64,000 bases of DNA from positions 1-64,000 of the forward strand of contig PAHY01000016.1 in assembly GCA_002705055.1 (NCBI GenBank), read 5' to 3'. Below, piece after piece: positions 1 through 64,000 of the stretch. The stretch comes from Planctomycetota bacterium. Its GTDB lineage: Bacteria > Planctomycetota > UBA1135. A model generated the notes under the pieces. The model was not told where the DNA came from, searched no databases, and saw nothing but the letters and a program-made list of their open reading frames with translations. Position 1 is the stretch's first letter; each line of letters opens with the position of its first letter. The position numbers were made by a program, and so were the translations under genes.

Positions 1-282
1 TATAGCCTGAAGAACACCGCCCGGGACTCGATCCTGACCGCGCTGCTGACCTTCGGCGAGGGCTACCACAACTTCCACCACCGCTTCCAGTCGGACTACC
101 GCAACGGCATCCGCTGGTACCACTTCGACCCCAGCAAGTGGACGATCTGGAGCCTCAGCCGGGTCGGCCTGGTCAGCGATCTGAAGCGCGCCTCCAAGGA
201 CGCCATTCAGCGCGCCAAGGACAGCGTGCAGCGTGAGAAGAAGGAGAAGAAGCTGGCGCGGCGCAAGCTCGCGACCAAGTAG
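1..282 (+). CDS. Acyl-CoA/fatty acid desaturase, C-terminal fragment (5' truncated by window)
   Basis: Frame 1 is open to TAG at 280-282; GEGYHNFHHRF histidine box typical of membrane desaturases. Confidence 0.8.
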   Translation, partial: YSLKNTARDSILTALLTFGEGYHNFHHRFQSDYRNGIRWYHFDPSKWTIWSLSRVGLVSDLKRASKDAIQRAKDSVQREKKEKKLARRKLATK

Positions 283-348
283 CGCAGCTCCAGCGCGCGC
301 CTGCGCGCTCCACACCCTGCCCCACAGAGCTCTGGTACTCTGTGGGGC

Positions 349-2871
349 ATGCTGCGTTCTGCCGCTTCTCGATTCCTCGTCGGGCTCCTGATCTTCTCGG
401 TCCTGTCCGGATCGGCCTGTACCGCCAAGAAGTGGCCCGGTCTGCGCAAGCCGCGCAACCCCGAGAACCAGGAGCAGGGCCAGCCGGGTACCGGCCCCGA
501 GACGCAGGAAGAATCGGGCTCGGAAGGCGCGACCGGTGAAGGCGCCTCGGAGTCGCCCTCCCAGCCTGCCCCGCCGCCGCCGGCCCCGCCCAGCGGAGAG
601 TCGGTCACCCTGTTCGCCGAGAGCGCGAGCGTCGACTTCGAGTTCCGCCCGGAGCCCCAGGCCGCCGCCGCCAACGTGGCCTCCGTCGAGCGCTCGGCAC
701 CGGCCGGTAAGCACCCGCGGCTCTACTTCGACGCCACCGAGCTGGCCGCGCTGCAAAGCCGCGCCCAAGGCGGAAGTCGGCAGATCGCGGAACGGATCTT
801 TGCCTACGGGGACAAGGTCTCGGGCAGCCGCAACAGCCTGCCCGCCGCCGAGATGGCCGCGTTGCCAAAGGGCGGCGGCACCTGGCGCAAAGAAGGCGAC
901 CGCCTGCTGGGGGTCGCCGCGGCCTATGCGCTGCAGACCGACGCGAAGAAGAAGGACGCTTACGCGACCTGGGCCAAGGAGGCCATGCGACGGATCGCCA
1001 GCTGGTCGGAGTGGGGCCCCAACCACGAGTACGCCGTCGGCCTGGACGGCGCGCACATCCTGTTCGGCTTCTCGGTCGCCTTCGACCTGCTGCACAGCGA
1101 GTTCAACCCTGCCGAGCGCGAGAACTTCGCCCGCCGCATCAAGCAGCAGGCTGATCTCTTCTACAAAGAGACGCAGGCGCGCAAGCCCGAGTTCTGGACG
1201 ACGAGCTACACCAACAACCACAACTACATCAACCACAACGCGCTGCTCAACGCGGCGCTGGCCGTCGAGGATGTCTACCCGCGCGAGGCCAAGCAGTGGA
1301 TCGATCAGTGCGTCCGCAACACCGAGCTGGTCATGGAGATTCGCTCGGCGATCGGCGACGGATCGACCAACGAAGGCGTGATGTACGGCACCTACGGCTC
1401 GCACGCGCTGTTCGCCACGCTGGAGCTGCTGCACGAGCACAAGCTGGCTGATCACTTCGGCAACCGCTGGCTGACGCAGCACTTCAACTTCCTGCTGCAC
1501 GGTTCGCTGCCGGGCTTCCAGCGCGTCGTCAGCTATGCCGACGGCCACGGCACCTACGGCCACGGCCCGCGCCACCTGCTGTACTTCCTCGATCGCGTGA
1601 TGCGCGATGGCCGCCCCACCTGGGTGGCGCAGCGCATCGACGATGCGCTCGGGCGCCAGCAGCCCTACGGCAAGCCCGAAGGCAGCAACCTGCTGTTCGA
1701 GTTCCTGTGGCACGATCCGAACATCGAGCCGCGCCCGATCACGCGCGGCACCTCGCCGGGCTTCCACTACTTTGAAGACTGGGGCGTCGTGACCTTCCGC
1801 CGCGGCTGGTCGCAGAACGACACCTTCTTCAGCTTCAAGTCGGGCGATCCCGCTGGCGAAGCGGTGTGGCGGATGATGCTGGGCGGCGACGCGCGCGTGG
1901 CCGCGACCAATGTCTCGCACAGCCATCCCGACGCAGGCAGCTTCACCTTCTACCCGAAGGGCCAAGACTTCCTCGCCGGGCCGCTCTATCCGAAGCCGAA
2001 GCGCACGGCTCTGAGCAACACCTATACCTTCACTCCGTCCTTCGCGATGGCGCCGCCGGTGCCCGAGGCAGGCATCGCGCGCCTGTGGGAGCCGAAGCAA
2101 ATTCGCCAGATCGGCCGCCTCGACGAGATCGGCCAGCTTGGTGAATGGAGCCAGTGGATGGGCCCGATCAAGCCTTTGGTGAAGGCCGCGCCGAACGCCG
2201 ACATCGTCGCCGCGGTCAAGGCGGGCGATGCCATCTTCGTCAGCGGCGAGTTTGGCGACGCTTACCCCAAGCAGGTCAAGAAGCGCGGCGGCGGCTCCGG
2301 GCCGCTCGGCGTGCAGCGTGTCTATCGCAGCGCGCTGCTGCTGCCCGAGGATCTGCTGGTGGTGGTGGATCACCTCGAGACCCGCGGCCAGGTGGGAACG
2401 CACGCCTACTTCCGCGGCATCTCCAGCCCGAATCACCCGATGGAGTGGAAGGCAAGCGGCAACGTGGCGCGCCTGAGCGGCTCCGGGTCACGCGGCCACG
2501 AGGTCGAGCTGTACTACCCCAAGGGGCTGAAGATCGAAACCGGCCGCGAGCTGATGAGCTACGAGGACGCGAAGGGCGATAACCGCCGCTCGGTCAAGAA
2601 CTGGAACGAGATCGCGCACTCGAGCGTCTACGCCCGCTTTACCAACCCGGAACAGTCGGGCGCGCAGGATTACGTCTACCTGGTGCGGCCGGACGGCACG
2701 CAAGGGCGCGTCACCGATGTGCAGGCGGGGGATGCCCGCGGCCTGGTCTTGACGATCGAGACCGCGAACCGGGTCTACACCGTTCGAATCGCCACCGATC
2801 TGCGCGCGCAGCAGCGCCAGGCATTCCTTGGTTTCGACGGCCACGTGCGCGTCGACTACCAGGGCAAGTAA
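349..2871 (+). CDS. Heparinase II/III-like (alginate lyase-like) lipoprotein
   Basis: Lipobox-like SGSAC signal; HPRLYFDATELAAL and SHSHPDAGSFTFYPKGQDFL heparinase II/III-like segments. Confidence 0.75.
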   Translation: MLRSAASRFLVGLLIFSVLSGSACTAKKWPGLRKPRNPENQEQGQPGTGPETQEESGSEGATGEGASESPSQPAPPPPAPPSGESVTLFAESASVDFEFRPEPQAAAANVASVERSAPAGKHPRLYFDATELAALQSRAQGGSRQIAERIFAYGDKVSGSRNSLPAAEMAALPKGGGTWRKEGDRLLGVAAAYALQTDAKKKDAYATWAKEAMRRIASWSEWGPNHEYAVGLDGAHILFGFSVAFDLLHSEFNPAERENFARRIKQQADLFYKETQARKPEFWTTSYTNNHNYINHNALLNAALAVEDVYPREAKQWIDQCVRNTELVMEIRSAIGDGSTNEGVMYGTYGSHALFATLELLHEHKLADHFGNRWLTQHFNFLLHGSLPGFQRVVSYADGHGTYGHGPRHLLYFLDRVMRDGRPTWVAQRIDDALGRQQPYGKPEGSNLLFEFLWHDPNIEPRPITRGTSPGFHYFEDWGVVTFRRGWSQNDTFFSFKSGDPAGEAVWRMMLGGDARVAATNVSHSHPDAGSFTFYPKGQDFLAGPLYPKPKRTALSNTYTFTPSFAMAPPVPEAGIARLWEPKQIRQIGRLDEIGQLGEWSQWMGPIKPLVKAAPNADIVAAVKAGDAIFVSGEFGDAYPKQVKKRGGGSGPLGVQRVYRSALLLPEDLLVVVDHLETRGQVGTHAYFRGISSPNHPMEWKASGNVARLSGSGSRGHEVELYYPKGLKIETGRELMSYEDAKGDNRRSVKNWNEIAHSSVYARFTNPEQSGAQDYVYLVRPDGTQGRVTDVQAGDARGLVLTIETANRVYTVRIATDLRAQQRQAFLGFDGHVRVDYQGK

Positions 2872-2872
2872 C

Positions 2873-3313
2873 TCAGCCCGCCCGACGTCCGCCGCGGCGC
2901 TTGCCCCGCTCTTCGTCCCGGAAGAGGCTGGGCATCGCCGGGAGCCGGCGCAGGTCCTCGGCCTGGGCAAGTCGCGTCTCGACTGCCCAGCGATCGGCGC
3001 GGCCCTGACGCTCGAACTGGACGACCACGGCCTGCCATTCGCCGGCCGCCGTGCGATGGCGTGAGATGCAGGAGTAGCTGCTGAACGGCGGCGTCCCGGT
3101 CTCGAGCAGATGGCCTGCGCGGGCCATGGCTTCGGTGAGCACATCCATGCGAATCTCGCGATCCGCTTCCGAGGCTGCCATGCCGAGCGCGTCCTGGGTC
3201 GAGCGGTATGCCGTCGCCCACAGGGCAAAGCCCATGATGCCAAGCAGAGCGGCGAGCAGCAGAGCGTGACCGGAGTCACGGCGTTTTGGTGCGGATCGCC
3301 TCATCGGCTCCAC
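2873..3313 (-). CDS. Small membrane protein in T4P/T2SS locus, possible GspK/PilX-like minor component
   Basis: Single N-terminal TM segment; overlaps the upstream pseudopilin gene in the same operon. Confidence 0.45.
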   Translation of the reverse strand: MEPMRRSAPKRRDSGHALLLAALLGIMGFALWATAYRSTQDALGMAASEADREIRMDVLTEAMARAGHLLETGTPPFSSYSCISRHRTAAGEWQAVVVQFERQGRADRWAVETRLAQAEDLRRLPAMPSLFRDEERGKRRGGRRAG

Positions 3314-3798
3314 ACCACCTCGAGGCTGCGCGTTTCCTTGCCGTGCCGCGCGTCGAGCTGCACGCGCGCGCCGCTGCGCGTCGGCACCACTTCCATGCCA
3401 AAGAGCTGGGCGACCGCGAAGCTCTCGCCGGTGTGCCGATCCTTGCGCACCAGCGCGCCGTCGGCCAGCGAGTACTCCACGCCCGGGTCGCGGCGTGGCG
3501 TGCCCAGGCCGTAACGCGCCAGGGCTTCCGGCTCACGCTCCAGCTGCAGAGCGCCGCCTTCGATTCGGCGGACGCGTTCGGCTCCGCCGAGGTCCTGGCG
3601 CAGATAGGCCAGCGCGATCCGCAGCTCGACCAGGCCGGTCGCCTCCTGGCGCAGCTCCGCCGTGCTGTGACCGATCGGCCGCCAGGCCTGCGCGATCAGC
3701 ACCGTGATCATCGCCATCAGCGTGGTCACGACGATCAGCTCGACCAGCGTGTGACCGCTCTGGCGAGTCGCGGCGCGGCGGCGAGGCAGCTGCTTCAC
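3301..3798 (-). CDS. Prepilin-type N-methylation protein (GspJ/minor pseudopilin-like)
   Basis: SGHTLVELIVVTTLMA motif; GTG start inferred at 3798, ORF upstream of it is artefactual. Confidence 0.7.
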   Translation of the reverse strand: MKQLPRRRAATRQSGHTLVELIVVTTLMAMITVLIAQAWRPIGHSTAELRQEATGLVELRIALAYLRQDLGGAERVRRIEGGALQLEREPEALARYGLGTPRRDPGVEYSLADGALVRKDRHTGESFAVAQLFGMEVVPTRSGARVQLDARHGKETRSLEVVWSR

Positions 3799-4163
3799 GG
3801 CCGCCCCTCCAGCAGATTGCGCTCGAAGACCACCCTCATGCGGCCCGGCTCGACTCCCCGCCACCAATCGACGATCTCGACCTCGTAGAGGCCAACCGAA
3901 CGCCGCGGCGTGATGCCGACCGTCGGCTGACCGATCTGAGCGGGCATCCCCAGGGCACGGGCCAGCGGATCCGGGTGCGGGTGCAGCTCGACCACCTCCT
4001 TCAGCTCGAGCTGCTCGCGGGCCACCGCGAGCTGCTTGTCCTGACCGTGCAGTAGGCGCAGCAGCCCCGCGATCGTCAGGTTGATCACCAGGATCGCGAC
4101 GACGCACTCGAGCAGAGTGAAGCCTGCGTTGCGGGCGGAGCTAGGGCTGCAGGACCTCTCCAT
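3795..4163 (-). CDS. Prepilin-type N-methylation protein (GspI-like minor pseudopilin)
   Basis: NAGFTLLECVVAILVINL motif; overlaps neighbours. Confidence 0.7.
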   Translation of the reverse strand: MERSCSPSSARNAGFTLLECVVAILVINLTIAGLLRLLHGQDKQLAVAREQLELKEVVELHPHPDPLARALGMPAQIGQPTVGITPRRSVGLYEVEIVDWWRGVEPGRMRVVFERNLLEGRP

Positions 4164-4584
4164 CGCTCTTCCTCAGTTCGCCGCGCAGCTGACCCTGCGC
4201 ATCCAGAATGAGTTCGCCCTGCCAGGCCTGGCTGCCTTCGCGTCGCGCCACCAGCCGCGGGCGCCCCAGGGCATCGCGTTTGACCAGAAAGCGGAAGCCC
4301 TCGACCTCGCCCGGAAGGTTGCCGGGGATCACGACGGCGCGCTGCAGTTCGCGCACCGAGTCGGCGAAGCGGCCGGTTTCGAGGCGGTACACGCGCTGCG
4401 CGCGCCACAGCGACTCGAGCTCGGCGGCACCGCGCTGCACGCGCGCGGACTCGTGCGCGTCTGCGAAGGATGGCACGGCCGCCATCGACATCATTGCGAC
4501 GATCACCAGGACGAGCAGCAGCTCAAACAGCGAAAAGCCCGCGCGCGTCCGGCGCCGCGGGTGGAGGCGGCGCACCCGGATCAA
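4141..4584 (-). CDS. Prepilin-type N-methylation protein (GspH/GspG-like pseudopilin)
   Basis: RAGFSLFELLLVLVIVAMMSMAAVP motif. Confidence 0.75.
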   Translation of the reverse strand: MIRVRRLHPRRRTRAGFSLFELLLVLVIVAMMSMAAVPSFADAHESARVQRGAAELESLWRAQRVYRLETGRFADSVRELQRAVVIPGNLPGEVEGFRFLVKRDALGRPRLVARREGSQAWQGELILDAQGQLRGELRKSDGEVLQP

Positions 4585-5744
4585 CTTCCGGCTCCTCCGC
4601 TTCCGCCGAGCGCGGACAGGACCTGCAGGGCGACGCCGGACGGGCGCTCGGCGCTCCCGCCCTCTCCAGAGCGCTGAATCAACGCTTCAAGAACCGGCGC
4701 GAGCTCAGCGGCGTCTGCGCCGAGGCGCAGCGCCTCGAGGTAGGTGTCCATCGCCAGCTGATGCTGACCGGCGCGCATCCGCAGATGACCCAGGATGAGC
4801 AGCGCATCAGCGCGGCCCGGGTCCAGACGCAAAGCCGAACGCAGCGCTTCCAGCGAAGCGCGATCGCCATCCTGCAGCAGATGCGCGCGCGCCAGGTCGA
4901 CCCAGGCGCTGACGTCATCCGGGAAGGCGTTGAGATAGCGGTCGAGCCAGAACACGGCTTCCTCCGCTTCATCAACGATCAGCGCCGAGCGCGCCAGCGC
5001 GAGCTCGACATAAGGCGGGACCTCGGTCTCGCTGACTTCGCGAATGGTGCGCAGCGCTTCCAGGTGCTGGCCGGAGAGCGATTGCGCGAAGGCCAGGCGC
5101 ACGCGCAGCGGGCCGACCTGCGGATCGTGATCCAGCGCGACGGAATACCACTCAGCAGCGAGCTCGTAGTCGCCACCGGCGAGGTAGGCCTCGCCGAGCG
5201 CTTCCTGCAGCTCGCGCACATTTGGCAGCACGGCCAGCTTGCGCTCGAGCAGAGCGGCGGCGTTCGCGGGCAGGCCGAGCACCAGCTCGATCCGCGCCAG
5301 CAGCAGCACCGCGGAGACGGATTCCGGCGCCTTTTCCAGCGCCCGCCCATAGGCGACGCGCGCCATTTCCCAGCGCGCGCGAGCCTCGGCGAGGGTGCCG
5401 ATCACGATGTCGACCTCGGCTTCGTCCGGGAAGGCCTCGGCGAGCAGGGTGAGCATCTCCCCGGCTTCCAGGAACTGACCCTTCGCGATCAGCGTCCGCG
5501 CCATCACCAGCTGCCCGTGCGCATTGCTCGACAGTCCGGCGGCAATCTCCTGAATCCGCGCGCTCGCCATGCCGACGTCGCCGGCGTTCAGCGCGCGCTC
5601 CGCCTGATCGATCATCAGCTGAGTCCGCGTTTCCTGATGCTCGGTGGTCACAAAATCCTCCGGCAACTGCTGCACGCTGCCACAGGCGGGCACCAGCGCG
5701 GCGACCACGAGCAGACAGGACAGGCGAGAGGAGCGGACCAGCAT
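4581..5744 (-). CDS. TPR-repeat lipoprotein (PilF-like)
   Basis: Lipobox-like LVPACGS; repeated TPR-type helical pairs; adjacent to secretin. Confidence 0.7.
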   Translation of the reverse strand: MLVRSSRLSCLLVVAALVPACGSVQQLPEDFVTTEHQETRTQLMIDQAERALNAGDVGMASARIQEIAAGLSSNAHGQLVMARTLIAKGQFLEAGEMLTLLAEAFPDEAEVDIVIGTLAEARARWEMARVAYGRALEKAPESVSAVLLLARIELVLGLPANAAALLERKLAVLPNVRELQEALGEAYLAGGDYELAAEWYSVALDHDPQVGPLRVRLAFAQSLSGQHLEALRTIREVSETEVPPYVELALARSALIVDEAEEAVFWLDRYLNAFPDDVSAWVDLARAHLLQDGDRASLEALRSALRLDPGRADALLILGHLRMRAGQHQLAMDTYLEALRLGADAAELAPVLEALIQRSGEGGSAERPSGVALQVLSALGGSGGAGS

Positions 5745-5761
5745 GGAGAGACTCCGAGGAC

Positions 5762-7513
5762 TTATCGGTTGGACAGCACGCCAGCCTTGAGCTCGTCCAG
5801 CAGGCGCGCATCGACCGAGCGGGCGGCGAACTCGGGCACCAGACCCCGGGCGATCCGGGACTGCAGCTCCTTGTCCTTGGGCTCGGCGGCGCGGCCGTGG
5901 CGCGCAACCTCAAGAAGGGAGAGCGCGCAGCCGTACTCGGCCTCCAGGACCAGGGCGCGGGCGGTGCGGGCGTACAGCTCGTTGATGACCGCGCGGTCGC
6001 CCCCGCGGCGCTCGTGCGGATGGCGCTCGTTGAGGCCCACCGCCTTGGCTTCGGCTTCCAGGTCGATGATCCGGGGCGTGATCAGGAAGATCAGCTCCTC
6101 GCGGACCACCTGCTCGTCCTTCGAACGGAAGGCCGCGCCGACGCCCGGCACATCGCCGAGACCGGGCACCTTGCCGTTGGTGGCGATCTTCTTCTCGCGG
6201 AACAGACCGCCGATCACCAGCGTCTGGCCATCGCGCACCGCGACGTTCGAAGTCAGGTTGGCGGTCTCTTCCTCGGGCAGGCCGTTGGCATTAATGCCAC
6301 CGTCCGAATCCTCCGGCTGAATCTCCATCCGCACCAGCCCATGATCCATGATGAACGGACGCACCTTGAAGGTCGAACCGGTCTCGAGGAACTCGACCTC
6401 TTCGCTTTCGGTGCCGTTCTGGTTCGTCGACAGCGTCTTGAAGCCGTCACGGTTGTTCAGCTTGATGTTGCCGAACTGCTTGTTCAGCACGAACACGCTG
6501 GTGTTGGCGTGAATCGAGACCGAGGTCTTTTCGCTGAGCGCCCGCACGAAAGCGGACAGGCCGTTGGTGATGAAGCCGAACTGCGAACCCCGCGTCGCCA
6601 GCGTGCTGGCGATGTTCGACGAGAAGCGGCCCAGCCCGTCCGACAGCTGCGCCGCGCTGAACACGTTGTTGTTCAGGCTGTGGCCATCACCGCTGGTGGC
6701 GCCATACTCCTCGTAGTTGACCCCGCCCAGCGCGTCGAAGTTGATGCCCAGCTGCTCGGTCGCACCCAGCGTCGCCGAGATCACCATGACTTCGACCATG
6801 ACCTGCTTGGGCGTGCGGTCGATCCGGTCCAGGATCCGCTGCACGTTGTCCAGGTTCTCCGGGAAGTCGCGGACGACCAGCACGCCATCATTGGCGTAAG
6901 CATCGCCGCCGGTCACGCCCTCGCCGGCTTCCAGGCCGGTGACCGCTTCCTTGGAAGCCGTCACGTTCGCCTCGGTGCCTTCGCTCAGCGCCGGCTTGAT
7001 CAGCTCGGCGGCCTCGCCGGCGGGCAGGTGCCGCACCGTGAAGACCCGCATCTCTTTGGCGCGATTCGAGATCTGGATGTAACTGCCGTGATCCTTGGCC
7101 ACCAGCCCGGTCGCGCGGCAGATCAGCTCGATCGCCTCTTCGGGCTCCACCGAGTAGAGGTCGCCGCCCCAGGTCGCAGTCACGTCCTTGTCGACCAGGA
7201 TGTTGCGACGCAGCGCCACGCGCAGCTCACGAAACACATCGCTGACCGGCTTCTCCTTGACCAGGAAGTTCATGCCCCGACCATTCGCCGCTCCGGCGAG
7301 CGGGCGGTCGTTGGGGTCGTAGCCGCCGCCGGGCAGATCGAGCGCGAGCAGCCGATCCACTTTCGAGGCATCGGCCACCGGGTCGCCCGGGCGTGGCTGG
7401 TAGACGGCGGCGCCGTTGGGGCGCACGCGCGAGGAACGCTCCGTCTCCTGCGCGAGCAGCGGCTGCGCGGTCAGAGCGAAAGCAAGAATGGGTAGCAGGA
7501 TCTGGCGCATCAT
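5762..7513 (-). CDS. Secretin (GspD/PilQ family)
   Basis: Signal peptide, N-domains, secretin core (SVSIHANTSVFVLNKQFG ... NLTSNVAVRDGQTLVIGGLFREKK ... ELIFLITPRII). Confidence 0.88.
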   Translation of the reverse strand: MMRQILLPILAFALTAQPLLAQETERSSRVRPNGAAVYQPRPGDPVADASKVDRLLALDLPGGGYDPNDRPLAGAANGRGMNFLVKEKPVSDVFRELRVALRRNILVDKDVTATWGGDLYSVEPEEAIELICRATGLVAKDHGSYIQISNRAKEMRVFTVRHLPAGEAAELIKPALSEGTEANVTASKEAVTGLEAGEGVTGGDAYANDGVLVVRDFPENLDNVQRILDRIDRTPKQVMVEVMVISATLGATEQLGINFDALGGVNYEEYGATSGDGHSLNNNVFSAAQLSDGLGRFSSNIASTLATRGSQFGFITNGLSAFVRALSEKTSVSIHANTSVFVLNKQFGNIKLNNRDGFKTLSTNQNGTESEEVEFLETGSTFKVRPFIMDHGLVRMEIQPEDSDGGINANGLPEEETANLTSNVAVRDGQTLVIGGLFREKKIATNGKVPGLGDVPGVGAAFRSKDEQVVREELIFLITPRIIDLEAEAKAVGLNERHPHERRGGDRAVINELYARTARALVLEAEYGCALSLLEVARHGRAAEPKDKELQSRIARGLVPEFAARSVDARLLDELKAGVLSNR

Positions 7514-8616
7514 CAGGTGGCCATTTCAAAGAGTGGGAGGTAGAGCGCGGTCAGGATCAGCGCGATCGCGACACCCATGCAGACGATCAGCACCGTCTCG
7601 ATGTTGCCGGCGATTCGCGTGACGACCGTCTCGACCTTGCGGGTGTAGAACTGGCCGACTTCCGCCATCACGTCGGGAAGCTGGCCGGTTCGCTCGCCGA
7701 TGCGAATCATGTTGGCGAGGAAGGCGGTGAACACACCGGTCGACTCGAGGCCGTCCGCCAGGTTGCCGCCTCGGCCCACGTGCTGGGCCGTGCGCTTCAT
7801 CGCCGCGCGGTAGACCGGGTTCTCCTTGTAGATGCCCTTCATCGCGTCGAGCGAGTCGAGCACCGGGACGCCCGCGCGCAGCAGGGCGCTGATGTTCTGG
7901 GCGAAGGTCCGCATCGAGGACTGCACGATCAGATCGCCGAACAGCGGCATCGAGACGCACAGCTTCGACCAGACGATGTGGCCGTTCTCGGTCTTCTTCC
8001 AGCGCTTGAAGCCGAACACCGCGACGGCGATGCCGCCGGCGATCGAAGTCCAGTTCGCGCGCAGGAAGTCTGAGATCGCCATGACCTTGATGGTGATCGC
8101 CGGCAGCTCCTTGTCCATCTCCTCGAACATCGAGGCGAAGGTCGGCACGACGAAGATCAGCATCACCGCGACCGCGCCCATCGAGACGCACATCACGATG
8201 ATCGGGTACATCAGGGCGCTCACGACTTTGGCGCGGAACTGCTGCGCCTCGTCGATCTGCGCCGCCAGTCGCACCAGCACGTCGCCGAGCTTGCCGGAGA
8301 TCTCGCCGGACTTGACCAGCTGCACCCACTCGGCCTTAAAGTGCTCCGGGTAGGTGTCGAGCGCTTCCGAGAAGCTGGAGCCGCCCGCGACCTTGTCGGA
8401 GATGTCCGAAATGATCCGGCCCAGGCCGCGTGACTCGGTCTGCTCCGAGGCGATCACCAGCGCGTCGTAGAGCGGCGTGCCGGCGGTGAACAGCGTGTTC
8501 AGCTGGCGGAAGAAGGCCAGCTTGTCCGGAAGCTGGATCTTCTCGTGCTTCGAAATCGAGACCCGCGGCCGAATGAAGCCGTTCAGGACGATCTCGGGAT
8601 TCTCGACAGCCTGCAT
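7513..8616 (-). CDS. Type II secretion/type IV pilus inner-membrane protein (GspF/PilC)
   Basis: FFRQLNTLFTAGTPLYDAL and repeated GspF domain; LLRAGVPVLDSLDAM. Confidence 0.9.
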   Translation of the reverse strand: MQAVENPEIVLNGFIRPRVSISKHEKIQLPDKLAFFRQLNTLFTAGTPLYDALVIASEQTESRGLGRIISDISDKVAGGSSFSEALDTYPEHFKAEWVQLVKSGEISGKLGDVLVRLAAQIDEAQQFRAKVVSALMYPIIVMCVSMGAVAVMLIFVVPTFASMFEEMDKELPAITIKVMAISDFLRANWTSIAGGIAVAVFGFKRWKKTENGHIVWSKLCVSMPLFGDLIVQSSMRTFAQNISALLRAGVPVLDSLDAMKGIYKENPVYRAAMKRTAQHVGRGGNLADGLESTGVFTAFLANMIRIGERTGQLPDVMAEVGQFYTRKVETVVTRIAGNIETVLIVCMGVAIALILTALYLPLFEMAT

Positions 8617-8619
8617 CGC

Positions 8620-10626
8620 TTAGTCCTTGAGCCCATCCCGGATGTAATCCGAGACCTCATGCAGGCTGGTGATCCCTTCGCGCAGCTTCTTCAGCGCGCT
8701 GTCGGGGATGAGGTCGATGCCGCGCTCGCGGACGACGTGTTCGAGTTTCTTCTCCGACTCGGCTTTGCAGATCATCTCCTGCAGTTCCTCGTCGACCGGC
8801 ACCACTTCATAGATGCCGACGCGGCCCTTGTAGCCTCCCCCGTTGCACTTGGGGCAGTCCGGGGCGTCGCCCGGGCCGTAAACGATCTCGCCCGCTTCCA
8901 TGCCGTGGCGCGCCGCGACGTCATCGGGCAGCTCGACCTGGACCTTGCACTCGGTGCAAAGTCGACGAACGAGACGCTGTGCCTCGATCAGGCGCAGCGC
9001 GGGGCCGAGCAGGAAAGGCTCGATGCCCATGTCCGTGAGGCGCGTCACCACCTGCAGCGCCGAGTTGGTGTGCAGCGTGCTCAGCACCAAGTGGCCGGTC
9101 AGCGCCGCGCGCATGCAGATGCCCGCGGTTTCGGCGTCACGCACCTCACCCACCATGATCACGTCCGGGTCCTGGCGCAGGAAGGCGCGCAGCGCGCCGG
9201 CGAAGGTCATGCCCGCGCTGGCGCGGATCGGCACCTGGTTCAGGCCGTGGAACTTGAATTCGACCGGATCCTCGACGGTGACGATGTTCTTGTCCGGCGT
9301 GTTGGTCAGGTTCAGCGCGCAGTACAGCGTCGTCGACTTACCCGAGCCCGTCGGGCCGGTGACGAACATCAGTCCGTGGTGCGCGTTCGCTGCCTCGATG
9401 AAGTCCGCGGCCTGGCGATCGCTGAAGCCCAGGAACTCCATGTTGTCCGGGATGCCATCCTTGTCGAGGATACGCAGCACCATCTTCTCGCCGTAGCAGG
9501 TCGGCACGGTCGAGGCGCGCAGGTCCACGCGGGACTTGCCGTCGCGCATCATGATGCCGCCGTCCTGCGGGACCCGCTTCTCGGCGATGTCCATCTTCGA
9601 CAGGATCTTGAGCCGCGAGATCATCTGCGGGAACAGATGCTTCGGCGGCGTCTCAAACTCGCTCAGCTTGCCGTCAATGCGGAAGCGAATCCGCACATCG
9701 TTCTCGTAGGGTTCGAGGTGAAGGTCACTCGCGCCGCGGCGCACGCCTTCGGCCAGGACGTGGTTGACGAGGCGCAGCACCTGCGACTCGGGTCCGGGCG
9801 GCAGTGGGCGGCGCAGGTCGACGTCGACGACGTCGTCGTACTCCTCCAGATCCCCGCCTTCTGATCCGCCAAAGTCGCCGCCGCCGAAGTCCGACTCCAA
9901 GCCACCACCCAGGCCGCTGTCCAAGCCGCCGCCCAGTCCGGCATCGAGGCCGGCTCCCAGACCGCCGCCGAGACCATCCATCAGTCCGCCGGCTGCCGGC
10001 GGCACCGTCTCTTCGACTTCATGCCCGGTCGTTTGTTCCGCGGCCGGTGCGTCGGCTGCGAGATTCGCCAGGCCGGCGAGATCGGCGAGAGGGCCGGCAT
10101 CGGGCGGCGTGGCGACGCCGGCGGCCAGCGCGGTCTCGATGCGCTGACGAAGCGTACGCGTGCCGGGGTGCAGCACGATCGCCTTGCCGCTCGCAAGGCG
10201 CGCCTCTTCCCCCAGTTGGGGATCCGCGGCATCGGCCGTGACGAGATGCAGAGCGCCGTCGCGCTCGGCCAAAGGCTGCACCCCGCGCTCGACGCACCAG
10301 CTCGGATCCAGACCGGCGCGATCCGCCACCGCTCCCAGCACGATCTCCAGCTCGCCCCATTCAGTCGAACTGCCATCCGGTCGCCGCTCCACGACGATCT
10401 CGCCGCCCATCAGCTGCTCTTCGAGCTCGAACCACGAACGACCGAGCGAGGTCGCGAGGCACTGCGCGATGGCCGACTCGGCCACCTTGCCGGACTTCAG
10501 CAGGCGGTCTTCGACTTCGACGGATCCGGCGTCCGCCGGGATCGCCAGCGCTGCGAGGTCCTCCGCGCCGAGCAGGCCGGCTGCCAGGACCTGGCGCGCG
10601 AGGAAGGAGTTCGGTTCCGATGTCAT
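8620..10626 (-). CDS. GspE/PilB family assembly ATPase
   Basis: Walker A GPTGSGKSTTLY, RQDPDVIMVGEVRD, CTEC...CPKC zinc motif; Gly-rich interdomain linker. Confidence 0.93.
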   Translation of the reverse strand: MTSEPNSFLARQVLAAGLLGAEDLAALAIPADAGSVEVEDRLLKSGKVAESAIAQCLATSLGRSWFELEEQLMGGEIVVERRPDGSSTEWGELEIVLGAVADRAGLDPSWCVERGVQPLAERDGALHLVTADAADPQLGEEARLASGKAIVLHPGTRTLRQRIETALAAGVATPPDAGPLADLAGLANLAADAPAAEQTTGHEVEETVPPAAGGLMDGLGGGLGAGLDAGLGGGLDSGLGGGLESDFGGGDFGGSEGGDLEEYDDVVDVDLRRPLPPGPESQVLRLVNHVLAEGVRRGASDLHLEPYENDVRIRFRIDGKLSEFETPPKHLFPQMISRLKILSKMDIAEKRVPQDGGIMMRDGKSRVDLRASTVPTCYGEKMVLRILDKDGIPDNMEFLGFSDRQAADFIEAANAHHGLMFVTGPTGSGKSTTLYCALNLTNTPDKNIVTVEDPVEFKFHGLNQVPIRASAGMTFAGALRAFLRQDPDVIMVGEVRDAETAGICMRAALTGHLVLSTLHTNSALQVVTRLTDMGIEPFLLGPALRLIEAQRLVRRLCTECKVQVELPDDVAARHGMEAGEIVYGPGDAPDCPKCNGGGYKGRVGIYEVVPVDEELQEMICKAESEKKLEHVVRERGIDLIPDSALKKLREGITSLHEVSDYIRDGLKD

Positions 10627-10669
10627 GGGAGGAGAGGGAATTCCCCCGTCCTCTTCGGCCGAATTCGCC

Positions 10670-11257
10670 CTAGGGCTGTTGCACGGGCGGCCCTTCCGCG
10701 GCCCCCTCGAGCGTCTCCTCGGGCAGATCCGCGATCAGCTTCGCCTTGGTGCGGAGCAAGCTCAGCCGAGGGAAGTCGTACAAGTGCATGGTGTAGTCCT
10801 TCTCGAGATAACGGACCGTCACCTCGGGTCCGGCGATCCGTCGCACCTCGACCAGCACCCCATCCGCGACCCCCATCCGCGCGCCCTCTTCGTAGTGGCG
10901 CCCGTTGATGAAGGCCAGGCTCTGCTGGGAAGGCCGCGCGATCACCGACTGCAGCTCGAGCATCGGCGCCTCGCCGGCATCTTCGACCGCCTCGCCGACC
11001 GGCCCGCGGTCCTCGATCACTTCATTGCCGCGGTCGCGCGCATCCATGCGCTCGGCCATGCGGAAGGGGTCAAAGTCGAGCGCCAGCTCCTCGCCCGGGG
11101 CGCGATGCGAGAGCGAATCCGCCGGTACGCTCGGCAGCACATCGGGGATGTCCAGCAGGCCGGCGACGTCCTCGGGATCCTGGCCGCGACTCCAACCGGA
11201 GTACGCCAGCAGGACCGCCACGACGATCAGCACGTGGGTCTTCAGCTTCTCGAGCAT
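10670..11257 (-). CDS. PilP/GspC-like pilus alignment protein
   Basis: Single TM, operon position next to PilO-like gene, small C-terminal beta domain. Confidence 0.5.
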   Translation of the reverse strand: MLEKLKTHVLIVVAVLLAYSGWSRGQDPEDVAGLLDIPDVLPSVPADSLSHRAPGEELALDFDPFRMAERMDARDRGNEVIEDRGPVGEAVEDAGEAPMLELQSVIARPSQQSLAFINGRHYEEGARMGVADGVLVEVRRIAGPEVTVRYLEKDYTMHLYDFPRLSLLRTKAKLIADLPEETLEGAAEGPPVQQP

Positions 11258-11829
11258 CAGGCCCCGCCTCCGTACATCCGAGCGCGCTTCTGCGCCGTCG
11301 TCTCGCCGACGAAGCAGCGCACCGTCGCGCGCAACGAGAGCGTGTTGTTCTGGGGCCGGATCGCGAACTCATCGATGCGCAGATAGCGGTCGCCGCGTTC
11401 GAGCAGGTCCATCAGCTCAACCAGCTGCTCGAAGCTACCGGTCACCATCAGCTCCCGAATGTAGAAGGTGTAGTCCATGATGGACTCCGACTTCCGTTCG
11501 GTGCTGGCCAGCATCTTGGCACCCGACTCGCCGATCGCCGCCTTGATGTAGTTATCCCAATCGGTGGGATTCTTCTCGGCGACCATGCGCTCTTCAAAGG
11601 AGCCCGTCTGCCCTTCCAGCTCGCGAATCTCCTCGACCCAGGTCGCGAGCTTCGACAGAGACTCGCGGTCCTCGCGTGCTTGCACCAGGCGCTTTTCCAG
11701 CGGCCCGAGCAGCGCGAACCAGCCGACCACCAGCAGGATGCCGGCGACGAAGCCGCGGTAGCCTTCGTCGGTCGCCGTCCACTTCAGGACGTTGCCCTTC
11801 AGCTTGACGAGGTCTTCTTTGACTCCCAT
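11257..11829 (-). CDS. PilO-like (GspM-like) protein
   Basis: Size, single N-terminal TM and coiled coil, position between PilMN-like and PilP-like genes. Confidence 0.5.
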   Translation of the reverse strand: MGVKEDLVKLKGNVLKWTATDEGYRGFVAGILLVVGWFALLGPLEKRLVQAREDRESLSKLATWVEEIRELEGQTGSFEERMVAEKNPTDWDNYIKAAIGESGAKMLASTERKSESIMDYTFYIRELMVTGSFEQLVELMDLLERGDRYLRIDEFAIRPQNNTLSLRATVRCFVGETTAQKRARMYGGGA

Positions 11830-11831
11830 GG

Positions 11832-13373
11832 CTAGTGCCCCATGCCGGGCGAGCGCGCCTCGATGGTGAACAGGAAACGTTCTTCGCCGTTCTCTTCCTG
11901 CGTGGAGATGCTGGAGTTGCCGATGTTCGGGAACACCGACGAGATCGTCTTGCTCGCCTTCAGCGCGCTGACGATCTGTTCGCGTTCGTCGCCGAGGTAG
12001 CCGTCGTAGCTAGGCAGGAACATGCCCAGCTTGAGTCGCCGCATCGACTGCAGATCGGGCACCCCGCTTTCGCCGCCGTCTTCATCCTCATCGTCGCCGA
12101 CGAGCGTGGGCACGAACTTGTACGGGTACATGCCTTCGAGGTCGGTCAGCCAGCAGCCGTCCGGGGTCGCTGCGCCGATCTCAAGCAGCAGCTGGCCCCA
12201 GTAGACGCGCTGCACCAGGAACGCTTCGGCCACGCCGACTTCGATTCCCATCGCGTCGCGCAGATCGACGATGTCTTCGCGCGTGATCTCGCGCTCAACC
12301 ATCAGCTCTTCGATCGAAGCTTCCATCGCGGCGACTTCGTCGAGCACCGAGCTTCCTTTGCTCCACAGGTGCGCCGCCCCGACCAGCAGCGCGGCTGCAG
12401 CCGGCAGCGCGTGCTTCAGCGGGAAGGAAGGGCGCTCGCCTTCCACGGCCAGGACGGATCCCAACTCGAGCGGCGCCTGGCGCCCACGGCGCGAAGCGCC
12501 GCACAGCATCGCAGCCAGCGCCGCGCGCTTCACCGGCACTTCCGGCGCGTGCACGACCGGCACATTCAAGCTGGCGCAGCAGGGCTGCACCACCGGCAGG
12601 TCGGCTTCGTTGCAGTGCAATATCACACCGCTGAGTTCGCCCAGCTGCAGCTCGGTCTGGGCCGCCGCCGCCAGGCGCTGCAGCACCGAGCTGAGCGCCG
12701 CCACTTTGGCCTCGCCCTGCGTCGGCACCGTCTGGCGCGCCACCGGAACACCACGGAAACACAGCAGCGCCACGCTCTCCGGCTCGTCGACCAGCACGCG
12801 GATCTCGACCTTCCACTTGCGCGGCGTCTTCTTCTTTTTGCGCGCCAGCGCGTCGACCACGTGGGTGGTCGAGAGGAAGTGAATGTTGTGGCGGCCGATC
12901 GGCTTCAGCCCGTCCAGGACCGAAAGGCCGATGCGACGCGGGAAGAACAGCAGGCTCTTCAGCTTGATCTTGTTCGTCCCGGCCTTGTTCTCACGCGAAG
13001 AGACGCCGCCCGGCAGGCGCCCGGCAAGGCGGTCCGCCAGCTGCCCCTGCGCCTGGATCTGATTGCCGTCATCGGCGCGAGCCGTCGACAGGAAATCCAG
13101 CGTCGGATCGAGGCCGATCGCGACGTTGCGCCCGAGCTCCCCGCGCTCGAGCAGCTGCTGCAGCGTGGCAGCGAGCTTGCCGTCTTCGACCGGATACTCC
13201 TTCACGGAGCTCAGGTTCTGCAAGCCGTCTTCCAGCTTGCCAGCGAAGACGTGCACCGAACGCTGACCGACCAAGATGCCACTGGCCTTGGGGCCAGTCA
13301 CCTTGGGAGCGGCATCACCCTTCTGCTTGCGCAGCGCGGCGAGCTTCTCTTTGACGGCGTCGAGTGCGGACAT
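11832..13373 (-). CDS. Fused PilM-PilN (GspL-like) protein
   Basis: Actin-like N-terminal half (GILVGQRSVHVFAGKL...) followed by TM and PilN-like region; start MSALDAVKEK chosen at 13373. Confidence 0.5.
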   Translation of the reverse strand: MSALDAVKEKLAALRKQKGDAAPKVTGPKASGILVGQRSVHVFAGKLEDGLQNLSSVKEYPVEDGKLAATLQQLLERGELGRNVAIGLDPTLDFLSTARADDGNQIQAQGQLADRLAGRLPGGVSSRENKAGTNKIKLKSLLFFPRRIGLSVLDGLKPIGRHNIHFLSTTHVVDALARKKKKTPRKWKVEIRVLVDEPESVALLCFRGVPVARQTVPTQGEAKVAALSSVLQRLAAAAQTELQLGELSGVILHCNEADLPVVQPCCASLNVPVVHAPEVPVKRAALAAMLCGASRRGRQAPLELGSVLAVEGERPSFPLKHALPAAAALLVGAAHLWSKGSSVLDEVAAMEASIEELMVEREITREDIVDLRDAMGIEVGVAEAFLVQRVYWGQLLLEIGAATPDGCWLTDLEGMYPYKFVPTLVGDDEDEDGGESGVPDLQSMRRLKLGMFLPSYDGYLGDEREQIVSALKASKTISSVFPNIGNSSISTQEENGEERFLFTIEARSPGMGH

Positions 13374-13401
13374 GAAGTGGAATCGGGGGCTTCCATGCAA
13401 G

Positions 13402-13434
13402 TCGGGCCCGCGGTCAGGTTGACCGAGGGCCCGA
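13402..13434 (-). terminator. Stem-loop between pilin 1 and pilMN-like gene (attenuator/processing hairpin?)
   Basis: TCGGGCCC-gc-GGTCA-ggt-TGACC-ga-GGGCCCGA; no T-run follows on the minus strand. Confidence 0.5.
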
Positions 13435-13457
13435 GCTCATCTGTTCCCAGAAGGGTC

Positions 13458-13886
13458 TTACTTGACCGGGATCAGTTCCTCGGCGAGCGAGCTGCGGCTG
13501 CGCACGAAGCCGTCCTGGTCCCAGGTCACGGTGTAGTTACCGAAGCCCGAGGAAGCACCCGAACGGGTGAGGCGCAGTTCCCACTGGGTCTGCCAGTCGT
13601 AGCTGGTGAAGGTACCGACCGAGAAGTGGTTCGGGGTCGGCAGCTTGACGTCGAGCTGCGAGATGTTCTGGGCGTACTCACCAGTGCGGGCGTTGTGACG
13701 CTCCTGACCAGCTTCAACCTGGGCCAGGTAGTTGAACGCTTCGGCGGCCTTGGCGCGCTCGACGGCGGTCTGGTAACGCGGCACCGCCATCATGGCGAGC
13801 ACACCGAGGATGACAACGACGATGGTCAGCTCGACGAGCGAGAAGCCAGCCTGGCCGTTGTTCCGGAGGGACTTGAAGGTTTTCAT
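13458..13886 (-). CDS. Type IV pilin paralog 1 of array
   Basis: QAGFSLVELTIVVVILGVLAMMAVPRYQTAVERAK; shared core WQTQWELRLTRSGASSGFGNYTVTWDQDGF. Confidence 0.88.
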   Translation of the reverse strand: MKTFKSLRNNGQAGFSLVELTIVVVILGVLAMMAVPRYQTAVERAKAAEAFNYLAQVEAGQERHNARTGEYAQNISQLDVKLPTPNHFSVGTFTSYDWQTQWELRLTRSGASSGFGNYTVTWDQDGFVRSRSSLAEELIPVK

Positions 13887-13941
13887 TCGATTGGTTTGAC
13901 GGGTGTCAGTTGGAGGGTATTCCCGATACGCATCGTGTCGG

Positions 13942-13975
13942 GGCGAAACAGTTATCGGGATGACAGTGTTTCGCC
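13942..13975 (-). terminator. Stem-loop overlapping 3' end of pilin 2
   Basis: GGCGAAACA ... TGTTTCGCC perfect 9-bp arms, extended by GTTATC/GATGAC; stop codon lies inside. Confidence 0.45.
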
Positions 13976-14428
13976 TTGAGTCTCCAGGAGGATTTTTCGG
14001 TGATACCCCCTGGGAAGGAGGGAATCCGGGATCGTGCTGGGCCCGATCAGGAAGCCATCCTGAGACCAGACAATGGTGTAGCGACCAAAGCCGTTCGTGG
14101 CGCCTTCACGGCGCAGGACGATCCGATAGCCGGTCTCCCAGTTCCCCGAGTCATGCGAGGACAGACGAAAACCGAGCGGCAGCGAGCCTTCGAGATCGAG
14201 GGCGCGCAGCGTGCGCGCGTACATCCCGTTCTCGATCGAGTAGCGCTCCTGAGAAGCCTGCAGCTGAGCCAGCGTGGAGAACGCCTGCGTCGCGCGCGCG
14301 CGCTCGATCGCAAACTGATAGCGCGGCAGCGCAGCCACGACCAGCACGCCGATGATCGTGACCACGACGGCGAGCTCCACCATCGTGAAGCCGCCAGCGC
14401 GGGTCGCTCGGGATCGGAGGGTCTGCAT
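13952..14428 (-). CDS. Type IV pilin paralog 2 of array
   Basis: AGGFTMVELAVVVTIIGVLVVAALPRYQFAIERAR; core NGFGRYTIVWSQDGF. Confidence 0.85.
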   Translation of the reverse strand: MQTLRSRATRAGGFTMVELAVVVTIIGVLVVAALPRYQFAIERARATQAFSTLAQLQASQERYSIENGMYARTLRALDLEGSLPLGFRLSSHDSGNWETGYRIVLRREGATNGFGRYTIVWSQDGFLIGPSTIPDSLLPRGYHRKILLETQGETLSSR

Positions 14429-14442
14429 GGGCGGGGCGACGC

Positions 14443-14456
14443 AAGAGACGTCTCTT
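14443..14456. promoter_or_regulatory. 14-bp perfect palindrome AAGAGACGTCTCTT upstream of pilin 2 start
   Basis: Exact self-complementarity; 15 nt from ATG at 14428. Confidence 0.4.
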
Positions 14457-14496
14457 CCCTATCGACCAGCCGGTTCGGCCGACTTCACCGGAACGC

Positions 14497-14529
14497 AAAA
14501 CCCGCGAGTGTGTTGGGCACACCCGCGGG
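14497..14529 (-). terminator. Intrinsic terminator-like hairpin downstream of pilin 3
   Basis: CCCGCG-a-GTGTG-loop-CACAC-c-CGCGGG followed on the minus strand by TTTT. Confidence 0.7.
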
Positions 14530-14554
14530 CGGAAAATCACACGGACAGATAGAT

Positions 14555-14983
14555 CTACATCACCGGCAGCAGATCGTTCTTGATCGAGCTGCGACCGCGA
14601 GTGAAACCGTCCTGGTTCCAGGTCACGGTGTAGTTGCCGAAGCCGGACGAAGCGCCCTGACGGGTCAGACGCAGTTCCCACTGAGTCTGCCAGTTGTAGG
14701 AGCTGAAGTTGCCGACGCTGAAGTGCTGCGGCGAGCTCATCTTGATATCGAGCTGGCCCATGTTCTTCGCGTACTCGCCGGTGCGGGCGTTGTGGCGCTC
14801 CTGCGCGCCCTCGATTTGAGACAGATAGGTGAAGGCTTCCGCAGCCTTCGCACGCTCGACGGCGGTCTGGTAGCGAGGCACGGCCATCATCGAGAGAACG
14901 CCCAGAATGACGACCACGATCGTCAGTTCGACGAGCGAGAAACCAGCCGATCCTTGAGCGGGGGTTTGCTTGTAAGTTTTCAT
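14555..14983 (-). CDS. Type IV pilin paralog 3 of array
   Basis: SAGFSLVELTIVVVILGVLSMMAVPRYQTAVERAK; core GASSGFGNYTVTWNQDGF. Confidence 0.88.
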   Translation of the reverse strand: MKTYKQTPAQGSAGFSLVELTIVVVILGVLSMMAVPRYQTAVERAKAAEAFTYLSQIEGAQERHNARTGEYAKNMGQLDIKMSSPQHFSVGNFSSYNWQTQWELRLTRQGASSGFGNYTVTWNQDGFTRGRSSIKNDLLPVM

Positions 14984-15077
14984 CAGTAGTTCAAACAGAA
15001 AGAAGGAGGCTCCCGCCCAATGTGGGGCTGGCGGGGAGAGCGGTCATCCCGCTCCGTCGCCTTTCGACGAAGGCGAC

Positions 15078-15092
15078 GTCCCGCCTTGAGAC
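15078..15092. promoter_or_regulatory. Pilin-array palindrome-like element (GTCCCGCCTTGAGAC)
   Basis: Matches degenerate GTCTCrACTTGAGAC seen upstream of other array members; upstream of pilin 3. Confidence 0.35.
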
Positions 15093-15144
15093 AATCGGCC
15101 CAATAAGAGACAGGCCGGCGCGCGGGCAGAGTGGAAAAGAAGAT

Positions 15145-15176
15145 GCGCCCGCGACCTCTCCCCAGGCCACGGGCGC
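15145..15176 (-). terminator. Terminator-like hairpin downstream of pilin 4
   Basis: GCGCCCG ... CGGGCGC arms, minus strand then reads ATCTTCTTTTCC. Confidence 0.55.
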
Positions 15177-15207
15177 GATTCCCCTAACTCGAATCTCTCA
15201 GATTCCT

Positions 15208-15636
15208 TTACAGGACAGGAATCAGATCGGTGTGGATGGAGCTGCGCGAGCGCACGAACCCATCCTGGTTCCAGGTGACCGTGTACGCACCAAAGCCGCT
15301 CGAGGCGCCGGCGCGGGTCAAACGGAGCTCCCACTGGGTCTGCCAGTTGTAGGAGGTGAAGTTGCCCACGGTGAAGTGGTTCGGCTTCTTGACCTTGATG
15401 TCCAGACGGCCCAGCTGCTTGGCGTACTCGCCGGTGCGGGCGTTGTGGCGCTCCTGGGCGCCCTCGATCTGAGCCAGGTAGGTGTAGGCCTCCGAGGCCT
15501 TGGCACGCTCGACGGCAGTCTGATAACGCGGCACCGCCATCATGGCGAGCACACCGAGAATGACGACCACGATGGTCAGTTCGACGAGCGAGAAGCCGGC
15601 CTGTTGGCCGCCGGCGGTGTTCTTGAAGGTCTTCAT
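15208..15636 (-). CDS. Type IV pilin paralog 4 of array
   Basis: QAGFSLVELTIVVVILGVLAMMAVPRYQTAVERAK; core GASSGFGAYTVTWNQDGF. Confidence 0.88.
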   Translation of the reverse strand: MKTFKNTAGGQQAGFSLVELTIVVVILGVLAMMAVPRYQTAVERAKASEAYTYLAQIEGAQERHNARTGEYAKQLGRLDIKVKKPNHFTVGNFTSYNWQTQWELRLTRAGASSGFGAYTVTWNQDGFVRSRSSIHTDLIPVL

Positions 15637-15696
15637 GATGGGATCCGGGTGATGCTGTCCTGTGGAATCCTGCGCTCTGAGGCGCCTAAAACGGCC

Positions 15697-15732
15697 GGAA
15701 GCCCGACCGATACAGCTATCGGCCGGGCTTCC
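15697..15732 (-). terminator. Terminator-like hairpin downstream of pilin 5
   Basis: GGAAGCCCG-a-CCGAT-acagct-ATCGG-c-CGGGCTTCC; minus strand continues GGCCGTTTTAGG. Confidence 0.65.
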
Positions 15733-15744
15733 CTTGCAGCTTGA

Positions 15745-16170
15745 CTACTTCGTGCGCAGTTTCTGCGGAATCGAAGAACGACCCGGAGCGAAGCCACGCT
15801 CGTTGTAGGTCACGGTGTAGTTGCCAAAGCCGCTCGAGGCGCCGGTGCGGGTCAGCTTGACCTCCCACTTGGTCTGCCAGTTGGTCGAGGTCGGCGTGCC
15901 GATCGAGAAGTGGTTCGGCTTCGGAGCCTTGATGTCCAGCTTGTTCAGATTGCTGGCGTACTCGCCTGTGCGGGCGTTGTACATCTCTTGGCCTTTGGCA
16001 ATCTGATCCAGATAAACGAAGGCTTCGCTGGCCTTGCTCTGCTCAACGACCGTCTGGTAGCGCGGCACCGCCATCATGGCGAGCACGCCAAGAATGACGA
16101 CCACGATGGTCAGCTCGACCAGCGAGAAGCCGGCCTGGCCCTTGGAAGTGTGGAGGGAGTGGAGTTTCAT
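15745..16170 (-). CDS. Type IV pilin paralog 5 of array
   Basis: QAGFSLVELTIVVVILGVLAMMAVPRYQTVVEQSK; core GASSGFGNYTVTYNERGF. Confidence 0.88.
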   Translation of the reverse strand: MKLHSLHTSKGQAGFSLVELTIVVVILGVLAMMAVPRYQTVVEQSKASEAFVYLDQIAKGQEMYNARTGEYASNLNKLDIKAPKPNHFSIGTPTSTNWQTKWEVKLTRTGASSGFGNYTVTYNERGFAPGRSSIPQKLRTK

Positions 16171-16249
16171 GGTTCTAAGTAGAGAGTTGCGGTTGTTCGT
16201 TCACCCGCTGCGCTCCTCCATCGAACGAAGGGCGTGCGGAAGTGAAGTG

Positions 16250-16267
16250 AAAAGCAGGCTTTCCTGC
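16250..16267 (-). terminator. Short terminator-like hairpin downstream of pilin 6
   Basis: Minus strand GCAGG-AAAG-CCTGC-TTTT. Confidence 0.5.
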
Positions 16268-16281
16268 GATCCGTGCGCGGC

Positions 16282-16989
16282 CTAGCGGTTTCCGCGGCCC
16301 CGGTTTCCGGTGCGACCGCCGCCTTCGCCGTTGCCGACGCCGTTGTTGCCACGCGGGCCTCGGCCGTTGTTGCCCGAGTTCCCGTTGTTGCCGTTGTTGC
16401 CGTTGCTGTTCGAGCTGCCGCCATTGCTGCCCGAGCTGCCGTTCGCGGGCGGGTTGGCGTTGTTCCCGCTGCCGCCTGAGCTTGAACCGCTGTTCGAGCC
16501 GGCGTTGGAGCTGGAACCACCGCCCGACGAGGAGCTCGCTGACTGCTCGCCCCCATCGCCGGTCGGCGAAAGCGAGGCCGGAATGGAGCAGCGGGGTGCA
16601 TCAAACCCCTGCTCATTCCAGGCCACGCTGTACGCGCCGAAACCCGAGGACGCGCCCGCGCGCGTCAGCTTGAGGTTCCAGCGGGTCTGCCAGTCATAGC
16701 TGCTCAGCGCGCCCACATCGAAGTGCTGCGGGTCGGGCACGCGGATCGACAGCTTGTCCAGAGAGTCTGCATAGCTGCCGTTGCGAGCCTGGTACATCTC
16801 CTGCGCGTTGGCGATGTGCGCGAGGTAGGTGTAGGCCTCGCTGGCCTTGGATCGCTCCACCACCGCGGCATAGCGCGGCACGGCCATCATGGCGAGGACG
16901 CCGAGAATCACGACGACAATCGTGAGTTCGACCAGCGAGAAGCCGGCGCTGGAGCGCGCGGCGGAGACACGGGGGGCATGGATCCTCAT
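16282..16989 (-). CDS. Type IV pilin paralog 6 with ~92-aa Asn/Gly/Ser-rich C-terminal tail
   Basis: SAGFSLVELTIVVVILGVLAMMAVPRY; GASSGFGAYSVAWNEQGF; low-complexity tail; start at 16989 rather than ORF start 17058. Confidence 0.82.
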   Translation of the reverse strand: MRIHAPRVSAARSSAGFSLVELTIVVVILGVLAMMAVPRYAAVVERSKASEAYTYLAHIANAQEMYQARNGSYADSLDKLSIRVPDPQHFDVGALSSYDWQTRWNLKLTRAGASSGFGAYSVAWNEQGFDAPRCSIPASLSPTGDGGEQSASSSSGGGSSSNAGSNSGSSSGGSGNNANPPANGSSGSNGGSSNSNGNNGNNGNSGNNGRGPRGNNGVGNGEGGGRTGNRGRGNR

Positions 16990-17028
16990 GACGTTGGAGG
17001 GGTCTGGCTCAAATCGGCGCAGTGCCCA

Positions 17029-17041
17029 TCTCAACTTGAGA
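17029..17041. promoter_or_regulatory. Pilin-array palindrome TCTCAACTTGAGA upstream of pilin 6
   Basis: Odd-centred perfect inverted repeat ~40 nt upstream of ATG 16989. Confidence 0.5.
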
Positions 17042-17058
17042 GGCAAGCCCCCATTCAC

Positions 17059-17850
17059 CTACCAGCCCAGCCGGTAGGAGGTGTAGGAGTAGTGCCACTG
17101 CAGAATGAAGTCGAGGTAGTAGTCCTCGCCCTGCGTGTAGTCCTCGGCCGTCATGCCGAAGAAGCGCTCGTTGGTCTGCTCCTGGGTCTCGTTCGAGCGG
17201 TTGAAGATGTTCTCGACGATGTTGAGGAACCACAGCATCGTGTCCAAGTAGGGATCCTCGCCCTCTTCGTAGTCGAGCGAGTTCGCCGTAAACATGCGCT
17301 CGCGGTACTGCTCGAAGCTCTGCGGGCTGTTCGATTCCCAGTTCAGCGAACCAGTCGGCTGCGGGCCGCGCGCGCGGGAACTGCCGCGCGAAGCGCTGCT
17401 CGCGGTCAGCTTGCCGCCGATCCCCGTTGGGGAGATCTCCCTCGCGATGCTGGATCGCTCGGGGGCAAAGCCGCCTTCATCCCAGGCCACGGTGTAGGCG
17501 CCGTACCCCTGCGAAGCCCCGCTGCGCTGCAGCTTGAGCTGCCAGGTGGTCTGCCAGTCCACGCTGGCGAGCTCGCCGACCTCGAAGAAGCTCGGGTCAT
17601 CCAGCCGCAGGCCGAGCTTAGCCAGCTTGTTCGCATACTGGCCGTGCCGGGCCTGGTACATCTCCTGCGCCTTCGCGACGTGCTGGAGGTAGACGTAGGC
17701 TTCGCTGGCCTTGCTCCGCTCGCTGATCTGGTGGTATTTCGGCACCGCCATCATGGCGAGCACGCCAAGAATGACGACCACGATGGTCAGCTCGACCAGC
17801 GAGAAGCCAGCCTGAGCACGGAATCGACGGGGGGCGCGGGGGGAACGCAT
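17059..17850 (-). CDS. Type IV pilin paralog 7 with ~121-aa C-terminal extension carrying an internal repeat
   Basis: QAGFSLVELTIVVVILGVLAMMAVPKY; GASQGYGAYTVAWDEGGF; start at 17850. Confidence 0.82.
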   Translation of the reverse strand: MRSPRAPRRFRAQAGFSLVELTIVVVILGVLAMMAVPKYHQISERSKASEAYVYLQHVAKAQEMYQARHGQYANKLAKLGLRLDDPSFFEVGELASVDWQTTWQLKLQRSGASQGYGAYTVAWDEGGFAPERSSIAREISPTGIGGKLTASSASRGSSRARGPQPTGSLNWESNSPQSFEQYRERMFTANSLDYEEGEDPYLDTMLWFLNIVENIFNRSNETQEQTNERFFGMTAEDYTQGEDYYLDFILQWHYSYTSYRLGW

Positions 17851-17879
17851 GGTCTCCCCGGCTCTTCGACCGGCACCGC

Positions 17880-17894
17880 GTCTCGACTTGAGAC
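17880..17894. promoter_or_regulatory. Pilin-array palindrome GTCTCGACTTGAGAC upstream of pilin 7
   Basis: GTCTC/GAGAC arms ~30 nt upstream of ATG 17850. Confidence 0.5.
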
Positions 17895-17940
17895 AGCAGT
17901 GGACGGGCGAGCCCACTCAAGGGGGTCAGCCTCAGCCGGC

Positions 17941-18327
17941 TCAGAAGATCGGAATCAGCCGCTGCGGCAGATCCGAGTTCAAGCTGTCGAAACCGGCGGA
18001 AGTCCAGACCACCCGATACGCCCCCGCCTCCTCCGACGGCGGCCAGCGCTCCAGTTGGACGGTCCAGTTGTCATTCTCAGCAACTCCATGTAACTCCCAG
18101 ACTCGAAAGTACTTCGGTTGGGTCAGCCCAGGCTCGAGCTGATCAAGCGAGTCGGCGAAGTGGCCCGTACGAGCGCGGAATCGCTGTTGCATCGCCTCCA
18201 CTTGAGCCAAGTAGGCGAAGGCCTCGGAGGCCCGCGCTCGCTCCGACGAGCCGCAAACGGACGGCTTCGGCAGAGCCGCGAGCGCAACCACGGCTCCGGC
18301 AGCAAGCAGGGGTCCGAGCTTGGCCAT
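17941..18327 (-). CDS. Degenerate pilin-like paralog 8 without prepilin cleavage motif
   Basis: Retains RASEAFAYLAQVEAMQQRFRARTGHFADSLDQL and AGAYRVVWTSAGFDSLNSDLPQRL but no GF[ST]xxE. Confidence 0.7.
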   Translation of the reverse strand: MAKLGPLLAAGAVVALAALPKPSVCGSSERARASEAFAYLAQVEAMQQRFRARTGHFADSLDQLEPGLTQPKYFRVWELHGVAENDNWTVQLERWPPSEEAGAYRVVWTSAGFDSLNSDLPQRLIPIF

Positions 18328-18344
18328 CCCTCTCTCTCGGCCGT

Positions 18345-18818
18345 TTACGGCGCGCGGCTCGAGACTGCGGCGCCTGGCACCAGCGTCCCGGCGACGGTGG
18401 AGCGGTCGCGCTGGAATCCCCGCTCGCTGAAGACCACGGTGTAGGGGCCATGCCCGCCGTTGGGCTCCCGGCGGATCAGCCGCAGGCTCCAGCGGCGCTC
18501 CCAATCCAGGCTGAAAGCCTCGCCGATCACAAACCAGCGCGGCGTTGCCATGCCCAGGTCCAGGTCTTCAAGCCGGCGCGCGTACTCACCGCACCAGGCG
18601 CGGTGGCGCTCCTGCGCCTTGGCCACGTGACTCAGATAGACGAAGGCCTCGGAAGCCCGCGCCTGCTCCGAAAGCAGCTGCACCCGCGGCAGCCCCATCG
18701 AAAGGAAGCAGCCCAGGACCGCCAGAACCACGGAGAGTTCAGCGAGACTGAAGCCGCGCGAGGCGGAGGCCGCTCGTGCGGCGCGGGGCAGGGGGGCGAG
18801 CACCGAAAGAGACTCCAT
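18345..18818 (-). CDS. Type IV pilin paralog 9 of array
   Basis: SRGFSLAELSVVLAVLGCFLSMGLPR; start at 18818 rather than ORF start 19139. Confidence 0.8.
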   Translation of the reverse strand: MESLSVLAPLPRAARAASASRGFSLAELSVVLAVLGCFLSMGLPRVQLLSEQARASEAFVYLSHVAKAQERHRAWCGEYARRLEDLDLGMATPRWFVIGEAFSLDWERRWSLRLIRREPNGGHGPYTVVFSERGFQRDRSTVAGTLVPGAAVSSRAP

Positions 18819-18836
18819 CTCTACGACGGCACCCCA

Positions 18837-18855
18837 GAGTCTCAACTTGAGACTC
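18837..18855. promoter_or_regulatory. 19-bp perfect palindrome GAGTCTCAACTTGAGACTC upstream of pilin 9
   Basis: Perfect 9-bp arms around a single central C, 18 nt upstream of ATG 18818. Confidence 0.55.
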
Positions 18856-18891
18856 TCGCCCGGAAAAGCGTCTCGAAATCGACCTGCGCGC

Positions 18892-20346
18892 CTAGGTGCG
18901 CGCCGCGGCCCGCTCGGCGGAGAGCGCTTCCAGATGCTCGGTGGCATCCCGCGTCGGGTACTTGCCGGTGAAGCAGCCGGAGCAGAAGGCCTCGACCTTC
19001 GGGTTGCCCGCTCGCGCCGCCTCGACCATGCGCTCGAGCTCGAGGTAGACCAGATGATCGGCGCCGATCTCGGTGGCCACGTCGTCGACCGACTTGCCCC
19101 GCGCGACGAAGTCCTTTTCCGTCGCCATATCGATGCCATACGGGCAAGCGGCGATCAGCGGCGGCGAGGTCGAGGCGAAGTAGACCTGATTGGCCCCCGC
19201 GCTGCGCGCGGCTTCGATGATCTTGCGCGAAGTGTTGCCGCGCACGATCGAGTCGTCGACCAGCAGCACGTTCTTGCCCTCAAACTCGAGCGGAATCGGG
19301 TTGAGCTTGCGACGGATCGAAGTCTGCCGCGCCTGCTGGTTGGGCATGATGAAGGTCCGCCCGACGTAGCGGTTCTTGATGAAGCCCTCGCGGTAGGGAA
19401 CGCCCAGCTCCTGCGCCATCGACAGCGCGGCATCGCGCGCGCTGTCCGGGATGGGGATCACCACATCCGGCTCGGGCGCGCCGGACTCGCGCCACTGCTG
19501 CGCGAGGGTTTCGCCGAAGCGGCGCCGCGTCTTGTAGACGCTGATCTCGTCGAGGAAGGAATCCGGCCGCGCGAAGTAAACCAGCTCGAAGATGCAAGGG
19601 CGGTGCTCCTGCTCGACCACCTGGATCCAGATCGGATCCTGACCCGGCTCGACCAGGATTGCCTCGCCGTTGCGCAGATCGCGCACGCGGGTGAAGCCCA
19701 GCACATCCAGGGCAACCGACTCGCTGGCGACCGCCCATTCGGTGCCTTCTTCCGTCTCGCGCTTGCCGACGATGCACGGCTTGATGCCGGTCGGATCGCG
19801 GAAGGCGAACAGCGTGCCCTCGGCCAGAATCCCCGCCACGGAGTACGCGCCCTTGGTCGTCTCGAAGGCGCGCGCCGTCGCCAGCCGCATGCGCTGTTCA
19901 CGCGGCAGCGAGGGATCGGCATCCTTCATCCCGCTGGCGAAGGCGTAGAGAATCGCCTCGACGTCGCAGGAAGACTCCAGCGTGATGTGATTGGCCGGAT
20001 ACTCGCGCGACTTGAGATCCATCCAGTTGGTCAAGTTCCCGTTGTGCGTCATGCCGATGCCAAACGGGAAGTTGATGTAGAAGGGCTGCGCGTCCTGGTC
20101 GGCGCCCATGCCCACCGTCGGATAGCGCACGTGCGCGATCGCCAGGTTGCCCGTCAGCCGCTGCATATCGAGCGCGCTGAAGATGTCGCGCACCATGCCG
20201 TTCTGCTTGCGCAGATGGAACATGCCGTCAAAAGACAGAATGCCCGCCGCGTCTTGCCCGCGGTGCTGGAGTGCGATGAGCCCCTCGTAGAGTTCAGGGG
20301 CGACGTCCTTCCCAGGAAGGCCTGCGATGCCGATGAAGCCGCACAT
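18892..20346 (-). CDS. purF: Amidophosphoribosyltransferase
   Basis: MCGFIGIAG N-terminal nucleophile Cys; GLIALQHRGQDAAGI; PRTase motif VLLVDDSIVRGNTSRKII. Confidence 0.95.
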   Translation of the reverse strand: MCGFIGIAGLPGKDVAPELYEGLIALQHRGQDAAGILSFDGMFHLRKQNGMVRDIFSALDMQRLTGNLAIAHVRYPTVGMGADQDAQPFYINFPFGIGMTHNGNLTNWMDLKSREYPANHITLESSCDVEAILYAFASGMKDADPSLPREQRMRLATARAFETTKGAYSVAGILAEGTLFAFRDPTGIKPCIVGKRETEEGTEWAVASESVALDVLGFTRVRDLRNGEAILVEPGQDPIWIQVVEQEHRPCIFELVYFARPDSFLDEISVYKTRRRFGETLAQQWRESGAPEPDVVIPIPDSARDAALSMAQELGVPYREGFIKNRYVGRTFIMPNQQARQTSIRRKLNPIPLEFEGKNVLLVDDSIVRGNTSRKIIEAARSAGANQVYFASTSPPLIAACPYGIDMATEKDFVARGKSVDDVATEIGADHLVYLELERMVEAARAGNPKVEAFCSGCFTGKYPTRDATEHLEALSAERAAART

Positions 20347-20360
20347 GGAGGACTTCCATT

Positions 20361-21548
20361 CTATCCGGGCTGCCCGCGATGCGCCCCGGCCGAGCCACGC
20401 AGCGCCAGGATTTCATCCAGCAGGCCGGGCGCGGTCGCATCGAGGGTCGCCCGGTAATCCCGGTCCCGCTCGCCGTGGGCATAGAGCGGGTCGTAGTGCT
20501 CGTGGAGCAAGGACTCGGTGACCTCCCGCCAGGCGCCCGACCGGAGCTGCCGCTGCAGCGCGTCGACCCGCGCCTCGCCGAGCTTGGTCCGTAGGCCGTC
20601 CAGGGCCGCGGCGCAGGCTTCGAGTCGCTCCCCGTCCGGCTCGCCGTCGAGCACGGCCTCGCCCAGGTAGTCGCGCCCCAGCAGCTCGACCCGCGCCGCG
20701 ACCGGAGCCTCCAGCTTGAGCTGTGGCGCGGACTGCATCGCGCGATAGAGCGGCTCAGGCAGGATCGCATCCCCTACCTTGCGGCTCTCGCCCTCGACGT
20801 AGACCGGCTGACCGCCCAGCTCCTGCAGCCGTTGCAGCAGCGCCGATTCGAAGGTCGGCTGCGAAACCGGCTGGAGGCCGACCGCGCCCAGCACCGAGGA
20901 GCGGTGCCCGGCCAGGCCTTCCAGGTCGAGGGTGGACCCCGGGCAGCGCAGCTCTAGAGCACGCAGGATCTCGGTCTTCCCGACTCCGGTCGCGCCGCGC
21001 AGCACGATCAGCTGAAAGTCGGACTCCTGATAGGCCGCCAGCTGCTCCATGACCCAGGTCCGATACGCCTTGTAGCCCCCGGCGAGGAAGCCCACCTGGG
21101 TCTCGCCCAGCGCGCGCAGCAGCAGCGCGACCGACTGCGAGCGCATGCCGCCGCGCCAGCAGTGCAGGATCAGCGGCTGCTCGCCGAGCTCGTCCAGCTT
21201 GGCGTCGCCGTCGAGCAGCACCCCCGGCTCGCGCATCTGCTGACGCAGCGCCGCCGCCAGCTCCTGGAATCGCTCGCCCCACTCTTCCGGGGCCACGCGC
21301 CGCTGCAGGATCTGCTCCAGCTTCGCGCCCATCTCGCCCTCGACCATGCGCAGCCCTGCCTCGTAGGCCGCGGCGGGCGATTCTTGCTTGTAGAGAGTGC
21401 CGACGATCGCGCGCTGCTGGTCGTCGAACAGCGGCACCGACTCGGCGCCAGGCAGGTGGTCGCGAGCGAACTCGGCCGGACTGCGCAGGTCGACGATGCG
21501 GGCTCGACCGGCCAGGACGGTCTCGCAGGAGAAGGTGGGGAGGCGCAC
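20361..21548 (-). CDS. mnmH: tRNA 2-selenouridine/geranyl-2-thiouridine synthase
   Basis: Rhodanese domain with HCWRGGMRSQS, P-loop GATGVGKTEIL. Confidence 0.9.
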   Translation of the reverse strand: MRLPTFSCETVLAGRARIVDLRSPAEFARDHLPGAESVPLFDDQQRAIVGTLYKQESPAAAYEAGLRMVEGEMGAKLEQILQRRVAPEEWGERFQELAAALRQQMREPGVLLDGDAKLDELGEQPLILHCWRGGMRSQSVALLLRALGETQVGFLAGGYKAYRTWVMEQLAAYQESDFQLIVLRGATGVGKTEILRALELRCPGSTLDLEGLAGHRSSVLGAVGLQPVSQPTFESALLQRLQELGGQPVYVEGESRKVGDAILPEPLYRAMQSAPQLKLEAPVAARVELLGRDYLGEAVLDGEPDGERLEACAAALDGLRTKLGEARVDALQRQLRSGAWREVTESLLHEHYDPLYAHGERDRDYRATLDATAPGLLDEILALRGSAGAHRGQPG

Positions 21549-21595
21549 GGGCTGCGCGGATTCTAGAATCTCGATTCCCTCGTTCCCGACGCGCC

Positions 21596-22852
21596 ATGCC
21601 CGACTCCCCTGCTCTCGCCACCCCGCAACTCAATTCCGTCATTCAGGCCGGCATCTCCGAGGAGCTGCTGCGCGGCGAGGTCAACCCGCTGTGGGCCCGC
21701 CTGCGCGAGGTCGGCACCGAGCCCTGGCTCGACACCGGCGATATGGACGAGGCCGCGCGGCTGTGGGCGCACGAGTTCACCGCGCTGACCACCAACAACA
21801 CGCTGCTGAACAAGGAGATCCAGAAAGGCCTCTACGACGCCTGGATCCCGGAGGCCGCGGCCGCCGTGCGCGCCGACCGGCCCGACATCGACGAGCAGGA
21901 ACTGGTGCTCGAGATCGCCTTCGCCCTCAACGCACGCCACGGTCTGCGTCTGGTCGAACGCTTCGGCGCCTACGTCTCGGTCGAGCTGCACACGGACCTG
22001 GCCCACGACGTGGAGCGTTCGGTGGCTTATGGCCGGCGCTACGCCGCGCTGTCGGACAAGTTCATCGTCAAGGTTCCGCTCACGCCGGAAGGACTGATCG
22101 CGGCGCGTCACCTCGAGGAGCAGGGGATCCCGGTCAACTTCACGCTGGGCTTCAGCGCCCGCGAGAACTTCCTGGTCGCCTGCGTCGCGCAGCCGAGCTG
22201 GGTCAACATCTTCCTGGGTCGACTCAACGCCTACGCCGCCGGCGAAGGCCTGGGCGATGGCGCCTGGGTGGGCGAGCGCACTCACATGGCCTCGCAGGCT
22301 GCGGTCAAGGAACTGCGCGAGTCGATCGGCGTCTCGACGCGGCAGATCGCTGCCAGCATGCGCTCCGGCGAGCAGGTCGCCACGCTGGCGGGCACGGATG
22401 TTTACACCATGCCCATCGCAGTCGCGGAAGGCTTCCTCGCCGGCAGCCCGACCGCAGAAGTGCTGCAGGATCGCACCGGCGAGGACTACCAGCCGAGCTG
22501 GGCCGAAGGCATCGACCCGGACGCCGAGGGTGTGCACAAGCTCTGGGAAGTGGACGCGAGCTTCAAGGAGGTCTGCCTCGAGCTGGCCGCACGCGACTAC
22601 GAAAACTTGACCGCCGCCGAGGTCCTGGCCGCGCTCGATGCCGCTGGTTACAGCGATGTCTTCCCAAGGCTGACAGAGAACGAGCTCGCCACGCTGGTCG
22701 CCGAAGGCAAAGCGCCGAAGCGCGCCACCTGGCAGTCGCAGCTCGCGCAGGGCAAGTACGGGCTGGACGGCCTGTTCACCCTGGCTGGCCTGCACGCCTT
22801 TGCCCAGGATCAGGCGGCGCTGGACGAGCGGATTCGTCAGCAGCTGGCCTAA
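21596..22852 (+). CDS. tal: Transaldolase family protein
   Basis: TTNNTLLNKEI, KFIVKVPLTPEGL, GIPVNFTLGFSARE. Confidence 0.8.
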   Translation: MPDSPALATPQLNSVIQAGISEELLRGEVNPLWARLREVGTEPWLDTGDMDEAARLWAHEFTALTTNNTLLNKEIQKGLYDAWIPEAAAAVRADRPDIDEQELVLEIAFALNARHGLRLVERFGAYVSVELHTDLAHDVERSVAYGRRYAALSDKFIVKVPLTPEGLIAARHLEEQGIPVNFTLGFSARENFLVACVAQPSWVNIFLGRLNAYAAGEGLGDGAWVGERTHMASQAAVKELRESIGVSTRQIAASMRSGEQVATLAGTDVYTMPIAVAEGFLAGSPTAEVLQDRTGEDYQPSWAEGIDPDAEGVHKLWEVDASFKEVCLELAARDYENLTAAEVLAALDAAGYSDVFPRLTENELATLVAEGKAPKRATWQSQLAQGKYGLDGLFTLAGLHAFAQDQAALDERIRQQLA

Positions 22853-22882
22853 GCCGACGCTGCGGCGCGCGCCGCAGGACTG

Positions 22883-23914
22883 CTAGAAACGCCAGCCGCC
22901 GCGGCCGCCACCCTGACGACCTCCCCCTTCGCGTGCCGGAGGGGGCGGACCTTCACCGCGCGGCGGGCCTTCGCCCCCGGGACGACCGTCACGCGGCGGA
23001 CCTTCCCCCGGCGGCGGGCCTTCGCCCGGACGCGGAGGCGGACCTTCGCCATTGCCGCGTGAGCCGCGGCTGCCGCCACGACGACCCCGCTCGCGCAAGG
23101 GGCCCGAGCATTCACGAAGCTGCTCGAAGAACTCCTGCGGCGGAAGCGCCACCAGCTCGGCGCGCTTCTTCTCGTCGACTTCCATCTTGGCCCAGCCGTC
23201 GTTCTCGTCGAGCCACTCGATGGTGCGCCACTGCCGCACCTGATCAAGCTCGGCGTCGATCTTCTCGGGCGGCTGTTCGCGCAGGCGGGCGACGGCCTTC
23301 TTGGAAAGCCATCCGTCTTCGATGGCGCGTTCCAGCTCGCGCTCGCGGCGCTTCTTGCGCCACTCTTCGCGCTGCTCGCGCGACCAGCGCAGACGATCTT
23401 CGAAGCCGCCGCGCGGCGGAGGCATCTCGCCCCAGCCATCCACATCCTCGCCGCGTTCCTTGAGCGCCTTACGCACCAGCTCGCGGTGCACACGCTCGCG
23501 TTCGGGCGGCGGGAGCTTGTCGAAGTTCTTGCGCTGCTCCGGGTTCATCCCGGCGATGACTTCCTCGCCGACGGTCCGAAGCAACTGGGTGCGACGCTCC
23601 AGTTCCTTGCGCGCTTCGGGCGACATCTCGCGGAAGCGCTTCATGCGCTCGCGCGCCTTTTCCTTTTCTTCTTCGCTGAGGCCTTCCCACCAGCGGGCCG
23701 CTTCTTCGCGCGTCATCCGGCGCGGGTCCTTCTGCCCTTCCTTGCCCGACTGCTTGGACTCGTCGCGCTTCTTCTCGCCTTCCTGAGCCTGCGGCTCCTG
23801 CGTGACCGGCTCCTGCGCAGCCGGCACGGCCGGTGCCGTCGGCGCGGTCGGCGCTGTGTCGCCCGCCTGCCAACTGCCGGCGAGGACCCAGGGCGCGAGC
23901 CAGAGCAGCATCAT
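22883..23914 (-). CDS. Secreted charged helical protein with Pro/Gly-rich GEGPP-repeat tail
   Basis: Signal peptide; Arg/Glu-rich repeats like MSPEARKELERRTQLLR; tail GEGPPPRPGEGPPPGEGPPRD. Confidence 0.5.
   Translation of the reverse strand: MMLLWLAPWVLAGSWQAGDTAPTAPTAPAVPAAQEPVTQEPQAQEGEKKRDESKQSGKEGQKDPRRMTREEAARWWEGLSEEEKEKARERMKRFREMSPEARKELERRTQLLRTVGEEVIAGMNPEQRKNFDKLPPPERERVHRELVRKALKERGEDVDGWGEMPPPRGGFEDRLRWSREQREEWRKKRRERELERAIEDGWLSKKAVARLREQPPEKIDAELDQVRQWRTIEWLDENDGWAKMEVDEKKRAELVALPPQEFFEQLRECSGPLRERGRRGGSRGSRGNGEGPPPRPGEGPPPGEGPPRDGRPGGEGPPRGEGPPPPAREGGGRQGGGRGGWRF
22920..23060 (-). repeat. Short in-frame repeats encoding GEGPP/RPG-rich tail
   Basis: Recurrent ggcgggccttcgcccg-type units. 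Confidence 0.6.
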
Positions 23915-24333
23915 TCCTGGTCCGAATCGAGCAGGTCCTCGACCCAGGCTTCATCCTGGGCCATGGCCGCGAACGCCGGCTCGAGCGCGGCGTCTTCGGC
24001 GAGCTCCCATGCGCTGATCACTTCGCGCATCTCGTAGAGATCAATCAAATCGGCGTCGGCGATGGCGCCGTCCGAATCGATGATCGTGGTGGCGTGATTG
24101 CCGCCACCATTGCCCAGCTGGTAGCCCACTGCCACCAGCAGCACGGCCGCTGCCGCGGTCATGAGCGGGCGGAGCATGCGGTGCAGACGCCCTGCCGGCG
24201 CGGCCTCGGGGGCCTCGCGCAGCCCTTCCGCCACCAGACGATCCCGCAGCTCGCTGCGGAATCCAAAGGAGACCGGCTGCGTCGGGACTGCGTCGAGCGC
24301 GTCGTCCAACCAGTCTTTAGTCTTGTTCGGCAT
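23911..24333 (-). CDS. Putative anti-sigma-factor-like membrane protein
   Basis: One TM (MTAAAAVLLVAVGYQLG), overlaps upstream ECF sigma gene; ATG at 24333. Confidence 0.55.
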   Translation of the reverse strand: MPNKTKDWLDDALDAVPTQPVSFGFRSELRDRLVAEGLREAPEAAPAGRLHRMLRPLMTAAAAVLLVAVGYQLGNGGGNHATTIIDSDGAIADADLIDLYEMREVISAWELAEDAALEPAFAAMAQDEAWVEDLLDSDQE

Positions 24334-24913
24334 CCTTGTAGGGCTGAAGGTAGGCGCGCAGATTCTCGCGCGCACGGTGAAGGAGTGATTTGGCTGCCTT
24401 GGGGCTGATCCCGAGGACCTCGCCGATCTCGGTGAGATCCAGGCCGTCGTAGTGCTGAAACACAAGGGCCGCTCGCTGGTTCTCCGGAAGTTCCGCCAGC
24501 CCCTGCTCCACCAGAGTAGCCCAGTCGGCGTGTTCGGCATCCGCTTCCGGGGCGGTCCGCTCGACCGTGTCCGAGACCACCATTTCCTCGCCTTCTGGCC
24601 CCATCTGCAGGCTTCCGGCAGGACGTCGCTTTTCGTCTCGGATCCGGTTCAGCGCCAGGTTGTAGGCAATCCGGTAGAGGAAGGTGGAGAGCTTGCCGGC
24701 CGGGCTGTAGCGATCGCGCGCGCGGTAGAGCCGCACGAAGGTCTCCTGAGCCATCTCCTCGACCCAGCCTGAGGGCCCGAGCAGGCGCCGCAGAATGCCG
24801 AAGACCAGGCTCTCGTACTCGGCGACGATGGACTCGAAAGCGTCCTCGTCGCCGGCCTGGAAGGCCAGCATCCACTGCACTCCGGGGTCGTCGGTCGAGG
24901 CGGGCTCGGTCAT
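24317..24913 (-). CDS. ECF RNA polymerase sigma factor (RpoE-like)
   Basis: sigma2 (AGDEDAFESIVAEYESLVFGILRRLL) and sigma4 (LAELPENQRAALVFQHYDGLDLTEIGEVLGISPKAAKSLLHRARENL). Confidence 0.9.
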   Translation of the reverse strand: MTEPASTDDPGVQWMLAFQAGDEDAFESIVAEYESLVFGILRRLLGPSGWVEEMAQETFVRLYRARDRYSPAGKLSTFLYRIAYNLALNRIRDEKRRPAGSLQMGPEGEEMVVSDTVERTAPEADAEHADWATLVEQGLAELPENQRAALVFQHYDGLDLTEIGEVLGISPKAAKSLLHRARENLRAYLQPYKDAEQD

Positions 24914-24928
24914 GGCCGCGCTCCCTCG

Positions 24929-25399
24929 CTACTGCGCGCCCAGCACACGGCGGCGCAAAGCCCCGCCGGGAACGGGGCCGTAGTGCCGTGAGTCGATGCT
25001 GTCCGCGAGGTGATCACCCAGGAGAAAGAAGCTGTCCTGCGGCAGTGGGTCCCGCCCTGCGCCCTCGGAACCCCAGCGCAGCGCGCTGGTCTCGATCGGG
25101 GGACGGTCCGGATCGGGCTGAAGCCGAGCGGCCATGCGTTCGGCGAGCTCGCCCGGAAGCCCTGCCACCCGTTTCATCGACCGGCCAGAGCCGTCAGGTG
25201 CCTCGAAAACCACAACCTCTCCGCGTTCCGGCGCGCGCCAGAGCGGAACGGTCCAGACCAGCTGGCCGTCCTGGAAGCGCGGCTCCATGCTCGCCCCCAC
25301 CACCCGGTACGGACGGACGAGCGCGCCAGCAAACAGCAGCGCCCCGAGCGCCACCCAGACCGCGCGGCGGCGACGGCGACGCCGGACCGACTGCTTCAC
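24929..25399 (-). CDS. lepB: Signal peptidase I
   Basis: VVGASMEPRFQDGQ, KRVAGLPGE, FFLLGDHLADSIDSRHYGPV; GTG start inferred at 25399. Confidence 0.85.
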   Translation of the reverse strand: MKQSVRRRRRRRAVWVALGALLFAGALVRPYRVVGASMEPRFQDGQLVWTVPLWRAPERGEVVVFEAPDGSGRSMKRVAGLPGELAERMAARLQPDPDRPPIETSALRWGSEGAGRDPLPQDSFFLLGDHLADSIDSRHYGPVPGGALRRRVLGAQ

Positions 25400-26805
25400 G
25401 CGCCGAGCAGGGCCTCGGCGGTGAGGAAGAAGATCACCACCGCACTCAGGTCTGACACCGCGATCATCAGCGGGCCCGCCACGACCGCCGGGTCTTTGCC
25501 GGCTGCCTCGGTGCCCATGGCGATGGCCGAGGCGATGGTTGTGGTCCAGGTCATCGCGATGAGCAGCGCGAGCGCCATCGAAAAGCCGACTTCTTTGGAG
25601 ACGAACCAGGTCGCAGCGGGCAAGGCAAGCAGAGCACACATCGCGCCGAGCGACAGGCCGACCTGCACTTCGGTGAGGAAGACGCGCAGGCGCTTGCCGT
25701 CGACGATTTGGCCCACCGCAAAGCCGCGCACCAGCACGGCTGAGGTCTGCATGCCGACCGTGCCGGCCAGCGCCAGCACCATCGGAATGAAGCTGATGAT
25801 CGCCGTGAGCGCCCCTTTGTCGATCGTGGCTTCGGTGACCTGGGCCGCGCCCTCGGCCAGCCCGCCGGCGAAGGTGTCCATGACCCGGGACATCACGAGG
25901 CCGGCGATCACCGGAATCGTCAGCATCGGGGCACGATGCAGCACTTTGGTGCGCAAGGTCTCGGAGGCGTCCGAGCCGGCACCCGCACCGGCCAGCAGCA
26001 GAGCGTCTTCCGAACCCTCGCCTTCCAGCACTTCCAGCGCGTCGTCGGCCGTGACGATGCCCACGATCGCACCACGCGGATCCACCACCGGGATCGCGGA
26101 CAGGTTGTAGTGCAGCAGACGGTGGGCGACGTCTTCCTGGTCCTCGTCGACGCGCGCGAGGATCACGTCCGGGTTCATCAGATCGCCGACGATTTCGTGG
26201 ATGTTGGCCTCGAGCAGCTCGCGGGAGCTGATCACCCCCTGAAGCACCTCGCGTTCATCGGTGACGTACAGCGAGTGGATGGTCTCCGCGGAGTCCTCGT
26301 CGCGCTTGATCCGCTTGAGCACATCACCGATCCGCTCGTCCTGGGACACGGTGATGAACTCGGTGGTCATCAGACCGCCTGCGGATTCCGGCTCGTACTC
26401 GGCCAGGTGGCGCAGATCGCTGGCGTCCTCGGGCTCGATGAAGCACAGAACCTGGTGCCGGACGTCCTCCGGGACCATCTCGAGGATGTCAGTGCCGTCG
26501 TCGGCGGGGATCCGCTCGAGCTTGCGCGCCAGCATCTCGGGCTCGATGCCTTCGAGCAGGGCTTCGACCAGCTTGGGCTCGGCTTCGGCCAGGACCTCGG
26601 CCTGGACCTCCTCGGGCAGGCTGGTGTAGAGCTGGCGGGCCTCCTCGCGCTCAAAATCCAGCCACAAGACGTCGGCAATGTCCGCGGCGTAGTGGCCTTC
26701 GTCGGGCACCAGCTCGCCCTGCGCGCCGCCCTCGAGGTGAGTGCGGAGCGCCAGCAGCACCTGATGGCGCATCTCGCGGCGACGGTGACGAGGCATGCGC
26801 GCCAT
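25396..26805 (-). CDS. mgtE: MgtE-family magnesium transporter
   Basis: MgtE N domain, CBS pair, 5-TM domain; start inferred near 26805/26796, the longer ORF N-terminus is antisense to the next gene. Confidence 0.88.
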   Translation of the reverse strand: MARMPRHRRREMRHQVLLALRTHLEGGAQGELVPDEGHYAADIADVLWLDFEREEARQLYTSLPEEVQAEVLAEAEPKLVEALLEGIEPEMLARKLERIPADDGTDILEMVPEDVRHQVLCFIEPEDASDLRHLAEYEPESAGGLMTTEFITVSQDERIGDVLKRIKRDEDSAETIHSLYVTDEREVLQGVISSRELLEANIHEIVGDLMNPDVILARVDEDQEDVAHRLLHYNLSAIPVVDPRGAIVGIVTADDALEVLEGEGSEDALLLAGAGAGSDASETLRTKVLHRAPMLTIPVIAGLVMSRVMDTFAGGLAEGAAQVTEATIDKGALTAIISFIPMVLALAGTVGMQTSAVLVRGFAVGQIVDGKRLRVFLTEVQVGLSLGAMCALLALPAATWFVSKEVGFSMALALLIAMTWTTTIASAIAMGTEAAGKDPAVVAGPLMIAVSDLSAVVIFFLTAEALLGA

Positions 26806-26850
26806 CGTAACTGCCGCTCGCGCTTGGCGATCCGGCCGAGATCGGGGAAA

Positions 26851-28092
26851 ATGGTCAGCGTGGAACGCAGCGAGCTGATCTACGACTGGGAGGCCCACGG
26901 CCCCAACCACCTGCCGTCCCCGAAGAGCAAGGTCATGCTCGACGACGAGACGCTGCGGGATGGCCTGCAGTGCCCCTCGGTGATCGCCCCGCCGCTCGAT
27001 GCCAAGATCGAGCTGATCCATCTGATGGATCAGCTGGGCATCGACACCGCTGATGTCGGCCTGCCCGGCGCCGGCGCCAACGCGCGCGAGCACATCCTGA
27101 CGCTGGCGCGCGAGATGCAGTCGCTGTCGATCACGCCCAACGTGGCCTGCCGCACCGTGGTCAGTGACATCGAGCCGGTGGTCGACATGGTGCAGCAGCT
27201 CGGCACGCCGATCGAAGTCTGCGCCTTCATCGGCAGTTCGCCGATTCGCGCCTACGCCGAGAACTGGGATCTCGATCGCATGGAAGGTCATGTGCGCGAT
27301 GCCGTGGGCTTTGCCTCGAAGAACGGACTGCCGGTCATGTTCGTGACCGAGGACACCGTGCGTTCGACTCCCGAGACTTTGAGTCGGCTGTTCACGGCCG
27401 CGCTGGAAGAAGGCGCGCAGCGCCTTTGTCTGTGCGACACCGTCGGCAGCGCGACGCCGGCCGAGGTGCGCAACCTGGTGCGCTGGACGCGCGAGTTCCT
27501 GGTCAGCCAGGATCGCGCCGAGATCGGCATCGACTGGCACGGCCATCGCGACCGCGGCTTGGGCCTGATCAATACGCTGGCCGCGATCTCCGGCGGCGCC
27601 ACGCGCGCGCACGGCGCGGCGATGGGCATCGGCGAGCGCGCCGGCAACACCGAGATGGACCTGCTGCTGGTCAACCTGAAGATCGCCGGCTGGATTGACC
27701 GCGACCTCACGAAGCTCGGCGATTATGTGCGCGCCGCGGCCAAAGCCGTGGGGCGCGAACTGCGCCATGAATACCCGGTGTTCGGCGCCGACGCCTTTGA
27801 GACCGGCACCGGCGTGCACGCCGCGGCGGTGATCAAGGCGCTGCGCAAAGGCGACACCTGGCTGGCCGACCGCGTCTATTCCGGTGTGCCCGCCGGCGAA
27901 TTCGGCATGGAGCAGGCCATCTCGGTCGGCCCGATGAGCGGCAAGTCCAACGTCATGTTCAAGCTCGAGAAGCTGGGCATCGACGTGACCGAAGAGCGCG
28001 TCGAAGCCGTGCTGGATCGCGCCAAGAACTCCGACCGTCTGCTGACCGACGCCGAAGTGACCGCCGCCGCGCTGGCGGCACAGCCGGCCTGA
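26851..28092 (+). CDS. HMGL-like acyltransferase/lyase (2-isopropylmalate/homocitrate synthase family)
   Basis: LDDETLRDGLQCPSV, LCDTVGSATPAEVRNLV, DWHGHRDRGLGLINTL. Confidence 0.8.
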   Translation: MVSVERSELIYDWEAHGPNHLPSPKSKVMLDDETLRDGLQCPSVIAPPLDAKIELIHLMDQLGIDTADVGLPGAGANAREHILTLAREMQSLSITPNVACRTVVSDIEPVVDMVQQLGTPIEVCAFIGSSPIRAYAENWDLDRMEGHVRDAVGFASKNGLPVMFVTEDTVRSTPETLSRLFTAALEEGAQRLCLCDTVGSATPAEVRNLVRWTREFLVSQDRAEIGIDWHGHRDRGLGLINTLAAISGGATRAHGAAMGIGERAGNTEMDLLLVNLKIAGWIDRDLTKLGDYVRAAAKAVGRELRHEYPVFGADAFETGTGVHAAAVIKALRKGDTWLADRVYSGVPAGEFGMEQAISVGPMSGKSNVMFKLEKLGIDVTEERVEAVLDRAKNSDRLLTDAEVTAAALAAQPA

Positions 28093-28102
28093 TCCTCGTG
28101 GC

Positions 28103-29755
28103 CTAACCGCCGAAGGTCGCCGGGATCGCGAGGCGCAGGAGGCGCAGCAGACTGGGCTTCGCCTCCCAGTCAGCCCAGGCGCGGCCGAGGGCGAGCAGAC
28201 GCTTGTGGCCCGGGTCGAAGGCCGGCCTGCGGCTGGGGCGGAAGGGCGCGCGCACGATCGAACGCCGCACCTGATCGAGCATGAAGGTCTCATGCACGTG
28301 GTCGATGCCCGAGCCGGGGCTCTGCAAGCTATGTCCGGGATAGGCGCCCCAGCTGGGCGCGCCCAGACCAAAGGCGAGGCCCGGCCAGGTGTTGACGCAG
28401 ATCGTGCCGTACTCCAGGCGATCCAGCGCCGCATCAAGGAGCGCGTCCGGAACGTGCGGCGGCGCCAGCACCGCACAGGAGAGCGTGCCGAAGACCTCCT
28501 CGTTCACCGGGTCGATCGCGCGCTCGAAGAACTCTTCCACCGTCTTGGCGGCGACTGAGCATTCTGCGAGCACTGGACTGAAGGCCTCGGTGCGGCAGGC
28601 CAGTTCGGCGCGGCGCAACGGAACCTCGGGGATGAAAAGCCAGGGCAGGGCCTCGGGGGCACCGGGCGCAGCGGCTCCAGTATCACGCGCCGCGATCTCT
28701 TCGCTCTGCGGATAGTGCGCGCGAAACTCCTCCCAGCGGCGGCGTGAGCCGGGATACCAGGATGGGCGGGCGGGGAGCGCCGCCAGCTCCTCGCGCAGCG
28801 CGCGCAGGAAGGCCTCGCGCTGCGGCCAGTGCCGCGCCGTCACCACGAGCTTGGCCGCGTTGCAGTTGCACGAAGCGTTATGCGCCGCCATCGCCGCGAC
28901 CTGCCGCGCCTGGCGGCGCACATCCTGGCTCGACCAGGCGCCCGGCACGACCAGCACCGGAGTGACCGCGCCCAGCTCGGCGCTGATCGGCACCTGGACC
29001 CGCGGCTCGTGCTGCGCCTGGCGACGATCACGCTCGAGGGGATCGCTGCCCCAGACCATCGCGTCGAAACTGGCATTGCTGCCGGTGAGGTGTACGGCAG
29101 CCACGCGCGGGTGCACGGAAAGCTCGGCGCCGACCTCGGCATCACCTTCGACGAAGCCGAGATAGCCCGCTTCGATCAGCGGCGCGAAGGCCTGTTCCAT
29201 CGGCGCGCGGATGGCCGCGTTGACCGGGTTCAGCTTCACGACAGCGGTTCGGCCGTGACGCAGCAGCTGGTCCAGAAAGTCAAAGACCAGGATCGAGTCG
29301 ATGTTGCCGGCCCCGAGGATCAGCGCCAGTCCCGGTGGGCCTTGCCGGCGTTCGGTCTGCGCCGGCGCCGCGCCGGCTTCCAGTTCGACCTCCACCTTCA
29401 TCCCCGGCATCAGCTGACTCTCGATGTAGCCGTACGGGAAGGTCTGCACCCAAGGCCGGGCGCTGGGGCTGACTCGCACCGGCAGCCGATCGGCCGCGCG
29501 CTTGCCTTCCAAGGTCTCGGCGTAGAGGCGAAGCGCCCGCAGCGAGACCGCAACGCCCGCCACCCATTCTTCGCCCGCGAGCTTGGCGTGCGGCCGCACC
29601 CCTTTGGTGCGACACGCCGTCTGCACCCAGCCGACCCGCCCGGCATGCAGCCGCTGCGCGCAGGCCCGCAACAGCTTGGCGCGCGCGGCATCGTCGAGCG
29701 CGGCCCAAGCCTCAGCCTGGTCCGCCACGCGCTCGATGATCTGGGTTGGCTTCAT
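28103..29755 (-). CDS. Aldehyde dehydrogenase family protein
   Basis: LALILGAGNIDSILVFDFLDQLL, HLTGSNASFDAMVWG, NASCNCNAAKLVV; start inferred at 29755. Confidence 0.75.
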   Translation of the reverse strand: MKPTQIIERVADQAEAWAALDDAARAKLLRACAQRLHAGRVGWVQTACRTKGVRPHAKLAGEEWVAGVAVSLRALRLYAETLEGKRAADRLPVRVSPSARPWVQTFPYGYIESQLMPGMKVEVELEAGAAPAQTERRQGPPGLALILGAGNIDSILVFDFLDQLLRHGRTAVVKLNPVNAAIRAPMEQAFAPLIEAGYLGFVEGDAEVGAELSVHPRVAAVHLTGSNASFDAMVWGSDPLERDRRQAQHEPRVQVPISAELGAVTPVLVVPGAWSSQDVRRQARQVAAMAAHNASCNCNAAKLVVTARHWPQREAFLRALREELAALPARPSWYPGSRRRWEEFRAHYPQSEEIAARDTGAAAPGAPEALPWLFIPEVPLRRAELACRTEAFSPVLAECSVAAKTVEEFFERAIDPVNEEVFGTLSCAVLAPPHVPDALLDAALDRLEYGTICVNTWPGLAFGLGAPSWGAYPGHSLQSPGSGIDHVHETFMLDQVRRSIVRAPFRPSRRPAFDPGHKRLLALGRAWADWEAKPSLLRLLRLAIPATFGG

Positions 29756-29776
29756 CTCCCTTGATAGGATCCCGCG

Positions 29777-31198
29777 ATGTCGCTTTCTGCCCCGCGCACT
29801 GCAAGGCTGTTGCTGGCCGGCGTTCTTGCCTGCGTGGCGACTGGCTGCGGCCGCGCACCCGAGCCGGAGCCGACGGCAAGCCGGCCGCATATCGTACTGG
29901 TGATCGCCGACGACCTCGGCTGGGGCGATCTCCCGAAGTACGGCGGCCCAGCGACGACTCCCACCCTCGATGCGCTTGCCCGGGAAGGGCGGCGGCTGGA
30001 GCAGTTTCATACCTTTCCGCTCTGCACGCCCTCGCGGGCCGCGCTGCTGACGGGCCGGGTGCCCCTCGCCGATGGGCTCGCCTGGTCCCCGCTGCGGCCA
30101 TGGAGCGACCTGGGCCTTCCCTCAGATGCCGAGACTTTGCCCGAGCTTCTGCAGGCCGCCGGCTACCACACCGCCCTACTGGGCAAGTGGCATCTCGGTC
30201 ACACGCGCGCCGACCAGCACCCCCAGCGGCACGGCTTCGATCACTTCTACGGCTTCCTGACGGGCGCGATCGACTACTTCACGCATCAGAGCCGAGATGG
30301 CGGATTGGATTGGCAGCGCAACGGCAAGACTGTCGACGAGCCGGGCTACGTCACCCGGCTGCTCACCGAGGAGGCCGAGCGGCTGATCGCCGCGCACGAT
30401 TTCTCGCAGCCGCTCTTTCTGATGCTCTCGTACAGCGCGCCGCACCGGCCGATGCAGGCGCCGACTGAGACTCTGGAGCAGATGGATGCCTGGCAGGATC
30501 CTGCCGAGAAGCTGTACGCCGCGATGCTGGCCGAGTTCGATCAGGGGCTGGCTCGCGTGCAGTCCGCGATCGCGGCTGCCGGGGTGGCCGAGGACACGCT
30601 CTGGCTCGTGATCTCAGACAACGGCGCAGCGCTGCAGCTAGGTGGATCGAATGATCCGCTGAAGGGCGGGAAGTCGGCGGTCACCCAGGGGGGGCTGCGC
30701 GTGCCGGCCTGGGTGCACTGGCCCAGCCGCATCGAAGGGGGCGCTCCCATCGAGGAGTTCACCACGGTGATGAACCTCGCACCGACGCTCGCCGGCTTTG
30801 CCCAGACCCAATTCGCCACACCCCAGGACGGTCATGACTTGCACCGCGCCTGGCTCGGTGAAGCGAGCTACCCAACGCCGCAAGCTGCGGTCTTTGTCGC
30901 ACACAACGATCAGCGTGGGCAGATGGCCATCATCGACTGGCCATGGAAACTCCTGCGCCGCATCGATCGTGACGGCGGCGAGGCGCGCGAGCAGCTGTTC
31001 CGTCTCGATGAGGATCCGACCGAGTCGAAGAACCTCATCCGCGAACAGGAGCTTCAAGCGCAGACGATGCGCGAGGAACTCGCGCGCTGGCTGGCGCAGG
31101 ACCCGCAGGGCGTCAGCCTGGAGCGCCTGCCGGACTGGCAAGGCGATGCCCCAGAAATGTGGAAAGCCCCTGCCGCGTGGGCAGAGGCTCTCCGTTGA
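29777..31198 (+). CDS. Arylsulfatase-like sulfatase (lipoprotein)
   Basis: CTPSRAALLTGR Cys-type sulfatase signature; HIVLVIADDLGWGDL; lipobox VATGC. Confidence 0.92.
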   Translation: MSLSAPRTARLLLAGVLACVATGCGRAPEPEPTASRPHIVLVIADDLGWGDLPKYGGPATTPTLDALAREGRRLEQFHTFPLCTPSRAALLTGRVPLADGLAWSPLRPWSDLGLPSDAETLPELLQAAGYHTALLGKWHLGHTRADQHPQRHGFDHFYGFLTGAIDYFTHQSRDGGLDWQRNGKTVDEPGYVTRLLTEEAERLIAAHDFSQPLFLMLSYSAPHRPMQAPTETLEQMDAWQDPAEKLYAAMLAEFDQGLARVQSAIAAAGVAEDTLWLVISDNGAALQLGGSNDPLKGGKSAVTQGGLRVPAWVHWPSRIEGGAPIEEFTTVMNLAPTLAGFAQTQFATPQDGHDLHRAWLGEASYPTPQAAVFVAHNDQRGQMAIIDWPWKLLRRIDRDGGEAREQLFRLDEDPTESKNLIREQELQAQTMREELARWLAQDPQGVSLERLPDWQGDAPEMWKAPAAWAEALR

Positions 31199-31243
31199 GG
31201 GCGCAACCGCCCCAGGGGAATCGTCGAACCAATCGCCGGCAGA

Positions 31244-31840
31244 TCAGATGACCGAGCCGGGCTTCTTGAAGGAACGAATGACCTGACCGTCTTCGTTGAG
31301 GCGCGTCAGTTCACGCTTCCGCAGCTGCTTCTGCATGGGGCGGAAGGACTTGCTCGGCTTCGTGTCCAGCACGGCCGGACGGACGGCGCCAAGCTTCGGA
31401 GCGATGCCAGCGTGATCGAAGACGATCGGCTGCTTGACCTGTTCCGGTTCGAAGACCCGAACGCGCCACAGTTGCGCAGCGGCCATCGGCGTGCGAGCAG
31501 CGGCCGCGGCAGGACGAGCCGGCGACTCGGCGCGCGCTAGGCGAGCCTCCGTCGGCTGGGCCGTCTTCTCGGTGGCAGCAGGCTCTTGTTCCGGGGTCAC
31601 GACAGGCGTGAACTCCTGGGGGCCGGCTTCGACCAGACCGAAGACATCATTCTTCGCTTTCTGCTGCAGCATGATGTCGTGGTGCCGGTAAAGGCTGTTG
31701 TGGGGCTCCGTGTTCTCCTCGAGGACGTTCAAGGAGTTGGGGGCGACGTGCTCGGCGGTGCCACAGCTGGGCGCCACGAGAGCAAGGGCGAGGATGAAGA
31801 TGAGGTTGCGAGCGATGGCCACGAGAGAAAAGGAAGGCAT
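31244..31840 (-). CDS. Hypothetical lipoprotein
   Basis: Signal peptide with lipobox ALVAPSC; Pro/Ala-rich middle. Confidence 0.5.
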   Translation of the reverse strand: MPSFSLVAIARNLIFILALALVAPSCGTAEHVAPNSLNVLEENTEPHNSLYRHHDIMLQQKAKNDVFGLVEAGPQEFTPVVTPEQEPAATEKTAQPTEARLARAESPARPAAAAARTPMAAAQLWRVRVFEPEQVKQPIVFDHAGIAPKLGAVRPAVLDTKPSKSFRPMQKQLRKRELTRLNEDGQVIRSFKKPGSVI

Positions 31841-31881
31841 GGCGAATCAAGTTTAGCCCAGTTTCTGGGGCTGAAAAACGT

Positions 31882-32331
31882 CTACCTCAAAACTCCGGAC
31901 ATCGCGCCGGAAAATTCTCGGATCCGCATTTCAATCACCGCAGACGCCCCCGGATTGTCAGCCAGCTCTGCCTGCAAAGCGGTGAGCCCTTGTACAAGCG
32001 GGCCGAGGGCTTCGGCGAGCCGCTTCTTCTCGGTGCGGAAGCGGAGCGGGTCGCCTCCCTCCTCTTCCTGCCAGCGATAGAGCTCGCGGATCTCCTCGAG
32101 CAGGGGCTTGCCCTCTGATTCTGCAGCCTGCCAGCGCGGATCGACCTTCCAGAGCATCTGCGTCGGAAGCGCCGGCGGCGCGTCGAGCGGCTGGGCCACC
32201 GTTGGCGGGGCGGAATCCTGATGGGTGGGCGGGCCATCCTTAGGTTCATGTTCCGCCAACCGATACTGATAAAAGAGGAAGGATCCGACCGCTGCGGCGA
32301 AGAGCGCCGCCATCGTCAGGATTGCTCGCAT
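31882..32331 (-). CDS. Hypothetical membrane-anchored helical protein (paralog of 33160-33663)
   Basis: N-terminal TM, Pro-rich linker, W-[QK]-E-x2-GGDP-x-[RK]-F helical domain. Confidence 0.55.
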   Translation of the reverse strand: MRAILTMAALFAAAVGSFLFYQYRLAEHEPKDGPPTHQDSAPPTVAQPLDAPPALPTQMLWKVDPRWQAAESEGKPLLEEIRELYRWQEEEGGDPLRFRTEKKRLAEALGPLVQGLTALQAELADNPGASAVIEMRIREFSGAMSGVLR

Positions 32332-32340
32332 GTTGACAGC

Positions 32341-33156
32341 CTAGAAATCGAATTCGCTGATGAGCCGAGGCGCCAGTTCGTGGAAACGATGGCTGTCCCG
32401 ACTGAGTTCGAAACACGCTGGGGTCGCCGCCGGGAGGCTGGCGAGAAAGCGCTGCACTGCGGGCCAGTCGACCTCGCCTTCGCCGGGAACGAGGTGCGTG
32501 TGATCGCCGCGGCGCATGTCGTCGAGTTGAACATTCCAGACGGAATCGCGCACCGGGCCGGCCACATCTTCGATCGCGCCTTCTTCGGCGACCAGGAGAT
32601 GGCCGACGTCGAGGCTCATGCCCAGGCGATCCCCGAGCTGCGCATGGAGGCGACGCCAGTCGGCCACGGTGGCAACGAGGTGCCCCGGCTCGGGCTCAAG
32701 CGCGAGCCGCACACCCTCTGCCTGTGCAAAGTCGAGCAGCCCGCCGAGCCGATCCACGAGGCGCGGCCAAGCCTCTTCTGAGGAGCTGCCTTCGGGAACC
32801 GCTCCCGACCAGAGCGAAACGAGCTGCGCACCCAGGGGCTCGCACCACTGCACCATCTGGCGCAGAAAGTCGATGCGCCGCTGCGCGGAAGCATCCGGCT
32901 CGAGCAGATTGGGGCGGTGCTTGCGACGCGGATCCAGGACGTAGCGCGCCCCCGTTTCGATGACGACTTGGAGCCCGACCGCCTGGGCGAGCTTGCCGTA
33001 CACCCGCAGGGCCTCGGAGCCGGTAAACATCGGATCGAGGTGACCGACGTCGGGCGTGATCGCCACCGCGCGGTAGCCCAGATGCCCCAGCCACTCGATG
33101 GCCTCCTCGAGCCGGTGGCTGGTGAAGCCATTGGAGTTGTAGCCGAGCAGGACCAC
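32341..33156 (-). CDS. Sugar phosphate isomerase/epimerase-like TIM barrel protein
   Basis: AP-endonuclease-2-like barrel: GVRLALEPEPGHLVATVADW, GMSLDVGHLLV. Confidence 0.75.
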   Translation of the reverse strand: MVLLGYNSNGFTSHRLEEAIEWLGHLGYRAVAITPDVGHLDPMFTGSEALRVYGKLAQAVGLQVVIETGARYVLDPRRKHRPNLLEPDASAQRRIDFLRQMVQWCEPLGAQLVSLWSGAVPEGSSSEEAWPRLVDRLGGLLDFAQAEGVRLALEPEPGHLVATVADWRRLHAQLGDRLGMSLDVGHLLVAEEGAIEDVAGPVRDSVWNVQLDDMRRGDHTHLVPGEGEVDWPAVQRFLASLPAATPACFELSRDSHRFHELAPRLISEFDF

Positions 33157-33159
33157 GGG

Positions 33160-33663
33160 CTACTTACGGTTGGTGGGAACGCGCTCTTCGAAGTACTTGA
33201 TCCACTGATCGATGTTCTTCTGGGCAGCGGTGTCGCCCTTGGCCTCGTCGCGCAAGGACTCGAGCGCGACCACGGCGCGCGTGACCTTGGCGCCAGCTTC
33301 CTTGACCATATTGGCGAACTTGAACGGGTCGCCTCCGACCTTCTCTTTCCACTCGACCGCGTCTTCAAAGTCGGCGAGGCCTTCCTTGCCGAGCGCGATC
33401 GCGTCACGGATGCCCTGCTTGTATGCCGGCTCTTGAACCGGCGGCGGAGTGACCACCGGGGGCTTCTCTTGGTTGGGCACCGCCGTGGGCGTGGATGGAC
33501 GCTGCGGGGTGGACCCCTGGCCCGCCTCGGCGCTCGAGCCGATGTGCACGAAGGCCCACGCCACCAGCACCAGGCAGGCCGCCAGCCCGCCGGCCACCGT
33601 GCCGCGGTCGATCATGCCGCCCGATTCGCGGGAAGGCTTGTCCTTTTTCTTCTTCGCGCTCAT
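33160..33663 (-). CDS. Hypothetical membrane-anchored helical protein (paralog of 31882-32331)
   Basis: TM + Pro-rich linker + WKEKVGGDPFKF domain; ATG at 33663. Confidence 0.55.
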   Translation of the reverse strand: MSAKKKKDKPSRESGGMIDRGTVAGGLAACLVLVAWAFVHIGSSAEAGQGSTPQRPSTPTAVPNQEKPPVVTPPPVQEPAYKQGIRDAIALGKEGLADFEDAVEWKEKVGGDPFKFANMVKEAGAKVTRAVVALESLRDEAKGDTAAQKNIDQWIKYFEERVPTNRK

Positions 33664-35048
33664 GCCGAGGCCTCGTCGAGAGGCAGAGGCTCCAGGATAG
33701 CCGCGTATCCGCCGGCGCGGAGACCGTCGGGCTCGAAGCGGCGCTCGGCGGCGACGCGATAGTCGGCCTGCTTGGCGATCCGCGCGGCCATCTGTTCGTT
33801 CTCTTCGGGCTCGAGCGAACAGGTCGTCCACAGCACCCGTGGGCGCGCGCCGTCCGGCGCGAGGTATTGCTTCTGCACGGCCTTGCGGATGAGGTTCTGG
33901 ACCGTGGTGGCGCGGTGCAGCTCGTCTTTGTGGAAGCGCGCGCGCGCCTCGGGGCGCTTATGCAGGACCCCGGTATTGGTGCACGGGACGTCGAGCACGA
34001 TCAGATCGAATTCGCCCTGCGGATACTCGAACGCCTCGGCGTCGAGGCAGTGCGTGGCGATCGAATGCCCCAGCCGCTGTGCCTCGGGCTCGATGCGTGC
34101 GAGACGGCCCGCGTCGGTGTCGCAGGCAAGAATCGTGGCATTCCCCTGCAGGAGCTCGGCGATGGCGAAGGACTTGCCACCCGGGGCAGCGCAGAGATCG
34201 AGCACCCGATCACCGGGCTGAGGCGCCGCCAGCTCGACCGCCTCGAACGACGTGAGATCCTGCACTGCCCAGTGACCTTCGGCGTAACCGGGCAGGCTGC
34301 TGAGCTCGCGGCCGATGCGGCGCGCGAGCAGAAAGCGTGGGTGCTCGCTTTCTTCCAGTTCGACGCCGGCGCCCCGCAGCGCCGTCGCGACTACTTCGCG
34401 CGTCGTGCGCAGCAGATTGACCCGGATCCAGACGGGAGGGACTTCGCTGAGCGCCTGCATGCGCGCCAACGCCGTGGACTCGCCCAATTCGTCAAACCAG
34501 CGGCGGACCAGACCGACTGGGTACGACTGCTGCTGCGCGTGATACTCGATGGGGAACTTGGCTGGATCGTCGAAGATCGGACGGTCAAACCACCAGGAGC
34601 GACGTCCCACGGTGAGGCGACGGCGGGCGAACTCGGTGGAGTAGGGATCTTCGGCCTTGGCTTTGCGCTGCAGGTTGCGCAGGACCGCATGCACGAAGCC
34701 GGTGCGCTCGCGCAGGAAGGGGCGCGCCCCCTGGATGGTGGCGTGGACCGCCGCGTGTTCGGGCACGTTCGACAGGAAGAACAGCTGCAGCGTGCCCAGG
34801 CGCAGCGCCCAGCAGGAAGCTTCGTCGGTGACGCGCTTCTTGCAGTACGGCGCGTAGATGGCGTCGAGCTGCACAGCACGACGCAGGACCCCGCCCAGAA
34901 GCTGACGCGCGAGCGAACGGTCACGGGCTTCGAGGCCGGCGCGCTGGACCGCCTCGCCGAAGCGACGGGTGGGATAGTCGCTGCGATCAAGCAGCAACTC
35001 CATGACGATGCGCCGCAGATCGGGCGGCTTCCCTTCTTTCCCACTCAT
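33660..35048 (-). CDS. rsmB: 16S rRNA (cytosine(967)-C(5))-methyltransferase
   Basis: NusB-like N-terminus, VLDLCAAPGGKSFAIAELL, LDVPCTNTGVLHKRPEARAR, TTCSLEPEENE; start at 35048. Confidence 0.9.
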   Translation of the reverse strand: MSGKEGKPPDLRRIVMELLLDRSDYPTRRFGEAVQRAGLEARDRSLARQLLGGVLRRAVQLDAIYAPYCKKRVTDEASCWALRLGTLQLFFLSNVPEHAAVHATIQGARPFLRERTGFVHAVLRNLQRKAKAEDPYSTEFARRRLTVGRRSWWFDRPIFDDPAKFPIEYHAQQQSYPVGLVRRWFDELGESTALARMQALSEVPPVWIRVNLLRTTREVVATALRGAGVELEESEHPRFLLARRIGRELSSLPGYAEGHWAVQDLTSFEAVELAAPQPGDRVLDLCAAPGGKSFAIAELLQGNATILACDTDAGRLARIEPEAQRLGHSIATHCLDAEAFEYPQGEFDLIVLDVPCTNTGVLHKRPEARARFHKDELHRATTVQNLIRKAVQKQYLAPDGARPRVLWTTCSLEPEENEQMAARIAKQADYRVAAERRFEPDGLRAGGYAAILEPLPLDEASA

Positions 35049-36001
35049 GTGACCGGGGGCGGGGGTGCGAAGGGGGCCCCGACTTCGATGGCGGTGCCAC
35101 GCAGAAACTCCTGCGCAGAGAGGGCTGCTTTGCCGGTGCGCTGCAGCTGGTCGATGCGAAACACCCCCTGGCCGCAGGCCACGTGCACCCCGCCCTCGAT
35201 CGAGAGCACGGTGCCGGGCGCCGCCGCCGAGGCACCCTCGCCCGGCACCGCTTCGCCCGCGAGAATGCGCACCGCCTGACCGCCGGGCAGCCAAGCCTGC
35301 GCCCAGGGCCAGCCATACATGGCCCGCACCAAGCGATCGATCTGCTGCGAAGACTGCTTCCAATCCACCTCCCCTTCTAGACGACGGATCTTGCGGCAGA
35401 TGGTGACACGATCTTCATCCTGGTCCTCGCCGGCGGGCAGCGGGCCATCGCCGACAGCAGTCAGAAAATCATGCAGGCAGGCGGCGCCCAGTTCGGACAG
35501 ACGCGTGAACAACTCATCGGCGCGCTCGCGCGGACTCAGCGCGACCGAACGCTCGGCCAAGACCGCGCCGGCGTCGAGCGCTTCGACCACGCGCTGCACA
35601 CTGACGCCGCTGACTTCATCCCCGGCAAGAATCGCCGCCTGCACCGGTGAGGCCCCGCGCCAGCGCGGCAACAGCGAACCGTGCACGTTGATGAACCCTT
35701 CGCGCGCGATCTCGAGTAACTCGCGGCGCAGAATCTGTCCGTAAGCGACGACCACCCCCAGCTCGGGCTGCCAGGCCGCGAACTCTTTCAGGAAGCTCGG
35801 GTCATCCGCGCGCTCGGGGCGCAGCACTGGAATGCCAGCGGCCTCCGCGATCGTCACCAGCTCATTCTCGAGCTCCTTGCGCCCGCGCCCGGCCCGCCGG
35901 GGCGGCGCGGTGACCAGCCCACACGGAGCGAGCCCCCCTTCCACGAGCGCGCGGAAGGAGGGCACGGCGAAGGGCGGCGAGCCGAGAAAGGCAGTGCGCA
36001 A
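35045..36001 (-). CDS. fmt: Methionyl-tRNA formyltransferase
   Basis: RTAFLGSPPFAVPSFRAL; INVHGSLLPRWRGASPVQAAILAGD. Confidence 0.95.
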   Translation of the reverse strand: MRTAFLGSPPFAVPSFRALVEGGLAPCGLVTAPPRRAGRGRKELENELVTIAEAAGIPVLRPERADDPSFLKEFAAWQPELGVVVAYGQILRRELLEIAREGFINVHGSLLPRWRGASPVQAAILAGDEVSGVSVQRVVEALDAGAVLAERSVALSPRERADELFTRLSELGAACLHDFLTAVGDGPLPAGEDQDEDRVTICRKIRRLEGEVDWKQSSQQIDRLVRAMYGWPWAQAWLPGGQAVRILAGEAVPGEGASAAAPGTVLSIEGGVHVACGQGVFRIDQLQRTGKAALSAQEFLRGTAIEVGAPFAPPPPVT

Positions 36002-36014
36002 AGCGCGCTTCGGC

Positions 36015-36338
36015 TTACACGTGCGGGCCGACGAGGCCGCGCAGGTCGTCCACCGACATCATGCCGGTGTGGCGGCCGACTTCCTGGCCACCCTTGAAGA
36101 CGACCATGGTCGGGATCGCCATGATCCCCAGGTTGGTCGGCGTCGCCGGCGAATCCTGGGTGTTGTGCTTCACGACCTTCAGCTTGCCGGCCATTTCCTC
36201 GGCCAGAGCATCGACGGCCGGGGCCATCGCGCGGCACGGGCCGCACCACGGGGCCCAGAAATCGACGAGCACAGGGGTGTCACTTTCCAGGACTTCGGCC
36301 TGGAAGTTGTCGTCGGTCACGTCTTGAGCGTTCGACAT
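36015..36338 (-). CDS. trxA: Thioredoxin
   Basis: VLVDFWAPWCGPCRAMAPAVDALA; IMAIPTMVVFKGG. Confidence 0.95.
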   Translation of the reverse strand: MSNAQDVTDDNFQAEVLESDTPVLVDFWAPWCGPCRAMAPAVDALAEEMAGKLKVVKHNTQDSPATPTNLGIMAIPTMVVFKGGQEVGRHTGMMSVDDLRGLVGPHV

Positions 36339-36356
36339 CGTTCGGTCTTTCCGTTG

Positions 36357-37325
36357 TCAGGATGGGGATGATTCGTCTTCCAACAGCTCGCCGACCTCGG
36401 CCTCGCCGGCCGTCGGGTCTTCGTCGAACTGCTCGTCGATGGCATCCAGGTTGAACAGCTCATTGGATTCGCTGCGATGGACGTGGATGTCATCAAAAAA
36501 GTCGCGCTGCTTCAGATCCACCTGCTGCTGCTTGGCGAGCTCGAGCAGCGCGACCAGATAGTAGGCCGCGTCGCTGCGGCCGTGGTTGCCGTCGCGGAGC
36601 AGGGTGAGAAGCGAAGTCTCGCGGATGTCCTGGAGCTTCTCCCAGACTTCCTGGACATAAGCCCGGAGCGGGCGACCTGCAGGGCGAACCTGGTGTGGCC
36701 GCAGAAAACCGGTCTCTTCGTTGAGGCGGGAAATGATCTTGAGCAGGTCCCAGATCGACAGCTCGCCGATGTCCCACTCGTCCTCTTCCTCGTCCTCCTC
36801 GACCTGGTAGCGCCCCAGCCACTTGCCGCCGGCGGGCAGCAGGCGCGCGCGCGCCTCCCAGCGGTCGGCCAGCTGATCGGACACCTGGCGCAGCTCCTTG
36901 TAGGCCAGCAGCTGCTGGACCAGCTCTTCGCCAGGGTCGAAGGGATCCTCGTCGAGATCGACCTCTTCGCTCGGCAACAAGCCCTTGGACTTGATTGCGA
37001 GCAAAGTTGCTGCGACAACCAAGTAGTCCGCCGCCTCGTCGACCGGGATCTCCGGCATCGAGCGGATGTGCGCGCAGAAGCCGTCGCAGACTTCGGCCAG
37101 CGAGACCACGTGGATCTCGAGCTCCTTCTCGCGCACCAGCTGGAGCAGCAGGTCGAGCGGGCCGTGGAAGACCCGGTCGAGGTGCACGGTGTAGGAGAGC
37201 TCGCCGTCGCCCTCGTTTTCGGGCGCGACGGCCCCCGTTTGCCCCGGCACCCGCGCGGGCGGGAGTTCTTCGGGGTGGACAGGCTCGATCATCGACGGCG
37301 AGGGCCGGGGCGGCTCGGCAGGCAT
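36357..37325 (-). CDS. scpA: Segregation and condensation protein A
   Basis: FHGPLDLLLQLVREKELEIHVVSLAEV; YLVVAATLLAIKSKGLLP. Confidence 0.9.
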   Translation of the reverse strand: MPAEPPRPSPSMIEPVHPEELPPARVPGQTGAVAPENEGDGELSYTVHLDRVFHGPLDLLLQLVREKELEIHVVSLAEVCDGFCAHIRSMPEIPVDEAADYLVVAATLLAIKSKGLLPSEEVDLDEDPFDPGEELVQQLLAYKELRQVSDQLADRWEARARLLPAGGKWLGRYQVEEDEEEDEWDIGELSIWDLLKIISRLNEETGFLRPHQVRPAGRPLRAYVQEVWEKLQDIRETSLLTLLRDGNHGRSDAAYYLVALLELAKQQQVDLKQRDFFDDIHVHRSESNELFNLDAIDEQFDEDPTAGEAEVGELLEDESSPS

Positions 37326-37349
37326 CTTACAAGGAGAGTGGCCCGATCC

Positions 37350-38057
37350 CTAGCCGCTGAAGCCGCGGTTGATCGCGTCGACCAGCTCGTAGCGGATGCC
37401 GAACAGATTGCCGTAGAAGTCCATGATCGCGTGGAGCGGCGGGATCAGCACCGACCACAGCAGCCCGCGATTCAGGAACAGGATCGCCAGCAGGATGATC
37501 AGCCCGAAGGACTGCATCCGCCACCAGAAGCGCTCGGCCTCGCCGGTGAGGAAGGAGCCGACGATCTTGCTGCCGTCCAGGGGCGGGATCGGCAGCAGGT
37601 TGAACAGGGCCAGGACGACGTTGAAGTAGGCCGCGATCGCCAGGACCGAGACCCCCATGGCGTCCGGCGCCCACAGCCCGAACTGCAGAATCAGCGCCAG
37701 AATCCCGCACAGGGCGAAGCCGATCAGGAGGTTGCTGATGGGCCCCGCCGCCGCCACCAGGGCCATGCTCTGGCGCACATTGCGGAATCGCCGGGGGTCG
37801 ACCGGTACCGGGCGCGCGCCGCCCAGGATGGGGGCCCCGCTAACCGCCAGCACGGTGGGCAGGATCACCGTCATGAAGGGGTCGATGTGGGGCAGCGGAT
37901 TGAGCGTGAGCCGCCCCATCATCCGCGCGGTTTCGTCCCCCCGCAGCCAGGCCACCCAGCCGTGGGCAACCTCGTGGATCACGATCGACCAGACGACGAT
38001 CGCGATGACTCCAATGACGATGAACGGCTCCATGAACTGGCGTGGGCGCGAGCCCAA
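37350..38057 (-). CDS. Site-2 protease family (M50) membrane metalloprotease
   Basis: SIVIHEVAHGWVAWLRGD (HExxH), NLLPIPPLDGSKIV. Confidence 0.88.
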   Translation of the reverse strand: MGSRPRQFMEPFIVIGVIAIVVWSIVIHEVAHGWVAWLRGDETARMMGRLTLNPLPHIDPFMTVILPTVLAVSGAPILGGARPVPVDPRRFRNVRQSMALVAAAGPISNLLIGFALCGILALILQFGLWAPDAMGVSVLAIAAYFNVVLALFNLLPIPPLDGSKIVGSFLTGEAERFWWRMQSFGLIILLAILFLNRGLLWSVLIPPLHAIMDFYGNLFGIRYELVDAINRGFSG

Positions 38058-38112
38058 GCGCGCAGCCTACAATAGTTCCTTCGATGCCGCCTTCCAGCGG
38101 CACGCGGCCCCC

Positions 38113-39093
38113 ATGGCATTCGACGGCAAGCGCGCTCTCGCCCGCGGCAAGCAGGTTCTGGAACTCGAGGCCGAGGCGGTCCGGCTGTTGGCCGACGCCC
38201 TCGATGGCCCCGCCTTTCTTCGTGCCTGCGAACTCCTGCTCGCCTGCACGGGCCGGGTCGTGGTCACCGGCATGGGCAAGGCCGGGCTGGTCGGCCAGAA
38301 GATCTCGGCCACCCTCGCCTCGACCGGGACCCCCAGCCTGTTCCTGCACCCCGGCGAAGCGCTGCACGGCGACCTCGGCCGGGTGCGCCCGGAGGACGTG
38401 GTGCTGGCGCTCTCGAAGAGCGGCGGCACTCGCGAGGTCGTGCAGCTGCTCGGGCCGGTGCGCGCGATCGGCGCGCCGATCATCGCGCTCTGTGAATCGG
38501 CGGACTCTCCTTTAGGGGGCGGCGCCGATCTGGTGCTCAGCCTGGGCCAGGCGCCGGAAGCCTGCCCGCTCGGGCTGGCGCCGACAGTCAGCACGACGGT
38601 CATGCTCGCGCTGGGAGACGCCCTGGCCATGGCGGTGCTCGAAGGGCGCGACTTCACGCGCGAAGAGTTCGCTCGCTTCCATCCGGCGGGATCGCTCGGC
38701 AAGCAGCTGATGCAGGTCGGCGAGATCATGCGCGATGGGGCAGAGCTGCCGCTGGTCACCATCGGCAGCACCGTCGCCGATGTGCTCGCCGTCATGTCGC
38801 AGACCCCGGGGCGTCCAGGCGCGGCCCTGGTCGTCGACCAGGATCAGAAGCTGCGCGGCATCTTCACCGACGGCGATTTGCGCCGCATGGCCGAGGGCGG
38901 CTCGATTCCGGTCGGCGAAGCGATCGACTCCTACATGGCCGCCGATCCGAAGAGGCTGCAGCCCCAGGAACTGGTCGGCGAAGCCCTGCGCGCCTTCCGC
39001 GATACCCACGTCGACCAGATGCCGGTCGTCGATGACGACGGACGCGTCGTGGGCCTGGTCGATGTTCAAGATCTGCTGGAGGTTCGGATTTGA
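38113..39093 (+). CDS. kdsD: D-arabinose-5-phosphate isomerase (SIS + CBS domains)
   Basis: VVTGMGKAGLVGQKISATLASTGTPSLFLHPGEALHGDLG; two CBS motifs; ATG at 38113. Confidence 0.9.
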   Translation: MAFDGKRALARGKQVLELEAEAVRLLADALDGPAFLRACELLLACTGRVVVTGMGKAGLVGQKISATLASTGTPSLFLHPGEALHGDLGRVRPEDVVLALSKSGGTREVVQLLGPVRAIGAPIIALCESADSPLGGGADLVLSLGQAPEACPLGLAPTVSTTVMLALGDALAMAVLEGRDFTREEFARFHPAGSLGKQLMQVGEIMRDGAELPLVTIGSTVADVLAVMSQTPGRPGAALVVDQDQKLRGIFTDGDLRRMAEGGSIPVGEAIDSYMAADPKRLQPQELVGEALRAFRDTHVDQMPVVDDDGRVVGLVDVQDLLEVRI

Positions 39094-39608
39094 GCCACGC
39101 GCTCCCGGCCGAGCTGCTGGCGCGCGCCGCCGAGGTGCGTCTGCTGATCTCCGACATCGACGGCTGCTGGACCGATGGGTCGATTCAGCTCTCCCCCGCC
39201 GGCGAGCTGGTGAGCTTCCACGTCCACGACGGCTATGGCATCAAGCAGCTGCAGCGCGCCGGGATTGAAGTCGCCGTCATCAGCGGTCGCGATGTCCCCG
39301 CGGTCGCGCAACGCACCCGCTATCTGGGGCTGCAGGAGATCCACCTGGGCCACCCGGACAAGCGCGCGCTCGCCGCAGCGCTGGTGCAGTCGCGCGGGCT
39401 CGCCCCCGAACAGGTCGCGGCCTTCGGCGACGATCTGCCTGACCTCGCGCTGTTCGAAGTCGCCGGCCTAAAGTGCGCCCCGGCCAACGCGGTCGCGGGC
39501 GTGCGCGCGTCGGCGGATTACGTCACCGAGCGCAGCGGCGGACAGGGCGCGGTACGCGAGCTGGCGGACCTGCTGCTCGCCGCCCGGGACGCCGCAGGAG
39601 GTCGCTAG
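39090..39608 (+). CDS. kdsC: 3-deoxy-D-manno-octulosonate 8-phosphate phosphatase
   Basis: LLISDIDGCWTDGSI HAD motif; FHVHDGYGIKQLQRAGIEVAVISGR; overlaps kdsD. Confidence 0.9.
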   Translation: MSHALPAELLARAAEVRLLISDIDGCWTDGSIQLSPAGELVSFHVHDGYGIKQLQRAGIEVAVISGRDVPAVAQRTRYLGLQEIHLGHPDKRALAAALVQSRGLAPEQVAAFGDDLPDLALFEVAGLKCAPANAVAGVRASADYVTERSGGQGAVRELADLLLAARDAAGGR

Positions 39609-39611
39609 AGC

Positions 39612-42017
39612 TTGCGCGCGCGCACCCTTGGCCGCTTCGCTCTGCTGCTGATCGCGATCCTGCTGGTCGTCGACGTGCTGCGCAATCTGCCCGGCGAAGC
39701 CGAACCGCTGGGCGAAGGCCCCGCCGGCTTCCCCTGGCCGACGCGCGGTCTCGGCGAGATTTCGCTGGGGATGGAAGGGCGCTTTCTGCTCGACCTGGAA
39801 GAGCGCATCGAAACCGGCGAGGGCGGCAGTGAACGCGTGCCGCAGATGTCGCTCGCCGGCACCGACCCGCGCCCGCGCGAGGGCGGCATGGGTCTGCGCG
39901 ATGCGGTGATTCGCAGCTTCGGCGAAGGTGAGCGGCAAGGAGTGGTGCGCGTCCGGGTCGATGCCCCGGAAGCCTGGGTGCCGATGAGCACCGCGGAGGA
40001 TGGCACGCGCGAACTGGATCGCACTCGCGCCTGGAAGTTCCGCGAACCGGTCGTCGTACTGCCCGGCCTCGACGGCGCACCCGACTTCGTGCTGGAGACC
40101 GCCGAAGCAGAGCTCGATCCGCTGAGCAATGAGGTCTATTGCCCCGGCGAGTTCGTGCTGCGCTCGGCCGGGTTGCAGTTTCGCGGCTTCGGCTTGCGCC
40201 TGACCCCCGATCAGGATCGAGTGCGCTTCGGCGAAACCGATGGGCGCCTCAGCTGGGAACTCGAGCTGGAGCAGGGCGGAGTCCTGCGCGGTGCCAGCGA
40301 TGGCGGCGGTGAGCTGCTCGCGATCGCCGACGGCGAAGCGCTGCTCACCGTGGGCGCGCTCGCGGAATGCTGGCTGGAGCTGCCGGAGGCGAGCGGCCTC
40401 CCCGGCCGGCTCGAGACCCGCGGTTTCCAGTTGGCGCTGCGCGGCGCGCCGGAAGATGCCGAAGCGAACGCCGAGGGCGAAGAGAACGCGGTGGGAAGTT
40501 GGACTCCCCAGCACCTGGATGGCGAGGTCGAGACCTTCTGGGCCGGCGCCGCGCAGGTGCTCCTGGGCGGGCCCAGTTCGGTGGACTGGAACCCTCAAGG
40601 GGAGCTGCTTGGCCTGCTGATCGACGGGCCGATTCTCGCGCGCTCGCTTGAGCCGGAGGCGAGCTGGAATACGGCCCGCGGCGGCGCGCACAACGATGCG
40701 ATCACCGGCGAGCTCAGCCTTTGGGATCGCGTCGTGGCGCGCACCGCGCAGGCGGCGGTCTACGCCGACCTGGCCCGCGTCGACGCGGAGGGCAATCTGT
40801 TCGCGGACGGCGAACTCGTCGTCGCCACCGCGCAGGGCATCAGCTTTGCGCAGGGCCTAGAGAGTTCGCGCCTGGAAGAGAGTCTCTGGCTGAGCCAAGT
40901 GGTGGGCTTCCCCGCCAACGCCGAGGTCGATCGCATCGAAGCGCCGCGCATGCGCGCCGACGCCGATCAGTCCGCCGAGATCCCCGAGCGCTTCACGCTG
41001 CACGGTTCGGTCGATGAGCAGGCCTGGCAGTTCTCCGGGGATCGCCTGCGCAGTCGCCTCGATGCCGGAGGTCGGCAGGTGGCGGATGCACGCGGTGGTG
41101 TGCGCGGCACGATCGGCGATGCGCAGTGGTCGGGCGAGAGCCTCAGCCTGCGCGAAGGGCGCTTCGCCTTGAAGGGCGCCCCCTGCCAGGTCGAGCTGCC
41201 GCTTGAATCCGGCGGCGTCGCGGTGGGCACGGCGGAGACCGCGACCTACGCCGCGGACACGCTGCGGCTGCACGGCGCGCCGCGGGTGCGCGTTCCTGCT
41301 GCATCGCTGGGACTGGCCGGCGATTTCGTCACGATCGCTGCGCGCCAGGTGGAGCGGGCTCCGGATGGAGCCTGGGTGTTTGACCATGACCTGCGCTTCA
41401 CCGGCGCGATGCGAGGCACCGCGCGCCGCGCCGAGTGGTACCCCGATGGGCGCGTGCGCATCGAGCGCAACCGCGAGGACGAGATCCTGGTTGTGGACCT
41501 GGAAGACGGCACGACCGCCTGGCTGCACGCGCGGGTCATCGAGGGCTATCCGGACGGGCCGCTCGAGCTCAGCAGTGAGCTCGATCTTCGGGTGCTGGCA
41601 CCCGGCGAAGAGCACGTCGCGCACATTCTGGGGCGCCGCGCGGTCTTCCGCACCGACGGCGGCACCATCGAAGGACCGGTCACCATGAAGCAGGGCGAAC
41701 GGGAAGCTGCCGCGCAACGCGTCGAGTGGACCGGTGACCTGCGGCTCGGGCCGTACGTGCTCGATCTCTACGGCAACGCGTCCTTCTCCGCGCCGGAAGG
41801 CTCGGGCAAGGCGCACCGCATGCGCTACGAGAGCGAGGGAGACGCGCTGCAGCTGTTCCGCGGGCGCCGGCCGGCGTGGCTGCTGCTGCAGGGCACCCGC
41901 GAGCTGACCGCCGACTGGATCCGCACGATCCTCGGCGAGCGCTTGATTGAGTCGCGCAATGGGGTCGTCGTCCCCCACCAAGAAGCGAGCGAAGCCGACG
42001 GAGGGACCCCGCAATGA
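39612..42017 (+). CDS. Large LptC/LptA (OstA)-like LPS-transport protein
   Basis: N-terminal TM, repetitive beta-type sequence, position between kdsC and lptD-like gene; TTG start. Confidence 0.45.
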   Translation: MRARTLGRFALLLIAILLVVDVLRNLPGEAEPLGEGPAGFPWPTRGLGEISLGMEGRFLLDLEERIETGEGGSERVPQMSLAGTDPRPREGGMGLRDAVIRSFGEGERQGVVRVRVDAPEAWVPMSTAEDGTRELDRTRAWKFREPVVVLPGLDGAPDFVLETAEAELDPLSNEVYCPGEFVLRSAGLQFRGFGLRLTPDQDRVRFGETDGRLSWELELEQGGVLRGASDGGGELLAIADGEALLTVGALAECWLELPEASGLPGRLETRGFQLALRGAPEDAEANAEGEENAVGSWTPQHLDGEVETFWAGAAQVLLGGPSSVDWNPQGELLGLLIDGPILARSLEPEASWNTARGGAHNDAITGELSLWDRVVARTAQAAVYADLARVDAEGNLFADGELVVATAQGISFAQGLESSRLEESLWLSQVVGFPANAEVDRIEAPRMRADADQSAEIPERFTLHGSVDEQAWQFSGDRLRSRLDAGGRQVADARGGVRGTIGDAQWSGESLSLREGRFALKGAPCQVELPLESGGVAVGTAETATYAADTLRLHGAPRVRVPAASLGLAGDFVTIAARQVERAPDGAWVFDHDLRFTGAMRGTARRAEWYPDGRVRIERNREDEILVVDLEDGTTAWLHARVIEGYPDGPLELSSELDLRVLAPGEEHVAHILGRRAVFRTDGGTIEGPVTMKQGEREAAAQRVEWTGDLRLGPYVLDLYGNASFSAPEGSGKAHRMRYESEGDALQLFRGRRPAWLLLQGTRELTADWIRTILGERLIESRNGVVVPHQEASEADGGTPQ

Positions 42018-44401
42018 TGTGGGCGGCGCTTGTCCTCCTGGGTCTGGCTCAGGAGCCCGCCGAACGGGTGCCCGCAGAGCCGCCGACTGCGGTGAAGCAG
42101 GAGCTGCGCTACGCCAACGTCGTCTCCGAGCGGGTCGGCGACGAGATCCACTACGACTTTCGCGACGTGGAGCTGATTCAGACCGATCTGCGCATGCGCG
42201 CGGATCGGGTGTTCCTGCGCCTGGCGCGCGAACCGTATCAGGAGGTCATCAGCGGCTCCCGTTTGCTCGGTGACATCAGCAGCGAGCTGATCGGTCAGCC
42301 GGGCCAGCCGGTGCAGGACGCCCTGGTTCTTGAACTGCGGCTACAAGGCGACGTCGTCCTGGAACGCGCGGACGGCGTGTTGCGCTGTGCCTGGGCCGCT
42401 CACCAGCCGCCGTTGGGGATCGCCACCTTCTATCAGGCCGAGCTGACTATGCGCGGCGACCTCGGGCCGCGTGGCTGGCCCTGGCGTCTGCGCGCCCACA
42501 CCCTGCAGGAGTTCGCCGACGGTTCGCTGCGCGCTCGCCGCGCTCAGCTCACAGCCTGTGATCTTGACGAGCCCGCTTATGCGTTGGCCATGCTGCAGCT
42601 GAACGGAACGCCTGACGCCGAGGGCAACTACGTCTGGACCCCCAGCGCGCCGTGGATCGAGATCAATGATCGCCGCATTCTGCCGATGCCGGCCTTTGAC
42701 TTCCGCACCGGCGAAGAAGACGGCAGCTTCGGCCTGCGCAGCGTGCGGATCTCGTCGGGTCGACAGCTGGGCACCGCGGTCGAGCTGGGCTTCGCTTCGA
42801 GCACACCGTGGAATGAAGGCAAGCTGGACTGGCGGCTCTTTCCGTCGATCTCGACGCGCCGCGGCTTTCCGTTGCGCACCACGCTAAAGCACACGCGGCC
42901 CGGCTACGTCGGGGACTGGGACTTCTTCGTGTTGCAGGACGGCGCCGATGACGTCAACGTGCTGCGCAATCGAGTCGCGCGCGACAACGATCTGCGCTGG
43001 CGGCTTCGGCTCGACAACCGCTTCCACCTTTCGGAGCTGTGGCGACTGGATGCGGACCTCGCGCTGACCAGCGACCCGATCGTCGACCCCGAGTTCTTCC
43101 GCGAAGAGTGGCGTGACCAGGACGACGCCCTGAGCGAGCTCTATCTGCGCCGCCAGACCGAGGACGATCACTTCTCGGTCCGCGCGACCGTGCGCCTGGA
43201 TGACGTCGGCTACACCCCCCTGGGGGCTTATGGTCGACCGGGTAGTCCGCAGCCGCAGCAGCTCGATCTGCTCCCGCGCTTGCAGTACGAGTCGTTCTCG
43301 CGCACGCTTGGCGCATGGGAAAGCGGCGGCTTGGGCGGGCATGACCGACTGAGCCCGGTCCAGTTCCGCTGGGGAGCGGACCTCGGTCGCTTCGACCTGC
43401 GCGCGCTCGACATCGACGCACCCGGATCGCGTCGGCCCTTCAGCGCTCGCCCCGATCAGACGCGCGACCGCTTCCGCGCCTGGGCGGAAGTCGATACGCA
43501 GCTGCTCGCCGGCCCTGCGGTGCTGCGACCCGGCGTGCGCACCGAGTTTGGCGCCGTCCATGACGCCTCCGGCGAAGGCGGAGACACGACTTCGTCTATC
43601 GAGGCCTTTGTAGAAGCGAGCTTTGCTTTGGAACGTCGCTATGAGAATGGCTGGGTCCATCGGGTCCGCCCTTCGATTCGGCTGCGCGATCTGCGGATGT
43701 TCGACGACCCAAGCGCCGACTGGTATCCCTTCGAGCTGTTCGACCGCCGCCGCCCCGGCCAAGCGATCGAAGCCTCCCTGCGACAGATCTGGTACGGGCC
43801 GAGTCGCCATCAGCCCTGGCTCGACCTGGAGCTGCTGGTTCCCTATTACCCGGATGTCGATAAGCCGCTTGAGAGCGAGACCTTTCCGAGTTTGCGAATC
43901 GGGCAGGACTCTAGTCCGTGGGGCCCCACGGAGCTCCGCGGCATCTGGAATCCGGGCGTGCGGCAAGGCATGTTGCGTGGCATCCGAGCGTCCAGCAACC
44001 TGCGCTACCGTTGGGACACCGACTCGGTGGAAGAGTGGTACGGCACCCTCAGCTTGGCCCCGCAGGACAACTGGCGCATTTCGCTCAACCGCCGGCTGCT
44101 CAACCTGCCCGAAGATCCGGACTCGGCTTTCAAGTCGCTCGGCTACAGCGTCGACTGGAGAATCAACGAGACCTTCGAACTGCGCGGCGGCCGGACCTTC
44201 TCCGCCCGCGGCAACTCGACCACCAGCACGCGCTACGGCCTGGTCTACTATGGCCACGGCTTCGCCTTTGAGTTCTACACCTCGCGGAACGACTTCACGG
44301 GCGAGTCGCGGTACGGCGTGAACATCATGCCCTGCTTCCTGGTCGAGCGCTTCCGCAACGAGCCCGAGTCCCCGAGCTTGGCGAACCGCCTAGAATACTG
44401 A
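42014..44401 (+). CDS. LptD-like outer membrane LPS assembly protein
   Basis: Signal peptide, OstA-like N-domain, long beta-barrel C-terminus (YRWDTDSVEEWYGTLSLAPQDNWRISLNRR...). Confidence 0.65.
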   Translation: MMWAALVLLGLAQEPAERVPAEPPTAVKQELRYANVVSERVGDEIHYDFRDVELIQTDLRMRADRVFLRLAREPYQEVISGSRLLGDISSELIGQPGQPVQDALVLELRLQGDVVLERADGVLRCAWAAHQPPLGIATFYQAELTMRGDLGPRGWPWRLRAHTLQEFADGSLRARRAQLTACDLDEPAYALAMLQLNGTPDAEGNYVWTPSAPWIEINDRRILPMPAFDFRTGEEDGSFGLRSVRISSGRQLGTAVELGFASSTPWNEGKLDWRLFPSISTRRGFPLRTTLKHTRPGYVGDWDFFVLQDGADDVNVLRNRVARDNDLRWRLRLDNRFHLSELWRLDADLALTSDPIVDPEFFREEWRDQDDALSELYLRRQTEDDHFSVRATVRLDDVGYTPLGAYGRPGSPQPQQLDLLPRLQYESFSRTLGAWESGGLGGHDRLSPVQFRWGADLGRFDLRALDIDAPGSRRPFSARPDQTRDRFRAWAEVDTQLLAGPAVLRPGVRTEFGAVHDASGEGGDTTSSIEAFVEASFALERRYENGWVHRVRPSIRLRDLRMFDDPSADWYPFELFDRRRPGQAIEASLRQIWYGPSRHQPWLDLELLVPYYPDVDKPLESETFPSLRIGQDSSPWGPTELRGIWNPGVRQGMLRGIRASSNLRYRWDTDSVEEWYGTLSLAPQDNWRISLNRRLLNLPEDPDSAFKSLGYSVDWRINETFELRGGRTFSARGNSTTSTRYGLVYYGHGFAFEFYTSRNDFTGESRYGVNIMPCFLVERFRNEPESPSLANRLEY

Positions 44402-44405
44402 GGTC

Positions 44406-44897
44406 ATGCCGCTAGCTTTCATCGGCGGAGTCGAGTTGTTGATGGTCCTGCTTGTCGGGCTGCTGCTGTTTGGCGGCAAGCTTCCCGACATTGCCAAGGA
44501 TCTCGGGCGCACCTTCTTCAAGGCCAAGCGCTCGCTCGACGAGATCCGCCGCGAGTCAGGGATCGACGACGCGCTGCGCGACCTCGAACGGGAGAGCCGC
44601 GACCTGAATCGCACCGCGCAGGACATCGCGGCCGAGGCCCGCGCGGCGGCGCAGGACGTGCCGGACTGGCGCCAGGCACTCGATCCGAGCGCCGGCCCCG
44701 ACCACAGCGAGGCGATCGCAGAGGCCGAGGCCGAAGCAGGGCCGGAGTCCGAAACCGGATCCGAGGCCACATCCGGCCCTGAAAACCCCGATTCCGAGCC
44801 GTCCGAGCCCGAAGAATCGACTCAGGAGCCGGCCGGCGAGGCGGAACGGCGACGGGATTCTCAACAATCGGCCCCCGAAAGCAACGACGCCAAGTAA
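44406..44897 (+). CDS. tatA: Sec-independent translocase TatA/TatB-family protein with long acidic tail
   Basis: GGVELLMVLLVGLLLFGGKLPDIAKDLGRTFFKAKRSL. Confidence 0.85.
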   Translation: MPLAFIGGVELLMVLLVGLLLFGGKLPDIAKDLGRTFFKAKRSLDEIRRESGIDDALRDLERESRDLNRTAQDIAAEARAAAQDVPDWRQALDPSAGPDHSEAIAEAEAEAGPESETGSEATSGPENPDSEPSEPEESTQEPAGEAERRRDSQQSAPESNDAK

Positions 44898-44908
44898 AGC
44901 GCTTCTAT

Positions 44909-44928
44909 GAAACGACTTAGGTCGTTTC
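44909..44928. terminator. Hairpin terminator after tatA-like gene
   Basis: GAAACGAC-TTAG-GTCGTTTC, later T-run cgcgcgctttt. Confidence 0.6.
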
Positions 44929-44960
44929 TCGCGCGCTTTTCCCCAGCCAGGGCAGTCCTT

Positions 44961-44978
44961 TCCCCAGGTTTTCCACAG
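44961..44978 (+). promoter_or_regulatory. Near-consensus DnaA box in TCCCCAGGTTTTCCACAG, identical (inverted) to oriC-region copy
   Basis: 18/18 identity to reverse complement of 63677-63694; TTTTCCACA is 1 mismatch from TTATNCACA. Confidence 0.5.
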
Positions 44979-45013
44979 TCCGCTCCCTGCGCGGCGTCTC
45001 GTTTTGGGACGGC

Positions 45014-45541
45014 TTAGTACAGCAGGCTGCTGACCGAGCAGGGCTTGGTCCGGGCATCCAATTGCGGAATCAAAATCTGCTCCAGGGCCAGGCGGCAGGC
45101 GCCGGTCGATCCGGGCAGCGCCCAGATCACCTTGCCCTGAGCCAGACCCGCGCAGGCCCGGGACTGCATCATCGCCGTCCCGATCTCTTCGAAGGAGAGC
45201 ATCCGAAACAGCTCGCCGAAGCCGGGAATCGGCTTCTCAAACAGCGCCTCGACCGCCTCCGGGGTGACATCGCGCGGGGTCATGCCGGTCCCACCCGTGA
45301 CCACGATGGTGTGGACTCCCTCGCGAGCCAGCTGCGCGCGGCAGGCGGCCTGGATGGCCTCGACCTCGTCCGGCACGACCTCCCGGTGCTCCACCTGATG
45401 ACCCGCGGCTTCGAAACCGTCCTGGAGGAACTGCCCCGACTTGTCGTCTGCCAGGGTGCGCGTGTCGGAGACCGTCAGAATCGCCACGCCGAGCGGACGG
45501 AACGGGCGGGCTTCGGTTTGGCCGTGAGCGGTGGTGGTCAT
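45014..45541 (-). CDS. Molybdenum cofactor biosynthesis protein (MoaB/Mog family)
   Basis: VAILTVSDTRTLADDKSGQFL; IVVTGGTGMTPRDVTPEAVE. Confidence 0.92.
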   Translation of the reverse strand: MTTTAHGQTEARPFRPLGVAILTVSDTRTLADDKSGQFLQDGFEAAGHQVEHREVVPDEVEAIQAACRAQLAREGVHTIVVTGGTGMTPRDVTPEAVEALFEKPIPGFGELFRMLSFEEIGTAMMQSRACAGLAQGKVIWALPGSTGACRLALEQILIPQLDARTKPCSVSSLLY

Positions 45542-46995
45542 GGGTTCAGCGAAAAGACTTGGTGCGGCGCCGGTTCCTCGATGCGCCGATAGCCGCGGTT
45601 CTTCAAGGTCCCGCGCAGAGCTTCGCGCGCATCGTCCTCGCCGTGCACCAGGAACAGCACTGCGGCCTGCTTCGCCAGCGGGCTGAGCGCATCGAGCAGG
45701 TCATCGCGGTCGGCGTGGGCCGAGAAACCGTGCATGGTCGTGATCCGCGCGCGCACCGGGACAGTCGTGCCGAGCAGGCGCACCTCGCGCGCGCCATCGA
45801 CTAGCCGGCGCCCCAGAGTGTGCTGCGCCTGGAAGCCGACGGCGAGCACTTCGCAATCTTCGCGCGGCAGGCCGTGCTTCAGGTGGTGCAGAATCCTTCC
45901 CTGCTCCATCATGCCTGAGGCGCTGAGCAGGATGAGCGGGTCCTCGCGGAGGTTCATCGACTTGGACTCTTCCGGCGACTCCAGGAACTGCACCCCGGGG
46001 CAGAGGCGCACTTCATCGCCGCGCTCGCCCCCGCCGAGCTCGCGCAGCGCCTGTTCATTGAACAGATGGGAGTAACGTCGCACGAGCCGCGTGGCCGCAG
46101 TGGCGAGCGGGCTGTCTACATAGACCGGGACGCGCGGCACGATTCCCTCGTGGAAGATGCGGCCCAGGGTGTAAAGCACATCCTGGGTCCGGCCCACTGC
46201 AAACGCGGGGATCAGCAGCTTGCCGCAGCCTCGCTCGAGCAGGCGCTCGATGGCAGCGCACAGCTCGCCGCGCATGCCATCGAAGTCCGGGTGCTGCCGA
46301 TCACCGTAGGTGCTCTCGCTGATCACGATGTCGGCCGGCAGCAGCGGCTCGGGCGCGCGCAACAGCGGCAGCCCGCTGCGCCCATAGTCGCCGGTGAAGA
46401 CCAGGCGCCAGACGTGACCGTCTTCCTCGATCTCGCCCTCGACCCAGGCGCTGCCCAGGATGTGGCCGGCGTCGTGGAAGCGGAAGCGCATGTTGGCGGT
46501 GGCCTGAAACCACTCGCCGTAACGATGGCCGACGAATCGCTTCAGCGCCTCCTCGACATCCGCCTTCTGGTAGAGCGGTTCGATCAGCTCGGGCTTGGGG
46601 GAGCGCTTCTTGCGATCGCGATGCTTGCGCCGCTCCTTATCCCAGTCCTTCAGCCGGTGCTTGTTCAGATAACTCGCATCCTTGTCGAGGATGTGCGCGC
46701 AGTCCATGAGCAGCAACTCACAAAGGTCGCGCGTGGCCTGCGTGGCGTGAACGGATCCGGCAAAGCCGTTGCGCACCAGCACCGGCAGGCGCCCCGAGTG
46801 ATCGACGTGCGCGTGCGACTGCACCACCGCATCGATCCGCGTCTCCTCGAAGCCGAACTGCTGGTTCCATTCGCGGACTTCGTTGCGCCGCCCCTGGAAC
46901 AGGCCGCAGTCCAGCAGCACCGTCGAGCCGCCGGCCCGGATGCGGTGACAGCTCCCGGTGACGCCATGCGCTGCACCGTGAAAACTCAACTCCAT
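45538..46995 (-). CDS. MBL-fold RNase/exonuclease (beta-CASP family)
   Basis: HAHVDHSGRLP; FTGDYGRSGLPLL; beta-CASP: LIPAFAVGRTQDVLY, SASGMMEQGRILHHLKHGL, HGFSAHADRDDLL. Confidence 0.92.
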   Translation of the reverse strand: MELSFHGAAHGVTGSCHRIRAGGSTVLLDCGLFQGRRNEVREWNQQFGFEETRIDAVVQSHAHVDHSGRLPVLVRNGFAGSVHATQATRDLCELLLMDCAHILDKDASYLNKHRLKDWDKERRKHRDRKKRSPKPELIEPLYQKADVEEALKRFVGHRYGEWFQATANMRFRFHDAGHILGSAWVEGEIEEDGHVWRLVFTGDYGRSGLPLLRAPEPLLPADIVISESTYGDRQHPDFDGMRGELCAAIERLLERGCGKLLIPAFAVGRTQDVLYTLGRIFHEGIVPRVPVYVDSPLATAATRLVRRYSHLFNEQALRELGGGERGDEVRLCPGVQFLESPEESKSMNLREDPLILLSASGMMEQGRILHHLKHGLPREDCEVLAVGFQAQHTLGRRLVDGAREVRLLGTTVPVRARITTMHGFSAHADRDDLLDALSPLAKQAAVLFLVHGEDDAREALRGTLKNRGYRRIEEPAPHQVFSLNP

Positions 46996-47933
46996 GGCAA
47001 GCCCTCCGCAATCCGTTTCACGTTGGCAAAGTGCAGCTTCGCGACCTGCCCCAGCTCGGCCCGCCCATGCAGCTTGAGAAAGCGGCGCAAGGCCGGTGGC
47101 ACGGGCGCCCCGCTACCCAGTGGAAGATCGCAGGCCCACTGATCGCGCAGCGCCTCCATCTGCACCAGGAAAGCCTCGCGCGCGAGAACCGATGCCGCAG
47201 CAACCGCCGCTTCCGCTTCGGCGCGCGGGATCTCGATCACCTGCAGGCCGGCCGCCTGTTCGGCCAGCGCGTGGCGCACTGGTTCGCGTGGGCTGAATCG
47301 GTCCACGACCGCGGCCTCCATGCGGGTCTCTTCATACAGACTGAGAAGGACTTCGGTGTGCAGGCGCGTGAGCAGCGTGTTGACGTTGCTTCCGGCTTCA
47401 CGGTGCGCTTCGTTGTAGGCGGCGGGACTCAAGCTGCGCTCGGCAAAGGGATAGTGCTCGCGAATCCACGGCGCCAGAACTCGCACCCGCTGATCGGAGA
47501 GCGCTTTCGAATCGGTGACTCCTGCTTCGATCAGTTCGGCGCGCTGGCCCTGGCTTACCGCGACGGCCGCGACAGTCAGGCCACCGAAGCTGTCGCCCTT
47601 GCCGGCCTCATCGCTGCCGAGTCGATCCGGCCCCAGGGCGGCGCAGGCCTCGGGGCCGCTGGTCGAAGTCGAAGCGGAGGCTCCACGGTCCGCGCTCTTC
47701 TTGCTCGGCTCGGGCATCGCCCCGCCGAGGAAGCGCGCGGCGAAGCCGTCCACCCCTTTGCCCTGCACAACCAACTTGCCGCTGCGGTAGAGACTGGCGA
47801 CCACGCCCTCGCCGCGGGCCTGAAAGAAGGCGTGCGCCAGCGGGCGTTCTTCAAAGCCGGCATCCGCCAGCGCTCGGCGCAAGGCCTCGGCGCGCGCCGG
47901 CGGGTAGCGGAAGACTTCCGTGCGCTGCGTCAT
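46986..47933 (-). CDS. rnhC: Ribonuclease HIII
   Basis: RLGSDEAGKGDSFGGLTVAAVAV; TBP-like N-terminal domain. Confidence 0.88.
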   Translation of the reverse strand: MTQRTEVFRYPPARAEALRRALADAGFEERPLAHAFFQARGEGVVASLYRSGKLVVQGKGVDGFAARFLGGAMPEPSKKSADRGASASTSTSGPEACAALGPDRLGSDEAGKGDSFGGLTVAAVAVSQGQRAELIEAGVTDSKALSDQRVRVLAPWIREHYPFAERSLSPAAYNEAHREAGSNVNTLLTRLHTEVLLSLYEETRMEAAVVDRFSPREPVRHALAEQAAGLQVIEIPRAEAEAAVAAASVLAREAFLVQMEALRDQWACDLPLGSGAPVPPALRRFLKLHGRAELGQVAKLHFANVKRIAEGLPWS

Positions 47934-48655
47934 TTCCCTTCCTGCTCGAGCAGCTCGGCGGCACGAGCCTGCATGGTTTCGATTGCTTCGGCCAGCGCGG
48001 CCTGCGCCCGTTCCAGAGCCTGTTCATCACGCAGGACCTCCCGATCAAACTGCATCGGCGCGGAATAGCAGCATTGGACGCGCGTAAACGGCTTGGGGAA
48101 CTCCATGCGATCCCAGGATCCCAAGGCCCAACGTCGGCGCGAAGCAAAACCCGTGGCAATCACGGGGCGCTGGCTGAGTGCGGCCAGGTAGATCGCGCCG
48201 GGCGCCACGCTATGGCGCGGGCCGCGCGGACCGTCCGGCGTCAGCACCAGCCCCCACGCAGGGTCGGCTCGACGCACCATCTCGCGCAGCGCGCGCGCAC
48301 CCCCGCGGCTGGTCGATCCGCGCACCGTGCGATAGCCCATCGACTCGATCGAGCGCGCGATGATCTCGCCGTCGCGGTGGCTCGAGACCAGCACTTCAAG
48401 CTGCTCCCCCCGGTGCACCGCGCTGCCCGCGGGCACGTTCTGGTGCCACATCACGTAGATCGGCCGCTGCCCGGTGTCGCTGCGCTGCGCGAAATGTTCC
48501 AAGCCCTCGCGGCGAATCCTCCAGCTGCGACCGAGCGCGCGTAACAGCCAAGGACCAAGCGCACCGGCCAGCCAGGCCAGGACGCGCTTGGTCCTTTTCG
48601 ATTTCTTCGTTCGAGTTGGGTCCACCGCGCGAAGCGGCAGCCATCCATCAACCAT
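47930..48655 (-). CDS. Lysophospholipid acyltransferase-like (DUF374 family)
   Basis: IYVMWHQNVPAGSAV, SSHRDGEIIARSIESMGYRTVRGSTSRGGARALREM, LTPDGPRGPRHSVAPGAIYLA. Confidence 0.85.
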   Translation of the reverse strand: MVDGWLPLRAVDPTRTKKSKRTKRVLAWLAGALGPWLLRALGRSWRIRREGLEHFAQRSDTGQRPIYVMWHQNVPAGSAVHRGEQLEVLVSSHRDGEIIARSIESMGYRTVRGSTSRGGARALREMVRRADPAWGLVLTPDGPRGPRHSVAPGAIYLAALSQRPVIATGFASRRRWALGSWDRMEFPKPFTRVQCCYSAPMQFDREVLRDEQALERAQAALAEAIETMQARAAELLEQEGK

Positions 48656-50837
48656 CGAGGGTGAGGTCGTCGCCTTGGCCGCCTTCGTCCTGCCCGTTCG
48701 GGCCGACGGAATAGAGCATAAAGCCGTCGGTGATCTGGCGGTAGATGAAGGCGTGGCCCCAGGCGTCCGGGCGGAGGCCCGCCGACGGCGCATCGAGGAA
48801 AGTCTCGCCGTCTTCGCCCTTCTCGAGCAGCGCCTCAAGCGAAGGCGGGTACTCGTCGTTGACCAGCTGGTACAGGATCACCCCGGTCTGCAGACGCGCC
48901 AGTTCGTAGAAGGTCTTCTCTTCCGGGCCGTAGAGCCCTTCCGGCGCCGGCGGAGCAGGAGCCATCTCCAGGGTCGGAGTCGAAGTCATCTGCGGCGTGA
49001 ACATCGCGAAGGTCAGCGCCACGGTGGGCGCGGCGTAACCGGTGAGCGCCATGAAGTCGCTCATGCCGAAGCTGCCGCGCGACCAGCTCTTCATGCCGTC
49101 CTCGTCCATCCAGGAGTACGACTCCGAGGGGCGCAGGTGACTGTTGATGGCGTTGGCCGACGGCATCTTGGTGAGATCCACCGGCAGGTCATCCGGGTTC
49201 ATCTGCATGCCGATCAGGCCGGTGGCCGCCTGCACCATGCCCATGGTGGCAGTGACCGACGGGCGCGGATCCGACCAGGCGAGCGTGACGGCCGATTGCG
49301 GCGCACGCTTGAGGAAGTCGGCGGCCTCAGCGTTGCTGCCGATGTTGCGCGCTTCCTTCTGCAGGCCCGAGCGGACGACCGAGCGCACGTCGGCGCGGTT
49401 CATGCTGAGGATCAGCCAGCCATCGGGGCTGATGGCGAAGGAGGGTTCAATGTTGCCGATGAACATCGAGACCTGCGCGAACTCCGGCGGGAGCGCTTCG
49501 GGCTTCAGGCGCAAGTAGTAGACCGGGACAGTCTGCTGCGGATTGGCGCGCGGGCTTTCGCGCTTGGCGCGCAGCGCGACCGGCAGCTCTTCGAAGGAGT
49601 CGAGGATCTGGGCGATCGTCTTGACCAGCGGCGTAGCCGCGGCCTGCACGGCGGCCGGATCGCTGAGCTCAATCAGCGTGCGCGAACCACGCGTGGGCGA
49701 GCTGTAGGACAGCACGCGGCGGCCGAAGCCCTTGAGCGCGCCATCAAGGAGCGGGCGATTCTCGCCCACAAACCAGGAGTAACTGATCGGCTCGGCCTCG
49801 GCCCAGATGGCGATGTTCTGTGCCATCGCTTCGTCGGCGAGCATCGTGTCGACCACGCCGAAGAACTCGTTGACGCCTTCGGTGCCGCCCATGCTGGCGA
49901 TCGAGAAGTTGGTGGCGTCGCCAGGAACGTATTCGACCAGCGCGCGGTCCGCGGGTTCAGCAGCGTAAGCCCAACCGGCGGGCTTACCGCCAAAGTCGAC
50001 GAAGGTCGCCCCCACCGAGTCGCCGTCTTTCCAGCCCGAGCTAAAGCAGACAGCCTGCGCGTTGCCGACGGCGCTTTCCGCGAAGCCCGCCATCGCTTCG
50101 GCCATCGAGTCGAACTGCGACTCGCCGTTGCCGAAGTTGAGGAAGGAGCGCTGCATGTCGACGCCGACGCGCGGGTTGTAGTAACCGAAGCAGGCCATGC
50201 CCGGCTTCATGACTTGCGCGCGGCCGCGTTGGAAGGCGGCCGAAGAAGCCAGCGTCGCGCCCTCGACCTTGCCGCGGTTGCTGGCGGTGAAGCGCAGCCG
50301 GTTTCCCTGGCGCTCGAGCTTCATGCCGGGCGCGCCCGCAGCCATCGGCGCGATGGTCATCACGGCGCCGTTCTCGGACTCGACCATTTGCGCTTCGCCG
50401 GCTTGAGCGAGCATGCCACTGACCATCCCGAATGCCTGCTCGGCCAGACCATCGCCGAAGGTGATCTGCACCGCGACCATCATGCTGGGGGTCGCCGGCA
50501 GACCGGCGCCGCTCATCGAGAAGCCCAGCTCGAGCTTCTGCATGGCTTCCCAGGACATGAACTGAACTGGCATGCCTTGCTCGGCGAGCATGCCCATGCC
50601 CTGTTCGAACTGCCCCATCCCTTCCGCGACGAAGTCGCCCAGGAATCCTTGGACCTCTTCGTCGTTCCAGATCCGGCCTGTGGCGCTGGCCTGGAAGCCA
50701 TCGCGCAGCCCAGGAATGTTGGGGATCTCGAAGTAAAGGAGGGTGTCGGCCGGGAGACTTTCGGCCAGGGAATCACCCTGCTGAGCCGACACGAAGCCGG
50801 GGAGCAAGGCGAAAGCGAGCAGACTGCGTACAAGCAT
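48648..50837 (-). CDS. Secreted protein with C-terminal GspG-like pseudopilin domain
   Basis: Signal peptide; C-terminus YELARLQTGVILYQLVNDEYPPSLEAL...DAWGHAFIYRQITDGFMLYSVGPNGQDEGGQGDDLTL. Confidence 0.6.
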   Translation of the reverse strand: MLVRSLLAFALLPGFVSAQQGDSLAESLPADTLLYFEIPNIPGLRDGFQASATGRIWNDEEVQGFLGDFVAEGMGQFEQGMGMLAEQGMPVQFMSWEAMQKLELGFSMSGAGLPATPSMMVAVQITFGDGLAEQAFGMVSGMLAQAGEAQMVESENGAVMTIAPMAAGAPGMKLERQGNRLRFTASNRGKVEGATLASSAAFQRGRAQVMKPGMACFGYYNPRVGVDMQRSFLNFGNGESQFDSMAEAMAGFAESAVGNAQAVCFSSGWKDGDSVGATFVDFGGKPAGWAYAAEPADRALVEYVPGDATNFSIASMGGTEGVNEFFGVVDTMLADEAMAQNIAIWAEAEPISYSWFVGENRPLLDGALKGFGRRVLSYSSPTRGSRTLIELSDPAAVQAAATPLVKTIAQILDSFEELPVALRAKRESPRANPQQTVPVYYLRLKPEALPPEFAQVSMFIGNIEPSFAISPDGWLILSMNRADVRSVVRSGLQKEARNIGSNAEAADFLKRAPQSAVTLAWSDPRPSVTATMGMVQAATGLIGMQMNPDDLPVDLTKMPSANAINSHLRPSESYSWMDEDGMKSWSRGSFGMSDFMALTGYAAPTVALTFAMFTPQMTSTPTLEMAPAPPAPEGLYGPEEKTFYELARLQTGVILYQLVNDEYPPSLEALLEKGEDGETFLDAPSAGLRPDAWGHAFIYRQITDGFMLYSVGPNGQDEGGQGDDLTLDG

Positions 50838-51073
50838 GATGAGGACGGGAGGTCGGCGAGTGCGAACCGGCATGGTAGTGCGCCGCGGAGAAGCGACCGG
50901 TCAGCCGGACATCGGGCCCGAAAAAGCCCGGGCTCGGTGCCTGTGTACGCGTACTTCGAGTTCCACGCAGGGATTCTGCGAGGACTTTGCCAGCATCACT
51001 AGGCAGATCGGCAGGCAAAGGCCATAATTCCCCGCCCGTCGGACCGCTTCTCTGCGCCGCGGGCCATCAAAGG

Positions 51074-52015
51074 ATGACGACTCTCCAAGACGAGACCAAC
51101 GGCTGGCTGCAGCAGAACTCGCGTTCTATCCTGTTCCTTGCCGTTTTGCTGCTCGGCGGCGGTGCCGTGATGTGGTATCTCCCGCGAGCCACCCAGGCTT
51201 CGATGCAGGCCTCCTGGCAAAAGTACAGCGACTTTCAGCAGGCGCTGCTCAGCGTCGACACGCCCGACGATCTGAATGCCGCCCTCAACGCCACCCAAGA
51301 CGACGTGCGCGCATATAAGTGGTCGACCTTGGCTGCGCCCTCCTGGGCCGCACGCACCGGCCAGGAGGATGAGTACTTCGCCATCATCCAGAATCACCTC
51401 AACTCGATCACCGGCGACGATGGCGTAAAGATCTTGGAGGAAGGCACTTCCGTCAATATCGTGGAAGCCACGAAAGCCCGCGTTGAGGGCTATCGCAAGC
51501 TCGATGCGCTGATGCCCGATCCGATCGAGCCGACCGGCTCGAAGATCAAGGTGACCCTCACCAACGAGGCCGGCACCAACTTTGAGCTCGTCTACCAGCT
51601 CTATGAAGAGCAGGCTCCTGTCGCCTCGGCGTGGCTCCTGGGCCTGATTGATGAGGGCAGCTTTGCGGAAGCTCGCCCCATTCCTTCCCCGCAGAACGGC
51701 TTCCAAGTGGCCGACCTTCCGGCCGACGATGAGGCCGGAAAGCTTTACGTGGAAAAGCCTTGGGGATGCTTCCATGTTTCGGGCACGCTCTGCACCGTGC
51801 TGGAGAACGGCGGCGATCCGGGTGAACAGAGCCGTGAGCGGCTGCAGTTCCTGGGCCGCGACCTCTATGGCCAGGACGGCGTCACCACGGTGATCGGCAA
51901 GATCGTCGAAGGCGAGAACAACCTGGCCGTGCTCGGCGAGCTCGAGCGCGCCGAGGACGACCCGCAGGCCTTTGCCTCGGGACTGACGATGACGGTCGAG
52001 CGAGTGACTGAATAG
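51074..52015 (+). CDS. Membrane-anchored peptidyl-prolyl isomerase (cyclophilin)-like protein
   Basis: N-terminal TM; IKVTLTNEAGTNFELVYQLYEEQAPVASAWLLGLIDEGSF; LGRDLYGQDGVTTVIGKIVEG. Confidence 0.5.
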   Translation: MTTLQDETNGWLQQNSRSILFLAVLLLGGGAVMWYLPRATQASMQASWQKYSDFQQALLSVDTPDDLNAALNATQDDVRAYKWSTLAAPSWAARTGQEDEYFAIIQNHLNSITGDDGVKILEEGTSVNIVEATKARVEGYRKLDALMPDPIEPTGSKIKVTLTNEAGTNFELVYQLYEEQAPVASAWLLGLIDEGSFAEARPIPSPQNGFQVADLPADDEAGKLYVEKPWGCFHVSGTLCTVLENGGDPGEQSRERLQFLGRDLYGQDGVTTVIGKIVEGENNLAVLGELERAEDDPQAFASGLTMTVERVTE

Positions 52016-52033
52016 GCCCAGCGGGCCCAACGA

Positions 52034-52073
52034 GAAAGCGGGGGCGCGCCACAGCTGGCGCGCCCCCGCTTTC
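52034..52073. terminator. Bidirectional intrinsic terminator between convergent genes
   Basis: GAAAGCGGGGGCGCGCCA-cagc-TGGCGCGCCCCCGCTTTC perfect 18-bp stem. Confidence 0.92.
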
Positions 52074-52103
52074 GTGTTCTAGGGCCTCGCGGCCGCTTCC
52101 GGC

Positions 52104-53000
52104 CTAGCCCTCGAGCAGCTCTTCGGACTCCGAGGTCAAAGAAAAGAGCTGAGAGAGCTCATCGAGGTGGTCCAGGCTGGAGAAGTGCAGGACAACCTTG
52201 CCCCCCTGGCCCTTCTTCAGCTGGATCTCGACCGGTCCACCGCAGCGCCGCGCCAGTCGCTCCTGCAGATCAAGGACCCAGGATGGCTTGCGCGGGCGGG
52301 CCTTGTGGCGCGGGGGCACCCCTGTTTCGGCCGCCTTCTTGCAGATTGCCTCGGTCGCGCGCACCGAGAGGCCATCTTTGACCACTTCGTCGAAGACCTG
52401 GGCCTGCTCGGACATCCCATTGAGCCGCAGCAGCGCTCGAGCGTGCCCCGCGGTGATTGTTTCACGTGAAACAGCCTCCTGGAGCCCCTCGGGGAGATCC
52501 AGGAGCCGCACCAGGTTGGCGACGGTGGACCGCTCGTATCCGAGGCGCTCTGCAACTTGCTCCTGAGAGAGCCCGTACTCGCCAATCAGGCGCTGGCAGG
52601 CCTGCGCGCGCTCAATGGGATCGAGATCCTCGCGCTGCACGTTCTCGATCAGGGCCAACTCGAGCCGCTCCGCGTCGGAACGAAGGCCTTCACGGACCAG
52701 AACGGGCACTTTTTTCAGCCCTGCAAGCTGAGAAGCCCTCCAACGGCGCTCTCCGGCCAGAATTTCGTACTTCCCGCCTTCCTGCCGGGTCACCACGATG
52801 GGCTGCATCATGCCGTGGCGGCGCAGGGAATCGGCCAGCGCCTCAATCCCACGATCCAGGTGCAGGCGGGGCTGCTGGCTGTTCGCCACGAGCTCGCCGA
52901 TCGCCACCCAAAGCGGACCGCCGCTCTCCGGAGTCTCGGTGGCGTGAGTATTGGTAAGGAGGGATCCGAGTCCCTTTCCGAGCTTCTTGGTCGTGGCCAT
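52104..53000 (-). CDS. parB: Chromosome partitioning protein ParB
   Basis: RLGKGLGSLL-like start; ILAGERRWRASQLAGL; ALIENVQREDLDPIE; HTH; ATG at 53000. Confidence 0.93.
   Translation of the reverse strand: MATTKKLGKGLGSLLTNTHATETPESGGPLWVAIGELVANSQQPRLHLDRGIEALADSLRRHGMMQPIVVTRQEGGKYEILAGERRWRASQLAGLKKVPVLVREGLRSDAERLELALIENVQREDLDPIERAQACQRLIGEYGLSQEQVAERLGYERSTVANLVRLLDLPEGLQEAVSRETITAGHARALLRLNGMSEQAQVFDEVVKDGLSVRATEAICKKAAETGVPPRHKARPRKPSWVLDLQERLARRCGGPVEIQLKKGQGGKVVLHFSSLDHLDELSQLFSLTSESEELLEG
52458..52473. promoter_or_regulatory. parS: parS centromere site inside parB
   Basis: TGTTTCACGTGAAACA, perfect 16-bp canonical parS. Confidence 0.95.
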
Positions 53001-53066
53001 GCTTTCTCCTACGATGAGGTTCATCCAGCGTACTCCTCGAGCCGCGCTGTTCCAAGATCCCATCTC

Positions 53067-53801
53067 ATGCGCAAAGTCGGAATTCTCGGCGACCTCCACG
53101 CCAACCTTTCCGCCCTCGAGGCGGTCCTCGCGCTGTTTGACCTCGAGGAGGTTGATGCGATCTATTGTGTTGGAGACATTGTAGGTTACGGCGCAAGGCC
53201 CAACGAGGTGATTGAGCTCCTGATGGAGCGCGAGGTCGCCGCCGTGGCCGGGAATCACGACTGGGCCCTGCTGGGCAAGATCTCCGAGGAGTCCTTCAAC
53301 CCCTATGCGCGCGCGGCGCTCGAGTGGACCCGCGCCAAGATCTCCCCGGAGGCGCGCGACTTCCTCGAGGCCCTGCCGCTGCGGATCGACACCGAGCACT
53401 TTTGCCTGGTCCACGGCGCCTTGCCTAACCCGGAAGAATTCGAGTACCTGCAGTCCTTTCCCACGGCGCTCGCCACCCTGGCGGATTTCGATGCCCCGAT
53501 CGGTTTCGTCGGGCACACCCACGTGCCCATGAATTTCATCCAGAATCCGGGCAGCTCCGAGCTCGAGTGGCACTTCCAGGTGGATTGGCACCTTGAGAAG
53601 GGCCAGCGCGCCGTCGTCAACGTGGGCAGCCCTGGGCAGCCGCGCGACGAAATCCCGACCGCACCGGCCGTGGTCTACAACCTGCAGACAGGCCGCGTCC
53701 AGCTGCTGCGCACCCCGTACAACATCGCGGCGGAGCAGCGCCTGATCCGCAAAGCCAACCTGCCTGCGATCCTCGGAGATCGCTTGCAGCACGGCATTTA
53801 A
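53067..53801 (+). CDS. Metallophosphoesterase (YfcE/MJ0936-like)
   Basis: GILGDLHANLSALEAVL, GDIVGYGARPNEVIELL, AGNHDWALL, GHTHVPM; ATG at 53067. Confidence 0.88.
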   Translation: MRKVGILGDLHANLSALEAVLALFDLEEVDAIYCVGDIVGYGARPNEVIELLMEREVAAVAGNHDWALLGKISEESFNPYARAALEWTRAKISPEARDFLEALPLRIDTEHFCLVHGALPNPEEFEYLQSFPTALATLADFDAPIGFVGHTHVPMNFIQNPGSSELEWHFQVDWHLEKGQRAVVNVGSPGQPRDEIPTAPAVVYNLQTGRVQLLRTPYNIAAEQRLIRKANLPAILGDRLQHGI

Positions 53802-55145
53802 CTACGGTCGCAGGTAGGCGATCTGATCTGGGAAGGCCGCGCAACCGTCTTCACCCAAACGGTTTGCGAATAGTACCTTGAGGTCGCTCAGCGGCCGCGG
53901 GTCGCCCCGGAAGAGATAGCTGCGCTCGCTCGCGTGCGTGCCGACGAGCACCAGCATCTGCATCATCGAGGCCGCCGAGCAGCTCTGCCCGGCCACCTCG
54001 AGCTCGACCGGCGTGCCGTGCTTCTGCACAATGCCGACGATCAGCGAAAGCGGGCGGGCATGCATCACGATGCCTTCCGGCAGTTCGAGCGTGAGCTCCG
54101 CGGTCTCGACCAGCTCATCGAGCAGTTTGCGCGCGATCGGCTCGGCCTGCTTCATGCAGGCATAGGCGCGAATCACCCCGTCATTGACGATGCAGTCCAG
54201 CAGCGCGTGCTCGGGAACCAACTCCTCGAAGAGCGCCCGCGACTCACCGGCGCGCTCGTAAATATCGTGGCGCTCATAGAGATGCGTCAGAGCGGTCACG
54301 TTCTCCAGGAGATGCAGGACCAAGCTCGCGGTGCCCCGGAGCACGCGCAGCTCCGGGTGCTGCGACTCCTCGGGAGTGCCTGCAATCCGGGTGTCATAGC
54401 TCGACTGCAGGTTGTGAACACGCGCCTCGTAACGCCGTGCGATCTCCTCGGTGCAGTAGTTGGCCATGAAGGCCTTCCGATCCTCGAGGCCCTCGATCCG
54501 CTCGCCGGCCTCGCTGGTCCAGGCGCGCACCAGAGACAGGAATCGGCTCGCGAGGCGCGCGCCATGGGCGCCGCTCTGCGTGGGGGAGTCCTGCTCATCG
54601 ACCTGCGCGAGGCGGTCATTCGGGAGCTGCACCAGACCAGCGAGCGGGCCCAGTCGCTCAAGCTGGAGGCTACCTTCCGGCCACGCAACATGCGCCCTAA
54701 GCCATTCCTCTTTAAGACCTTGCAGAACTCTCTGCAGGATCTCCGCCTGCCTCAGCGCGGCGGCGCGAACCTGCGGCGCCAGCTCCTGGGCCAGCCATTC
54801 TGGATCAGCAACTTCGTAGCCGCGCATCCGCCCCGAGAGGTGGACCAGGCTCGACATTCCCGCCGCGAGCCAGCGCACGATCGCCAGGACCTCGCGGGAG
54901 CGGAAGAACACCTCATTGCGGCGCGCCCCGTGGTCGTCGAGCAGGGTCTCGACTTCGGTCGCGCTGCGATAGAGGTGCACCAGATGGCGCTGGGTCCAGG
55001 CCTCGGGGGCGGATTCCAGCAGGCCATTGGCCAGGCGCGCGAGCTCTTCGCCCTCTTCGCCGAGCCGAACGCGGAAGTCTTCGACCGAAATGGTCTGCTT
55101 CTTCGGACGCCGTTCGGCCCAAGGCGTCGGGAGGGAATCGGGCAT
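53802..55145 (-). CDS. Uncharacterised helical protein with C-terminal HPr-like domain
   Basis: C-terminal 98 aa: LPEGIVMHARPLSLIVGIVQKHG...CSAASMMQMLVLVG...FANRLGEDG resembles PTS HPr fold/motifs. Confidence 0.6.
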   Translation of the reverse strand: MPDSLPTPWAERRPKKQTISVEDFRVRLGEEGEELARLANGLLESAPEAWTQRHLVHLYRSATEVETLLDDHGARRNEVFFRSREVLAIVRWLAAGMSSLVHLSGRMRGYEVADPEWLAQELAPQVRAAALRQAEILQRVLQGLKEEWLRAHVAWPEGSLQLERLGPLAGLVQLPNDRLAQVDEQDSPTQSGAHGARLASRFLSLVRAWTSEAGERIEGLEDRKAFMANYCTEEIARRYEARVHNLQSSYDTRIAGTPEESQHPELRVLRGTASLVLHLLENVTALTHLYERHDIYERAGESRALFEELVPEHALLDCIVNDGVIRAYACMKQAEPIARKLLDELVETAELTLELPEGIVMHARPLSLIVGIVQKHGTPVELEVAGQSCSAASMMQMLVLVGTHASERSYLFRGDPRPLSDLKVLFANRLGEDGCAAFPDQIAYLRP

Positions 55146-55242
55146 GAGTGAATTCTAGCCCGATGCGGGGGTACAGCCAGGACCCAGTTCCGTCCGAAAG
55201 GACTCTGCTTCCGAGCGAAGCAGCCCCCCCTGGTACCCCTCC

Positions 55243-56172
55243 ATGGCCTCCGACCGCTGTCTCGAGACCTACCTGCGTGAGATCGACGAAGTTCCTCTGC
55301 TGAGCGCCGAGGAAGAGGTCGAGCTCGGTCGCCGCGTTCAGCAGGGAGACGAGGCCGCGCGCGAGCACATGATTCGTGCCAACCTGCGCCTGGTCGTCTC
55401 CGTTGCCAAGCGCTTCCGCAATCGCGGCCTTCCTCTTCAGGACCTGATCGCCGAAGGCAACATCGGCCTGATGAAGGCGATCGAGAAGTTCGATCCCGAA
55501 GCCGGCTTTCGCTTCTCGACTTACGCGACCTGGTGGATCCAGCAGACGATCCGCCGCGGTCTGATCAACACGGTCAAGACCGTGCGCATCCCCTCTTACA
55601 TGGTGGAGATCCTGACCAAGTGGGGGAGGGCATCGACCGCGCTCGGGCAAAGCCTGGGTCGTCAGCCCAGCACAGAAGAGATCGCGAAGCACCTGGGTCT
55701 GTCGCAGAAGAACCGCCGGGTGATCGAGCAGACGCTCAACACCAACCAAGGCACGACCGACCTGGGCGACGACGCCGTCGTGCACCGCTCCGAAGCGGAG
55801 TACAACGACAACGCGCACCGCATGGCACCCGACGAGATCGTGCTGCGCAGCGACGCGCTGCAGACGATGCACGAGATCCTCGAGCTGATCGACCCGACGG
55901 AAGCCTCCGTGCTGCGCATGCGCTACGGACTCGAGGACGAGCAGCCGGCAACGCTGGAGAAGATCGCCAAGACTCTGGGCATCTCGCGCGAGCGAGTTCG
56001 TCAGATGGAGCGGGCGACATTGCGTAAACTCCATGCTTACGTGGTGGAAGGAGTCCCTGCCGAGGACATCCTCCCCGAGGCAGGAGTTCGTGAGATCCGA
56101 CGCAAGCAGCAAACTCAGCCGCGACCCGAAAGCGGCGAGGGCGATTCGCCCCGACGCCGCAAAGGCGCCTGA
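55243..56172 (+). CDS. RNA polymerase sigma-70 family factor (RpoD/RpoS-like)
   Basis: LETYLREIDEVPLLSAEEE, NLRLVVSVAKRFRNRGLPLQDLIAEGNIGLMKAIEKFDPEAGFRFSTYATWWIQQTIRR. Confidence 0.95.
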   Translation: MASDRCLETYLREIDEVPLLSAEEEVELGRRVQQGDEAAREHMIRANLRLVVSVAKRFRNRGLPLQDLIAEGNIGLMKAIEKFDPEAGFRFSTYATWWIQQTIRRGLINTVKTVRIPSYMVEILTKWGRASTALGQSLGRQPSTEEIAKHLGLSQKNRRVIEQTLNTNQGTTDLGDDAVVHRSEAEYNDNAHRMAPDEIVLRSDALQTMHEILELIDPTEASVLRMRYGLEDEQPATLEKIAKTLGISRERVRQMERATLRKLHAYVVEGVPAEDILPEAGVREIRRKQQTQPRPESGEGDSPRRRKGA

Positions 56173-57331
56173 GCACGACCCGCTTCGCGACGAAGGCGTC
56201 AGCCTTTACGTCCACCTGCCCTTCTGCGTGGCGAAGTGTCGCTACTGCGACTTCAACTCTTACGCCTGGACCGGGCAGGACCTCGAGCGCCATGTGCGCG
56301 CGGTGCTTCAGGAGGCCGAAGCAAGAGCGGCGGACCTGCGCCCCCAGACGGTCTTCCTCGGTGGGGGAACGCCCAGCTTTCTCCCCGCAGATCTGCTTCA
56401 TGAGTTTCTGAGCGAGCTCGGCCGCATCACCGGCTTCGGGGAGAGCGCGCACGAGTTCACGATGGAGGCCAACCCCGAGTCCTTCGACGATGCGCGGGCG
56501 CAGGCGGCGCGCGCAGGCGGCGTCGATCGGATCTCGCTTGGGGTGCAGTCGCTGCGGCCCGAGGTGCTCGCGGCCTACGACCGGGTGCACAGCGGCGAAC
56601 AGGCCCTCGAGGCGCTGGCGCGCGCGCGCGAGCACTTCCCGCGCTTCAACGCCGATCTGATCTTCGCTTTCCCCGGGCAGGACCCGCTGGCCTGGGAGCG
56701 TGACCTGGCGCAGGTGCTCGCCTGCGAGCCCGGCCACCTCTCTTGTTACGAGCTCAGTTACGAACCGGGCACCGCGCTGACTCGTTTGCGCGACGCCGGC
56801 CGCTGGCAGGCCGAGGACCCCGACCTCTGCGAGCAGCTCTATCTGCGCACCGGCGAGATCCTCGCCGAGCACGGCTACACCCGGTATGAGACCTCCAACT
56901 TCGCGCGCCCCGGAGAGCGTTGCCTGCATAACCTGGCCGCCTGGCGCAACCTCTCCTATGTCGGCATCGGCGCCGGCGCGGCGGGCTGGCACCAGGGCAC
57001 CCGCCGCAAGAACCTCGAGCGACCGGATGCCTACGAGGCGGCCGTCTTTGCCGGCCAGGATCCGGTCGGCGAATCGGAGCAGCCCCGCGCGGAGACGATT
57101 CTCTTTGACTGCCTGATGATGGGCCTGCGCCTCGTCGACGAAGGCGTCGATCGCGCCCGCGCTCAGCGGCAGAGCGGCCTCGACCCCGTCACGCACTTCG
57201 CCGCCGTCTGGCAGGACCTTGAGAACGAAAACCTCGTGCGGATCGACGTCGATCGCATCCGCACCACCGCGCGCGGCGCCTTGTTGCTGGATCACGTGCT
57301 GACCCGATTGCTGCCGAGCCAACAGGTATAA
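56090..57331 (+). CDS. hemW: Radical SAM coproporphyrinogen III oxidase-like heme chaperone HemW
   Basis: SLYVHLPFCVAKCRYCDFNSY; VFLGGGTPSFL; start (GTG 56090 or ATG 56033) uncertain. Confidence 0.9.
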   Translation: MRSDASSKLSRDPKAARAIRPDAAKAPEHDPLRDEGVSLYVHLPFCVAKCRYCDFNSYAWTGQDLERHVRAVLQEAEARAADLRPQTVFLGGGTPSFLPADLLHEFLSELGRITGFGESAHEFTMEANPESFDDARAQAARAGGVDRISLGVQSLRPEVLAAYDRVHSGEQALEALARAREHFPRFNADLIFAFPGQDPLAWERDLAQVLACEPGHLSCYELSYEPGTALTRLRDAGRWQAEDPDLCEQLYLRTGEILAEHGYTRYETSNFARPGERCLHNLAAWRNLSYVGIGAGAAGWHQGTRRKNLERPDAYEAAVFAGQDPVGESEQPRAETILFDCLMMGLRLVDEGVDRARAQRQSGLDPVTHFAAVWQDLENENLVRIDVDRIRTTARGALLLDHVLTRLLPSQQV

Positions 57332-57354
57332 TCCGCATCCCTTCGGGGAACGGC

Positions 57355-58101
57355 ATGGTCCTGCATCGCGAACACCCAATCGCCCGCACCTTTCTGCGCG
57401 GGGTCGCTTTGCTGCTGCCGATCGCGCTGACGGCCGCCCTGCTCATCTGGTTGTGGCAGCAGCTCTCCGAGCGCGTGCTCGGCCACGTCATGGCCGGGGT
57501 CGACCGGGTCGTCGGCTGGATGGGCCTGGATCCCTTGCCGCAGACGATCACGCTGATCGTGGCGATCGCCTTCGTGCTGGCCGCGATCTTTCTGGTCGGC
57601 CTGTGGATCTCAGGCTTCGTCGGCCGCAGGATCGCCCGCCTGGTCGAGCGCCTGCTGGTGCGCGTCCCGGTGGTGAGCGCGATCTATCCGCACATCAAAC
57701 AGATCAGCGACTTCTTCTTCGGCGAAGAGCGCAAGATCGAATTCCGTGGCGTGGTCGCGGTCGAGTATCCGCGCCGCGGCGTGTACTCGATCGGCTTCCT
57801 GACCGGCAGCTCTTCGCGCACGCTCAACGAAGCGACCGGCGAAGAACACATCACCATCTTCATCCCCAGCTCCCCGATGCCGGTGACCGGCTATACGATC
57901 TTCGTGCCCGCGGACGCGATCATCGAGCTGCCGCTGACCGTCGACGAAGCGCTGCGCACCGTGATCTCGGGCGGGCTGCTGCTGCCCGACGGCGAGCGCG
58001 CCCCCCTCACCGAAGAATCGCTGGCGCGCTTCGCCAAGAAGGCCGCGCGCGTCAGCCCTGAAGCCGAAGACGCGCTGCGTCTCGATTCCGGATCCTCATG
58101 A
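57355..58101 (+). CDS. DUF502 family membrane protein
   Basis: ARTFLRGVALLLPIALTAALLIW, VPVVSAIYPHIKQISDFFF. Confidence 0.85.
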   Translation: MVLHREHPIARTFLRGVALLLPIALTAALLIWLWQQLSERVLGHVMAGVDRVVGWMGLDPLPQTITLIVAIAFVLAAIFLVGLWISGFVGRRIARLVERLLVRVPVVSAIYPHIKQISDFFFGEERKIEFRGVVAVEYPRRGVYSIGFLTGSSSRTLNEATGEEHITIFIPSSPMPVTGYTIFVPADAIIELPLTVDEALRTVISGGLLLPDGERAPLTEESLARFAKKAARVSPEAEDALRLDSGSS

Positions 58102-58994
58102 GCCAAGACTTTGCTTCCCGTCTGTTCGACGCGATCGATCGCGTCGGCAATCCCGCGATGGTCGGCCTCGACCCGCGCCTTGATCATCTTCCCGAGCCCT
58201 TCAAGAGCGCGGCGCAGCAGGGGGTGGAAGCGGCGGCGCAGGCCCTCGTCGACTACCACTGCGCTCTGCTCGACGTGCTCGCGGACAAGGTCGCGGTGGT
58301 CAAACCGCAGGCGGCCTTCTTCGAAACGCTCGGCGCGCCCGGCTTTCAGGCGCTAGCGCGCGCGGTGGAGCACGCCAAGGAACGCGGCCTGCTGGTCGTC
58401 ATGGATGCCAAACGCGGCGACATCGGTTCCACGTCGGCGGCCTATGCCCAGGCTTTCCTCTCCGGCGAGGTCTTCCCGGCCAGCGACGCCCTGACGGTGA
58501 ATCCCTACCTCGGCGAAGACGCCTGCGAACCCTTCGTGCGCGCCTGCGCCGAGCACCAAACCGGCCTGTTCATCCTGGTGAAGACCTCGAACCCGGGCGC
58601 CAGTCTGTTCCAGGATCATGGCGAGCCGCCGCTCGCCGATCGGGTCGCCGAAGCCGTGGTCCGCTGGGGCGAGATGGTGCCGCACCAGAGCTGGTCGAGC
58701 ATCGGCGCCGTGGTCGGCGCCACCCGGCCCGATGAGCTCGCGCACTTCCGTCGACAGATGCCGAAGGTGCCGTTGCTGCTGCCCGGCTTCGGTTTTCAGG
58801 GCGGCGGCGCCGAAGGCCTCGATGTTGCTTTCGACGCGAAGGGGCACGGCGCGGTGGTCAACTCGAGTCGTGGGGTGCTCTGGGCGCACGAGCGCGAAGA
58901 CCTGCAGCATCTTGCCGACTGGCAGGAGCGCACCGCGGTCGCGGTCGACGAGATGGTCGAAGCGCTGCGCGCGGTGCAGGGCGCACGCGCATGA
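58098..58994 (+). CDS. pyrF: Orotidine-5'-phosphate decarboxylase (type 2)
   Basis: MVGLDPRLDHLPE, VVMDAKRGDIGSTSAAYA, VNPYLGEDA. Confidence 0.93.
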   Translation: MSQDFASRLFDAIDRVGNPAMVGLDPRLDHLPEPFKSAAQQGVEAAAQALVDYHCALLDVLADKVAVVKPQAAFFETLGAPGFQALARAVEHAKERGLLVVMDAKRGDIGSTSAAYAQAFLSGEVFPASDALTVNPYLGEDACEPFVRACAEHQTGLFILVKTSNPGASLFQDHGEPPLADRVAEAVVRWGEMVPHQSWSSIGAVVGATRPDELAHFRRQMPKVPLLLPGFGFQGGGAEGLDVAFDAKGHGAVVNSSRGVLWAHEREDLQHLADWQERTAVAVDEMVEALRAVQGARA

Positions 58995-59956
58995 GCCAGG
59001 CGCCGCTCGGCTTGCGCCTTGCGCCCGCGCTTGCCGGCGGACGCCTGCGCGACTTCAACCGAGCGCTGTGGCTGCTGCACCAGGCGACGGCGCAGGGGCG
59101 CGAAGCCTGGGTTATCCTGGATGAGGCCTGCGAAGGCGAGGGAGATCGCGATCTCTGGCTGCTGGATGCGCAGGGGAATCCCTGCCGGCTGCCCGGTCCG
59201 GAAACCGGACGGTTCAGCGAACACGGGCGCGCGGCGCTGTTGGCGGCGGCGCGGGATCGGATGCCCGGCACCGGGGAAGCCGAGCCGGCTCTCGATCGGC
59301 TGCTGCCGCGCCCGGGTGACTCGCCGCTGGAAGCAGCGCTTGAGTTGTGGCAGCAACTGCTTGCTGGTGTGCCGGGGGTTCGCGTGATCGCGGCTGCGGC
59401 TCTCGAGCAGGAGGTCGAGTGCCTGGACCCGACGGACGGCCCGGAGATCGTCTGGATCGGGCCCCGTCATCAGCAGGCCATGCGCGAGCTGGGCGTCCCC
59501 GTCGAAGTGGTGCTGGCCGGCGAAGCTGCCCTGAAGGATGAACTCGCTCAGCGCCAGTCCGGGGAGGTCCCGCGGCGCGCGAAGCAGCTCGAATCCGAGC
59601 TCGATGCCGGCCTGGCTGGCCTTCGCGAGGCGATCACCGAGGAATCCCCGGGCCTGCTGGGAAGTTGGAATCGCTACCGGCGGGCCGCGCGCAAGGCGAT
59701 GGCAGAGTTCCGACGCGCCAGTGATCGCTTCGAGCGCAACCGTAAAGGCATTCGAGGCAACCGCTTGCACGCGTTAGCTCAGGGGTTGCGGCCGCACGAC
59801 CAGGCCCAGGAGGACTTCCTCGGGCTGGTCTGCGCGATGGCGCTGTTTCGACTCGAGCCGGAACAGGCGGCCGTGGAACATCGAGAAGTGTTTCACGACC
59901 CCATCCCACAACGCCCAGCGCTAGTGTTTCTTGGCGCTGGGATTTCGGCACCCTGA
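58991..59956 (+). CDS. Uncharacterised protein, possibly short BshC-like
   Basis: EIVWIGPRHQQAMRELGVPVEVVLAGEAAL and C-terminal coiled coil; weak resemblance only. Confidence 0.35.
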   Translation: MSQAPLGLRLAPALAGGRLRDFNRALWLLHQATAQGREAWVILDEACEGEGDRDLWLLDAQGNPCRLPGPETGRFSEHGRAALLAAARDRMPGTGEAEPALDRLLPRPGDSPLEAALELWQQLLAGVPGVRVIAAAALEQEVECLDPTDGPEIVWIGPRHQQAMRELGVPVEVVLAGEAALKDELAQRQSGEVPRRAKQLESELDAGLAGLREAITEESPGLLGSWNRYRRAARKAMAEFRRASDRFERNRKGIRGNRLHALAQGLRPHDQAQEDFLGLVCAMALFRLEPEQAAVEHREVFHDPIPQRPALVFLGAGISAP

Positions 59957-59972
59957 TCGCTATCCTCAGGGC

Positions 59973-60881
59973 GTGCAGGTCATCTCCGTGATCAATCAGA
60001 AGGGCGGAGTCGGCAAGACGACGTCCGTGATGAACCTTGGTGCCGCGCTCGCGCGCGCCGGGCATCAGGTCCTGTTGATGGATCTCGATCCTCAGGCCCA
60101 CCTGTCGATCGCCTTCAACCGCATGCCGGATCCCGGCGATCCTTCGGTCTACAGCCTGCTCAGTGGGCAGCACCAGATCGTCGATGTTGCTCAGCCAACC
60201 AATCTCGAGGATCTGTTTATTGCGCCGACCAATCTGGACCTGACCGGCGCCGAGCAGGAGTTCGCCTCGGAGATCGGTCGCGAGACTCTGCTGCGCGACG
60301 CGCTCGAGCGACTGGCCGCCAGCGATGGCGCCCCAGACGTCGTCCTGCTCGACTGCCCGCCCACTCTGGGCCTGCTCTCGCTCAACGCTCTCTGCGCGAG
60401 CGACGCGGTGATCATCCCGGTCCAGGCCGAGTTCTTCGCGCTGCAGGGCATGGCCCAGCTCCTCGATGTGCTCGAGCGCGTGCAGCGCCGGCTCAATCCG
60501 CGCCTGCAGCTGCTCGGCATTCTGGTCGGCATGTATTCGAAGCAGCGCAATCTCTCGCGCGAGGTCGTCGACGAGCTGCGCGGTCACTTCGGCGAGGTCG
60601 TGTTCTCGACGCTGATCCGCGTCAATGTGCGCCTCGCGGAAGCGCCGAGTCACGGTATGACCATCTTCGAGTACGACGCGCAAAGCGCCGGCGCGGCCGA
60701 CTTCGCGGCGGTCGCCGCCGAGCTAAGTGAACGGCTCGGGCTGCAGGCTCCCCTGGATCAGCCGACTGAGCCCGAGAGCGCCGCAGAACCGAAGGCCGAA
60801 GAGCCCGCTGCGCAGCCGGAAGCTGCCGCGCCGGAAGCGTCCGCGGAGCCTCCGGTCGAGGCGACTGCCGAGCAGGCATGA
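59973..60881 (+). CDS. parA: Chromosome partitioning ATPase ParA/Soj with Pro/Glu/Ala-rich tail
   Basis: VISVINQKGGVGKTTSVMNLGAALA; LMDLDPQAHLSIAF; GTG start at 59973. Confidence 0.93.
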   Translation: MQVISVINQKGGVGKTTSVMNLGAALARAGHQVLLMDLDPQAHLSIAFNRMPDPGDPSVYSLLSGQHQIVDVAQPTNLEDLFIAPTNLDLTGAEQEFASEIGRETLLRDALERLAASDGAPDVVLLDCPPTLGLLSLNALCASDAVIIPVQAEFFALQGMAQLLDVLERVQRRLNPRLQLLGILVGMYSKQRNLSREVVDELRGHFGEVVFSTLIRVNVRLAEAPSHGMTIFEYDAQSAGAADFAAVAAELSERLGLQAPLDQPTEPESAAEPKAEEPAAQPEAAAPEASAEPPVEATAEQA

Positions 60882-62041
60882 CCGAGCTCTACCTCGACGC
60901 CAACGCCGGCCTGCCGGCGCGGGAAGAAGCTATCGAGGTTTGGCAACGGGTCGCGCGGGAAGCCGCGGGCAACCCCGCCTCCTTGCATCGCGCGGGTCGC
61001 CGCGCGCAGGGTGCGCTGGAACGTGCGCGCGAGGTGCTCGCGACGCATCTGCGCTGCAGCGCGCGCGAGACCGTCTTCACCAGCGGCGCGACGGAAGCCT
61101 GCAATTTGGCCTTGTTTGGCCTGGTTCGCGGCCAATCTGCGCTTCTCAGCCGCCCGCTGCACCTGCTCAGTTCCGCCGCCGAGCACCCTGCCATTCTCGG
61201 CCCGCTGCGCGCGCTACAGCAGGAAGGTCATCGGCTTGAGCTGTTGCCGATCGACGCGCAGGCGCGGGTCGATTCTGCCGCCTTGCAGAACCGGCTGCAG
61301 TCCGGCGAGGTCGATCTGCTCGCGCTGCAATGGGCCAACAATGAGACCGGGGCAGTGCAGGATCTGGCGACGGCAGCGGCGCAGCTCGGCGACTCCACGC
61401 TGTGGGTCTGCGATGCCGTCCAGGGCTTCGGCAAACTTGCCTGGGACCCGGCGCTCGAACGCGCGGACTCGCTGATTCTCTCCGGTCACAAGTTTCGCGC
61501 GCCGCACGGGATCGGCGCCTGGATGCTGCGCGATGATTGCGTCTTCGAAGCGCCGCTGGTCGGTGGGGGACATCAGGGCGGTCGACGCCCCGGCACCGAG
61601 AACCCCGAGCTAGCCGCAGCGCTCGCCACGGCACTCGAGCTGGCCGTCGCCGAGCAGGCCGACCTGGCCACCGCCTGGACGGAAGCCACCGAAGCGCTGT
61701 TCGCCGCCTTGAAAGAGGCTTTCCCCGCACTGATCCCGCACCACCCGGTCGCTGGTCCGCGCCTGCCCAACACCATCAACCTGGGTTTCCCCGGAGTGGA
61801 TGGCCGCATGCTGCTGCCAGCCCTCGATGCCGAGGGCATCGCGGTCTCAGCCGGCTCGGCCTGCTCCTCGGGTTCGCCCGAGCCCTCGGCCGTGCTGCTC
61901 GCCGCCGGGGTCAGCGAAGAGCTCGCGCGCGCATCTTTGAGAATCAGCTTGCCCCCTTGGATAGGTCCGGAACAGGTCCCCGATCTGGCCGCACGCCTGG
62001 TCACGACGATCCGCCGCGTTTACGAAGTCGCAAATCGCTAA
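60878..62041 (+). CDS. Cysteine desulfurase (NifS/IscS-like aminotransferase class V)
   Basis: YLDANAGLP, WANNETGAVQDL, SGHKFRAPHGIGAWMLRD, SAGSACSSGSPEPSAVLLA. Confidence 0.9.
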   Translation: MTELYLDANAGLPAREEAIEVWQRVAREAAGNPASLHRAGRRAQGALERAREVLATHLRCSARETVFTSGATEACNLALFGLVRGQSALLSRPLHLLSSAAEHPAILGPLRALQQEGHRLELLPIDAQARVDSAALQNRLQSGEVDLLALQWANNETGAVQDLATAAAQLGDSTLWVCDAVQGFGKLAWDPALERADSLILSGHKFRAPHGIGAWMLRDDCVFEAPLVGGGHQGGRRPGTENPELAAALATALELAVAEQADLATAWTEATEALFAALKEAFPALIPHHPVAGPRLPNTINLGFPGVDGRMLLPALDAEGIAVSAGSACSSGSPEPSAVLLAAGVSEELARASLRISLPPWIGPEQVPDLAARLVTTIRRVYEVANR

Positions 62042-62127
62042 ATAACGACGGGTGGCGTCTTAGGTGAAGGCACAGAAAAGTTCTGCGGGTCGAACCGTGA
62101 ACGAAGCTAGAGTGAATCGTCCCAGTC

Positions 62128-62148
62128 AGGATTTCGTAAATCCTTTCT
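62128..62148 (+). terminator. Terminator-like hairpin upstream of dnaA
   Basis: AGGATTT-CGT-AAATCCT followed by TTC. Confidence 0.5.
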
Positions 62149-62179
62149 CATCCTCAACTTACGACCCCCTCCAAGCCCC

Positions 62180-63607
62180 GTGTCCATGCCCTCCCCCTCC
62201 CCAGAGCTGCGCGCAGTCTGGGATCGGGTTTTGGCCGAGCTGGAGTCCAAGTTGGGGCCTTCGAAGACGGATAGCTGGCTGCGCTGCGCGGCCCTGATGC
62301 GGCTGGAAGGCCGCCAGGCCCAGATCGGCGCACCCTCCACTCTGCATAAGGCTCGGATTCAGCGCGACCTCCACTCGCACCTGCTTCGAGCTCTCGACGT
62401 CGACGAACTCGAAGTCGAACTGCTGGAAGACAAGGAAGTCGAGTTGCGGCTCGACCATCCAGATCTTCCGCTCTCCCCGCCGAGTCCCCCGACGCCTCCC
62501 ACCCAAGAGGAGGCTTCCGCTTCTGCCCCGGCTCCGTCGTCCGACTTTATGGACGGCGCGGACCACGCTCGCCCCATTCTCAACCCCGGGAACCACTTCG
62601 ACTCCTTCGTCGTGGGCCCGTGCAACCGCTTTGCGCACGCCGCCTGCCGCGGCGTGGCCGATCGCCCGGCTGTCAGCTTCAACCCGCTGTTCCTGCACGG
62701 ATCCGTGGGCCTCGGCAAGACGCACCTGATGCAGGCGATCTGCCATCACTTGCTCGACCGCAATCCCGAGCTGCGCATCGTCTACCTCTCCTGCGAGGAG
62801 TTCATCAATCACTTCATCACGGCGCTGCAGCAAGGTGATGTGAATACCTTCCGCACGCGCTATCGCAACGCCGATGTACTGATCGTCGACGACGTGCAGA
62901 TGCTCGCCAACAAGGCGCGCACCCAGGAGGAGTTCTTTCACACCTTCAACGCGCTGCACAACGCGCGCAAGCAGATCGTGCTGTCGAGTGATGCGCCACC
63001 GCACGAGATCCCCGCTTTGCAGGAACGGCTGGTCAGTCGCTTCAAATGGGGTCTGGTGGCCGAAATCGAGCCTCCCTGCTTTGAAACGCGGGTCGCGATT
63101 CTGCGCAGTAAAGCCGCGCAGCAGGGCCTGGTGCTGCACGACGATGTCGCCAAGTTCATCGCCGAGCACATCGAGAACAACGTCCGCGAGCTCGAAGGCT
63201 GCCTCACTCGGCTGCAGGCGATGGCCGCGCTGGTCAATCGACCGGTCGATGTGCAACTTGCCCGCCAGGCGCTCGGCAGCGAGATTCAGCAACGCAACCG
63301 ACCGGTGCGCATGGACGACATCCTCGAGATCGTCACCGCGCAGTTCATGGTCAAGGTCGCCGACCTGCAATCGAAACGGCGCGCTCAGTCGATCGTGCAG
63401 CCGCGCCAGGTGGCGATGTACCACGCCCGCAAGCTCACCGAGATGTCCCTCGAGGAGATCGGTGGCTACTTCGGTGGCCGCGATCACAGCACGGTGCTGT
63501 ACTCCGTCGAGAAGGTGGACCGGCGCCGACGTGTCGACCACGAGTTCGCCGCCTTGCTCACCGAGCTCGAACGTCGCATTCGACAACTTGCCTTGCAAGG
63601 TGCCTAG
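62180..63607 (+). CDS. dnaA: Chromosomal replication initiator protein DnaA
   Basis: FNPLFLHGSVGLGKTHLMQAI, VLIVDDVQML, C-terminal GGYFGGRDHSTVLYSVEKV; GTG start. Confidence 0.96.
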   Translation: MSMPSPSPELRAVWDRVLAELESKLGPSKTDSWLRCAALMRLEGRQAQIGAPSTLHKARIQRDLHSHLLRALDVDELEVELLEDKEVELRLDHPDLPLSPPSPPTPPTQEEASASAPAPSSDFMDGADHARPILNPGNHFDSFVVGPCNRFAHAACRGVADRPAVSFNPLFLHGSVGLGKTHLMQAICHHLLDRNPELRIVYLSCEEFINHFITALQQGDVNTFRTRYRNADVLIVDDVQMLANKARTQEEFFHTFNALHNARKQIVLSSDAPPHEIPALQERLVSRFKWGLVAEIEPPCFETRVAILRSKAAQQGLVLHDDVAKFIAEHIENNVRELEGCLTRLQAMAALVNRPVDVQLARQALGSEIQQRNRPVRMDDILEIVTAQFMVKVADLQSKRRAQSIVQPRQVAMYHARKLTEMSLEEIGGYFGGRDHSTVLYSVEKVDRRRRVDHEFAALLTELERRIRQLALQGA

Positions 63608-63978
63608 AGCTCGCCGATTCTTCGCCGCGAGCGCCCAGCCGCGTCTCCTTCCAGGGGGCGCGGCTTCTTTCTCGCGCTGTGGAAAACCTGGGGATCAGCA
63701 GGGGATTCGAGGCGGAATTGCTGGGCAAGAAGCCCGCCTTTCTGCACTCTGGAAGAGCCTCGGAACGGGGCTGTGCAGAACCCCGGAGTTCTCCCCGACC
63801 AGTCCACATCGACTCCCCAGCGCTTCCACCCTACTCCGTTCCACTTCGCACTACTTAAACCATTCCCGCAAAGAGACTTGCGGGCACTCACTCTGTCTTT
63901 CTCCACAGTCTGGCGGTGCCTATACTGTGAGGATGAGGAGTTCAATTGTGTACTCCCATTAAGGGAGCCTGACCTCCA
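63608..63978. other. oriC: Probable chromosomal origin region (oriC) in dnaA-dnaN intergenic
   Basis: Location plus near-consensus DnaA boxes: TGTGGAAAA 63678-63686, TGTGCAGAA 63772-63780, TTCTCCACA 63899-63907. Confidence 0.6.
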
Positions 63979-64000
63979 ATGAAGTTCCTGATCGACCGAC
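63979..64000 (+). CDS. dnaN: DNA polymerase III beta subunit, N-terminal start only (truncated by window)
   Basis: MKFLIDR... immediately downstream of dnaA/oriC. Confidence 0.65.

Follow-up and report, generated by a model that had tools for sequence, protein, structure and literature searches.

The locus examined here raises the question of why a single type IV filament machine should be accompanied by nine pilin-like genes. To our knowledge, the type IV pili studied so far almost all contain just one or two major pilins, with two in the known heteropolymer. The window, a 64,000-nucleotide stretch of a 3.85 Mb MAG from an uncultured member of the Planctomycetota, contains nine consecutive minus-strand ORFs of the pilin family (13458-18818; p1 to p9), flanked by purF and a PilMN gene (Table 1). 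A profile built from the seven clearest copies recovered all nine ORFs (E 4e-24 to 4e-78), in agreement with an initial annotation that had described them as one family. The same annotation attributed a prepilin N-terminus and a GASSGFGxYTV core to every copy, and these attributions held in part. A class III prepilin leader is present in eight of the nine ORFs; the exception, p2, begins M-A-K-L at the point where the mature pilin would begin, lacks GF[ST]LxE, and carries Lys at the Glu5 position. The strict core was found only in p5, p6, p7 and p9, while that of p4 (GASSGFGAYSV), p3 (GASQGYG) and p8 (GATNGFG) is slightly altered; the domain could nevertheless be aligned in all nine proteins, although it is degenerate in p1 and p2. 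Two copies, p3 and p4, have long C-terminal additions (~95 aa in the latter). The count of nine excludes four minor-pilin-like genes at the far end of the cluster.

Table 1. Features of the pilin array and the adjoining machine genes (positions in the window)
Feature	Position	Strand	Remarks
p1 element	18823..18850	-	weak, sigma28-like; TCAAG-N15-GCCGTCGT; found by eye
Palindrome TCTCAAGTTGAGA	18840-18852		contains -35 box of p1 element
Pilin p1	18345..18818	-	prepilin leader RGFSLAE; divergent core
Pilin-domain ORF p2	17941..18327	-	leaderless; starts MAKLGPLL; 17 nt after p1; coding-type GC3 0.74
Palindrome copy	17881-17893		at p3 element
p3 element	17863..17891	-	sigma28-like; TCAAG-N16-GTCGAAGA
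Pilin p3	17059..17850	-	~115-aa C-terminal addition
Palindrome	17029-17041		at p4 element
p4 element	17011..17039	-	sigma28-like; TCAAG-N16-GCCGATTT
Pilin p4	16282..16989	-	Ser/Gly/Asn-rich tail
Hairpin after p4	16254..16267	-	weak, terminator-like
Pilin p5	15745..16170	-	core type
p6 element	15716..15744	-	sigma28-like; TCAAG-N16-GCCGATAG
Hairpin after p5	15697..15732	-	GGAAGCCCGGCCGATAGCTGTATCGGTCGGGCTTCC; from sequence
Pilin p6	15208..15636	-	core type
Terminator after p6	15145..15176	-	strong; G011 and G008 have a homologous hairpin
p7 element	15061..15089	-	sigma28-like; TCAAG-N16-GTCGAAAG
Pilin p7	14555..14983	-	core type
Terminator after p7	14500..14530	-	strong
p8 element	14459..14487	-	sigma28-like; TGAAG-N16-GTCGATAG
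Pilin p8	13952..14428	-	divergent; GGFTMVEL
p9 element	13952..13979	-	candidate, sigma28-like; TCAAG-N15-CCCGATAA; inside 3' end of p8
Pilin p9	13458..13886	-	core type
Stem-loop, p9-PilMN	13402..13434	-	strong; no T-run
PilM/PilN-like (GspL-like) protein	11832..13400	-	inner membrane; 522 aa
PilO/GspM-like protein	11257..11829	-	weak GspM matches
PilP/GspC-like protein	10670..11257	-	no family match; assigned by position and layout
Assembly ATPase	8620..10626	-	PilB/GspE family
Platform protein	7513..8616	-	PilC/GspF
Secretin	5762..7513	-	PilQ/GspD
TPR protein	4581..5744	-	lipoprotein-like
Four minor-pilin-like genes	2873..4584	-	H, I, J, K order; singly 4141-4584, 3795-4163, 3301-about 3804, 2873-3313

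Because protein identity among the copies is 43-77%, which misassembly could not produce, and because syntenic arrays were found in separately assembled genomes, chance or a one-strain assembly artefact can be excluded. The gene order mnmH/selU-purF-[pilin]n-PilMN-O-P-B-C-Q-TPR-minor pilins is found again in relatives across genera of one GTDB family, with arrays of 1 to 9 pilins; the array-bearing genomes are all MAGs, 75-90% complete. In a phylum-wide sample of 392 planctomycete genomes, outside which some genomes of the family fall, the window had the most copies (9), followed by G023 with 8 and then G001 with 4, and genomes outside the family carried 1-2. The proposal of an unusually large repertoire for one machine is supported.

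The locus would encode a single, dedicated machine for an extracellular type IV filament, part T4P and part T2SS in make-up, with multiplied major-pilin-like subunits. Separate PilM, PilN, PilO and PilP proteins were not found: the PilM and PilN parts are joined in one GspL-like protein, the next protein weakly matches GspM, and the PilO and PilP parts went unrecognized by the corresponding Pfam or NCBIfam models. This arrangement is among the observations that fit a type II secretion-like machine lacking a surface pilus, in which the nine would act as GspG-like major pseudopilins, forming a short piston in the periplasm and multiplied to handle different cargo. GspF also outscores PilC for the platform protein (293 vs 252 bits) and GspD outscores PilQ for the secretin (161 vs 151), the four minor pilins are H-I-J-K-like, and the cluster, with its single ATPase, has no PilT. 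All Gsp scores fell below the curated cut-offs (GspD 160.7/351, GspE 484/630, GspF 293/424, GspM 23/60). However, the ATPase fits PilB better than GspE (TIGR02538, 520.8 vs 484 bits, the former under its cut-off of 675.65), and the best matches of the pilin, by profile and by fold, were T4 pilins. An AlphaFold2 model of p9 (pLDDT 89.2) has a T4a-type type IV pilin fold and matched FimA, PAK and PilE (E 1.5e-4 to 9e-4, TM 0.61-0.66), whereas the GspG equivalog TIGR01710 gave at most 43.6 bits, below its cut-off of 88.85. The leaders of eight copies and the modeled fold of p9 fit type IVa major pilins; p2 does not. Elsewhere in the genome lie a PilT-sized ATPase gene (C49) and another locus, C15, that combines a GspE gene with four prepilin genes. 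With the latter also speaking against it, we consider the secretion reading unlikely.

A filament machine with a birth-and-death repertoire of individually expressed subunits is, on the sequence evidence, moderately probable. The initial annotation had placed the array behind PilMN and described it as fused to an operon. Read in the direction of transcription, the array precedes PilMN, and strong intrinsic terminators and separate promoter-like elements divide it; a single co-transcribed operon finds no support. A sigma28/FliA-like element with strict spacing, TMAAG-N15/16-GYCGAWRG, lies upstream of most array pilins. Among pilins from genomes independent of motif discovery, it preceded 21 of 24, compared to 2.7% of 263 other ORFs (p 1.5e-15). 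When spacings of 11 to 20 were allowed, 34 of 38 element sites had 15-16; enrichment reached a z of 11.9 against shuffled motifs, and the opposite strand was at background level. The boxes equal those of E. coli FliA sites, e.g. flgKL TCAAG...GCCGATAAT (PMC4183435), and match the TAAA/TCAA plus GCCGATAA pattern, but the spacer is 1-2 nt longer (15-16 after the G vs 14). The p1 element was not the top-scoring site for p1 in the motif scan, and p5 has no clear element. Against the promoter reading, the -10 boxes of the p6 and p7 elements coincide with hairpins. An exact-pattern search of the genome showed that other genes carry the element as well. Genome-wide, exact copies of the palindrome associated with the p1, p3 and p4 elements precede only p1 and p4; it looked like a possible operator, but it overlaps the -35 box.

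Strong terminators were found behind 18 of 31 pilins, compared to none of 57 machine, purF and selU ORFs (p 9e-11) and 5 of 168 other ORFs (p 3e-13). Furthermore, the gap equivalent to that between p9 and PilMN gives strongly folded RNA (-19 to -66 kcal/mol) in each of the nine genomes that have the machine; an Rfam search of 10000-21000 detected no RNA family. Most of the core pilins resemble transcription units of their own, in line with the earlier suggestion that the copies may be expressed separately for switching or mixing. The repertoire may serve switching, a mixed filament or several fibers. Since most typical copies appear to have their own start and stop signals, the cell could alter the make-up of its surface fibers. 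The stem-loop after the last pilin may limit read-through into the machine genes, so that pilin output would exceed machine output.

The individual promoters may be transcribed by a sigma factor of the FliA/WhiG type. A FliA_WhiG sigma factor scored above cut-off in 17 of 18 genomes, and its gene in one of the genomes (G000) sits in a non-flagellar context. No flagellin was found in any of the nine genomes examined, which therefore offer no flagellin promoters as a yardstick for this factor. Its occurrence in genomes that lack the array counts against a link to the pilins. A broader proposal, that such a factor was rewired in planctomycetes with no detected flagellin to run up to nine separately promoted pilin genes, that one machine thereby makes filaments of programmable composition, and that p3-type helical-domain subunits and leaderless p2 are new kinds of filament component, we regard as possible but doubtful.

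The copies might instead be functionally equivalent, the extra genes merely raising the dose of an abundant subunit while drifting apart by birth and death. Two copies in G017 are 100% identical, core copies combine low dN with high dS, the tree shows lineage-specific duplicates, and p2 is leaderless, all of which suit this view. dN/dS was 0.18-0.22 among p6, p7 and p9, and 0.39-0.52 for p3/p4 and p5/p6. On the other hand, the C-terminal addition of p3 is conserved in another genus (41% identity), which also has a p9 counterpart in the matching position, and regulation looks individual, whereas an operon would suffice for dose; we therefore judge this explanation quite improbable. The next-to-last place, held by p8 here, is held by G011_5697 in G011.

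Tandem pilin paralogs are also known from Neisseria pilE/pilS, in which pilS copies are promoterless silent cassettes. A comparable recombination store, generating antigenic variation via gene conversion, could explain a silent run of 19 codons that p3 and p5 have in common in the alpha1-N region (Bonferroni p 0.04), where 16 of 16 fourfold sites are identical. Gene conversion as a general force was set aside, as significance was reached only by p3/p5; after correction, none was significant in G011, G023 or G001. Moreover, all copies but one are complete genes that encode a leader, most of them preceded by a promoter-like element of their own; they are not truncated, silent copies of the kind that recombine into a single expressed gene. 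Such a store is highly improbable.

Returning to a repertoire of individually expressed subunits, p5, p6, p7 and p9 would be interchangeable shaft subunits, and p3 with its added helical domain, p4 with its low-complexity tail, and p8 would be specialized subunits showing other surfaces on the filament. The choice of transcribed units could then tune or switch filament composition, and the set would evolve as entire promoter-pilin-terminator modules are born in tandem and lost. The p3 addition, seen only in the window and G011, consists of a flexible linker and six predicted helices arranged as two repeats; it has no Pfam match, and a fold search with the p3 model matched the pilin part only. 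In having a C-terminal domain added to a pilin module, p3 resembles the bimodular pilin PilB of Streptococcus sanguinis (PMC8179133), although the helical repeat is not an adhesin domain of known type.

Previous studies offer partial precedents for such a system. The PilE1/PilE2 T4P of S. sanguinis, described as unusual and as the sole bacterial heteropolymeric T4F with a solved structure (PMC10628169, PMC6497953), likewise has more than one major pilin encoded per assembly machine, and copies can differ in exposed regions. The present locus is similar in gene content; however, S. sanguinis is a monoderm with two majors, whereas here nine copies, mostly in apparently separate transcription units, accompany a diderm machine with secretin. 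In Thermus thermophilus, a single machinery gives rise to both wide and narrow T4P (PMC13039148). There, too, one machine has alternative subunits, but with two filament types rather than nine tandem paralogs upstream of the machine. Synechocystis has eleven PilA variants, and its group 3 sigma factor SigF controls pilA1-pilA2, acting on this major pilin operon and not on other T4P components (PMC7690835). These features recall the present locus, but the PilA set is not a single nine-gene tandem array, and SigF and the sigma factor proposed here are likened by role only. A search of open-licence papers found no report of this array.

Finally, four relatives, G016, G021, G024 and G025, appear to have lost the machine, and the array pilins there are intact in 6 of 13 cases, compared to 33 of 35 (p 6e-4), with about half having broken leaders or frames. 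Because machine loss accompanies broken pilins, the pilins appear to depend at least partly on the machine. Some pilins in these relatives keep a low dN/dS (0.04), suggesting that the dependence is not absolute or that the loss is recent; relaxed selection was unsupported for the compared copies except G24_1/G25_3 (dN/dS 0.34). Such machine-less relatives offer a natural way to test whether the pilins depend on it. As the machine is accompanied by nine candidate major subunits, mostly in what look like separate transcription units, transcriptional tuning of pilus make-up becomes testable, and the locus suggests that a FliA-type sigma factor may work outside flagellar control in these bacteria, for which searches detected no flagellin.

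The nine minus-strand ORFs at 13458-18818 constitute a single family, all of them recovered at E 4e-24 or better when the genome was searched with a seven-sequence profile. The initial annotation gave all nine a prepilin N-terminus, which held for eight; p2 lacks the leader, its frame opening at the expected start of the mature pilin with Lys at the place of Glu5, and its GC3 of 0.74 is still coding-like. A gap of 17 nt separates it from p1, and it has a purine-rich stretch resembling a ribosome site. Possibly p2 is a decayed gene, or else a pilin-domain protein outside the filament. For the array pilins Pfam returned N_methyl and, weakly or marginally, ComP_DUS, and nothing more; the GASSGFG(xYTV) core, for which a Pfam/TIGRFAM search had been proposed, was named by no curated model.

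Pilin-family ORFs of the array, in order of transcription
ORF	Position	Strand
p1	18345-18818	minus
p2	17941-18327	minus
p3	17059-17850	minus
p4	16282-16989	minus
p5	15745-16170	minus
p6	15208-15636	minus
p7	14555-14983	minus
p8	13952-14428	minus
p9	13458-13886	minus

An AlphaFold2 model of p9 (60-sequence alignment, pLDDT 89.2) combined a long helix at the N-terminus with a small antiparallel sheet, with FimA, PAK pilin and gonococcal PilE as top Foldseek matches (TM 0.61-0.66); the sequence-nearest solved chain, Myxococcus PilA, matched in its N-terminal part only. The extra part of p3 was modeled (pLDDT about 60-83) as a linker plus six helices that form two similar units, and among 61 genomes checked only the relative G011 also has such an addition (41% identical).

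The gene order mnmH/selU-purF-pilins-machine, the machine being the putative filament-assembly genes downstream of the array, was found again in relatives, as the initial annotation had suggested checking. These are all uncultured Planctomycetota MAGs; farther off stand Isosphaeraceae and Phycisphaerales. Arrays hold 9 pilins in the window, 7 in G011, 6 in G023, 4 in G001, 2 each in G002, G008, G015 and G017 (purF side not visible on its contig) and 1 in G004; genomes beyond the GTDB family mostly carry one or two copies. At E 1e-25 the family occurred in just 20 of 392 sampled planctomycete genomes, the window having the highest copy number. Lineage-specific duplicates in the tree (p3/p4/p5; G011_4059/4651; G023_7292/7899; an identical G017 pair), together with the cross-genus partners p9 and G011_6157, point to birth-and-death evolution in which some members are conserved; p8 was also paired with G011_5697, a possibly false joining of two long branches. 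Core copies are under purifying selection (dN/dS about 0.2) and specialised copies change faster. A role of the multiple copies in simple gene dose is possible, though less likely than the reading proposed below. The G017 pair (L129:4126-5506), 100% identical in coding DNA with differing flanks, would reflect very recent duplication or conversion. Solitary pilins remote from the array in relatives (L126:7428-8168, L139:10158-11003, L141:10256-10831) have low-complexity Ser/Gly/Lys/Asp-rich tails resembling that of p4.

Reading the intergenic DNA of the array revealed a repeated two-box element (TMAAG-N15/16-GYCGAWRG). The pattern, derived from the window's genome, G011 and G023, scored >=11/13 upstream of 21 of 24 pilins versus 7 of 263 other ORFs in the test genomes (p 1.5e-15). 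The observed score was 11.21, compared with a mean of 8.57 (sd 0.22) for shuffled motifs and 8.4 on the opposite strand, and with spacers of 11 to 20 allowed, 34 of 38 sites had 15 or 16. In sequence the boxes agree with E. coli FliA sites, e.g. flgKL TCAAG...GCCGATAAT, whereas the spacing is 1-2 nt longer (PMC4183435). Of 18 family genomes, 17 have a FliA_WhiG sigma that passes its cut-off; in the window's genome, by ORF reading, its gene is flanked by apt and a biotin-ligase-like gene, with no flagellar genes, and flagellin was absent from 9/9 genomes tested. The action of a FliA-type sigma on the element is inferred; the element stands upstream of other genes too, beside pilins. The palindrome TCTCAAGTTGAGA overlaps the -35 box at p4 (17029-17041) and p1 (18840-18852), its only exact occurrences in the 3.85 Mb genome, and a p3 copy (17881-17893) has one mismatch; it is possibly an operator for some pilins. 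Strong terminators were predicted behind 18 of 31 pilins versus 0 of 57 machine, purF or selU ORFs and 5 of 168 other ORFs. Homologues of the p6 terminator follow two pilins in G011 and one in G008, and strong folding is possible in the gap that separates the last pilin from PilMN in 9/9 machine-bearing genomes.

Downstream on the same strand lie PilMN-like, PilO/GspM-like and PilP/GspC-like genes, an ATPase, a platform protein, a secretin, a TPR protein and four closing minor-pilin-like genes. Since no component reached curated T4aP or T2SS cut-offs, and the nearer family is PilB for the ATPase but T2SS for the platform protein and secretin, we filed the machine as neither. A secretion-type pseudopilus is a possible, though less likely, product of it. 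A large heparinase-like ORF (349-2871, plus strand, by eye) diverges from the minor-pilin end. The genome (85% complete) has further ATPase loci on contigs C15, C42 and C49; the C49 cluster (L180), where a PilT-sized ATPase and a PilC-like ORF accompany two PilB-type ATPases, is likely a second T4P core, and comparable ATPase sets occur in most family genomes.

PilMN and the cognate ATPase (recognised at over 900 bits) were not found in four array-bearing relatives, G016, G021, G024 and G025, whose contigs run on beyond the array into other genes; a 47-codon PilMN remnant is left in G021. By hand tally, leader and frame were intact in 6 of 13 array pilins of machine-less relatives versus 33 of 35 of machine-bearing ones (p 6e-4). 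However, low dN/dS persists in several surviving machine-less copies, which counts against a simple dependence story. At the machine's expected place in G021 (L137 3499-12427), between array pilins and minor-pilin remnants, the ORFs read as an oxidoreductase-like set, likely a replacement event.

The two major pilins of S. sanguinis T4P, described as unusual (PMC10628169), and the two pili of one Thermus machinery (PMC13039148) contrast with nine pilin units upstream of one machine; in Synechocystis, which has 11 PilA variants, SigF acts on the pilA1-pilA2 operon (PMC7690835). No report of nine such units in tandem, mostly self-contained and preceding a single machine, turned up in the literature searched. 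In our proposal, the array pilins would be individually transcribed under a FliA-type sigma, and one machine would assemble several subunits into filaments that may be mixed or switchable in composition.
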